64,000 nucleotides of DNA from Terebella lapidaria (Eukaryota; Annelida; Polychaeta; Terebellida; Terebellidae). Positions 1 through 64,000 of the stretch are shown here, one piece after another. The position numbers and the translations under genes are program-made. Under the pieces are notes generated by a model. It was not told the DNA's origin. It saw only the letters and a program-made list of their open reading frames with translations, and did not search any database. The stretch covers positions 39,501,719-39,565,718 of the forward strand of contig OX424560.1 of the NCBI GenBank assembly GCA_949152475.1. The letters run 5' to 3'. Position 1 is the first letter of the stretch; each line of letters opens with the position of its first letter.

Positions 1-2193
1 GGTTCAACTCCTCCTGCTTCTGCTCAACAGCGCAACGATAATCATCAAAGTTATTTCACGTTTAACATGTTTGCTCAACATAAAGTAACAACAATTTTTT
101 GGGGTTATTAACGTTTAACATATTTATACGAATGGCTCTTTTCAGAATCCAGAAATGTAAAGGACTATATGCATATATATAAGACGATTTATCTCTGATA
201 TTCTGTTGCGGGTTACAAGCAGCTTAGGATGGATCACTGGGTTACATTTACACGATACGGGTACCTGAACCCGTACCTTTTTGTGCCAGGTGATGTACTC
301 GTCCCTGAGGACGGTACGAAGGAAGCTCGGGAGTTTGTACTGGGGCTGTACAAAACACCTTGCCGTGGCAACCATCGCCGCAGTCAGGGGGCCTGTTACC
401 CCGGTAACCGTCAGAAACTCGGCGATGTTGGGTGTCAAACGGAAAGGTACCGGTCTGTTGGCATCCAGATCACCTGAGGAGTAAAAAGAATGTGTTACCT
501 TATTGACGGAAGTCAGGAAACTATGATACACAATTCAATCATTACACATCATGACAGACGAGACATCATACATCAACTGCTGAATACAGACGCAAATAGC
601 CATCAACACAGAGGAGACCGTACCAGTTGTGTCGTCGATGTCAAACTTGAAGTATGCAATGTTTAAAAAGCCACTATCCTGGTGCAGGTACATCATGTCA
701 GGATTCATCCGAGACAGGTGCAGGATAAACTCAGCGAATCCAGCCAAGGCCAGCTGGATCGTGAACTACAGGGGCGAGGGAACGGGTGTCAGTGCACATC
801 ACTTGGTGGTATTGGAACATCACTTGGTGATAATGAAATCCACTAACACCTCGAAAGAATCTCAGAATACTGGTAGACATTGTGACTTTGTCTTAGCTTA
901 CATTTTTCCTGAAGGTCCAATAGTCCGTGGCACTGGGGAATGTGTGGACTGCCCACTCTTTGAGAAGGCCCCTCGGCACCATGTTCATCTGGATGTCTTT
1001 GAGAATGTCCCTTAGTACCTGGTGACTAGCCTGGGAGCCGCGAGCTTGCACCGTAGTCAGTCGCTCGTAGTAACGCGCTATTGACGAGTCGTGTTCTATG
1101 TTGTCCTTCACACACCGCTGCACGTTGGTCAAATGTTACATTTTTTACACATATCACATGTAGCAGTATGGACTTCATTGTAACAGGAACTGAGGTGCAC
1201 AATTCATAATGCTTCACCTATGTTCCCTCACATACCTGTTTATACACATCAAGCAATGACACGGACGAAGGGTTGTCCTCGACAAGTCGCATCTGAGGTG
1301 ACACGGCGACCACGCGCGGCACGGTGAAGTGTAACAGCCGTCGACATGTCTCCTGTGTGTGCGTGTGTACATGGGACATTTTGATACCAGTCATTGTCAA
1401 CAATGTCTCAAACTTTTGTTGTATACCATGCAACTATCAACAGCGATGTCTCAAACTTTGGAAATGAATCTGAGTATGTTACCTGTGATGAAGTTCGATG
1501 TGAGTAATGATAATATTGATTGAATCGGACTAAGATTTCACAGTGTCAATGTGTCTGTATAACTCGGGGAGGATGAGTCTGATGACTATAATCTCAACTC
1601 CCAGGTTGTAGATCTGATTTATCGAGTACAGACCTTTTGCTTGCCGAGGAAGTGGTTGAGCATTCTCAGTAGTTGGAGAACTCTCTCCTCCCTCCGGGAT
1701 TCTGTCATACAGGCGTCGTTCACCACAAGGTATGGGTAGATCTGGCCGGATAAAACAACACAAGGTCAGAACCGTTCTAACTCTGATACTGCAAGAATTT
1801 GAAGAGTTTTCTATCGAGTAGGATCCCATGTTGGAGGTTTCATGGTATTGGTCATGAACAATTCAAAATTTTGGTGGATACATAATTTATATGTGGGAAA
1901 AGAACCCATCATTGTTTCACGGACAAGGGTCTTCAATATACATCCAACGGAAACAATATGAGGTCAGGTGATGGAAATTTCAGCCACTCACCTTGCCGTT
2001 GTGGCCCCGGATGTAGAGCCGGCGTGTGGCGGTGTTGTGCTTGTGAACGATCTCGACGCGTGGCATGAAGCGGGCGATCTTTACATAGTAATGGCTGTGT
2101 TTGGGAAGCAGGAACTCCCCGGGAAGCTCAACCTCCGCGGTGTTCAGCGAGAAGTTACTCAGGAATCGACACTTCTCCTCAATCAGGAATGAC
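1..2193 (-). CDS. TRRAP: TRRAP exons 77-83 (residues about 3549-3882, PI3K-like pseudokinase; last exon partial)
   Basis: Exons, 5' to 3': 1992-2193, 1634-1741, 1236-1352, 902-1117, 624-765, 277-473, 1-19 (partial). Landmarks are [51 protein letters not shown] and the [13 protein letters not shown] segment. The segment that aligns with the PIKK catalytic loop reads HLSRMNPDM, and the metal-binding position reads KFDIDDTTG, so the GDRHxxN and DFG signatures are absent. That is the known TRRAP pseudokinase state, not decay. Exon 83 reads KQEELN after TWHKK and corresponds to human KKTQED. Its acceptor choice is the least certain of the set, because only 19 bases are visible. Confidence 0.93.
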
Positions 2194-5100
2194 CTGGCAT
2201 TTTACACAGATACATGCTCATCAGAAATTCAAATTTTTTGTATAACTTACTACTTTCATGTACACTTTGACATACACAGGGATTTATTGGGTTTTTTTTT
2301 TGGCCAGATGCAATATTAGACCTGTCATGCTGGAGTAACCATTGCCTTCAAATTTATAGTTGTGAATTTGAGACAGATGTGTTGAAACTGATGCCAATTT
2401 GATGATCAACATTGTCGGAGATACTACATACTTTTGTAGCAGTTTGGTTTTGGCCTCCAGAATGTTTATCCATTTCTTCAGTTTGTTGATGAGGTTGTGG
2501 AGCTTGGTAGAGCCAGGAACACTGCAAAAAAACCCAACATGTGTCAAAAAGCAGGCAACTTCCAGATTTTTAGTTAAGATACCCAATTTTACATCATGAA
2601 TTTTAACATAGTTCTATTGATGTGATACTATTCACTAACAAATCCCCGTAAAAGATCTCGAATGTCAAATTTTGTTCAGGCATCCTTACTTGAAGTCAAA
2701 GTCATTGGTGAACTGTAACTTCATTTTCTGGAAGATCGGATCTTGTGCGGTGGCCTGGGCTCGTCTCGCCAGTGACTCGGATGCAGCGCTGGAAAAGGTT
2801 GTTGTTACCGCGGAAACGTTCTCTATGCCTACCCCGAACGTGCTGACGAGTTTCCGGACAAAGTTGAGGGTGTGGGGGGTGATGGTTGCCTCGGAGACGG
2901 CGCCGCGGTTCTCGAAGGCCACAGCATAGCACTTGGTAAGGCCTTGACGCAGCTGACGCAAGACTTCCTCATACCAGTTCTCACGGAACCACACCAACTA
3001 CAGCAAAACCAAGCATTATTTCATGACTGGTTCATACGGTATTTGTTCCATCTATCTGTAAATATTTCTTCCCCCAATAAATGTCTAGTATTGACATCAA
3101 ATCAGATTTTCTATCTGACCTGGTCCACGATTCCCTCCAGTGAGGCGAGGATGGTCGGGTGGAGGTCCCTCTGCATGTGCATGATCCGACTACAACGCCA
3201 CATCGGCGCCGTCGCTCTGATGGGCCCAGTGTCTGACCCTTGACCTGACCCAGATGTGCTCCCAGACCCTGATGTGGAATTCCCGGAACTCGGGGTTTTT
3301 CCACTTTCAGAAGTGGGAGGCTCTGTAGCTGTAGACAAGTGGGCAAGCACTGTTAGCCTAATGACTGAAGTGAAGGGATTTGATCACAGTAACAAAGGCT
3401 ACAGATATGTGAGTGATCTTCAACTTCCAAGTTACCATGATGTCTGGATCACACAGCACACCAATGACTGATACTCACTGTTGTTGCCGTCGGTAGCAGC
3501 GGGTTTACTGCCCTCTGCAGTGGACGTCGGGGTGCTGGAAGCGTTGCTAAGCGACCCAGACTCCTTGGACGTTGGCTTGAAGGCAGATGTATCCCCTCCT
3601 GCGCTCTTGTCTGAAACATCATAATCTTTGATGAAATTGCGATCAAGTCGATAACAGTTCCTTGTCATGCACAAAGTGTAAAAGATGAAGGTTCCTTAAG
3701 AGATAATCACTTGTGTGCCAGTTCAATTTTAACTGGCCATCATTATCAGTAAATGATTAGCTATATAGACCATTTTACTCACATCTCTCACGCTGTTCTA
3801 TCTTGAGGGTGAGGTAGAGTGTACGGATGGGGAAGTACACGGCCTGGGGGTAGACTGACCCGACCTTGTGGAACAGACTCAGCATCAGACGTCCTTCGTT
3901 CCTCACCAGACACGTCAGCAGCTGTGCGATCCTGTGACAGGGGAAATGTCTGATCAGAGAAACTTGTATCACACATGGCCACTCATCTCATACCATCCTC
4001 ATTTACATGTGCAATGCTTAATGTTAATGAAAAAAGATGACCCCAAGATTGATTGGAATTCCATTGAAATCTCAATGGCATGCAAATTTCTTCTCTCTCC
4101 TTCAAAGGAGATATGGATCAATGTGAGACTCAATGAACATCAGACCCAGCATACATGTGCTGTACAAGAAGTTCACTCACCAAGGTAGCCACTGTATGGG
4201 TGGGACTCCGACGCAGTATTTGTCGACTGTTTCAGCAAGCGCCGCGTTTTCGTCGTCGTACGTCAGCAGCCAGAGTACTTTGGCCAGATACTTACGAGAC
4301 TTACTCTCGTTCTGGTGTCGGCACGCGTGCAAGAAACAGATGATCGCGTACATGCCTGTGTTGATGCTCCTGCGAGGTATAAACAAGATTATACTAAATG
4401 TTCCGAACATTCATCAGTTTTATTTTAGGCGAGATACAATGTCAACAAATCTGAAACGGGAAGTATAACATAAGACATTGAAAAGGCCCGATGAAGAATC
4501 TGCATTTTAGGAATACACATTGATGCTATGGAAACGATGAACAGTGTATAATTAGACTGACTTTTCCCTGGTGAAGAGAGCCTCGAGGTAGTCTCCCCAC
4601 AGGGCCCAGGCCTTGACCAGTGTGTCATGCATCTGTACGGCAGCCGAGAACGCCTTATTAGCATCCTCCGATCTGGGGAAACACAAGAGCAGATCCACAT
4701 ATTCAATTTTTTTGTAGGAACGAATGTTTATCATGCAGCACTGAACAAATTATAGATTGTACCATTTACAGGCCAATGAAGCTACACCAGGTATGTAAAG
4801 TGACAAGGTTTCCAGAATTTCAGCCTATATGATGTATTTACTAGCGAGTTATTTAAGGAACAAACCTGCCAATCTGTGTGAGGAACATTCCTTTCAGTGC
4901 ATAGAATTCTGCTGTCATCTCATGGTTGAAGTATTTCAGATTGGTAGACTCAATAACCTCCAAACCCTGAACAAAAGACAACATCAGAAAATCTCCAAAT
5001 GCTGGTTTGATTCATTCCATAAACACAATGCTCTGAACCAATTATCTCCCCTAAAATGAATCGGCACCACACTGTCACTTTCAGATTGCATTGTACCGTA

Positions 5101-8100
5101 TTGTACTGTATCAGATTTAACGAGAGCACACCTCCTGGAGTTCGTTCTTGCCCATGACACCAGACATCTGCAGGTAACACTTGACTTGCTGTCGGATCTT
5201 CTGGAAACAGTCGATGATCGGCACGCTTGGAATCGTGTGGATCCTGGAACATGGAAACCAGTTGGTTAGAGTCAAATTGCATTGTATAATGGTAAAATTT
5301 TGAAATGATAAATATGCATTCGAATCAGAATTAATATCATCAAACATAGGGAGTAAAAGTTCAGAAAATTTCGTGTTAATCAGTGGATATTCCTCTAACC
5401 TGCTGAGGGAATCAAGGCAAACCCCTGTCAGGTTCTGTTTCCTAGCAACCATGCCGAAGTGTATGATGGCCTGAGCGGAGGCATGCACGCCATACATAGA
5501 GTGGTTCTGCTGTTGTCGGAAAGGAAAAACATTATTGCTTGACTTTGATTTGTGAAAAATGAAGTCTAATTTGTATTCATTATCTCAGTGTGTAATCTCA
5601 TAATTTCAGTTTCTATTAGTTCATACCGCGTCATGTTGGCCCTGAGCGTCGTACTGGTTGATAATGAACTGGTAGTGATGTTGTCTCCACGTGAAGATAT
5701 CACTCCAGTGTGATAGGTCATCACAGATCATCGGCAGTCGATTCCTGGACGATTAGACAAGTTCATGCTCTAGAGTCAGGTAGTCAAATTTAATACTTTA
5801 TACCCACATTCATACAGTGCACATACTGGTTAACAGTGATTAACCATGCCAGATCACGAGCTGTACCTCCAAGTCTTGACAATGGTTTTCATGTCCTGTA
5901 CACTGGATTCACGCCCGATCGTTGTCGGCTGGAGTCCAGTGTTGATCTGTGCGGCTTCCTGTAACTCCATAATCTGCTGGGCAGCCTGAAGAGACAAAAT
6001 ATCTTCATCAATACCAAAAGAATACAAAAGATGACAGCGGTTTGTTCACTATGTGCAATTTAGGTTGCTTGATTAGCTGTTCTTCTCTAAGAAGAGAAAT
6101 TGTTCAACATTTGCTGCATCGCACAATTCTGTTTCTTCCAAGCATGAAGAACTATTGGGTGGAAAAAATCTATTTCGTTCAATTTAGGCAGAACATAATT
6201 GTATAAAGCACCAAGCACAACAGACCTGCAGCAGAGGCACGTGTATGTGGGACACGACACTTGGCAGTCTACGCCATTCCCTGATCGCGAGGTTACTGGA
6301 CACTTCCACCAGCCGCTCAATCTGTAGGTGGGAAAAACCCATACATAACCATAACCAGATGGGAAAATCCCTGACACAACTATCAGGATACAAATCATAT
6401 GGGGAAAAACCCGCAGGTGACAAGGTCACTAAATTCTATGCCATTCACTCTATTTACTTAGAAATGGTTTATTGCGATATACTGCATTGATCTCTATTAC
6501 AATGTATACCATATTGAGGTGGTGGTCGTGGCAAATCGCCGTGTAGCCCCGATACATGTTCAGTTTCCATGCGAGCTCCTTCGGACAACTTTGCTCAACC
6601 TAGAGAAAACAGACACCGATTATAATCATGGAATTGTCCAATCAACAGAGCCGAGGTCTGTGAGGGGCATAAAGTTTCTGCCGGTACCTGCGTGAGAGCG
6701 TCCTTCATCAGGCTCCAGTTCGGGACACGCCACGCACTCTCCAGCACTAACTGGGGGTTCGTGTTACCCTTGGACGTGGCGTACTCCAGCAGTAAGTCCC
6801 ACTGGTTCAACTCCTTGGAGCACCTGCAGTCAGGAGATATCACCTATCAACTCTGCATTGCTGATATGAAATACAGGGCTGCTACACATCTGTATATCAA
6901 TCAATGTCCTGGCAGAACTGGGATTTTAGAAACTGTCATGATCCATACCTGATCCAGTGATCCTCCCAGACTTTGTACTCCGGCAAGACGGCGGGCGATA
7001 CAACACCAGAATTGTGGTCCTGACGAGCCTTCGACATCGCCTGAATAACACATATATTCAAATGTTCACCTATTTCTACCATTCCATGTTTCTCAATCTA
7101 CTCCCTGATTTTCGAACCTGATAATTGACGAGTTAATACCAGTATCATCAATAAACTGACCTGTTCGTAAGCCTGTTGCGACTGCTCAAAGAAGCCGTGC
7201 TGCTCGTAGGCGAGAGCTATACTTGTCTCCTGGAACTTGGCACGTTTCTGCCAGATCCCGACAAACATATCCTCCTCCTTCAGGAGGGCGTAGAGCTCAC
7301 ACAGTGAGTCCAGTGTTTCCTAGCAACATGTTACGTGTGGGTGTCAGTCGGGGTCAACCTTGATTTTTTTTCACTATTTCCTTTCTTGTTATTATTTTTG
7401 GCTTGTCAAGGACAACTCGCTTGAATACCATAATAGTTCACTTCAAGGTCAAAGTTCCTACACAGTGAGATCTTTAGTTTTACCTGTTGAGGAGAGCTGA
7501 CTGGCTCGAACTCGTACTCAGTACTGGCGGGTTTGGTTCGTACAAGCTGCGTGCTGAGACCGTTCTCAAAGGCCAGCTGTTCTAGCATCAGACAAGCGCG
7601 GTGCCAGAGGTTGTGTGTCTTACCCAGGTACTGAAAGGGGAGGGTTGCAACATCAGCCACTGGGGAGGTTCACAGCTGGGGATGCTCATTAAGTCCCCAG
7701 CAAATCAGATTAGTTTTCAACTATTTGATACAGAACTTCAGAAGTCTTGTTGTTTGTAAATCAATCCCCATTCAGCAATACCTTGAGTATACAGGGCCGG
7801 ATCTGTATAGCCGGCAGACAGTGACACAGAGCCTCCATGAACGTGTGTATGGCACTCGGGTGACAATCCTTTTGGATGGCGTGACTTCCGCTACACAGGA
7901 ATGGACTCAACTCTCCAGCTATCACCTGTAATGGACAGATGTGAGTCAGGAGATCATTTCCATGCAACAATCATAACATAGCTATGACTATAGCATCACA
8001 GGGCAGAGCATTACTTACATGCTGCATCTTGTCAGGGAGTATTTTCCAGAGCCGTGGGAACATTTCCAGCCAGACGTTGTGTGACAGCGGGGTGCTGCTG

Positions 8101-11100
8101 TGACAGAGCTGTGACAATGCTGACAAGTACAGTGTTGTCTGAAGGGGTGAGGGAGAGTAAAAGAAGACAGTGACACAGAGCCTCCATGAGTAGTGATGGT
8201 ACCAGTCAATTCCATGACAAGGCACCATGTTATCATTCAAACAATTCTCCTTTAAGCGATAAATGTAGGCTACTTTTGGCAGAATTAAAATCGTGACTGT
8301 TCATTATAAAATTGTGTTCATTATAGAGGTATTGCTATCAATTTTTCATCAACAGATCTGACACCTTGATGCAGAGTTCCCGCCTTATTCTGACCCTATG
8401 CCATCTGACTTGGACTATGCCAGCTGTCTGTACAAACCTTGACCGTGCGACAGGTCTTGAGGAAGTTGGCTTGGCGTTGTAACATCTGCTGCAGACTCTG
8501 CTTCGGGTCGTGGGCCTCGGACTTGTGGGTGGCGTCCTTGCCCATGTGGTCATCTCCTCCTAACTCCATCTCCATCTCGTCCTGGAAGGGGGGGAGGGGA
8601 AGGAGGGGGGCAGGGGGAGAGATAACCAACCAGGCATAGTGAATGTATTGAGGTGTTTGTGGCAGGAGTTACTGTCATTTCAGTAAATTTTGAATCTCCA
8701 AATTGTTTTTGTAATTCTTGCAACATTTGACAGATTTAGACAATGGAGGTATTTTAAAAAATATCATGGTAAACCAAAAACTGAATAAATTCTGGAAACA
8801 GTGTATGTCCTGTTGCTGTGTTGTGGAGTCCTTTCTGCACCAATTAGCCAAACAAGTGCACTATTTTGTACACAACAGACCCACAACACAGCCTTACCTC
8901 CTCCTTGTTGGCGTCGAGAGACTCAACATCCATGGGCTCCTCTTTCATGCGGGTTACCATGGCGAAGGCTGCGCGGTCCTGGCTGTCCGCAAGCGTGATG
9001 ACGTTGGTCGAAGCTGGCAGCTGGTCAGTATTGCCAGACAGCTGGATACTCGTCCCGTTGTCTGCGACGTTCATCAGCAACTGGATTGTGGACGGGGTGA
9101 AGAGATGACATTATTTCAGGACATAGTTTGAACCCCTTTTAAAGCAAGATATCATGATCCCATGTACCACAAATTAACATCAATGTTCCACTTCTGGTGG
9201 TATAGTCTCGATGACTTTTCTCTGTGACACTCACCTCAATACATTGCTTGATCCAGAAGTGGCCAACCATCGCCTCCCAGTTCTGGGAGCAGACAATATA
9301 CCGCAGTCGGTCGTAGACTATTGACGGGATACTGCTGTCAAAGACCTCGACAAACTTTTGTCGGATGTGGGGCTGGGTACACCGGAGTCCGGCCAGGAAC
9401 GCTGGCTCCAGCTTAGACGTTAGCTCCGTGCCACTCAACGTGTCTTCTCTGTCGGAAAGGTTTTGATAGGAATAAAACTATTGATTACTCTGGGTCTATT
9501 TGTTGTTTTTGCAGGATGTGACAAGTAAATCCTTCCCAGTTTGTTTGCGATGCTGATCTCGAGCAGCAATGAGTTGGATCTACTTGCCTGTAAATGTAGT
9601 TGACAAGCTCCAGGAACTGTGCATTCAATTCCAGTTCTGTCGGGAACTTCTTCTCCACATGCTGCATCAGTTTGACCAACAGGATGGCTTTCTCCCGAAG
9701 TGATGGCGACTGGTTGATTGCAATCGTCGTCTGTGAATAAACCTATGCATGACAGAATGCTGCCCTGTACAATATCAATCTGGGTTTTTTTCCCATTGAA
9801 AAATGCCCCGACCTTGGTTTTGACCACGTTTTTCCCCCATACTCTGTTTTTGACCTTGTTTTTCCCCCGTACCTTGGTTTTGACCCAGTCCTCCACCATT
9901 TTAGTGATGGCTTTCATGACCTTGGCATCCTGTGTTTTCTCTATAAGCACGACCAGGATGTTTCCAATGAAGTTTTTGCGCATGTCAGGACTCATGACGC
10001 CCACTCGATTTTTGACCAGGTCCAGTGACAGGATCAACAATTCACTGGCCACTGTTAATCAACAACAAAAGTCTGTACGTTAACTGCAAGGGACGTTATT
10101 ACGATATCAAGGTGTAGATTCTGTACAAATGTATGGGATCGCAGACTATAAGTTCATGATAAATGCATGCTTTTTTACATTCTATAAACCTTTTTTATAT
10201 TCTGTAATCATTTTTTTGAAAATGTAATGCTTATCTATGCAACACCAATAAAGTTTTTGATGTGGAGTCAAACTACTGAGAACACAAAAACTAACCAGGC
10301 ATGGATTCGGAAGTGTTATTGAGATGCTCGCGTGCCATTCGCTGGAGCACCCTCATGAATGAGCCAATCAGGCGGTCGATGTAACATGGGTTGTGCATAC
10401 ATGCCGCCTTCAGAATCATCAGTGTCCCAAACAGCTGAGTGGGGGCGCCACTTGTTGACCTGGATGAGAAATCATCTCACTTCAGTGACAGAAGGAAGAT
10501 TTAGAAATTTCATCACAAGATTACATTTATTTCTTGAATTTACTGCATGCCAAGATATCTCAATTGTACATCAGATTTTCATTAATTTTCATCAAAGACT
10601 TACTTTTCGTAGTTGTTGAGTCCCTCAGAGACGACCTTGCTGACACAGGCGTAGAGACAGTCCAGCTCGTCGTACTTGGCTTGAAGCGTGGCCGGAGTCG
10701 ACTCCGTCGGGAAGAACCCCATCAGCTTGGAGAGCAGGCTGTGCACTGCCCGGATCACCTTGTTGTTGGGACAGTTCAGACACGCAGCGATTCCTCGCTG
10801 TAACGGCTTGAAACTCGGCAGGATCGCTTCTTTCCGCTGCGAGAGGTGACACAGGTATTGTGTTATTAGAGGGATCTTGTACAGGTAAAAAGTTCACAAG
10901 TATATGAAGTTTTTCTAGATTACATTTTGTCAGACAACTTCGGAAACATCAGCTTTGTCTTGACGAATATCTGACCCTTGATTGCTTAATTTGATAACAT
11001 GGGCCATTCAATCCACAATAAGGACATCTATATCCACCCTAATTTTTTATTGAATCCCCACCCTCACCAGTATGTTCAAGAGGAAGGTCAGTAGCTCGAG

Positions 11101-14100
11101 TGCCGTGCAGATGTTGGTGAAGTTGGGCTGATGACTCTCGACAGTCATCAGGATCTTCTCAAACCAGCTGAGTTTGAGCTCGGCCCCCGGCCAGACCGGC
11201 GTCTCCTGTTTGAGAGCAGTGCGGAGGAGAGCCACACAGCGACGAGAGAGGATCTCCGCCGGGGAACCGGGTGTTGTTGACGGCTCATTCACCTGTGCCA
11301 AAATGGGTTGTTAAGGATTTTATTCAAGTCTAGTTTGAGCAACATCTTGCATGTGCACCCCTCGATCTGTGAGGTGCAAATTAATCTTGCTGATGATTCA
11401 CTCAATGTGTAATTAGTCGTCATTTCTATGAATCCGATTGCTACTGGTTGAGACTGGTTCTCACATGATATCATATACCAGATATTTACATGTTCCAATA
11501 AATTTATTTGGGTCCAAGAAAGATTGAATGTTACCTGACAAGCGATCCGGAGGAGGAAGTTGACGACTCCGTCACAGTACTGCTTCTCTATAGGCTTGTT
11601 GACATCCGACACAGGCCTGATTCCCTGCACACAGAAAACACAGTTAATAGGGTAGTCAATAGACCTTGAGACTGAGACACCAAACAACAAACACCACCAA
11701 ATTCCATCCACCTCTTGGTTCCATTTCTCTACTTTTATCCCATGATGCTGTATTTCACTACTTCACTCATGATATCAGTGGCCACAAATTTGTCATGCTG
11801 CTTGTATTATTATATTTATCCAGACAAGGAACACCTGTATGCCTTAAAATGATTTATTAATAACTGACTAGTTATAAGAACAGTGACTAAGATACACAAA
11901 TGGGTTTAAACCATTATTGAATGAGATTGAATACATGAATATTGTATAGTTGATAGATTACCAACTGGGTAACATGAAGTAGTGTACAGTATCCGATGGG
12001 GATAATAGAGATTGAATGATTATATACATGGAAAACCAGACTAGACTAAGGACACAAGCAGTACATGGATATTATACAATTACAATTAATACAGACATGG
12101 TTTTGGACAAGTAACTTTACATATATGTATACACAGTTAGGACTGTCAAGAAGACTTGTCAGCCCTAAGTGAATACAAACTATTTTGCCCGAAGGTGGCA
12201 AAGTAAACTACTGATACAAACATGTGAGATATATACAAGTAAAATTGGATTTGGAACACATATATATGTGGATAAGTAACTTTACATATATACATGTTGG
12301 GACTGTCAAGGAAACTTGTCAGCCCCGAATGACACGAACGATTTGACTGAACGAGGCATAAAGGTGGTGGAGGGGTGGAGGTGGGAATTTTTTCTTACAG
12401 GTTGAACGAACAATAGAATCAGAACTGACGAGATGAAAACAAAACGGGGTTCACACACGGGGTGTCAAACGAGACTTTGCGAGACTGAAGTTTGGAATTA
12501 CCGTACTAACACGTATAACGTATACGGAAGATATACTTTAGAAAAGATATTCCCTCCTTGCTGTATAAAACGAATTACTGTGTAATTCTGGATTTATCCA
12601 GACAAGGAACACCTGTATGCCTTAAAATGATTTATTAATAACTGACTAGTTATAAGAACAGTGACTAAGATACACAAATGGGTTTAAACCATTATTGAAT
12701 GAGATTGAATACATGAATATTGTATAGTTGATAGATTACCAACTGGGTAACATGAAGTAGTGTACAGTATCCGATGGGGATAATAGAGATTGAATGATTA
12801 TATACATGGAAAACCAGACTAGACTAAGGACACAAACAGTACATGGATATTATACAATTACAATTAATACAGACATGGTTTTGGACAAGTAACTTTACAT
12901 ATATGTATACACAGTTAGGACTGTCAAGAAGACTTGTCAGCCCTAAGTGAATACAAACTATTTTGCCCGAAGGTGGCAAAGGAAATTGAGAGACTGCCAT
13001 GGTAACCGTGTAACCGAGTGGACTCATACCAGACAAGGTAGGAACTCAATTGACCGGCAAAATAGGAAAACGTACGAGTATCCGAATGGATACCGAATCA
13101 GGCATTATGGATAACTTTGGGTTTGATATAACGGAGGAAGGCTTGGGATTTCCAGCGGCCTATGGCGGAGATGTGTGAGTCAGAGTATCCTTGGGAGGCG
13201 AGGTCAGTAGCTTTCCCAATGCGGAATGAGTGGGTGTTGAAGTGGTTTGGGTTGTAACCAGAATATGTTAGGTGGGTGTGAAGGATTTGAAGTAAGAAAC
13301 GCCGTGTGATGGGTTTGTTGTTTTGAAGACAAAACAACGGTCCAGGGCGTGAGCCTCGAAGGCGAAGGTATTTCTGTAAGGACCGGACAGGGCATGTGTT
13401 GTCGCCTGTGGCATGTAGAATGAGTGGAATGGACGGTTTGGAGTTGAACTTGTACGACGGGAACTTGATGGTGACATGAGGTTTCCGTGAAGTTGCCGAT
13501 AAGCGAACATGATCGTTTTGGAGGGTGTGTGAGGAATTGGAGCTGAAGGCGATCTCACTGATGCGTAATGCTCCATGGTACATCAGGTTGAAAATCGACT
13601 TGAAAAGACGACGTTGGTACTGGTCTGGCGTGTGATTTGTGAGGGAGACTATGAGCTTCTTCAGGATTTTTAGATGCACTGGGGATCTGATTGGAGCACT
13701 GGCATCACGTTTGGAGTAGGTTTGAAGCAGGCGTCTGATGAGGTTACCTCTGGTAGGGTTTTTCTTGCCCGTCACCGAGTACATGAAACCCACTGCTGAG
13801 AGGTGGGTTTTGATGGAGGAGGCTTTCATGTCATGATAGTGGAGGTGGGCTACATAAGTAGCAACATCGAACTTGGTAATCGCAGCTGCAGATTTTCTAA
13901 GTGTTGACGAGATGAATGTTTGGAATTTTGTCCAAGCAGTGAGATAAGTTTTTCTGGCATTTGCTGAAAGACCGTCAATCACATCCTTGGTCACACAATC
14001 ACGAAGTTCTCGGGCCGAAGGGAGACTGGGATGGGGATGGGTTCGGGTGCCATGTGGTTGGCGTCCAACAGCGCAGGCGTGACCTTAAAGCGGGAAATAC

Positions 14101-17100
14101 GATCACATAGCACATTAGTGACGCCAGGGATGTGTCTGGCTTTTAAAGAAATGTTATTTACAACTGAAAATAAGACCAGAGGTCTGAGAACTTTCATTAT
14201 CAGGGGGTCTTTGGAGCTTTGGTTGTTAATGATATGAACAACAGCTTCATTGTCCAGGTGAAGCAGGACATTGGAGTTTTTAAGGGAAGCCCCAAACATG
14301 TGGATGAGAACATATATTGGGAATAGTTCTAGAAATGTGATAGAGAGGTGTTGCCAAGCGGTGGGATATTTAGACTGTATCCAGTGGGTCTGGAAGGATG
14401 CGCTGAAGCCAAGTGGACATGCATCTGATGTCATGGAGAGTGATTGAGAAGTGATGATATTCTTGAACCGAAAGTATGTGATGCCATTGTAGGTATGAAG
14501 GAAATGATGCCAAATCCAGAGGTCCTCCTTGACCGATGAGGTTAAGTGTATTTTATAGAATGGTTTCTGATTTGGGTTCAACAGGTCAATTAGGCGCCGA
14601 AGGAACGGTCTCGCGGGAACCACTAAGGATGCAAAGCTCAACTTGCCAATCAGAGATTCCAGATGTTTGCGTGTGATATTCTTTAGAGCTAGAGTATCCA
14701 AGATGAACTGGGAATAATTGGTGATTTTTTCCTGTGGGAGCCTGGCAGATTGGGAGAGCGTATCCAATTCGATTCCCAGGAATACTGTGTTGGTGGAGGG
14801 TTCTGTGGTTTTGTCGCCAGATATTGGGACACCAATGTCTTTACATAGATTAAGAAATGCAGCCAAATAGTGTGCACATTGATGTTGGGTTGCGGCTAAG
14901 ATGATAAAATCATCTATCATATGGAGGCAGTGAGCATGGGGGTAGTAATGCAGAAAAATAGCTTCAAGTGCTGATGAGAACTTTTCAAAAATCTGACATG
15001 AACTACCACAGCCTTGAGGTAGGCACTTATCAAAGTAGTATTTGTCGTTGAAGCGCATACCAAGTTTGGGTTGGTCGACTGGAGAGATAGGGATTATACG
15101 ATAAGCATTTTCAATGTCGGTTTTAGCCGTGTACGAGCCAGTAGGCAAGTCCAATAGGACTGAGATAGCGTCACCGACGGATGCATATTTGACTGATTTT
15201 GCAGAGTCTGGGATATTAGAATTGATTGAAGTGTCATCGTATGGGAAAGACAGATCATGGATCAGTCGGAATTTACCCGGTGATTTCTTTTCGCGGAGAG
15301 ACAATGGTGACACCTGGAAATGAGTGAATGGGGGCTGGTCGAAAGGTCCCAGGAGCCGCCCAGCTTGGATTTCGGAGTCAATCTTTTTCTGCACCGCTTC
15401 AGGGTGAGAATTAACAGTAGGGCTATTACGTGGTGATTGTTGATTTGTGAAATGTTGGGTTTCGAGGGAAAACCCATTTGTGAAGCCGGTGACTAAATAC
15501 TTGGTCAGACAGGGATCGTAATTGGCTTGATGTAGGTGATGTAGCAGTCTATCAGGTCTTACTGGGGTAACTACTTGAGAATCATGGTTTTGTGGTCTTG
15601 TGGGTTGTCTTGGAAGTGTGTTGTTGCTGAAGTTCAGTTCTGGGTTTTGTGTTGGAACCGCAGGGTCTGAAGACAGGGTGGTACTTTTGGCATTTAGGGC
15701 AGGTGTGCTTGTAGGAGCAGTTAAGGCCTTTTGAGCAGTGTTCGGTCTTGGAGTGGAAGTGAACGCAGTATCCGAGCGGGATGTAGAGGCCATCTGCAGT
15801 TTTGAGGGTTGATGAGGAGCCAGACTTCGCCTGGCCGGGGGCACGAAAGGACTGAGACCGTGGGGTGCTGAAGTGCAGGTATAAATCATGGCGGAGGGTT
15901 GTCCAGGCGTACTTGGAAGCTTCGCGATCTTTCCTGAAGTGGTGATCGTATCCCAGCCAGTCATGCCCAATCTTGGACATCTGTGCAATCTGGGACTTGT
16001 AGGTGAGTAGCGATTTGGTGAGATTGATAGCTGAGCTTGTAGAATGGGCACGCTCGACATAGATGGCTGTGTAGGTGTCGAAAGCTTGGGCCCACTGCTC
16101 AAATGACACCAGTGGCTTGGGGGCCTGTTTGACCAGTTTTGTGTTAAAATTTTTGTCAAACTTCATGACATATTCAGAGTTTTTAGTGGGGCATGACGGG
16201 AGGAGTAAGGACAGGTCGACATATTTATCAGCGAGGATCTTTTTCTTGAGTTTGTGAGAGACATTGCTTCCCACGATGGAGCCAAATGAGAATACTTGAT
16301 CTGGATACTGATCAGAATCACTGGAGGGAGATGAAGATGAGGATGTACCTGAGTCGGTGTCCTGGGTGTGGTGCTTTTTTGGCCGGCATTTTTGGTGTTT
16401 CTTGCGACGACGAGGGGGGTTGGCTGCTTCAAGCTCAGAGTCATCAGACGAGGAGGAAGACGGAGAACGTTTCCGCTTGTGTTTCTTGGTGGCCTTGCGA
16501 CGGGGCGGTGGTGTTTTTACCTCAGGTGCGGAGGAAGTACTGTGTGCAGATAGGTGCTGGTCGTGTGATTCATCCTCCGCACTGGATGACTCCTGCTGCG
16601 TGGCGACTGCTTTGCCTTTCTGTTGGCTGTCCACTTTTTTCAGGTTCTTCTTGAGGCGCAGAACACTGTCCAGCAGGTTCTGGGCACTCTGGGTGGAAGA
16701 GGTGGAGGGTGTGGGGTCGCTTTTGGCAGGTTTTGCCGTTCGACCCATGGTTGGTTGTCTGGAATGGAATGAGAAAGTAGATGGAAGTAAATAAAAGGAA
16801 AAAACCAACTGAACACCAAAACGATATGTTTTGGACGAAGTGCCTGGGGCGCTTGGGAAGGTATGAAACATTCAAGGACGTGATAACAGCAGTTACAATG
16901 TCAGTATACGAGGATAAGATTGGTTTGGATAATTTGGAGATTGGACTGAAATAATAAGGTAATGTCAGTAGACATGGAGATTGAAGGAATTGGAATTTGT
17001 GCCGTAATGAGAAATGTCAGTAGACAAATGGATGGCACTAGCCGTAACAAGAATTGTCAGTAGACAAATTCTGAGGTACATTGTATGAGATAAATACAAA

Positions 17101-20100
17101 TAGGAAGTTTTAAGTTATTAAAACCAGTATTTATTACACACTTACCTCTATAATAAACACTTTGGGTAATCTTACTTGGCTTTCAAATAAGAGGGAAATC
17201 GCGCCATTAAATTTTTTAATGGCAAACTCTCTTAAACTGGTCGTTCTATGCCCCTCAGTCAACAGTCATTCATAAAAGTTTCTTGACGAAACTTGACTGT
17301 GTCAGTGGTCACTGAGAAATCTTTCTTGACGAAGCTGTTCCACCGGAACCGCCATTACTTTGTCCCCCAAAAGGTTAGGCTGGGGAGGCGGGAGGGAACA
17401 TGACCGTGTTTATTATAGAGGTAAGTGTGTAATAAATACTGGTTTTAATAACTTAAAACTTCCTATTTATGTCCACACTTTGACCTCTATAATAAACACT
17501 TTGGGTTATATCAGAATAACCACAGGAGGTGGGCTAACCCCTCTCCCACGTCAATGAACATCATTGAGGCATAGAACGCACATATTCAGTTGAGCATGAA
17601 GTTACTATTAAATTGAGTTTAATTTCGCCCTGTAGTAATTCGTTGAGGGTTTAATACCCCCGACGAGTAATTAACAATTAGTTTAATAACATGGGCGAGT
17701 AACGAACATGAACAATAAAGAATAGTACCTGGGTAAGAGAGTGAAGTCGTAGAGGTGATTCCCCCGCAGTTGTCTTGCTGTCGGCGGGACAACTCAAAAT
17801 TTCTTTCACCCAAATAAGAGGGACAACCAGAATCTCCGAGACGACCCGTCCACTAGAGATGTGCGTATATACACGTGCAGTCCCTTATGTACATCATTTA
17901 CAGATGGACCTTATGCTGCGCGGCCACCACGGGTCCAAGGCGGTAGCCGGAGTCGTCCTGCCAGGTCAGTTCCCTGCAGTAGAAGGAAACAAACGTATTG
18001 TTAGAGGCCCAAGTGCAGGCCTGCATGACATCGGACAATGCAACATTATTCATGAACGCGAGAGACGACGCGAGCGCTCGCACATCATGAGCCTTCACGC
18101 GGAAGGAGCCCGAAGTCTTAGTTTTGGATTTTTCATAGCAGAACAAGACGCATTTCTTAACCCAGGACGAAATCGTTGCCGGTCTGATATCTTTAGAAAA
18201 TTTCTTCTTAAAGGCAACGAAAAGCAAGCGTTTCCCGACATGGAGCTCCCTCGTGCGATCAACGTAGATGCGCAAGGCTCTAACGGGACACAGTTTAGCA
18301 TCTTCCTCCAGGCCCGGCCCCAACGAAGAGGTAAGGGACGGGATAGAAAAGGACATAGACGGGGTATGAGCTAGCTGAGTCTTAGCCAGAAACGAAGGGA
18401 TAACTCCGAGAGTAACCGCGGAGCCATCTTCCTTCCAAAGAACTTTGGAAAAGTCAAGAGCATGAAGCTCACTTCTCCTCTTCCCCGAAGCTAAGGCCAG
18501 GAGGAACACGGTCTTGAACGTAAGGAACTTAAGCGACGCTCTCTCCAAGGGTTCAAACGGATCAGAGAGAAGACAATTTAGAACGAGCGATAGATCCCAG
18601 GTCGGGACGGGATTCCTCAACTTGGGTCTCTCCACCACAAAACTATTCAACAAAGCGGACAAACTTGCATCCTGACCGAAATCAACCCCCGTTTTAGGTT
18701 TGATAGTTTTGGCAATCGCAGTCCTATAGCCTGCGAGCGTAGAGGGGGCTTTCCCCTCCTTGAACTTCTCAAGGAGAAACTCGGAAATCACAGGAGCAGT
18801 GACCTTGAAAGGACTAACCTTCCGGCCACGGCACCAAGCACAGAATCTCGTCCACTTGGATTGGTAGACTGCCAAAGAAGATCGTCGATTAGTTCGGGCG
18901 ATCCTAGCTGACACCTCTCTTGAAAAGCCCTTCTTTCGGTAACATCGCTCGACAAGAGCCACGCGTGTAGCTTGAGCGTGCCCGGGGCTTGATGAAAGCG
19001 ATCTGACCGCGGCTGTTTTAACAGATCCGACCGGTCTGGTAGTGGAACTGGGCTGTCCACCAACAACTCCAGAAGGTCCGGGAACCACGACTTCTGTGGA
19101 AGTTGTGGGGCAATGAGAATCATCCTGCTGCGATGAGCCTTGAACTTGGCTAGAACCTTGTCCAAGAGAATGGCAGGAGGAAAGGCATAAAGAAACATCC
19201 CGTCCCAATCTAGGGACATCGCGTCGACCGCCCATGCTTGATCGTCTGGGATCGGGGACACAAACGTCGGAAGCTTGGTATTCCACCTCGTGGCGAACAG
19301 ATCCACTGCAGGTCTGTCCCACAGGTGACAGATCGCCCGGAATACTACCGGAGACAACGACCACTCCGTGGCCTGAATCTGGCCCCGACGAGACAAACGA
19401 TCGGCCCACACATTCATATAACCGGGAATGTGCCGGGCCCTGAGCGTAATCCGGTGGTGGAAGCACCAGGTCAGCATCTCCACCGTCAACAAACACAGGG
19501 ACATGGACTTGGTCCCGCCCTGCTTGTTGACGTAAGCCACGACCGTTGAATTGTCCGTGGCGTGGTGCTCCCAATGCTGAAGCGCGAGAAACACTGCCCT
19601 CATCTCCAGCACATTGATATGGTCGTCCTGCTGTGACCGAGACCACCGACCCGAAATCTCTTGATCGTCCCAGTGAGCTCCCCATCCCTCCATACTGGCA
19701 TCCGTAAAGAGATGCCTGGAGGGAGGAGGCGGACGGAATGGAGCGCCCCGAAACAAATTGGCCGGGTCCAACCACCATCGCAGGTCTCGAACGACCTGGT
19801 CTGACACGTGAACCAACTGGGCCATGTCCCCCGTTGCCTGCGACCAGTTGGCATGAAGCTGCAACTGGAGGGACCGCATATGCAAGCGACCTAGAGGCAC
19901 CATCTTCTCGGTCGCCGCTAATGTACCGATCAGAGACTGCCAACGCGAGGCTGGCTGAGGAACCCTGGTTAAGAAACCGCGGGACTGCTCTGATAACTTT
20001 GACCGACGTTCCTCCGTCGGGATAACATAACCGGAGGTAGTCCGAAATCGATACCCCAAGAAAACGAAGTCTTGACGAGGAGATAAATCGGACTTTTTTT

Positions 20101-23100
20101 GATTGATTTTGAAGCCCATGGACTGACACAAATCCACAACCCACTGGGCCTGACGAAGCAAAGTTTGAGGGCACTGATGCCTGATCAACCAATCGTCGAG
20201 ATACTGGTAGATCACAATGCCGTTCCGATGGGCCAACACCTGTAGCTCCCGAACGCACATCGTAAAGATCCAAGGGGCGGTGGACAGACCGAAAGGCAAC
20301 GCCCGAAACTGCCACACCTGGCCCTGATAAAAGAACCTGAGGTATTTTCTGACGGACCTCCTCATAGGCACGTGAAAATAAGCATCCTTGAGGTCGATTG
20401 TCACGACCCAACCCCCTAAGGGCATAGCCGACCTTACCACCTCCGCCGTCTCCATGGTGAAGGTGGGAATAAGCAGATAACGGTTGAGAGCGGAAAGATC
20501 TATCACCGGCCTCCAACCGCCCGAAGCCTTCGGAACTACAAACAGGATACTGTAAAACCCCGGGGAGCTGCCCGAAACTGGTTCTACCGCTCGCTTTTGA
20601 ATCATGGCCGAAATCTCGTCTATCAGCGCCTGACGCCTTTCCGGGTCGTGAGGCAACGAAAAAACCCTTGGAGTGAGCGTCAACGGAGGAAACTGTTCGA
20701 ACCGTAGACCGAACCCCCGACGCAAGGTGGAGACGATCCAAGGACTGGCTCCTAGGTCTCGCCAACGAGGCCAAAAACCTCCTAGTCGCGCGCCGACAGG
20801 CTCGTTTATATCCAAGATATTTACTGGAGCGAGTGAACTTGGAGACTCGACCAGACGTGGGGGTCCCACGAGAGAAGATGAGGGTATTACCTGACTTCTT
20901 AGCCCCTGCTGGCTTTGCTGGGCTAGCTGGACGTCCGCGACCGCGACCTCCACGTCCACGCTGCCCCCCTCGCTGACCGCCTGCAGGGGCCCCACGAAAG
21001 GGCCGGTCCAGGGCCTTGCCTTTACCGCGCCCTACCGCTGAGGACCCAGCACCAGAGGAAGCTGACTGCTGCTGCTGCTGTGGGCGCTTACGCTGCTGCT
21101 GCTGCTGTAAAAGCATGCGGGACCATCTCTCCATAGCCTTAGACTGCATAAGGGAAGCGTCAGTCGAGGCCTTAGCCCGGTCCCGCTCCTCTTGACGAGA
21201 CTTGAGGGCATCCACCTCGAGGTGAGCGTCCACAGGGAAGAGAAAAGGAGAGGCAGGCCCAGACTCCGGGAGAACTGGATGACCACGGAGCTTAGCCAGC
21301 AACTGGTCAGGGACCTTCAAGTCCAGACGCTGGATCACGGAATCCCTCCGCCAAAGCTCCGATGTCCACCAGGCCGTGCAATCTAGGGAAACCTTATCCG
21401 CCACAGCCTTTCCCAACGACTGTAAGAGTCCAACAGAGCCATGGAGCACATCTGCGAGTTCAGAGCGATCGAGGTTCTCATTGTCCATGACCTGCTCATA
21501 ACACGACGTCGTAGCCAGCGTGAGAGCATGGACCATCCAATCCATCGATGAATCCACGGCCACGCCCAAACGTAAAGCAGCCTGGAAATCCGTCAACTGG
21601 TTCCACGGGAGAGAAACAGTCTTAGGCACAGAGAAAATCTCCTGTTCCTGTAACTTGGAAGGCTCTGCATCCAGGAGTGACGAAGAGTAAAAATCCTGGA
21701 TCTTAGGCTTAGCCGGCAAGAGTCCAAGCTGAGGACGGCCACGTTTCGCCGTTTCCTCCACCCTAGCTGCCAACATGTTCCGAACACCCGGTGCTACCGG
21801 AAAGCGCAAAGCGTCACGAGGGACCTTGGGCTGCTGGAGATCCCGCTCCGTGAAAGAACGTGCCCGCTTGGCTGGAGGTGGGGATGTTGACGCCAGATCC
21901 GGCCACTCCTCCCCAGTAAGCCTACGGACATAATCCAGTTTATCGGCCCACGGGCGCTTAAAAGGATTATTTGACTCCTCCTCATCCTGGGAGCCGAGAT
22001 CATCCTCACGGAGGCGCTTGGGACGAACCAGACCCGAAGGACCCGGCAAAGGCACAATGCCATCTTCCCGAGAGCTGTAGGGCAAATCCACCGAAGACTC
22101 CGCAGAAGGAGACGCCGCCGGAGGGGCCTGAAGCCGCTGGACATCAGGAGCCTGGCGCGCCAGGAAAGAATCCAGCCTGTTCATAACCTCAGCCCTCATG
22201 GCTTGCATCTCCGCCTGAAACTCGCCTCGCGATAAAAAATGGGAGGAGACCCCCGGAATCGTGGACAAGGGAGTGCGGAACGGTGCCGTAGCCACAGACA
22301 GCGCAGAAACCGAGGCCGAAGGTGACGCAGACGTAGCCGCCACGGAGGCAGAAGCCGAAGGAGCCGCAGGCGCAGAATGCGTAGCATCCACTGAACTTGT
22401 AGAGGCAGTCGCCTGGGATTCCATTGGAGCCGACGAAGCCGGGGGGTTGGAAATCCCTGGAAGGAGGGGAGATGACGGGACCTCCGCACCCTCAAAATCC
22501 TCCGCAATCTGCGGGAAGAAACTCACGTTAGAATCAAATGACACAGACTTGCGAGATGATTTGATGGAAGTAGTAACGCGAGTTTGTGGACGCGAATGCC
22601 ATTGGTTAACTATAACCCTGGGAGACAGAGGATAGCCGGGCCTAAAACCCGTACCCGCCATTGAGCTCCGCTGGGATAACGGCCTAGGGGATCCACACCC
22701 CGAAACACGGAACAGAGGTGAGGATAAAGGCCGAAACTGGTTCCCGGGAACCGATGCACGGCTCCCGGGAACCGGTTCCCGGGTCCCGAGAACCGGTTCC
22801 CGGGTCCCGGGAACCGTAGGTACAGAACCAGCCAGAGTGGAGACAGCCGTAGCCGCCGCCGCCCCAGAGGAACGTGGCAAACCCAACGCAGGAAACCGGC
22901 CCCCGGGATACGGGTATCCCGAGGCGCCCGACGCCTGAAGTCCACAAATTGAGACGTTGACGGAATTGAACCTACGGGTAGAGGACACCGAAGGCCGCAT
23001 CCGAACGGAGCTCAATGCCAGGTAACCGGGGTCTATGGGCATGTTTCGGCCCCTTGCCCGGCTACCCTCAGGCGGGACAGGGTTAGAGTTAACCAATGTC

Positions 23101-26100
23101 ATACACGAAGTATGAATTGAAAAACTCGCGGTACTACCGCGGTAGTACTGGTTCCCGGGATCCGGCAAGCCGGGTCCCGGGAACCGAGGAAGGCTGAAAG
23201 AAGAGCATAAATCATTACTCACAGCAGAAATCAAATGCAGCAAAGATAAATCCTGCTCCTCACGCTTCTGTATGGCCTGTTTATGTCTAGACCTAGCGCT
23301 AGAACTAGCCGAGGGACTTGGAAAGGGCGGGAGAGGTTTACTCATCCTTTCTTGTTGAACGGCTCTGAGACCACGCAAGTAGTCCGACCACTCGTCGACC
23401 GACCAACTCCCACACAGACCACAAGTCGCCGTTGGCCGACACAAAGATCTGCACATCCAGCAGGAAACGTGCAGCTCCCATTTCGGCAAAAACTGCTTAC
23501 AACCCGCGCACTTCATCTGGAAAATTCCAACATGAAAGAATGGGGGCGGGCGATAATTGAGGAAACTAAGTAACACTCGAGGAAATTACCAGTTCCTCAA
23601 CCGAAACTAAACTAAACTACTCTAAACTACAGTAGCTGTACGAAGTACACTAGACTGTGAAGAAATTCCGTTGGAAAAACGTTCGTATTCCAAGAGAAAG
23701 AGTGAAAAATCAAAAGTTCTAAAATAACTTTTATTTTTATACTATGCATACTTACCTCTGACTCTGGGGTCGTGTAATTGGCGAGCCCTCATTCGCCAAC
23801 CACACATGAAATATGGGTGAAAAAGCTAAACGAAAGTTAGCCGGTCCGTTTAGACCCTGCGTTAGTAATGGTAGTTACCTGAGCAGTTCACCCTCCGTGT
23901 GGTAGCATAATCGTGCCGGTCCACTGCCTCCCAGTTCACTTTTGTTGAGTTGCAACACTTGATCACTGAAGGTTATCTTCTGAAAAGACAAGAAGATAAT
24001 CAGCGGGGAGGAGGGTGGGACCATCCAACGTCAGAGGTAAGTATGCATAGTATAAAAATAAAAGTTATTTTAGAACTTTTGATTTGTTATGCTAAGCGAT
24101 ACTTACCTCTGACTCTGGGGAATGGCCTGCCGGTGGTGGGCCCCTCAGAGAGAAAGTACGCCTTGCACAAGATCATCCCCTGAAAGTAGAAGGATGAGAA
24201 CTATGCATAATACCAGTGACTATAATTACTGTATAAAGGATAAGGAACCCGCTCCTTTCCTATAGTAATTATAATACTAATTAACCACAGAGTAGCTCGG
24301 AAGTTAATAGTATACTGAGAGATACTTTGTAATCCAGAAGAATCTGAGATTACATACCTGTCGTCGAGTCCCTTGTGAGGCGATGAGCCGTAGCTAGGTG
24401 TTGAGACGGCGCTCCCCCCCCGGACTCTTGGCAGAAGAAGCAGTGGGTTGCACGATGACTTGTGCTGCGACGATGGGTCCCAGATGATAGAGGTCATCCG
24501 CGAGGAGCGATACATCGCGCAGGTAAAATGAAGAAAACGTAGAGTGAGATCTCCAAGTGGCTGCCTTCATGAGATCCTGAAGTGACATGTTGTGTGCAAA
24601 CGACCAGGAAGTGGAGATGGCGCGAACCTCGTGAGCCGTACGACCGTAGAGCTGATGTAGGTCCCGACGATCCTTACTGTAAGCACGTGTAACAACAGCC
24701 TTGATCCAAAGCGAGATCGTGTTCTTGGAGACCTGTCCTCTCGATGCCGAAAACGGGAGAAAGAGGTGAGATTCCCTTGGTCGTGAAGGCTTAGTCCTCT
24801 TCAGATACAACCGTAACGCACGCACCGGACACAGGGACAGATCCCCACAGTCAGTCGCCAACTGAGATAAGGCAGGGACAGAGAACGTTCGCATCCCAGC
24901 CGCCAGGGCAGAAGGAGTTTCGGTCTTGGCAAGAAACCCCAGATGGTACTGGAGGGTAACAGAAGACCAATCTTCCGGGTGTAAGACCTCCGCAGACAGT
25001 CCCTGAAGCTCACTGACCCGCTTCGCGGAAGCAAGGGCCAACAGGAACACAGTCTTGTGCGTGAGAAAACGAAGCTCCGCTTCCTCGAGAGGCTCATATG
25101 GAGATTCATTGAGGCTACAAAGGACCAATGACAAGTCCCATTTTGGTGCGCGGGAGACCGGAGGCAAATCCTGGGCGAAGGACTTGAACAGGGCCGAAAT
25201 CTCCCGTGATGTAGAAATGTCCAAACCGTGAGAAGCTAGCACATTAGACAATGCCGCACGGTATCCCTTGACAGTAGTAAGCGCCCTCTTGCGCTTGTCT
25301 CTCAACCAGACAAAGAAGTCCGCTACCGTAGGGAGAGGGGGACGGCGTGGATCAACTTGCCGTCGACCACACCAAGAAGAGAAGACTCTCCACTTGGCTT
25401 GATATAATCGCTCTGAGGATGACCGAACTGTTCTGGACATCCGCTTGGCAGCGTTCTTCGAAAAGCCAGCCTTTCTGAATGAACGCCTGATAATCTCCAC
25501 GCGTGAAGATGGAGAACGCCCAGATGCTCGTGAAACTGACGTCCCTGACGAAGCAGGCTGGGGATCGGTGGTAACAACCGTGGAAGATCCGTCAGAAGCT
25601 CCAGGAGTTCCGGAAACCAAGGCTTGGCTGGCCAGCAGGGAGCCACCAAGATGATCTGGGCCGAGCTTAACCGAATCCTCTGTAGAACCACGGGAATCAG
25701 TGAGAACGGAGGAAAAGCGTACGCCCATAGGATGGACCAGTCCTGAGCGAGGGCGTCGACTGCCCAGGCATGAGGGTCCGGGAACGGGGACACATAGAGA
25801 GGTAGACGATTGTTCTGGAACGTGGCGAACAGGTCCAAGTGAGGCTGACCCCAAAGACGCCACAGGTGACTGCAAACCTGGGGGTTCAGAGACCAGTTCG
25901 TGGAAACCGGACCCTTCCTCGAAAGGGCGTCGGCGATGGTGTTCATGGAGCCCGGGATGTGTCGGGCCAGAAGACTGACATCCTGGGATTCCGCCCACTC
26001 CAAGATTCTTCGAGTCAAGGCGCTTAGCTCCCTTGATCGTGTCCCCCCCTGATTCTTGATATAGCCGACGACCGTCGTGTTGTCGGTCATGGCCAGTACC

Positions 26101-29100
26101 GTGGACCCGGCAACCGTCTGATGAAAATGGCGCAGGCCCAACCAGACAGCCCTGAGCTCCAGCCAATTGATGTGATGCCGGAGATCGGCTGCCGACCAGA
26201 GACCAGAGACTTGACTTTCGCCGAGGTGAGCACCCCAACCGAGGCGAGACGCGTCGGAGAACAGGAGAAAGTCGGGCTCCAACTCGTGAATCGGATGACC
26301 CCGTAGCAGGTTGACTGGATCGGACCACCAGAGGAGATCTGGCTGGAGAGCGGAAACCACCGGAACCAGAGTTGACAAGTCCTGCTCGGAAGACCAGTGG
26401 TCCTTCAAGTGGAACTGGATCGCCCGCATGCGCAACCGTGCACCAGGGACGATCTTCTCTAGCGACACCATGTGACCTAGGAGCCTCAGGAACACCACCG
26501 CCGCGACGGGAACCCCGATGGAGAAAGACCGTAGAACGCCGTTCAAACGTTGAATACGATCTGCCGTCGGACGTGTCAGGAAGGACTGCGTGTCGATGTC
26601 CATCCCGAGGTAGGTGACACGCTGGGAAGGAGCCAAGTCTGACTTCTTGAAATTTATGATGAGACCGACTCGCTGACAAAGCCGAACGATCTGGTCCGTG
26701 TGTGCGGCCACCGTCTGCTGGTCCGTGGCCGTAATCAGCCAATCGTCCAGATACCTCGTGAGACGAATCCCCCTGCGGTGCGCCCACGCCGATACCGGCT
26801 GAAACACCCTGGTGAACAGGAACGGGGCGGTGGAGAGGCCGAAACACAGAGCACGGAACTGGTAGATCACGTTGCCCCACTGGAAACGAAGGTAGGGCCG
26901 TGATGAGGGATGAATCGGGATGTGAAAGTAGGCATCTTTCAGATCTATGGAGGTCATCCAGTCCCCGCTGCGCAGAGACAGTAGAACCGTCCGTGGGCAC
27001 TCCATGGAAAACTTCTCCTTGGAGACAAACTTGTTCAGGGGACTGAGGTCGATTATCGGTCGCCAGCCGCCCGTGAGCTTGGGGACGACAAACAGACGAC
27101 TGTAGAAGCCGGGAGAGTTCTGGGTCACCTTCTCCGTGGCTTCCTTGAGGAGCATCTCGGACACGAGGGCGTCCAGGACCGCAAACTTCTCCGACCCCGG
27201 GGCGTAGGATGCGAACGCTATCGGTAGAGGGGAGAGAGGAGGCGCCTGACTGAAGGGAATCCGGTACCCGTGACGCAGTATGGTAGTTACTAGACAGTCC
27301 TCGAATTCCGTATCCCAGACTGGCCAAAAGGCCTGAAGACGAGCTCCCACGGGGGATACATCCGAATCGTGGTTCCGTGGGAGCGTCTGGGACACATCAG
27401 GAGCGGGGCTGAGGCTTGGCAGAAGACGAGGATCCACTGCCGCCGCGACCTCCACGTGAAGAGTTAGTCGACTTCTTGTTCTTGTCAAACTTGGAGCCTT
27501 TAGAAAACTGAGACGACTGAGACTGCTGTTTCGACTCCGTGGCCTTGACCTTCGGGATCTTGAACGACGAGGAAGAGGATGCCGCAGGCTTCTTCTCCTG
27601 GCGTTCCACCAATTTAACTAAGTTAAATTTGCTGAGAAGGTCCGCTTCCTGGGCAACCGCCTGGCCTGCCTTGGCCAGGACATCCGGGTCAAAGAGGCGA
27701 GGACCAAAGACCGAGGATGTGCGTAACTTGGACTTGAAGGCGTCCGACAGCTTGGAGGTAGATCTCTTGAGAAAGGCGTCCCGTCGCCTGAGAACAACGT
27801 TGGCCCACTCCACGTGCGACTCCTTCGTAATCTGTCCCACACACTTGTTAACGGAGGAAAGAGTCCTCTTGATGCGCAGCAACTCTGACACCGGTACTTG
27901 AACAGTGGCATCCGTGTCCAAATCGGCGTCCGCTGGAACCGAACCGGGGGCCAGACGGTCGACCTGCACGCTGAGGAGGCCCGAGAGCCAGTCGAGGGTG
28001 TTGGCAACCAGTTGTACCCGACGCGGGTAAGACTCCCAGGTCTTGAGATCTGAGTCCGAAAGTGTAGCGGTAACACTCGAGGACTTGAGCCCAGGGGCGA
28101 TGACTGACAGGTCGTCATTCACCGCCGCTGCCTCCAGAGTGCTACCGCAATCCGTAGACTGGTAGTGCTTTAATTGTCCTTGGAAGCACGAGGCGAACTT
28201 GCCAGCTCGTAGGGGCTGTCCATTGACTGGGACGATCTTCTCTTCCACTAGAGTCCGTACTGACAAGATACCCTCGGACCACGGGAAGCGCACGTCCGGC
28301 TCCGGCTGCTGACGGGCGTGGAGCACACGCTCACCCACCGACGTATAAGAAGTCCCCTTGGCTACAGGTAGCTCAATCTCGTCAGGGAAGGCCTCCTGAA
28401 CCCAAACGCGGACCTGGGCAAAGGTGTCGTCGTCAGACTTGGAGGAGGAAGGCTTGGAGGTACCGGCCGTAGCTGAGGAGTCGGCAGACCTAGCCGGGCT
28501 AGCCACCCGCGGCTTCTTGACTGGAGGTTCATCCGAGATCTGGTCTGCCGGGGGGGGAGGCAACGAGACTGGAGGCTCCAAAACAGCAACAGAGGACGAC
28601 TCGGCCGCGTGTTGCTCACCTTCAGACCTAGGGGCGTGGTCTGAAGCGGGACGCTTGGGCTCCCTCACACGGTCGTAGTCCGAGCGTGAACTTTTCTCTC
28701 CACGGCTACCGTGAGAATCCCTGGAGGAGTAGTCCCTGCGGTCCGCACGCTCCCGACGGTAGTAGTAGTCCCTATCGTCACGAGAACGGCCGGAACGGTA
28801 GTAACGATCCAACTCTTCATGGTAAGCACGGTCAAAGTCATATTCACGACGATGATCATAAACCCAATCACGGAACCGATCCGCGCGGCTGGAGGACGGA
28901 CGATCCCAATCGCCGGAACGGTGTTGATCCACAGGCCGAGCTGGACGGTGGCGGCGGTCAGGCGAGGACGGGCGGCCCATCGCTGGAAGAACACTACCCG
29001 CCGTGGCTGTTGACCCGCGGTGCGAATCTCCACTGGAGGAAGACGACCGGCTGTCCGCGCGTCGACTGACGGACGGTGGAAGATCGCGGGGCAGAACACT

Positions 29101-32100
29101 GGGCTGAGAAACCCCCGGGCTGGCCACCGGTGGCTGCTGATCACGGTCACGGTCGGGTAAGCACCCGCGCGGCACCGCTGCGGCTGGAGAAGAGGTACCC
29201 TGGGCTGAAGAGGCGTCACGGTGCTGAACACGGCCCGGGCTACCAGCGAGAGACTTGTCCACCACAAGCACATCAACAGGGCCGTCGGAGAGCTGGACGG
29301 TGGAGCAGTCGGGGGGGCCACACTTGGCACGACCGACGGGGCCCCTGCCTTCACCTGACTGTTCCTCCGAGACCGACTCGCCGGTCTCGGCAGCCTGGGA
29401 ACGGGAATCCACCGTGGCCGAGTCAACTGGCTCCGAGAAGATCGGGTCCAACGAAGGCAAACCCCAGGAACACGAAGGCTGGTCAGCTGGACTGTGGCTC
29501 GGGGGGTTGCCGCCGACGAACGGGTCACCAGAGAGAAGCGGCGTCGGAACTTCATCCACCGTGGGGGTGGCCGGTGTCGCAACTCCTTTCCCAACCAGGG
29601 ACGACAACATCGCCGACATGGACGCAATGGAAGTCTGCAAATTCCCAACCGTCTGTTCGAGGGAATCAAGACGAGAGGAGGAAGAGGAATCCAGAGATCG
29701 TCGATCAGCAGAACGCGACCTCTTCTTCTCCCTGTCGATCCTACGCTGATCTATCCTGTCGAATCTGTCATCGGGCCAAGATTCGCAGATCTGACAGCGC
29801 TGAGACGCACAGCAAACAAACGGTCTGCAAGACGGACAGCGATCGTGAGGATCGAGATCGAGAGGAACCAAGAAGTGTCCACACTTGGTACATCTCCTGA
29901 CAGAAGACGATTCCATCGTAGAAACAGCTAAGTTCCAAAATCCAAACTTCAAAGGGGCAATCGCGAGCGACGCAAAGTTGTTGTTGACAGGAGCTCGCCA
30001 AAAACAAAAGTGAACTGGGAGGCAGTGGACCGGCACGATTATGCTACCACACGGAGGGTGAACTGCTCAGGTAACTACCATTACTAACGCAGGGTCTAAA
30101 CGGACCGGCTAACTTTCGTTTAGCTTTTTCACCCATATTTCATGTGTGGTTGGCGAATGAGGGCTCGCCAATTACACGACCCCAGAGTCAGAGGTAAGTA
30201 TCGCTTAGCATAACAACTCCAAATTTGAAAGCCTAGCAAGATCCTTTGAACTGGCGCCAAAACCAGGGACAAAGGTAATGGCGGTTCCGGTGGAACAGCT
30301 TCGTCAAGAAAGATTTCTCAGTGACCACTGACACAGTCAAGTTTCGTCAAGAAACTTTTATGAATGACTGTTGACTGAGGGGCATAGAACGACCAGTTTA
30401 AGAGAGTTTGCCATTAAAAAATTTAATGGCGCGATTTCCCTCTTATTTGAAAGCCAAGTAAGATTACCCAAAGTGTTTATTATAGAGGTCAAAGTGTGGA
30501 CATAAATAACAATATTGGTATGTATGGCAGTAGCCGTAATGGGAACTGTCAGAGGACAAGTTCGGAGGTACGTATGGCAATAGCCGTAACAAGAATTGTC
30601 AGTAGACAAATTCTGAGGTACATTGTATGAGATAAATACAAATAACAATATTGGTATGTATGGCAGTAGCCGTAATGAGAACTGTCAGTAGACAAGTTCG
30701 GAGGTACGTATGGCAATAGCCGTAACAAGAATTGTCAGTAGACAATTCGGAGGTACATTGTATGAGATAAATACAATAACAATATTGGTATGTATGGCAG
30801 TAGCCGTAATGAGAACTGTCAGTAGACTAGTTCGGAGGTATGTATGGCACTAGCCGATAAAAAGAATTGTCAGTAGACAATTCGGAGGTACATTGTATGA
30901 GATAAATACAATAACAAGATTGGTAGGTATGGCAGTAGCCGTAGTGAGAACTGTCAGTAGACAAGTTCGGAGGTATGAGGTGAATATGAAGAGAGTATTG
31001 GTATATGTTGCAATAACCATAAGTTAATAAGAAGATGTCAATAGACAAACCGTTGGACAACGGGAACTTTGATGGGAAGAGATTCAACTGACACGTGAAG
31101 ACACGGTCAGTTGTGAAGCTGTGTCCGTTCAACTTGTTGAATTAGAAGACCCAGTGCGTCCAATCACTTTCAATTTGAAGAAAATGAGGCCGTGGCGAAG
31201 CCGGGTTTTGTATCGCTGATATCCAGAAGGAGAGTTCGGGTGGATACCGTCAGTTGACCAGGAGGTAGTGCCAGTTGGGTTGAAAAAACCAGTCAATTTG
31301 TTGTAGGTGATTTTTGATTCAGCTGTACAAAGTTGTTTAATTATGTGATTAAATTGGTTGATGTTGGCCAGGAAGATGTCTGGAGATGAAGCTAGATTGT
31401 TGGATCTGGGTAGAACACTGTTTATGATTACAAGCTGGAGTCCGTGACTGAGGAGTGTTCGTGCTTTATCCAATAGGCTGGTGGCCAATTGTAAAACCCG
31501 AGCGGGGTCTACACTTCCAATGTGGGCGATGTCGTTGGATCCAACGTCGAGTAGGGCAACATCTGCGTGCAGGGATGGCACGGATGGCAGCTTTTTGTCA
31601 ATGTCTTGGATGAAAATGACGTTGTCGCTCAGCGCAAATACCTCGGAATAATGTTCGTTCACGAGTAAACAGGAGGAAAGGGCAGCTGCTTTTGCAGGAT
31701 CGATAATGTCTTTCGGTTTTCCTTTCGTCAGTTTCGATTTCCTTTTAGATTTTTCTTCGGGTTTTAGTTCGTGTGTGGAGAGTCTGCGAATGAATGAATG
31801 TCCGATGACTATGCCTCGCAGCATAGCGCAGTTTTTAATGTAAACAGTGTCACAATTCACGTGGTAATCCCGTCAGAATTGAAGAAGAGCAGGAGCAATC
31901 AATTTTTTTCTTACAGGTTGAACGAACAATAGAATCAGAACTGACGAGATGAAAACAAAACGGGGTTCACACACGGGGTGTCAAACGAGACTTTGCGAGA
32001 CTGAAGTTTGGAATTACCGTACTAACACGTATAACGTATACGGAAGATATACTTTAGAAAAGATATTCCTTCCTTGCTGTATAAAACGAATTACTGTGTA

Positions 32101-35100
32101 ATTCTGGATTTATTGAGAATTGAAAAGGTGCCGGACAAATTGAATGATATGTTTTCAGTGGACGAGTAGTAATCTATTGGGGCAGTGACCCAAACCCACC
32201 GGTCCAGAGGAGTGACGGGCGCGCTTGGCCTCCTGCGGAGAATCAACAGACGCGGATCGTTTGACGGCGACAGCGCTGGTCTGAGGAGGCGTGGCCTCTG
32301 GGGTCGCCACGGAAACCTCAACATCCGACTCTTCCTTCATGCGCTGGACCTCCCACTTGATGATGACCTCCGCCAGATCCACCGCCAACTTGCGGTGCTC
32401 GATCGTCGCCTGTAGAGTTGTGAATCCAGGTTATAGGGTACTGTACTGACTCAAATTTTGCTATTTTAGGTTCTCGCTTTAGTTTCCCTGCAGATGTATT
32501 GCTGTAAGCAGAAAGCAGTTGCTGCAAGCACATATTGTTTAGATGATTTGTATTTGTATGATTAATCATCTATGCAAGCATCCAGATAGAGGTAATAAAA
32601 TTCATTGAAATCCCAACAACAGTCAATGATGACAGTATTAACTTCCCAAATGTGGGACATGATGGAGCGCTGTTTCCCGTTACTCACATTGGGGGTCAGT
32701 CCGAGTCGCTGGATGGAATTGACCATGTGTTGTACGAGGTGATGTCTGACCACGAAGTACACTTTGTAGTGTCGTACCAGCAGCTGACTGGAAGTGTACA
32801 CCGACACGAGTCAGGACAACATTGCTCAGGTCAGAGGAGAGCACATGGGATCATTCATGAAGGGTTGCGGACAAATTCACCACACAAATTACTCTGATTT
32901 CAGTATGTGTACACTCAATGATTACAAGACTTACAAGGCTGTTTACCACACTAGTTGCTCAATCAATGATTACCAGATCTGTACTTACAGGATGTGTACA
33001 AGCTGTGCCAATGAGTGGCCCTCCTCTACAATTATTTTCTTCGTCCAGTGGGTCAGCATGCCCTGTATAACATACATACATATTCTAGTACACCAACCCT
33101 TAACAATCATCTAAAAACATTGAGATGAATATCCAGTTACAAACTAAGGTAACACACTTGTTAGAACATAAAGCTGTAGCGCACACTGTTCTCTATTCTG
33201 CACATAAACTAGATGCCAAGGCCTGAAGGTGCCTTGGGGCATTTCGTCAAGTAACAGTTACCGAATCCTCCATTCTTCCTGGCATGGCTGGTGTCAGGAT
33301 TTCCAGGGCTTGTCTGACAACTGCTCTCGCTTCCACGGCATGCGCCTTCAACAGGCTATGGAACACCTACATGACGATAGGTTAGATACATGATCCTTAC
33401 AATTGAAACCTCGATTGATGACATTCATTCAGCAATACCATGCACCATACATCCTCTAGATGCTCCTAAGAAGCAGTATTAAATCAATACTAGCTAATTG
33501 ATCCCGAGTCACTTCAATTACCTGAAGGACAATACGTTTGTGGATGGCAAACTTCGCGATGATGTGCGACAGAAGCAGGTGGCCATGGTACTTTGTAGCA
33601 GGATCAACACAGTTCTTCGCCAGCAGACATGGCCACGCGAACGTCATCAGTCGACGTAGTTTGGAACCCTGCTTCCTGCACACAAAAATCCCCAAGTATC
33701 AAGATCATGCACTTCTACATGTATTTGTGGTGATCTTGCATGCATATCGATTTATACATCATAATTCTTCTTTCCACACAAGTCCCCACCATCTCATATC
33801 GATGCTCAAGACACTCAGTATAACACTTTCAACAGACTTATCCCACTATTCAGGTTTTCCAGACCCCTTACTTGTTGGCCGCGTCGTGGATGTGATGCGA
33901 TGCTTGTTCCACAAGAAGTGATGAGAACTGCAGCAGAAGGATTCGCACGGCGTCAGAGGTCCCGAACGGGTTGTCAGGGTCGATGATTCTGTTGATGAAG
34001 ACGCTGATGATATTCTCGGGGTTGTCCTGGTCGGGCGCCGGTGGCCCTCCGATAAGCTTCTCACCCTCGCCCTTCTCAAAACTATTAGCAAAGCAGGGGA
34101 TCAGGATATGCTGCAAAACCTGTGAAGAACAAACATGATCTAATATTTTACTATTGTGACATAAAATAATATAATTTATACCTTATGGGTTTCTGTTGAT
34201 ACATACAGAATTTATTATCCCTGAGGCCTGAATGATCTACATCTATCATTCGAATGCTAATGCAATGGCAATAGTTTTGGCTGCCAAGCCAAGGGTTGTT
34301 TCACTCATTGCGCAAGTACAGAACTCTATACATGTTGGAAAATACCTTAGCTTTCAGTTCCTGTGGCCAGGCTCGGTCAGGAAAAATGTCAACAAACTTG
34401 AAGAAGGCAGCCCGCTTCCATTCCACTGTGTAAGTCTGTTAGGCAAAGGTAAAATATATAACTAGCCAGTCTTACAAGGATGAGGTTATGACTAAAGAAC
34501 ATATTCCACGGTAAGCATTCAAGGCATTACACTGTATGAATGCATATCATCATTGATGTTCAAAATTCATTGTTATCAATTTCAATCAGATTGACTTATT
34601 TCAAGTATTCCATTAATCTACCTCAGCGATTGTATCCTCCAGGAAATCTTTGACAAACTGGAATTGTGGGATACATCGGGTCGTAAAACAGCGAAGAACA
34701 TGGAATAGAAGCTCAATCTCACTCGTGTGGATCCTGTGAGAAGTGAAACAGAAACTACTTTGTGGAAAACCCAACTAGATTATGAAGTGAAACGAAAGCT
34801 TACAAGCCTGTCTAACTGACTTGAAGAAGTCTCAAGGGTTTTTGAGGGAAGAGACCTACTTGAAGTATTCTAGTAGGCACTCAGCCAGCAGTCTGGGTTC
34901 CTGCCAGTGGCCATAATCAACTGAACCCTGCAGGAAACAATGCGATAAATATCAATGGGTCATCAACCTCCATCAGTCACAAACATGAAATACCCAACAG
35001 AAAAGATTATTTCCAATCGATTTTTATGGATAAAACAATATGCAGAAACGCTGCTGTGCAAAACACCAATGATCACCGTCCACTGATTACACTATTTGGT

Positions 35101-38100
35101 CGACGTACCGTGTTCCGATGTCGTTCCTGGAAACTGTCTGACACCCAGATCTTTAGGAGATCGGTGATGATCTGTGGCTGTTGGCCGAGCCACTCCTTGT
35201 CGGATGTGATCAGGACGTTAAGGATGATCACGGACTGGTACTCCAGCTCCCTGCTTGCGGGCGTGTTTGGGGCAAGCGGCGTCACGGCATTAGGGATCTT
35301 GCCAAATAACAGTTGCAGGATTCTTGATGGGTTCGCCTTGAGAACGTCTCGGAACGGTTTGCCGTCGTCTTGTAGGAGGCACCACTGATGTAAGTGGAAC
35401 AGAAGGAATAATCATCACTCAACAGTTGTATTATATTCACATCCAAACAATTGGGCCAGGAATGATCATTTACCAATACTAAATGTTTCGATCCGACACT
35501 TACCTCAAATGCTCGGTTGTACTGTTGTTCGACAATGTGGCTTTCCATCAGGAAATAGTCTATGGTTTCTTTGGGGTACCTCAGGAGAAACTTGAGCAGC
35601 GGAGCACGGAAAGGACTTCCAGCCTGGAAACAAGAAACGTTACTTTCTTCAGGTCACTATATTTCGCACTGGACGATTAGTAACCCACCAGTGTGAATCA
35701 ATTAGCCAAACAAATTTGACCAATGTTTTGACAGATCACATCCCCTTACCTCCATGATCAAATCCTTCTCTCCTTTGAGCACGAGAGCTGTCAACTGACC
35801 AATCAGCTTGGCTGACGCTGACGGGATGAGGTGAAATATTTCAATCACAGCTGTACAGATCCGCAGCTCCTGTCAGGAGGAAAAGACGTCAGTACTTATC
35901 ATGGTCAGTAACAATGGAAAGTCCAAACCTGAGGTGACAATGTCATGAGTCAACTTACATCAGTCAGGACTTGTCCGTTAATGGCTACTTGTGCCGATTT
36001 CTGAGCTGGAAGCGCCTGCTCGATCCACTTCCGCAAGTGCGCCTGAAATGTTGGAATGATATTGTACACAACCACAACACACGTTGTCTGATGTAATTCA
36101 GGATACAAAACATGTCACTCAGACTCACCATGAGCTGCTCGCAGAGTTTCTCGTTGAATGTGTTTGGGAAGAGTTGTGTCAGACTGGACAGAACTCTGAT
36201 CACGTTCAGCGTAAGGTTCCGGAAGTCCCCGAGTGTGTACAACAGGGGACGCATCGTACTGTGTACGAGCTCCATGTCAATCGTAAAGCCGGAGATAAAC
36301 TGCAAGTGATAGGCAGATAAGACATCAGATATTGTCGAGGCTTAGTCATCATCTTTAATATTACCACAAATAATCACAACCACCAATTGTGATGTACAGC
36401 TAGTTATTATCATATATATGATATATATTTTTTAATATTACCGAATTTTACTGCCTAATTTTTTTTTTTGATACATTTAAAAGATCTATAACTGCACAAT
36501 ATTCTGCTATTATTATCACAGTGATGTATTACAGATCGTGAGCTGACCGTTTTCATGCAGCTGTGAGCTGCCTCCTGGAGCTCCTGTTTCGGGGAGTTTA
36601 GAGCCTTGTAGAGGACAACAAAGATCTTCTCCCGAACCTTCTGGATGTAGTGGCAGGCAGCCAATGCCTCTGTGTGGGCAGGGTCATGAATATTCATGGA
36701 GTTGAGGGTGTATTCTCCTGAACTTTGAGTTAAGTTTACAGAGTAGACTAAGCCTCCGAACCATCTACATTTTCACATCTGACATGCTGAATCTACTGTC
36801 TATTTACATACTCATGGCACTTTTGCGTAGAGGCACGAGATTGCTGACAGACTTGTAGCAGTGGAGCTTCATCAGGATCTGATCATCCGCCTCACACAGG
36901 CTCAACAACTAAAGGCGGAGACAGGCAGCATGGAATTGTCACATGTCACATAAGATTCAGTTAGTCAGAGAGACAGAATTCTTTTCATGAATTAGTGTCC
37001 ATATCTTGTTCACAATTTTCAAATGATGGTCCACACTGCTTGATTAAATATGAAAGAAATCCAATTCACATGACGAATATGCAAATTCCCCATTATAACT
37101 ATAAGACGAGGTCCTCACCTCGTTGAAGAAGACTTTGTGTTCGACGGTATTGAGATCGATGTTGAAGAGACGTGGGTTGAGCATCGTACAGAAGGTATTG
37201 CCCTCCATCAGGCCGATCTGAGCGTTGGCCGGCTGGTAGCGTAGGATGTGTTTACGAGGCGGCACCATGTCCTGGAGGATGTCCTTGTGCGGCTCCATAA
37301 TGTCCGTAACGGTCTTCTCCATTGTCCCAGCCAGTACCTGTAGCGAGTGCATCGCCTACACGTGGGGGAGAGGATAGAGCTTGGAATGAGACGCACTGTC
37401 AGGTAACGGTTACAGATGTGTATACAGTTGGAAGGCAAAGAGTTCAGGATCACTTTTAGACTGGTTTATTAGACTGACACACATATTAACATATCCCCAT
37501 TCAAGAGCTGAAACTGCTTTGTGAATGTGGTATGTAATGTTCAATCACGCATTGAATTCTATAAGAGGTATACAGGATTATTGTTCCACATAGATTTGAA
37601 ATCTATCGAGCAATGTTTGTTCTAAAACAATCAGTATAGTGCACAGTACCTGCTCCCTGACCAGCGTGTTGGGCGAGGTGACTTGTCGCACCAGCTCTCG
37701 GGTGACGTCCGACAGTGATTTTTTCTGAATGGCGACGAGATCTTCGTTGGCTTCAGAGCTTGAGATCGGAGCAGCACAAAGCCGCAACATCGACTCCAGA
37801 TTGTCTTTAGCCAGGTCCAGTGAACCACTCGACACCTGCAGGGATAGAGGGGATCGCAGGATTGGCACATACATTTTGTTTATCTGTGTTCATGATACAC
37901 ATAAATGATCAGCTCTGTAAGTCAGACGGCATCTGATTTCTGTACAAAATACAGCATACAAAATTAGAAACCACCTGACCAACAGTGGAAAGTGATGATG
38001 AAAGTGATTCAAGACGATTGTACAATCAGTTGCCATAAGCCTGTGTTAGAACTGTCCATGGAGTGAAGGACAAAGGATCTTACCTCTCCAGTGAGATCCA

Positions 38101-41100
38101 TCATGACAAAGAGTAGAGCTTTGAGCAGCATGAACTGATGTTCCAGGACCCACTTCTGGGACATGTTCTTGAACATAAACTTGATCGCCATACATCTGTG
38201 GAATAAACATACATTGGCACTTTTTTTTTGACCGAAGACTTGCTTATGTAAATGAGGAATGGGCTTTCTGTATTAGGACATGGTACGTTTATTCAAATAT
38301 AGTGGCATAGACAGTGGTTCTTACCCTCCAAGTTTGGCATACCAAGCCCGCTCATAGCATAGAGCACACATCTTTTCAGCCATGTGAGAGAACAGTGGAA
38401 GACAGCATGCCTGTAAGGGAAGACAAAGACACAAGACTGATCATAGAGAAACCAAAATGGTAACAATCTCATTGGAACCTTCACCAAGTCACAAGTTTAT
38501 TTACTGACAATAGCCGTGAGAACATTTTTCGAGGTGATTTACACTAATCAATCAAAATATAAGTGAATGTTTATTACCGGTATAAAGATTAATGTATGTC
38601 AATGCGCATTCCCAGAGACCTACCCTTTCCTTGGAGCCGAGAACGTTGCTAGCAGTATCCTGGATCAGACACAGTGCCAGGTTTCCAGGCTTACACAGCT
38701 CCTTCTCCTCGTGGCCCATGATGATAGCGAGCGCGTCGATCATCACCGAAGGGTCGAGGCCGGACAGCTTGTTCTGCCGGTCTCCGACTAAAGGGAACGG
38801 TCCACTCTGCTGCGCGACAGCCACTAGAGTGTAATGTCGCACCATCCCCGCCATAAACGGCACCACTTGTGTGCGCAGGTCCTTAATGGCAGCCGCAACT
38901 GATGAGCAAATAGAAATGGTCTTGATCGTTATGTTTACTGGTGATCATTATAATATTGAATAGGTTGTTCTCACAAAATAAGCATAGCAGATAGCATATT
39001 GTGTTGATTTCTGACCGTTGTGTGGCCTGAAACCTACCAAACATGCCAGCAAGTGCTTGTTCCTGGATCTTTCGGATGTGTGGATCCTGTGTCTTTTGCT
39101 GGTTTACCGGAGCAGGCGGGATGTCAGAGTCACTGAACCTGCAAAAGAAAGATGCATGGTTAGTTCACCACTGGATCAGCATCTCAATTAATTTTGGTGC
39201 TGTGGCTGAGATATTCGGATACCAAATCCGATGACATCTCAATATAATTTCTGTCCCTTCTGAACATGACAAGTAGCTACTAACGCCTGGTGGTTGAAGA
39301 GATGAGCCAGTGTTTGTTTGTCGTCGCTGAGGTCCATGGTCGCAACGAGGTAGCACTTGATGACCTCCCAGGCCTGTTTGCGGTAGAACGCTTCTGTGTT
39401 GCTTGACTTGAGTGCCTCGAATGCCATCTCAATCGCCTTCTCAACAGGCAGAGCAACTGCAGTCTTGCAGTCCTTGAATTGGATCATAATCGCGGGGCCC
39501 GTCGACTGGCGATCATTGTGCTTCAGCTGTTGTCAGAAACAGAAATATATGATGCTACTGGGAACATGATGCACATTGGGAAAAGTTCCTCTTATGGGTT
39601 TCTGGTAAAGTGCATACATGTGTATGGTGCACTTGTATATATTTTTCATTTTGCAGGAGCAATTCCGTACCTTCTGCGGCTCCCTAAGCATCTTGCGGTT
39701 ACTGCCACCAAACTTTCCGAGGACGCGGAAAGCGACATGAGCGACAGTGTCAGGTGGGGAGGAGAGACAGCGCCACAGAGCCTGGTATATCCAATAGAAT
39801 ACAGTCAAAGCCTCAGAAATCAGCAAATGACATAAGCAATTGAGCCTCTGTACACTGATCAAGTATAGGGTATGTGGTGCCCAGAAAAGTCCACCAATTA
39901 CTTCACTCAGTATTACTTGCTTCTCACAAAGTCCTTACCTTATATTAGAAACCCATAAGAGAGATCTCTCTTATGGGTTTCTGCTTATATGCATTCACAT
40001 GCAATCAGAAGCGACACGGTGGTTCAAAGTTTGACAATACAATGTCATTGACCATACCTGCATTAATTCAGACCGGACTGGCTGGATGTGGTCGTACAGG
40101 AAGTCTGGCTGTAGGTTGTCAACACACAGCTCCAGAGTGCGTAAACCCTGCAAACGACGACACACAAAGGGTTGAACAAAAGGAAGTTTTAACTTGTTTA
40201 AAACCAGTATTTATTACATACCTACCTCTATAATAAACTCTTTGGGGTAATCTTACCTTGGCATTCAAAGAAGAGGAGAGAGAAATGAATGTCACAAGAA
40301 TTTTCTCAAAATTCCTGACATCCATCTCGAACTCGAAATTGAAGGAAATTACTCTCACACATCTCAGATTCCCCGCGGTGTAGATGTGACGTCACACCGG
40401 TCATATGATTGACCTTAACCGCCATTAATTTGCCCACCTGGTTAAGGCAGGGGAGGCGGGAGGGAGAATAATCGTGTTTATTATAGAGGTAGGTATGTAA
40501 TAAATACTGGTTTTAAACAAGTTAAAACTTCCTATTTATTGCCATACCACTACCTCTATAATAAACTCTTTGGGTTATATCAGAATAACCAAAGGAGGTG
40601 GGTTTAACCCTCTCCCGGGAATTTCATCACCGATGTGTGAGAGTAGGAAATATCCATTGAAAGTAGTAAATATTGTGTTTTACTTTTAAATTATAATTTT
40701 AAGTCGAAAATACATATTTACAGGATATTTACAACTATACCATAATACACGCCTGAATTACCTTCAGATGCATGGAGACGAGCAGGGGCTCTGCAGAGGT
40801 GACTTTCCTCTTGCAGAAGAACAAAAATTTCCCTCGCCAAAGAAGAGGAGCAACTCCCCTGGGAGTCGACCTCAGGTGCATCTGTACAGAGGCGTGCTGA
40901 TCTATTTACAGGTATCTACAGCTGGACTACACGCTCCGCCGCCACCAGTCGTCCAAGCTGGAGGCCGGAGTCATCCTCCCAAGCTAACTCCCTGAGATAG
41001 AAAGAAGTGAATGTGTTATGAGATTTCCAGGTACAGGCAGACATGACATCATTCAGAGACACTTTATTTGTAAAGGCAAGTGAAGCCGCGAGAGCCCTCA

Positions 41101-44100
41101 CATCATGCGCTTTGACTCTGAAACCTGTGGATTTTTTCGCCTGTGACTTTTCATAGCAAAATCTAACACACTTCTTGATCCAAGATGAGATCGTAGCAGG
41201 ACGGATATCATTTGGAAAATCCTTAAGATAGGACACGAAAAGCAAACGCTTGCCGAGATGCAGCTCACGCGTACGATTAACGTAGATGCGGAGGGCTCGC
41301 ACGGGACAAAGCTTCGCGTCTTCCTCCAGGCCCGGCCCCAGAGAAGGAGTCAGGGCGGGAATGGAAAAGCTCAATAATGGCGTACCTGCTAATTGAGTTT
41401 TGGCCAGAAAGGAGGGAATGACTCCGAGGAGAACCGAGGAGCCATCCGACTTCCACTTAACTTTGGAAAAGGACAGAGCGTGAAGCTCACTCCGTCGCTT
41501 CCCGGAAGCCAGAGCCAAAAGGAAGACCGTCTTAAACGTCAGAAACTTTAGTGAGGCCCGCTCAAGGGGTTCGAACGGATCTTTTCTTAAGACGTTGAGA
41601 ACAAGCGATAGATCCCACTCAGGAACCGGGTTCCTAGCTTTCGGTCTTTCGATCTCGAAACTATTAATCAACGCAGTCAAACCTTGATCATGACCAAAAT
41701 CGATCCCAAGTTTGGGTTTTAGAGTCTTCGCGATAGCCGTACGGTAACCCGCGATCGTGGATGGAGCTCGCCCTTCATTGAACTTTTCGAGAAGAAATTC
41801 GGAAATTAGGGGAGCATCGACTCTGAAAGGACTAACCTTCCGGCGACGACACCAAGCACAGAAGGAAGTCCACTTCGATTGGTAGACTGCCAAAGAAGAT
41901 TTTCGATTTGATCGGGCGATCCTAGCGGACACCTCCCTTGAAAATCCCTTCTTTCGGAAACATCGCTCGACAATATCCAGGCATGAAGCTTCACACTTGC
42001 GGGAGCCTGATGAAACATGCTGGAGCGAGGTTGTTTGAGGAGGTCCCACCGATCCGGAAGCTGACGAGGGAAGTCTACTATCAACTCCAGAAGGTCCGGG
42101 AACCACGACCTCTGCGGTAGACACGGAGCAATCAGCAGGAGGCGACACTGGTGAGTCCGAAACTTGGCGATCACCTTGTCCAACAACACCGCTGGGGGGT
42201 AAGCATACGCGTACATGCCCTCCCAGGACGTCGACATCGCATCCACTGACATGGCCGTGGGATCGGGAATGGGCGACACAAACGAAGGAAGTTTGTGGTT
42301 CCACCGGGTCGCAAACAAATTGACCATCGGCGTGCCCCATAGGCCGCAGAGAGATTGGAATACCCTGGGGGCAAGACTCCACTCCATGGCCTGGACCTGG
42401 CCCCTCCGGGAGAGGCGGTCCGCCCAAACATTCATATGACCAGGGATATGCCTCGCGAAAAGCGAAATACCCCGGTCGTGACACCAGAGCAGGAGGTCGA
42501 TAGCGGCCTGGCACAGCGACTGGGACTTCGTACCGCCCTGCTTGTTGATGTAAGCGACAACGGTGGAGTTGTCGGTGGCCACCAACACAGCCTGATTGAG
42601 GAAATGTGTTTCCCAATGCCTGAGAGCCAAGAACACGGCCTCCAGTTCCAACAGGTTTATGTGCCATTCCTGCTGAGACGAAGACCAGGTGCCCGAGACC
42701 TCGCTGTCGTCCCAGTGAGCGCCCCAGCCGTCCATACTGGCATCCGTAAATACGTGCCTGGATGGAAGCGGCCGGCGGAATGACGACCCTCGGAGCAGAT
42801 TGACGGGATCCAGCCACCATTGCAGATGGGAAACGACTTCCGGAGAGACCTGCACGAGCTGGGATCTGTCTCCCGTGACCTGGGACCATTGAGAGTGTAG
42901 ATGCCGCTGAATAGGCCGCATGTGCAGGCGGCCCAACGGAACTAACTTTTCCGTGGACGCCAGCATCCCGAGAAGGGACTGCCAGCGTCTGGCCGTCTGT
43001 GGAATGCGACGAAGGAAGCCTTCTGACAGCACGGATAATTTTGACTGACGATCCAGCGTCGGCAACACAGTCTCTGAGGTAGTCTGATAACGATACCCCA
43101 AGAAGACGAAGTCTCGACGCGGTGACAAGTCGGACTTTTTTTGGTTGATTTTGAACCCCATCCGTGAGCATAGATTTACCACAAACTGTGCTTGGACGAT
43201 CAGCGTTTCGCGACAATGGTGCCGGATTAGCCAATCGTCGAGATATTGGTGGATAAAAATCCCCCGCTTGTGGGCGAGAATCTGGACTTCCCGAGCCACC
43301 ATGGTGAAAATCCACGGCGCTGTCGATAATCCGAACGGGAGCGCCCGAAACTGCCATACGCGGCCGAGATAGAGAAATCTCAGGTATTTGCGAACTGCAG
43401 GTTTCATTGGAATATGGAAATAGGCATCTTTGAGATCGATCGTTACCACCCACGAATCGCGAGGCATGACTGAACGAACTTGCTCCGGCGTTTCCATGGA
43501 AAACGTCGGCACTATTAAGAACTTGTTCAACGGAGAAAGATCTATCACTGGTCTCCAACCCCCCGACGCTTTGGGAACCACAAACAACACGCTGTAGAAC
43601 CCGGGAGTGTCCCCGGGAGCAGGTTCTATCGCTTGTTTCTCGATCATCGCCGTTATCTCCTCGTGGAGAACACGGCGGCGTTCTGGATCGTTTGGAAGAG
43701 TGAAACCCCTTGGGACGGGCGATAACGGTGGCAATTTCTCGAATTTCAGGCCGAATCCTCGACGGAGCGTCGAGACGACCCAGGGGCAAGCCCCGAGCCG
43801 CTCCCACTCTTTCCAAAACAGAATTAAACGAGCTCCTACGGGCTCGTCTGAGGAAGGAATATCGACCGAAACGAGCTGACCATGCAGCTCTTCTCGACAC
43901 TCGAGCAAAGGATCCGGCCCGGAATCCGAAGCTATACGTACCCGGTTTCTTTTCCCCTGCGGGCTTGGGAGCCTCTCCGCGTCCTCGGCCTCGGCCACGA
44001 CCACGGTCTCCTCGGGTGCTGCCGGCAGAGGCCCCGCGAAAGGGCAACCCTGAGGCCCTGCCTCTCGCTCTACCACGGCCACGAGTCGGCTGTTGCTGAG

Positions 44101-47100
44101 GCTGAGACTGCTGAACTGCAGACTGGGGCTTCTTAAAGGCCGAAACCATCTGTTGTGTGAGGCGTTCCAGAGACTTCGACTGGCTCAGGAGGGCATTGGA
44201 AGTAGAGGACTTCGCGGCCTTCTCGTCGGCCTCCTTCTTCACCTCCCGCAACTCCGCAGAACGGTCAGGGAGTAGAAGTGAAGTAGGGGCTCCGGAAGAG
44301 GGGATAACGGGGTGGAGAACTCTCATGTCTGTCATGAGCTGGTCCGGAACCTCGAACTTGAGGGATGAGAGGAAGGCGTCACGCCGCCACAACTCGGACA
44401 CCCAGAGTGAGTGGGAGTCCAGGGCCACCTTGTCACCCACACCTTTGCCAATGGAGGTGACCAATGAAGCGCAGCTCAATAAGGCTTCTGCCAAATCATC
44501 CCGGTCGACGTCAGGGTTGTCCAGGACCTGGTCACGGCACTGAAGAATGGCCCGTCTCGTAGCCATCGACAGCCAGTCCATGGCCGAATCCGTGGCCAGC
44601 CCCACTCGAAACGTGTGCTGCAGCTCCGCCAAGGCCGCCCATGGGATCTCCACGGCCTTAGGCTCCTTGAAAAAGGCGTAATGGGGGTGATGCCTCCTCA
44701 AAGCTGTAGGCTTGTCGTCCAACTCCGACGACGTATAGTAGTCGTTGACAGACGGGCGAGCAGGATACGCGCCAATCGCCGACTTGTTGGACCTGATGGT
44801 CTCGTCCATGCGCTCCTGCATGGAGCCGCGAACTCCCTGTGACAGAGGGAACCGTAAGGCGTCCTTCGACGGCCGGGGGTGCTCTATCTCAGAAGAGATC
44901 ATCGAACGAGCCACCTTCTTGACTGGGGCCGGAGCATGCTCTTCGGGCCACAAACCCGGGAGGACCCTCTTCACAAAATCCAACTTCTCCCCCCAAGAGA
45001 GAGGGTCGTCGGACTCGGGCTGGTCCGCCTCCTGGTCCGGGTCCGCCTTACGCTTTCGCGGAAGCGTGAGGCCTGACGGGCCAGGTAACGGCTGGTCAGC
45101 CGACTGAGAGACCTGTAGGGAAGGTTCCTCATCTGAAGACGGCTCTTCCCTAAGCAGAGGGGAAGACGGGGGCGGTGGCGGCTGTGGAGGCGTGAACCTC
45201 GCCAGAAACTGCTGCCACTGGCCTAACATCTCTTCCCGAAAAGACTGAAGCTCGCCCCTAAGGCGCTGCTCTGACGTCGTGGAAGAGCTCCCCTGGACAG
45301 GAACACCGGACGGCTCCGACGCACGGGAAGACCCTTGGTCCGCCAACTGGGCGAAGGACAACATACCCTGGCTAGAGGCGACGAAACCGGAGGGCAGGGC
45401 CGTAAGAGGGGAATCGTCCTTGATATCCTCGGCGATCTGAACACACAGGGCGAATCAGAAAAAGGAAACTCTGGAAACCGTGGAGACATGGAAACTCCAG
45501 GAACCCATGGGTTTGGACGGCTCATGGCCCTTGGCTCCCGGCCCCTACTGGCCACGGCTCCGGTAGCCACGGCCTGGGGTCCAGTAACCGACGGGAAATC
45601 GGGTGCCGGCGGCCGTATCACTGGCGACACGGGCCCGGACCGAAATCCGCCCTGGCTATGGGGTTGAAACCCAGCTCCGGGGGCAGGTGCCCGACCCGGA
45701 GGGGGAAACAACACTCTCTGTCCAGAGGGATCCCGGGCGCAGGGAACCGTCGTGAGCCCGACGGAACCGGCAGACCCCGAAACCACACTCGGACACTGAA
45801 ACCCAGGTCGTTCAGCCAGAGAAGCATGAGAACGAGGGGCCAGTAGAGAGGGAGCCAAAAGTGAGCCACACAAACCCGTAGGTTGTGGGGAAGTTAGGGT
45901 GCCGAGAGCCGAACGCGCGGCTCCCGGGACCCGTACCTGGCTGAAAGAAAATGACAATGATAAATCAAAACTTACAGCACAAACAGCATTGGTTAACTGC
46001 AAATCTAAACGCCGCTTGCGTTCCTCAGACGCCTTGGGACGCGGCCTGGCGCTATCAGAATCTGACGGGGAAGGGGGAGTAGGGCAACCAGCAAACCTGC
46101 GGGCCTGAATCTCCCGTAAGCCTTGAAGACAGAGTTTCCACTCGTCGATGGACCAATCCGCGCATAACTCACAGGTGGCTGAAGGACGGCAATAAACAGT
46201 GTCCCTACACTGCCAGCAGGCGTTATGAGCCTCCCACTTAGGAAGGTAGTGTTTGCAAACGATGCACTTCATATCTGAAACATATCAAACATCGAAGTAC
46301 AAACGGGCGATAATGGGGGAAGGAAAGGGGCCTGGGGAGGCTTTACCATTTCCTCCCAAAAAAATCGCAAATCACTAACTCTTAAGCTAGTCTAACAACG
46401 AAAGAACGATCTACTGAAGAAAAAGCTGTGCAAAGAACAGCCTAAAGACGATCGTAGACGTGAAGAAATTCGACTTTGAATGCCGAAAGCAAGACTTGCT
46501 GCACATCCAACAATGGAGGAGCAAATTAATGGCGGTTAAGGTCAATCATATGACCGGTGTGACGTCACATCTACACCGCGGGGAATCTGAGATGTGTGAG
46601 AGTAATTTCCTTCAATTTCGAGTTCCGAGATGGATGTCAGGAATTTTGAGAAAATTCTTGTGACATTCATTTCTCTCTCCTCTTCTTTGAATGCCAAGGT
46701 AAGATTACCCCAAAGAGTTTATTATAGAGGTAGTGGTATGGCAATAAATATGATGTTATGCTGCACAACAAACATAATGCGTGAAAGGCATTCAATGCAA
46801 TATCAACGTGGGGGCATATCAAAGCTTCGGGAACGACAAAGCAAATCGCTTGGCATCCGGCGTATTTTGTTTCGTACCTGAGTGACGAGAGTCTGTGAGC
46901 CATTGAGGGCCGACACAAGGGGATCCATAAGCATTGGGAGGTAAGGAAGCAAGGAACTCAGGCGGACAGGGACGGTCAAACACAGCTCCACAAACAGGTC
47001 CTTCATATGCTGCTTGTGTAGGCCGCTCTGGAGACTGTTCAAACCTGCATCACAACAATGTTGTACAGAAAGATTTGTAAATTACAGGCTTGCTCTAACT

Positions 47101-50100
47101 TTGTATTGTATGTTCCAGTTTGTTAAAGTATAATATCGGAACTGTTTCACTTATTTACTGAGTAATCATACATTACATATTCCACTGTACTATCTGATAA
47201 AGATTTGTAGATGAACCACGAATTATTTCTCAATGACATTCCATACCCTGTAGCAGACTGGGCAGGAGGGGCAGGAACTCCTGGTAGAGCAGATCGTGAC
47301 TGCCACCTCCGATAGATCGGAATAGCGCACGTAGCAGTAGGAAGTAGTTATACGGCTCCTTGGCAGTCAGAGCCAACTCCATCGATCGGTTCACAATCGT
47401 GTGCAGGTGGGGCTGTCATGACAAGTGTTCAATGCTGATTATTTGATGTACCTTTGATATATCCTCAGATTACTGTCATGCTTTATAAATTTAATGGTTA
47501 GTTCAAGCGTTTGCTAAACAATTTTGCAATGCAACCCCATTCGTTATGAGTTGACGGTATCCATAACTTTGATGTCAGTGTGTAATGCATACTAACCTTG
47601 AGCATCTGTTCATTCACCGCAGCCAGCAAAGACACTGAGCCGAACACAAGCTTAAACAGCTTCAGGTACAAATTGGACCGCTCCATGTTTGCTTGAAAGA
47701 AAGTCGAAAAATAGCTCAGAGGGAGAATGTAAGTGGTTGATGGATACATTGCTGTAATGCTGTATGGTATTCTTGGATATTTTTCTGTGAGTTTCATTTG
47801 TGGACTACCCAGTTGGTACTCACAGCCCCTCACTGTGCTAGCAACTCAATTCCATCATATTCATAACACAAAGGTCATATTCGGTAACATTATACGCTAT
47901 TCCCAGATTATTTTTCTATGTGTTTCCTCACTCACATCCCATTTCTTCCATTCGGTCGAGTAGGTATTCCACGAGAATGGTCGCAAACGTGGCAGAGGTG
48001 TCTTTGTTAGCCAGGAATGAATTTGCGATAATCTGAAAATTATGAGAGTGACTAATGAAAGATCTTGTAATCACAAACTTAAAATAGTTGTTTTGTGTTT
48101 TTTGTGGGAATTTCAAAGCTACTGTAATATCAGAATTTTACCTGCAGCGCATAATTCTGATGTATTCGATCTACCATGTACTGTCGGGAAAAAAATTATT
48201 TTCATGAGTGATGTTTTTCGCACATTCCAGCAGTCTAAGACATTTATTCATATTTACACAACACAATTCTGGGTTGTCAAACTCACTTCAATGGTGGTCG
48301 CAAAGATTTCCTTGAAGGTCACAGAACTCATCATGGTAAACTTGAGGAGGAAAGGAACAGAGTGCCATAACCATCCGTAATATCATAATAAGTCGGAAAC
48401 CACATGAAATTGATGATTTTAAAACAGTAAATACTCACGACTCCAGCAAAGTGATCTAAGACTTCCCTCTCCTCTTTGGTTCTCACTGACTGCTGCATGC
48501 TGAAGCTAGAAAATATATAGCAGAAAACACTTATCAATAATCTCGTAAACATTTTTGGTTTGTTCATTGCGGTAAATAGATAACAGCTTTACATTCGGGG
48601 CAGTTCAGTACAGCATAGACTTGACTTACGTGACGGGTCTAACATATGGTTGTCCAGTTGGTGTCATGTTTATGGTGTAAATGTCCAGGGCCTGGAGAGC
48701 GTACTTCACCAGCCGTACGTACACCAGGGTCTCATGAGGAAGGAACTGCTTGTTCTGTACCATCGCTACATCTAAACAGGGGAAAAGAATATTTCTATCA
48801 AATCAGATGAATACAAATGGTAAAACATATTACCCCTCAATCTAGTTGACATTTTGCTGGTATAACAACACAGACCACTATTGGTAACTGACCGATGTTA
48901 GGAGCTTTACAGGAGGCCGCTCCCCATGTGATGGTTTTGACGCCAGACACTAGTGTTTTAACGAGACTCCGACAATCCGTGACAGAACATGTGGGACCCT
49001 GACTCGTCATGAATCCAACCTTCGACTGAAAGGTGAGAAATTTATACATTAATATTAATATAGCATACATTAAATGCTCCTCAGTCGTGTTAGACAGTCA
49101 GTCGTGTTAGACATCAAGTATGGACTATAAAACATTCGGACTAGACAAATAACGCTGCCCAAAATACTGCTTGTCCACTAAAAACTATTTGAAGTCTGAC
49201 AACTTTTTGATCTTTGATGGAAATAGAAGATAATTTGACAAACCTTTCCCTCCTCCTTCTCACTTCCCAGACTCCCGAGGCCGCTGCTAGTGCTGATGCT
49301 GGTCTTGGGTTCCTCCTTGATATCCGCCAGTGGGGGTTTGGTGTCGTTGCCTGGCAACCCGCTGACCCCAGGGGTAGTGGGGAACATGGGGGGCAGGATG
49401 CCGGTGCCTGGGGTGGAGGGTACGCCGGGGGTGGGAGGCTGTGGGGTGGCTGGACCGCCTGACTGACTGGGCCCGGGGGTAGAGAGCTGTGTCTGGAGGG
49501 ACGGGGGACCACCTTGACTGCTCTGGGAGCCGCCTGAGTGGAGTGCCACCTGGTTACTGGAGACCGGAGTCGGGGACTTGTTGGACGTGTCCTGCTGCTT
49601 GGAGCTAGAGGAGACATATTCACAACTTGTGTTCTACATTTGTTAAATCAGTAAAATTCAGGTCTTATTTCCAGCAGTAGTCAGACACTGACAAAGACAA
49701 TTCTCAACTGTTTTCTCCGAGTGTTTCCACTCACCATTTGTTCAAAAGAACTGGCAGTTGTATTTCTGCGATTGTCTTGAACTTCAGAACAAACACCTCC
49801 AACATTCTTATGAACAACTCCCGACCCTACGAAAGTGAGAACAATATTTTGTTTCAAAATAGTGAAGCCACTAGCAGCAAGAAACTTCTAAGGGTCTAGT
49901 ACTTACTCGTATTACCTGTCAAATCAACTCATTTCCAAAAATAAACACAAATCGATATTCTATAAGTAGAATTATGAGACGAACATTTCCATTTTCGGCG
50001 TCGCTCTTGGATCGGATGCATTCAACGAGGTTAAGCAGAAGTTTACAGGACATGGTCTGTATGCTCGGCAGGAGCGACTCGTCGTGTACGTTCATCGAGA

Positions 50101-52840: not shown

Positions 52841-53485
52841 GTTGACGGCCGGTCAACACACGCTGTCACAAAATGGAATGCCAATATGTACATCTCAACA
52901 AGTTGCTGGATTGGAGAACATTTAAAGGAGGACTTCCTATCAAATTCAAACGCAATTTGGTAACATATGAGTTTCACACACATGAAGTACTCATTCAGAT
53001 AACTTCAAAATCAAAGAAATCATATTTTTAAAACTACTAACAAATGTAAAATAGAAAAGAAACTAAACTAGTGGGCCACACCCTCCAACTGGAGAGAATG
53101 AATGAGTAGCAATCGATGACGTCATTGTTTTGATGATGCCGAGCTACGGAGCACTTCCAGCATCTTTGGTTTAAGTATAATGAGCCGCCTGCCGAGGCTT
53201 CTCTCAAAACAATGACATCACAGAAATTTACATCATGTTTGACGTTCACCTCATTCATGCACTGCCATGTGGCACATATAGGACAAAACTTGCAGATTTT
53301 CGGTGTTTTCGATGTTATATCCTCCGTAGGATTTGTTTGTACTGAACAAATATATACATATTTCATAGGTAAACGAAGCTTAGAGTCTTCTCCTTTCAAA
53401 TGCATTGAAATATATATGGAAGTTCTAACCGTAAAATCTTGGGTCGAAGCCAATACACATTGATAGGAAGTCCTCATTTAAAAAT
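52841..53485 (-). promoter_or_regulatory. TRRAP 5' flank and probable promoter region
   Basis: This is the sequence just upstream of the TRRAP start codon, up to the edge of the 134-bp satellite element. It has a perfect CRE/ATF palindrome TGACGTCA at 53,117-53,124, about 280 bp upstream of the ATG. I see no convincing TATA box or CpG-rich block, and no supported reading frame. The transcription start cannot be placed from sequence alone, so the promoter call is an inference from position. Confidence 0.4.
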
Positions 53486-54944
53486 TAGGCCAAGGGCCGA
53501 AGATAGGTTACCGGACAGTGTTTAATATTTTAGATGTTAGCCAGGTCACTGGTTGAATTCAAGGTCAAGAGAATATTCAGCATATATAACATTAAGCATA
53601 TATCATGTCCACAGTTGATTGCTAAGCTGTAAATTCAATAATCAGCGAGATATTAGCAATTTTGTGCTGTGGCCTTGAAACTGAAGGGGCAAAGGTCAAA
53701 TTCAAGGTCATCAAAATATTCAGTGTATATCATTTTCTATATCATGTCCACAATAGATTCCCAAGCCATACAGTCAATAGAGGAGCAAGATATGAGCCAG
53801 TTTGTCCTTGGACCTTGAAAATGAGGTCAGAGGTCAAATTCAAGGTCCGAGAATATTCAGCATATATCATTTCCTACATGTCCACAATTGATTCCTAAGC
53901 TGTAAAATCGATAAGTGACATATTAGACATTTTGTCCTGTGACCTTGAAAATGAGGTCAAAGGTCAAATTCAAGGTCATGACAATAATCTGCATATATCA
54001 TTTCCTATATGTTCATAACTGATTCCTAAGCTGTAAAGTCGATAACAAGCGAGATATTAGCCATTTTGTCCTATGACCTTGAAAATGCGGTCAAAGGTCA
54101 AAATCAAGGTCATCAGAATATTCAGCATATATCATTTCCTATATGTCCACAATTGATTCCTAAGCTGTAGAGTCGATAATAAGTGAGATATTAGCCATTT
54201 TGTCCTGTGACCTTGAAAATGAGGTCAAAGGTCAACTTCAAGGTCATGACAATAATCTGCATATATCATTTCCTATATGTTCATAACTGATTCCTAAGCT
54301 GTAAAGTCGATAACAAGCGAGATATTAGCCATTTTGTCCCATGACCTTGAAAATGGGGTCAAAGGTCAAATTCAAGGTCATCAGAATATTCAGCATATAT
54401 CATTTCCTATATGTCCACAATTGATTGCTAAGCTGTAGAGTCGATAATAAGCGAGATATCAGCCATTTTAAGCTCTGACCTTGAATTGAGGTCAGAGGTC
54501 AAATTCAAGGTCACGAGGATATTCAGCATATATCATTTCCTATATGTCCACAATTGATTCCTAGTATCTAATCTCAATATTAAGTGAGATATTAGGCATA
54601 ATGTGTCCCATTATAAAGCATAGGAGAATTTAACATGGGAAAGTCCCATTTGGGCCGAGTTTGGGCCAAAATGGCCCACTTCGAGCGATTCAAGCACAAC
54701 GAAATTTATAGACATCATAGGGGTACATATGAGGAGTGTTATGTATCAAAAAGAAAAAAAGTTACTGAACAGATTTTGAGAAAATGGCCACCAAAGTCCA
54801 AAATCAGGCATTTTTCGTCGAAAACGGCCGCCATTTTGAAAAAAATGCGAAAATCAAAAAACTAAAAAATACCTCCTTCCTGAATTATTTTTAAGTATTT
54901 TTGTGCAAAATTTCAGAAGAATTCGCCCGTAAACAAAAAAGATA
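53486..54944. repeat. Composite non-autonomous repeat 1 with 134-bp tandem core
   Basis: It starts with a head block containing AGGTTACCGGACA, followed by tandem units whose GACCTTGAAAATG block recurs at 53,941, 54,075, 54,209, 54,343 and 54,477 (period 134). It ends in a unique block beginning near GTGTCCCATTATAAAGCATAG. Each unit carries TGACCTTGA, AGGTCA-N-AGGTCA and TCAAGGTCA. A second head begins directly after it at about 54,945. Confidence 0.85.
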
Positions 54945-57052
54945 AAATTAGCCCAAGGGCTAAGAAAGGTTACCGGACAATACATATTTTAGATATTAGT
55001 AGTTTGTCCCGTGACCTTGAAAATAAGGTCATTGGTCAATTCGAGGACACAATAATATTCGGCATATGTCATTTCTAGTATGTCCACAACTGATTTTCAA
55101 GCTGTAAAGTCAATAATAAGCGAGATATTAGCCATCATGTCCTGAGACCTTGAAAATGAGGTCAAAGGTTGAATTCAAGGTCATAGCAAATTTCAGCTTA
55201 TATCATTTCCTATACGTTCAAAATTGATTTATAAGCTCTGAAGTCGATAATAAGCGAGCTAATAGCCATTTTGTCCTGTGACCTTGGTGATTAGGTCTAA
55301 GGTGGAGTTCAGGGTCATGACAATGTTCAGAATATATCATTTTCTATATGTCCACAATTGATTGCTGAGCTGTAAAGTCGATAAAAAGCGAGATATTAGC
55401 CATTTCGTTCTCTGACCTTGAAAATGAGGTCAAAGGTCAAATTCAAGGTCATAGCAATATTCAGCATATATCTTTTCCTATATGTTCATAATTGATTCCT
55501 AAGCTGTAAAATTGATAATAAGCGAGATATTAGCAATTTTGTCCTGCGACATGGAAAATGAGGTCAAAGGTCAAGTTCAAGGTCATGACAATGTTCAGAA
55601 TATATCATTTTCTATATGTTCACAATTGATTGCTAAGCTGTAAAGTCGATAATAAGTGTGATATTAGCCATTTTGTCCTGTGATCCTGAAAATGAGGTCA
55701 GAGGTCAAATTCAAGGTCATGATAATATTCAGCATATATCATTTCCTATATGTTCACAATTGATCCCTTAGCTGTAAAATCGATAAGAAGTGTGACATTG
55801 GCCATTTTGTCCTGTGACCTTGAAAATGAGGTCAAAGGTCAAAATCAACGTCATCAGAATATTTGGCATATATCGTTTCCTATATGTCCACAATTGATTC
55901 CTAAGCTGTAAAGTCGATGATAAGCGAGATATTAGCCATTTTGTGCTCTGACCTTGAAACTGAGGTCGGAGGTCAAATTTGAGGTCACGAGAATATTCAG
56001 CATATATCATTTCCTATATGTCCACAATTGATCCCTAAGCTGTAAAATCGATAATAAGTGAGATATTAGCCATTTTGTCCTGTGACCTTGAAAATGAGAT
56101 CAAAGGTCAAATTCAAGGTTATCAGAATATTCAGCATATACCATTTCCTATATGTCCACAATTGATTCCTAAGCTGTTAAGTCGATAATGAACGAGATAT
56201 TAGCCATTTTGTGCTCTGACCTTGAAACCGAGGTCAGAGGTCAACTTCAAGGTCACAAGAATATTCGGCATATATCATTTCCTATATGTCCACAATTGAT
56301 TCCTAGTCTCTAATCTCAATATTAAGTGAGATATCAGGCTTAATGTGTCCCATTATAAAGCATAGGAGAATTTAACATGGGACAGTCCCATTTGGGCCGA
56401 GTTTGGGCCCAAATGGCCAACTTCGAGCGATTCAAGCACAACGAAATTTATACATGTCACAGGGGTACATATGAGGAGTGTTATGCATCAATAAGAAGAA
56501 AAGTTACTGAAAACAGATTTTGAGAAAATGACCATCAAAGTCCAAAATGGGCCATTTTTAGATGAAAACGGCCGCTCTGACCTTGATACCGAGGTCAGAG
56601 GTCAAATTCAAGGTCACGAGAATATTCAGCATATATCATTTCCTATATGTCTACAATTGATTCTTAGTCTCTAATTTCAATTTTAAGTGAGATATTAGGC
56701 TTAATGTGTCCCATTATAAAGCATAGGAGAATTTAACATGGGAAAGTCCCATTTGGGCCGAGTTTGGGCCCAAAATGGCCCACTTCGAGCGATTCAAGGG
56801 CAATGAAATTTATACATGTCATAGGGGTACATAGGAGGAGTGTCATGCATCAATAAGAAAAAAAGTTACTGAACAGATTTTGAGAAAACGACCATCAAAG
56901 TCCAAAATTGGCCATTTTTCGACGAAAACGGCCGCCATTTTGAAAAAAATGCGAAAATCAAAAAACTAAAAAAAACCTTTCCTGGAAATATTTTTAGGTA
57001 TTTTTGTGCAAAATTTCAGAAATATTCGCCTGTAAACTTTAATGATAAAAAT

Positions 57053-57112
57053 GTGGACGGACGGACGACGGACGACGGACGCCGGACGACGGACGACGGA
57101 CGACGGACGCAA
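57053..57112. repeat. GGACGACGG-type microsatellite
   Basis: Tandem GGACGACGGAC repeats in the tail of the composite element. The open frame across them on the minus strand is an artefact of the repeat. Confidence 0.9.
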
Positions 57113-57159
57113 CGCCACGGCAATAGGTTATCGGACCAAAGGTCCGGTAACCTAAAAAT

Positions 57160-57213
57160 GTGGACGACGACGACGACGACGACGACGGACGACGGACAAC
57201 AGACGACGGACGC
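57160..57213. repeat. GAC-triplet microsatellite
   Basis: A run of (GAC)n followed by GGACGACGGAC units, in the duplicated tail. Confidence 0.9.
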
Positions 57214-57257
57214 AACGCCATGCCAATAGGTTATCGGACCATAGGTCCGGTAACCTA

Positions 57258-59974
57258 AAAATAAGATCTGATGATGACGATTGACGAACTTGCCATTACT
57301 GGCAAATTTTAGCGGCACCAATCTTAAAGAATCATAACCCAAGCCTCAGATTGCCCATGAAATCCTACATTCAACCTGCTGGCTTACATACCAATGCACT
57401 AACATGATCAGACTAAGTGAAAGTCTGATCTATCCATGAGGTATGTATCCTAATTTTGCCATATCTTAAATTCACCAACAATAATTTTATTATGATTGAA
57501 AATGCTTTATTTGGTTTACATAGAAGCTTCTGCGCTCAGTCGTCATTCAAGTTTTAGTACCATATTGTTCCTAATAGTGGCATGCATCCAATAGTAGAAA
57601 AACTGTCTAGTTTTGTACCCCAGTACCATAATTCACTTAATATCTTTCTAAGTTCTTGGAGTGTTCCAATCCCATGTTATTTGAATCATAATAAAGGAGA
57701 TTGAAGACTACAAGTATGTTATTTACCAGTAGTTATTTTCTTAATTATGAGTTATGACCTTAAGTTTGACCTCATTTTTGCGCACACTGCTGCAGGAGGT
57801 CTCGCTTTGGCTCGCCGTGCTACTATTAGGATCATGATTAGGACCACTACGGTAGTTGCCTGGGAACGATCAGCAAAATATTTGTATGTGTTGTGATTAG
57901 TCATATGCCGACTCGATTCTCAGATTCATGAATGATAAAACAACATTTCCAACCAATAAATCCATTATTGAAATTTATTTGTTTTAAGAATATCAGGTCC
58001 ATGACATTGACAAGGAAATCCGGCCTAATCAAATTTAAGTGAACGATGAATTTGAGATTCTACCGAACATAATCGATTGCTATTTTGAATTCCAAGATAT
58101 AGAGTAAAATTGAGAGTAAAAAATTGATAGTAAAATTGCCAAGTAGATTCGGCATTTGAGCCATAAAATCACATGAAAACATATAAATAAAATTTATAGA
58201 TTCAGCTTTAAAATTTTAAGGCTGAAATTGTGTTTAAGTGTGACAAATTTAAGGTGCCGTTCCAAAAAATCTGGTGGGTATGCTTGAATAAATACACATC
58301 TATGGAATCTACAACATACAGAGAATTTCTTGGACAAAAAACTAGAAAATCGGTGGTTGAAAATACCTGTCTAAATCGGACAAACGTTCAATCGAAACAC
58401 TTTTTGTACCGCGCCGACATGAGTGTTGCATTGTGGGAAACCGATTTTGATAAAATACGAACTGAAAATTATATGCATGCCATGCTGTGGGCAAGTCGTC
58501 ATTTCTTTTCACGAAAGGGACTCAGAGTATTCGAGCATACCACTGCCATAAAGGAGTGCTTTGTGCATATGGCCCACTATTTTTTTTTAAAACAAATAGC
58601 CTACCGTACGCTATCTCGAGATGGTTCCAAGGAGATGGTTCCACATCATGGTTGGTGTGAGTGTCAAGTAGTCACTATTAGTCCCGCAGTTCGAGGGAAG
58701 GAAGGCTTTCAGGTGGCAAGACTGTTCAGATCCTTTTGAAGAATGGAAGTGTCCGGTCCTAATGGAAAAACCTAATACTCATAAACCAGGCTGTGGTCAA
58801 AATGAAACCAGACTCTAAGGCCAACAAGCACAGGCACTGATACAAGAATTCGTGAGCCATTGGAATTAGACCTCTGTCGAGGGATACGTCGCTATCTGGA
58901 CATTGGGTGTACCATTTATGTCATAACATCTAGCTTCGGCCGGCAGATGTTGATTTACGTGGGATGTCAAAACCTATGATTTTATCCTCCATTTATCAGC
59001 CAAATTCAGATCAATAGAATTGAGAAAGATTTCAAATACCAAGACAGCCCACTCCGACCAAAAGCGAAGCGAACATTTGAATAGTGTCGATTCTGGTGGT
59101 GAGACCAAAAGTTTGACGTACCCCCAATGGCGACAGCGATTTTCATTCATAAAAGGCGTTTTGGTGACAGATATTCATTCATAAATGAATGAATTTGCAC
59201 TCATTCACCGTTCTGAATTAATGTACACCAGTGCGGAGATACTATGATATAGTTTCCTGCCTTACTATGGTCTCCCGTTTGAGGAAGGAAGTGACTTAGG
59301 CCTCTTAATTCTAGTCTTCTGGGAGTTTGCTCACGTTGATTGATGCTCGAAACAATACTTTCAGGACTGATGTGATGCTCTCTGCAACCAGTTTCAGAAA
59401 TGTGAGAAGATGTCGTCTGGACATGGAGACTTGGGAAATTTCAGTGTCTTGACGAGTTTTGTGATGTTCACCATTTGGATCAATTGCCAGTTCATGAAGG
59501 TTTCGAAATTGGCTTAGGCTAAAATGAGAAGCACCTGCAGGTGTTGAGCTCCAGGTTAAAGACAGAGAATATTTAATTGTCCAAGAGTTACACACCACAC
59601 TGAACACTGAAAGGTACCATGCATCTGCGTCCTTGAATGGTTCGACACCACAGTTATTTTTTTGCTTGCTGTCAACATCATAATCTTAAGGGATTTCAGA
59701 ACAGATCCGGCACATTATGTCGGTAAGATATTTTAAAGGTAGCTCTGCATTCTTGCTGTATGACTCTCTTGAGCTAGTACAGGCATAGCCACACTTCAGT
59801 TGGTTCTGCCTTGTTGTAGCAAATGTTTTTCAACTATATGAGCGTTTAATGATTGTGTTTCACCAGACCTGACTCAATCCTGTGGACGTCATCTTAGATG
59901 GCACGCCATCATTTGAGTTGGTCATGGTGTAGAGCCACACGTCATTCACTTCACTGTCAGTATCAAAAGTTGAC
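57258..59974. other. Intergenic stretch with no supported gene
   Basis: AT-rich sequence with scattered short frames only. I see no exon homologous to a known family, no RNA gene and no clear repeat. The longest open frame is listed separately with low confidence. Confidence 0.6.
58302..58739 (+). CDS. Unrecognised open frame, possible gene fragment
   Basis: About 145 residues from an ATG at 58,302 (MESTTYREFLGQKTRK); the frame is open further upstream without an ATG. It is rich in aromatic residues, His and Cys (HGWCECQVV, HMAHYFFLKQIAYRTL). I do not recognise the family and see no flanking exon, splice signal or repeat that would support it. It could be a remnant of a mobile element or a chance frame. 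Confidence 0.2.
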   Translation: MESTTYREFLGQKTRKSVVENTCLNRTNVQSKHFLYRADMSVALWETDFDKIRTENYMHAMLWASRHFFSRKGLRVFEHTTAIKECFVHMAHYFFLKQIAYRTLSRDGSKEMVPHHGWCECQVVTISPAVRGKEGFQVARLFRSF

Positions 59975-60217
59975 ATTAAAATACACCTGTGACGTCACAC
60001 TATTGTTTGTTCGCTCCATTCTTTTTTAGGAATGGACAGAAATAAAAGAATGTAGTCCATTCTTGTTGAGTCTAAGAATGGACAGTCTGGGGGTGTATTT
60101 TAAGTCAGAGAAAGCACTCGTAAACTGTCCATTCGTAGATCTGAAAAGCCTCGGCCCTTCGGGCCTCGGCCTTTCAGATCTACGAATGGACAGTTACTCG
60201 TACTTTCTCTATTACAG
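59975..60217. mobile_element. Hairpin (foldback) MITE, copy 1
   Basis: About 243 bp, duplicated at 60,501-60,745. It contains a long hairpin at 60,125-60,192: CTGTCCATTCGTAGATCTGA is the start of a 22-bp perfect arm, around a GC-rich loop region. It also has a TGACGTCA motif near its start, GAATGGACA repeats and GTGTATTTTAA as an inner inverted copy of the start. No coding capacity. Confidence 0.75.
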
Positions 60218-60290
60218 AATGTGTGGCGAGCGGGCTTGGCTACATTCTATGTGACATTGTGGTAGTGTGCAGTGTCAGGAAATCTGGGGC

Positions 60291-60310
60291 GGGGGGGGGG
60301 GGGGGGGGGG
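60291..60310 (+). repeat. G20 homopolymer
   Basis: Twenty consecutive G after GGGGC, then AGGAGGAGG. It is a likely G-quadruplex former and a site where the assembly length may be wrong. Confidence 0.85.
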
Positions 60311-60500
60311 AGGAGGAGGTAGCATTTAAGCAACAGTAGATTTGAGTTTTGCGCACTCGGGACGAAGACATAACTTGTGCCGGACTGCATGCAGTGAAGG
60401 TTGTAATAGCCAGGAAAGCCGAAGTTAATTGGTAGTTCAACTAGGGAAGGCATATAATCATTAGGCTGGTTAGGTTGGGTGTACAACTGTGTAGGCCAGG

Positions 60501-60745
60501 ATTAAAATACACATGTGACGTCCCACTATTGCTTGTTCACTCCATTATTTTTCAGGAATGGACAGAAATAAAAGAATGTAGTCCATTCTTATTGAGTCTG
60601 AGAATGGACAGTCTGGGGTGTATTTTAATTCAGAGAAAGCACTCGTAAACTGTTCATTTGTAGATCTGAAAAGCCTTGGCCCTTTGGGCCTCAGCCTTTC
60701 AGATCTACGAATGGACATTGACTCGTACTTTCTCTATTAAAGAAT
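60501..60745. mobile_element. Hairpin (foldback) MITE, copy 2
   Basis: Same layout and orientation as copy 1, with roughly 8-10% differences by eye. The CRE-like motif is altered to TGACGTCC and the hairpin arms are less perfect. Confidence 0.75.
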
Positions 60746-60853
60746 AGATGGCAAGATCAAGAAATAGTGCTTGAATATATAAATATTGAGCGGTTGAGGA
60801 AGTCACATGCTTGTCAACAATAAAGTGAGTGTCTTTCATCTCTCTGACAATTA

Positions 60854-61645
60854 CCAGGGTTTCCCGTAATATGGCCCACCCGATTTATGGCCCATGGGTC
60901 ATCTTTCGGGGAAAAATCCCAAAAGATAGCAAATGGGCCATAATACGGATTCATTTTTTCTTAAATTTTGGGTGATGATGTTTTTCATTCTTCGTATTTG
61001 GATGAAAATGTGAATGGTCCTCGAAAATCCAGATATTTCATCAGACATGGACCGAGTTTTCACATCGAAGAATGATATAGGGCATTGAAATCACAACTTG
61101 GTGACCACGGTGACTCAGAAAGAGGCTCTAAAAGTTGCCAATTAAAGCAATTTACTCATGTGACATCATGAATAGTTGTCAAAATTAGCTAATGAGCTTC
61201 AAATTTTAAGTACAAATATTCTTAAAATTCAACACAAAATTGTATCTCGAAAATGTACAGTTGACAACATCAAGTTTCTGTAAATGCCAGCACTGTAGCT
61301 TTTGCTTTTTCTCTCACATAAAACATGATCATTTGAAACTAATTTTGACTTGAGTACGTTCCACAAGGTATGTTCTATAGTTTACATGTAGAGGGACCGA
61401 TGCACAATTTTTCTCTGTCGGTGTGATTTCTTTCTCTAACGCCTGATGTATAGGCTTATCCGATACATGCATGCATTTCATAACTAAACATAAAGCCCTC
61501 ATATATTCAGTATTCCGCCGATGTATTGGTGGAAAAACGGTTCTTCCGAAAGATCGCCCATGGGCCATTATTCGGATTCTAATTTTATTCGGTGAAATGA
61601 CATTTTCCAAAAGATCGCCCAGGGCCATATTACGGAAAACCCTGG
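60854..61645. mobile_element. Non-autonomous TIR element with TA target duplication
   Basis: About 792 bp. The ends are CCAGGGTTTCCCGTAATATG on the left and the complement of CCAGGGTTTTCCGTAATATG on the right. TA flanks both sides (60,852-60,853 and 61,646-61,647), as in Tc1/mariner-type insertions. Further GGGCCATAAT-type blocks near each end form a second, rearranged inverted pair. It carries no transposase frame. Confidence 0.75.
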
Positions 61646-64000
61646 TAGTAGCCCTACCAATGCAAACACACAACCAAAGTTTACAAGTGAGATGATCATG
61701 GCTTCACAGCGAAGTCAGCAGGCAACAGTCATTACAGTATTGGCGCGGTGAACCAGGACAACAGGCATACTGCCTAAGGGGCATCCTCATGCATGATGGA
61801 CACAGACGAAGCGAAGAGATCTGGGGAAGATATACAGCAGGTGGCAGATGTCAGTGAAGACACACAGAAGGGAGAAAAAGTGTCGAAATTTTCAACTTTA
61901 TGGTCGGAACAGGAGCAGGTAGATACACAGGCCAGGGCATGTGGCCACGGGTTCTACCAGGTACGGGTCGGGCCAGATTAGAATGACTCATGGCCACCGT
62001 GCGAAGGGCCACGGAGGTACCCACGGGAACCTGGGTATCCCAGATTCAGGGAATTACATTTCCAGCAGAACCTAGAAGACGGGGAACAACTAAGGGCAAG
62101 AAGAGACATTGGTGTGTGGGCGGAGTCGATTTGAAAACAGGTACTTCGCGGTGGAATCAGATGCACTGTGGTGAAGTCACAGAGACAGTGGCTCTGCAGC
62201 GGATTGGCAAAGTGGCAGAGCTGATGATGCCACAGCGGAGTGACGGGATTGCAGAGTCGATGGCACTGCAGCGAAGTGGCGGGCTCACGGAATCAATGGC
62301 GCTGCAGCGGAGGAGCTGGTGGCTCTATGGGGAGGTATCAATATTTCAGAGGCAGTGGCTCCGAGGCTCCACAGCGGAGTTGCAGAGTCAAGATAGGGCC
62401 AGAGGCTTCCAGGGAGGAGAGGAAGGCGGTGCACCATGAAAGCAAACAAGGGATCTCTGAAGCTAACAAGGATGAAAAATAGATCCTGTGTGATGCCCTA
62501 TGAGAAGTGGGCACATCCAGAAGCCATGGCCATAAGAGTGTGCCGAAGGCAGAGTCAGCAGGAAGAGCAACAGTGTCGACAGTCAGATGAATGGGTGTAA
62601 ATAGTAGAGTACTTCAAGGCTTGCCCAGACTCAAGTTGATCGAGATCTTGGAAACCCGGGCTTAGGAATGCAGACAGGGGCTGAAGAAGTGAAGAGGTCA
62701 GGGTGACTTCGATTTGAATCGAAGGGCTGGAGCGTGGCCTGAGAGAGTCGACAACAGGGGAATAAACCAAGCCGAAGCCTCATTAGTGCAGGTGGGCGGA
62801 GGTGGGGCCATCGAAGCATCCGGGGCGGCCCCACCTAACCCTCGGCAAGGAGGAAATTCAGGAGCAGTGGGACCTATAGTCGGCACAAGGTGTGCAACCC
62901 GCCCCCCCCCCCCTCCCAGCTGAAAGAGGCCCTTACCTCAAACCTCAAGTTCGACGGGACAGTAAATAGGACAGACTACTTATATATATCAATTTCAGGT
63001 GGTCACTCAGCTGAATCCATGGGATGATCAGGCAAAACACTGCATCTGGTCACCAGTCTGATGAGAGCGGCTCAAGATGTACTGAATGAACTGCCCATAG
63101 CCCAGACGGCTGACTGGACGATGGTGGTGGAACAGATGGAACAAAAGTACAACAAAGCTGGACAAGAGGTGACATTCAGGACACAGTTGAGCAACGCCAA
63201 CAAGCCAACGCAGACACCTCAGCACTGGGCAGCTGAGATTACCCAGTTAGTTCAATGAGGCTATTCAAATGTGACTGGAGTCGACAAGGAAGACCTCATC
63301 AAAGATAACTTTTTGAGGGGAATGTCGGATCCAGCCATGAAAGTGTTGGCAGAAATGGGCCAACCAAAAACGCTGGCTGATGCATTTAGTCATGTACTCT
63401 GTTACGTGAGTGCGGTCAGCTGAGGTTTTATCAAGAAACCCAGTCAAGAAACCAAGCGATGGCGGAATACATCGATAGACGGCGAGAACCTCGACTTTTG
63501 AGATGCCAACAGAGAAGACGTGGGTGGATAGGAGGATGTGGCTGCAGTTAGCCAGCCTTGGTGGTCTGGGTGGTCGGCTAGTTGAGATCAGACCTGAACA
63601 GAGCCAAAAGAGGGATCCGCCAATGAGGACCCATCAACACTTATGAGACAAGTAATCAGGCTAGCGACAGGGGGTCCTCACCAGATGGGAGGCCTCAGGA
63701 CAAGTCCATGGGTGGAATGAACGCTGATGGCAGAGGTCCGTAGGATGGTGGTGAAGTAGGCCAAAGAGCAAATGTCATTTACTAGGAATGCAAGGGGAGA
63801 GGACACTTCAAACGGGAATGTGCCACCCTTTGCAGCAAGGGAGAGGATGGGAGCGGCCCACCAGGAGCACTGACTGGAAACTTGAGTCAGCTAAAGAAGA
63901 CCGACAACCCGACTTTGGCCATGATGGGAGCTACAGGGGATGTCCCTATGGCGAGAACCTCTACAACAGTCAGGGATGCGATCGAGACTCTGGCCACTGC
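61646..64000 (+). mobile_element. Decayed LTR-type (probably Ty3/gypsy-like) retroelement, gag part, cut by window edge
   Basis: Fossil on the plus strand. Around 62,190-62,310 there are four 36-bp tandem units (12-residue repeat of the type MALQRSGGLTES). Around 63,060-63,420 there is a retrotransposon gag-like stretch (DWTMVVEQMEQKYNKAGQEV, FRTQLSNANKPTQTPQHWAA). Near 63,790-63,830 a zinc-knuckle-like CKGRGHFKREC follows. The element has several breaks and its pol part would lie beyond the window. The TIR element at 60,854-61,645 may have inserted into its LTR or leader; the AATAAA-bearing stretch at about 60,780-60,853 could be LTR sequence, but I cannot confirm it. Old compared with the YR elements. 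Confidence 0.6.
62186..62318 (+). repeat. 36-bp tandem repeat inside the LTR-element fossil
   Basis: Four units with CTGCAGCGG or CCACAGCGG recurring at about 62,194, 62,230, 62,266 and 62,302. Confidence 0.8.

Follow-up and report, generated by a model that had tools for sequence, protein, structure and literature searches.

Three nested tyrosine recombinase retrotransposons in a TRRAP intron of Terebella lapidaria

A single intron of the TRRAP gene of Terebella lapidaria holds three retrotransposons of the tyrosine recombinase (YR) type, a DIRS-C element within a DIRS-A element within a Ngaro element, as judged from repeats, open reading frames (ORFs) and Pfam matches. How did such a stack arise: in what order, by what kind of exchange with the chromosome, and by chance or by targeting? 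The locus was studied in a window of 64,000 nt, the whole stretch of DNA analysed here, together with other copies of the three families in the same genome.

The TRRAP intron and its three elements

The intron around the stack (11293-32199, minus strand, as are all features below) has TRRAP exons on both sides and GT..AG splice sites read by eye. The exon above 32200 resembles residues 1993-2069 of human TRRAP and the exon below 11292 resembles residues 2109-2178 (8h7g_C numbering); all 14 genome matches to PF20206 lie within the window. Ngaro (11816-32109), DIRS-A (17102-30507) and DIRS-C (23709-30216) share the orientation of TRRAP and account for 20,294 bp of the 20,907-bp intron. All three are complete-looking copies, each with the repeats of its family. 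The initial annotation had proposed three nested YR elements in one TRRAP intron, which the repeats, ORFs, Pfam matches and flanking exons bear out; the interval given there (11814-32113) corresponds to the Ngaro ends plus six shared bases, ATTTAT.

The outermost element consists of 6,888 bp of Ngaro sequence and 13,406 bp of guests. It shows the features of its class, namely split direct repeats in the order A1-ORFs-B1-A2-B2, a reverse transcriptase (RT) and a tyrosine recombinase (RVT_1 and Phage_integrase, with a GDSL domain in addition); neither a methyltransferase nor an RNase H family was matched (Pfam, E 0.001). Repeat B2 (11816-12203) differs from B1 (12594-12981) by one mismatch in 390 at a fixed offset of 778, and A2 (12388-12597), whose end is overlapped by the start of B1, differs from A1 (31904-32109) by one in 210. 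The first ORF encodes an SGNH/GDSL hydrolase (31129-31872; PF13472, E 9.4e-10, above cut-off). It is followed by a minisatellite spacer, an open frame of 429 aa in the gag position without a Pfam match (15582-16871), the RT ORF (13991-16162; RVT_1, E 5.5e-13) and the recombinase ORF (13098-14084; PF00589, E 8.8e-10), the last three delimited stop to stop. DIRS-A interrupts the spacer at CAAAT^AACAATATTGG. On the 5' side of DIRS-A (30508-30999) lies a 135-bp tandem array spanning 30505-30975; the 3' side (17032-17101) is 99% identical to 30574-30644.

DIRS-A, delimited by its ITRs, ICR and junctions, has 6,898 bp of sequence in addition to the inserted DIRS-C. Its 3' inverted arm (17136-17361) is 98% complementary to 30272-30497 (226 nt), and repeat pairs place the ICR, in which the circle junction GACATAAATAGGAAG recurs, at 17406-17509. 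Gag and the putative YR form one unbroken frame (17898-23513) with aligned catalytic-type residues, overlapped in another frame by the RT ORF (18788-21031; RVT_1, E 1.6e-20). The leader is interrupted by DIRS-C at GAGTGAAAA^CTCC, which leaves a gag-side part (23514-23708) and a remainder with the 5' inverted arm (30217-30507, arm at 30272-30497), assigned from repeats and other loci. The innermost element, DIRS-C, measures 6,508 bp; it was delimited by its junctions and by ITRs (23748-23946 and 30003-30201) that are complementary at 199/199 positions, and its ICR with its own circle junction was located from repeat pairs at 24025-24120. A gag-position ORF (27397-29916, first ATG chosen by eye) had no Pfam match. 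The RT/RNase H ORF (25323-27617) matched RVT_1 (E 2.1e-25) and, in this DIRS element only, RVT_3 (E 1.2e-5). The putative YR frame (24394-27396) continues the gag frame past one stop codon and was assigned by alignment and by a PF00589 match below cut-off (E 0.0026).

Both DIRS elements thus possess ITRs, an ICR matching both outer ends across the circle junction, and an RT; junctions and empty-site alignments revealed no target-site duplication, and no methyltransferase family was matched in either RT frame (Pfam, E 0.001). For DIRS-A, Pfam detected no tyrosine recombinase. The residues R, K, HxxR, W and Y are invariant across the three aligned YR sequences and are of the kinds expected of tyrosine recombinase catalysis. 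In a profile comparison the DIRS sequences matched the Ngaro YR weakly (probability 21), and a comparison of the recombinase with solved structures gave Cre-type chains at E 0.001-0.02 only.

Junctions and the point of exchange

At the junctions of all three elements the only ambiguous bases are those common to circle junction and target (ATTTAT, AAATA and AA), and no target-site duplication was observed. A set of 44 DIRS pairs (23 DIRS-A and 21 DIRS-C, the window included) follows one rule, RAN^A, with one exchange point: position -2 is A and position -3 is R in 44/44, and +1 is A in 39/44. The base N differs between target and circle in 23 of the 44 pairs and in E4, a member of a third DIRS family. 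Wherever it differs, the 3' junction of the element always carries the N of the target and the 5' junction that of the circle. At +1, five of the 44 targets are unlike the circle, and the 3' junction of the element keeps the circle base in all 44. Neither the 44 pairs nor E4 included a second, staggered class of exchange. The two DIRS junctions of the window are uninformative on N, since target and circle agree there. A T at +8 was noticed post hoc in 30/44 pairs (p 4e-7).

The DIRS-A pairs are the copies with both ends among 40 listed left ends and 30 right-end loci, at least nine further listed copies being left out of the pairing; the DIRS-C pairs come from the window and from 20 of the 30 loci. 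The copy lists were drawn by score, keeping the top 40 out of 940, 1373 and 598 first-look candidates, and are a non-random sample from which older copies are missing. The possibility that N is a non-templated base was rejected for three copies in which it is unlike the circle: all 10 aligned empty-site relatives carry the N of the junction, and therefore no base was gained or lost.

The published DIRS1-like model of Piednoel et al. (2011, PMC3266345) requires a 3-bp target that matches the circle junction exactly. The elements described here differ from it in that one base beside the exchange is free, as the 23 discordant pairs attest. We have kept the DIRS1-like name because the 3-bp identity is a claim about mechanism and because 10 of 28 published DIRS1-like elements have unlike start and end triplets (Table 3 of PMC3266345).

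We tentatively suggest, as one possibility, that DIRS integration proceeds by a single-strand or near-blunt exchange. A one-strand exchange finished by replication would yield a single RAN^A exchange point; the capture of integron cassettes is such an exchange, completed by replication. If cuts were staggered and the heteroduplex were settled at random, two product classes should result, but the second was absent from the 44 pairs. A single class would also be explained by an overlap of about one base, or by strand-biased repair.

Order, age and placement of the insertions

The stack is very probably the product of three separate insertions, in the order Ngaro, DIRS-A, DIRS-C, which were probably placed by chance rather than by targeting. 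Ngaro would have entered a TRRAP intron then some 613 bp long, DIRS-A the Ngaro minisatellite spacer, and DIRS-C the DIRS-A leader. In each case the recombinase of the element itself may have joined a circular copy to the target by conservative recombination, at a weak A-rich site that reads RAN^A in the DIRS families and AT^NTAT in Ngaro. The order, also that of the initial annotation, is supported by the nesting and by uninterrupted inner sites in sister copies. At 28 of 29 other DIRS-A right-end loci, 8 of them with a diverged leader, the sequence of 23514-23708 runs directly into that of 30217 onward (the remaining locus had no match), and the DIRS-A landing site is continuous in all three Ngaro relatives examined. 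These empty sites cover the DIRS-C and DIRS-A levels; the Ngaro-in-TRRAP level is without an empty counterpart.

DIRS-A and DIRS-C have many copies with almost no divergence, which is where assemblers fail, and mis-joining could have stacked elements that are in reality neighbours or belong to different haplotypes. We consider such an artefact extremely unlikely, as the inner sites are uninterrupted in sister copies, the broken sequences match those copies once rejoined, and every junction falls exactly at the circle-junction position of its family and conforms to the target rule seen in independent copies. In addition, the window contains no N and the stack lies within a 44-Mb contig. Nesting alone sets DIRS-C after DIRS-A, not after the move of DIRS-A into Ngaro, so that DIRS-C might have entered DIRS-A elsewhere and a 13.4-kb unit then have moved. 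This is very improbable, given that the 28 other DIRS-A loci that could be read all lack DIRS-C at this site and that the composite would presumably need reverse transcription through the terminal signals of DIRS-C itself.

A further alternative to chance is that the recombinases favour other YR elements, as in Dictyostelium, where DIRS-1 is inserted into DIRS-1 and reportedly prefers its own copies (PMC5633606). One DIRS-C copy sits upstream of the gag ATG of another DIRS element, at a distance of approximately 32 bp and in the orientation seen in the window; for a second, a 51-base stretch resembling a DIRS 3' end lies some 50-100 bp away, and one DIRS-A copy adjoins short DIRS-end-like repeats (L052, L062 and L037, respectively). 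Among the 59 other copies (29 DIRS-A and 30 DIRS-C loci), on the other hand, a coding test that used mostly one 1.5-kb flank per locus placed one in a YR element, and a looser DNA test placed two to three in or near such elements (raw counts). The RAN^A rule is, moreover, a weak one that host DNA often satisfies. Strong targeting to YR elements is not supported, and we regard targeting as unlikely.

The separate, untargeted insertions preferred here would have stacked by chance in a genome rich in young DIRS copies. It had been claimed that each newcomer landed in a leader and that no older coding region was broken. The ORFs of Ngaro and DIRS-A are indeed intact, and DIRS-C does lie in the DIRS-A leader; DIRS-A ends, as described, inside the Ngaro minisatellite, which proves to be not a leader but a spacer inside the element, with the SGNH ORF on one side and gag on the other. 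The position of the newcomers in AT-richer non-coding DNA may account for the survival of the older frames, for which placement and chance would suffice. Both the DIRS-A leader and the Ngaro spacer have a GC content of 0.39, with 102 and 107 RAN^A sites per kb, respectively, vs. 60 in the DIRS-A coding frame. Ngaro coding DNA (84 per kb) is as rich in RAN^A as host DNA (84-85), and composition alone therefore fails to explain why DIRS-A missed the Ngaro genes.

The near-identical terminal repeats had been taken to date the events to a short time. Repeat identity was rejected as a clock: the four mismatches in the 226-nt arms of DIRS-A (indices 4, 5, 7 and 223) recur at identical positions in 8/8 pairs, including the window, and the necessarily older Ngaro has only its single mismatches in B (1/390) and A (1/210). 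Private substitutions of the window copies number 2/1475 in Ngaro, 2/1498 in DIRS-A and 0/1499 in DIRS-C. All three elements look young, and the counts agree with the order of nesting while being too small to prove it. Among the matches listed, DIRS-C ends were identical over 449 bp in 40/40 and DIRS-C RT was free of stops in 57/59. One Ngaro relative is a divergence outlier (120/1440), possibly through misalignment.

Comparison with known systems

The two DIRS elements resemble the DIRS1-like elements of Piednoel et al. (2011) in their ITRs, ICR with circle junction, RT and putative YR frames, and lack of target-site duplication. The coding strand of DIRS-A starts with ATT, the commonest published DIRS1-like start (PMC3266345), and the largest of the 28 published elements measures 6.3 kb; DIRS-A (6.9 kb) and DIRS-C (6.5 kb) are longer. 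The Ngaro element shares split direct repeats, RT, YR and an SGNH-hydrolase ORF with DIRS-53_XT of Xenopus, in which all ORFs are said to overlap (PMC9210276). In Terebella, in contrast, the SGNH ORF comes first and the minisatellite spacer separates it from gag.

The initial annotation called such stacks unusual, a rarity that was asserted rather than demonstrated. YR elements within YR elements are common to Terebella and Dictyostelium, where DIRS-1 is said to form clusters; here two DIRS families and a Ngaro are mixed, with no strong preference. A single-stranded cDNA of DIRS-1 has also been reported. In Cafeteria, a virophage-like EMALE carries two Ngaro1 insertions and itself lies in a Ngaro4 (PMC8547959), which is similar in its multi-level nesting and in its bias to intergenic DNA. 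There Ngaros invade EMALEs, whereas the Terebella Ngaro, itself in a gene intron, is outermost and houses two DIRS elements. Nested YR elements are already on record, and the TRRAP stack is a further example. Neither a single exchange point nor a triple DIRS/Ngaro stack was found in a literature search made largely at the level of listings.

The stack is a clean example of layered insertion, in which the survival of empty sister sites makes the two inner steps provable within one genome. Its larger value is methodological. Where DIRS copies are numerous and nearly identical, the exchange point is legible base by base from paired junctions together with empty sites in paralogues, and the joining of a YR-retrotransposon circle to the chromosome, which proceeds without an integrase, becomes testable from sequence alone. 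Should other species also show a single exchange point, the published model, with its identical 3-bp overlap, would need changing.

Three YR elements within one TRRAP intron

The TRRAP intron (11293-32199, minus strand; splice sites GT at 32199 and AG at 11293, read by eye) is filled by three YR retrotransposons, each oriented in the TRRAP sense direction. By sequence matching, the exon above the intron corresponds to human TRRAP residues 1993-2069 and the exon below to 2109-2178. About 39 human residues between these matches are without alignment, and a tiny overlooked exon is therefore possible. All 14 genome matches to the Tra1-ring family are located in this window, which sits within a 44-Mb contig of the 762-Mb genome.

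The outermost element, Ngaro (11816-32109), has split repeats, a reverse transcriptase (RT), a tyrosine recombinase and a GDSL/SGNH hydrolase ORF; its own reading order is A1, SGNH ORF, minisatellite spacer, gag-position ORF, RT, YR, B1, A2, B2. Ngaro elements with SGNH are known from Xenopus, according to the available text of PMC9210276. The Ngaro circle junction, CTGGATTTATCCAG (11816-12203, 12586-12600), is a near-perfect inverted repeat centered on the exchange point, the form that a recombinase core site would be expected to take. DIRS-A (17102-30507), inserted in the Ngaro spacer, has inverted arms, an internal region near its 3′ end carrying a copy of the circle junction (ICR), gag and YR in a single frame, and an overlapping RT frame. 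DIRS-C (23709-30216) is of the same kind and interrupts the DIRS-A leader at a point 43-44 bp from the start of the arm-like sequence and ~195 bp before the gag ATG. ORF analysis found the reading frames of the older elements unbroken, in agreement with the initial annotation; its placement of the newcomers in non-coding leaders holds for DIRS-C, but DIRS-A entered the minisatellite spacer, after the SGNH ORF. The gag and YR frame of DIRS-A (17898-23585) is open for 1895 codons and uninterrupted across the overlapping RT frame; that of DIRS-C (24394-30066) is common to both genes except for a single stop codon at 27397.

A fourth YR element, E4 (40181-46749), is DIRS1-like, with inverted terminal repeats at 40222-40433 and 46521-46733 and an ICR. 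Its RT is 66% identical to that of DIRS-A; its gag, unlike that of DIRS-A and DIRS-C, lies in another frame. A satellite array (unit ~134 bp) occupies 53556-56334; elsewhere, related arrays enclose one copy of DIRS-A (L003/L015) and border the Ngaro relatives L074 and L082.

Insertion order, age and chance

The nesting was correctly observed and is well supported. Evidence from empty sites covers the two inner insertions, from copies within one genome. Among 30 DIRS-A right-end loci, the window included, the DIRS-C site was uninterrupted in 28 of the 29 others, eight of the 28 having a diverged leader; L029 was the sole locus without a match to the probe. The window sequence after removal of DIRS-A, GAGATAAATACAAATAACAATATTGG, was present in all three Ngaro relatives examined (C11, C6, C17). 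The joined window flanks matched these relatives at 96.7-97.1% over 558-768 bp, and the left flank alone at 99.1-99.6%.

The order of insertion is derived from the nesting only. Near-identical terminal repeats had been taken as evidence of timing; this fails because the DIRS-A arms differ at the same four fixed places in 8/8 pairs, and arm identity is thus no measure of age. Private substitutions numbered 2/1475 in the window Ngaro (against four relatives), 2/1498 in DIRS-A (seven relatives) and 0/1499 in DIRS-C (30 relatives). Judged by sequence, all three copies appear to be young.

Targeting was examined in 59 other copies (29 DIRS-A, 30 DIRS-C), mostly from one 1.5-kb flank each, and a single copy, L052, adjoins DIRS coding sequence. 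At this locus (1-1500) an E4-like DIRS element has its gag ATG ~32 bp beyond the DIRS-C copy, in the orientation seen in the window, giving a second instance of DIRS-C inside a DIRS leader. A looser DNA test brings in L062 and, weakly, L037, with DIRS-end-like sequence near a DIRS-C insertion (L062, 1400-1450) and a DIRS-A insertion (L037, flank 12-144), respectively. The target motif RAN^A (^, insertion point; N, base at -1) occurs 84-85 times per kb in the window host DNA; the DIRS-A leader and Ngaro spacer reach 102-107 per kb, as against 60 in DIRS-A coding DNA. A first look gave 9,365 candidates for DIRS-C RT in the genome, a loose figure. Given the many young copies, chance is enough to explain the stack; a mild preference for YR elements is also conceivable. 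The stack had been called unusual, yet nested YR elements are already in print: the available text of PMC5633606 reports DIRS-1 inside DIRS-1, and that of PMC8547959 an EMALE bearing two Ngaro1 insertions and itself within an Ngaro4.

Target rule and exchange point

Both ends were compared in 23 DIRS-A and 21 DIRS-C copies, the window included; these are the best-scoring copies, and rare product classes could be hidden. The target R-A-N^A, entered at ^, fits both families alike, with A at -2 in 44/44, R at -3 in 44/44 and A at +1 in 39/44 (background A, 0.32-0.33; binomial p, 4e-22 at -2 and 2e-14 at +1). A pyrimidine follows at +2 in 17/23 DIRS-A and 20/21 DIRS-C targets. The window obeys the rule save for C at +1 in the DIRS-C target, as in 1 of 20 other DIRS-C targets. 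AT^NTAT is common to the window Ngaro and to all three of its relatives. T at +8, spotted after the fact in 30/44 DIRS targets, could be a second contact of the recombinase. The E4 junctions also obey RAN^A; here N is T in the 5′ junction and A in the 3′ one.

The N of the circle junction, taken from the ICR, is T in DIRS-A and A in DIRS-C. The 5′ junction carries the circle's N in 44/44 copies, and the 3′ junction a different N in 11/23 DIRS-A and 12/21 DIRS-C copies. For three copies with N unlike the circle, empty-site relatives bear the junction's N (5/5, 4/4 and 1/1); therefore, the target was cut at one point and exactly restored, N being the target's base. At +1 the 3′ junction has the circle's base in 44/44 copies, though five targets differ there. 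Random settling of a staggered overlap at N predicts that about half of the informative copies would be reversed; the count was 0/44. The single exchange point has three possible readings, among which the data choose none: the overlap may span roughly one base, its settlement may be biased by strand, or a single strand may be exchanged.

In the published DIRS model, as given in the available text of PMC3266345, a 3-bp circular junction recombines with an identical genomic triplet; Table 3 of that paper has unlike start and end triplets in 10/28 elements, which fits one free base. A literature search, mostly at the level of listings, found neither one-point exchange nor a triple stack of these groups. 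The nested stack has an ordinary meaning, and what deserves further attention is the junction rule.
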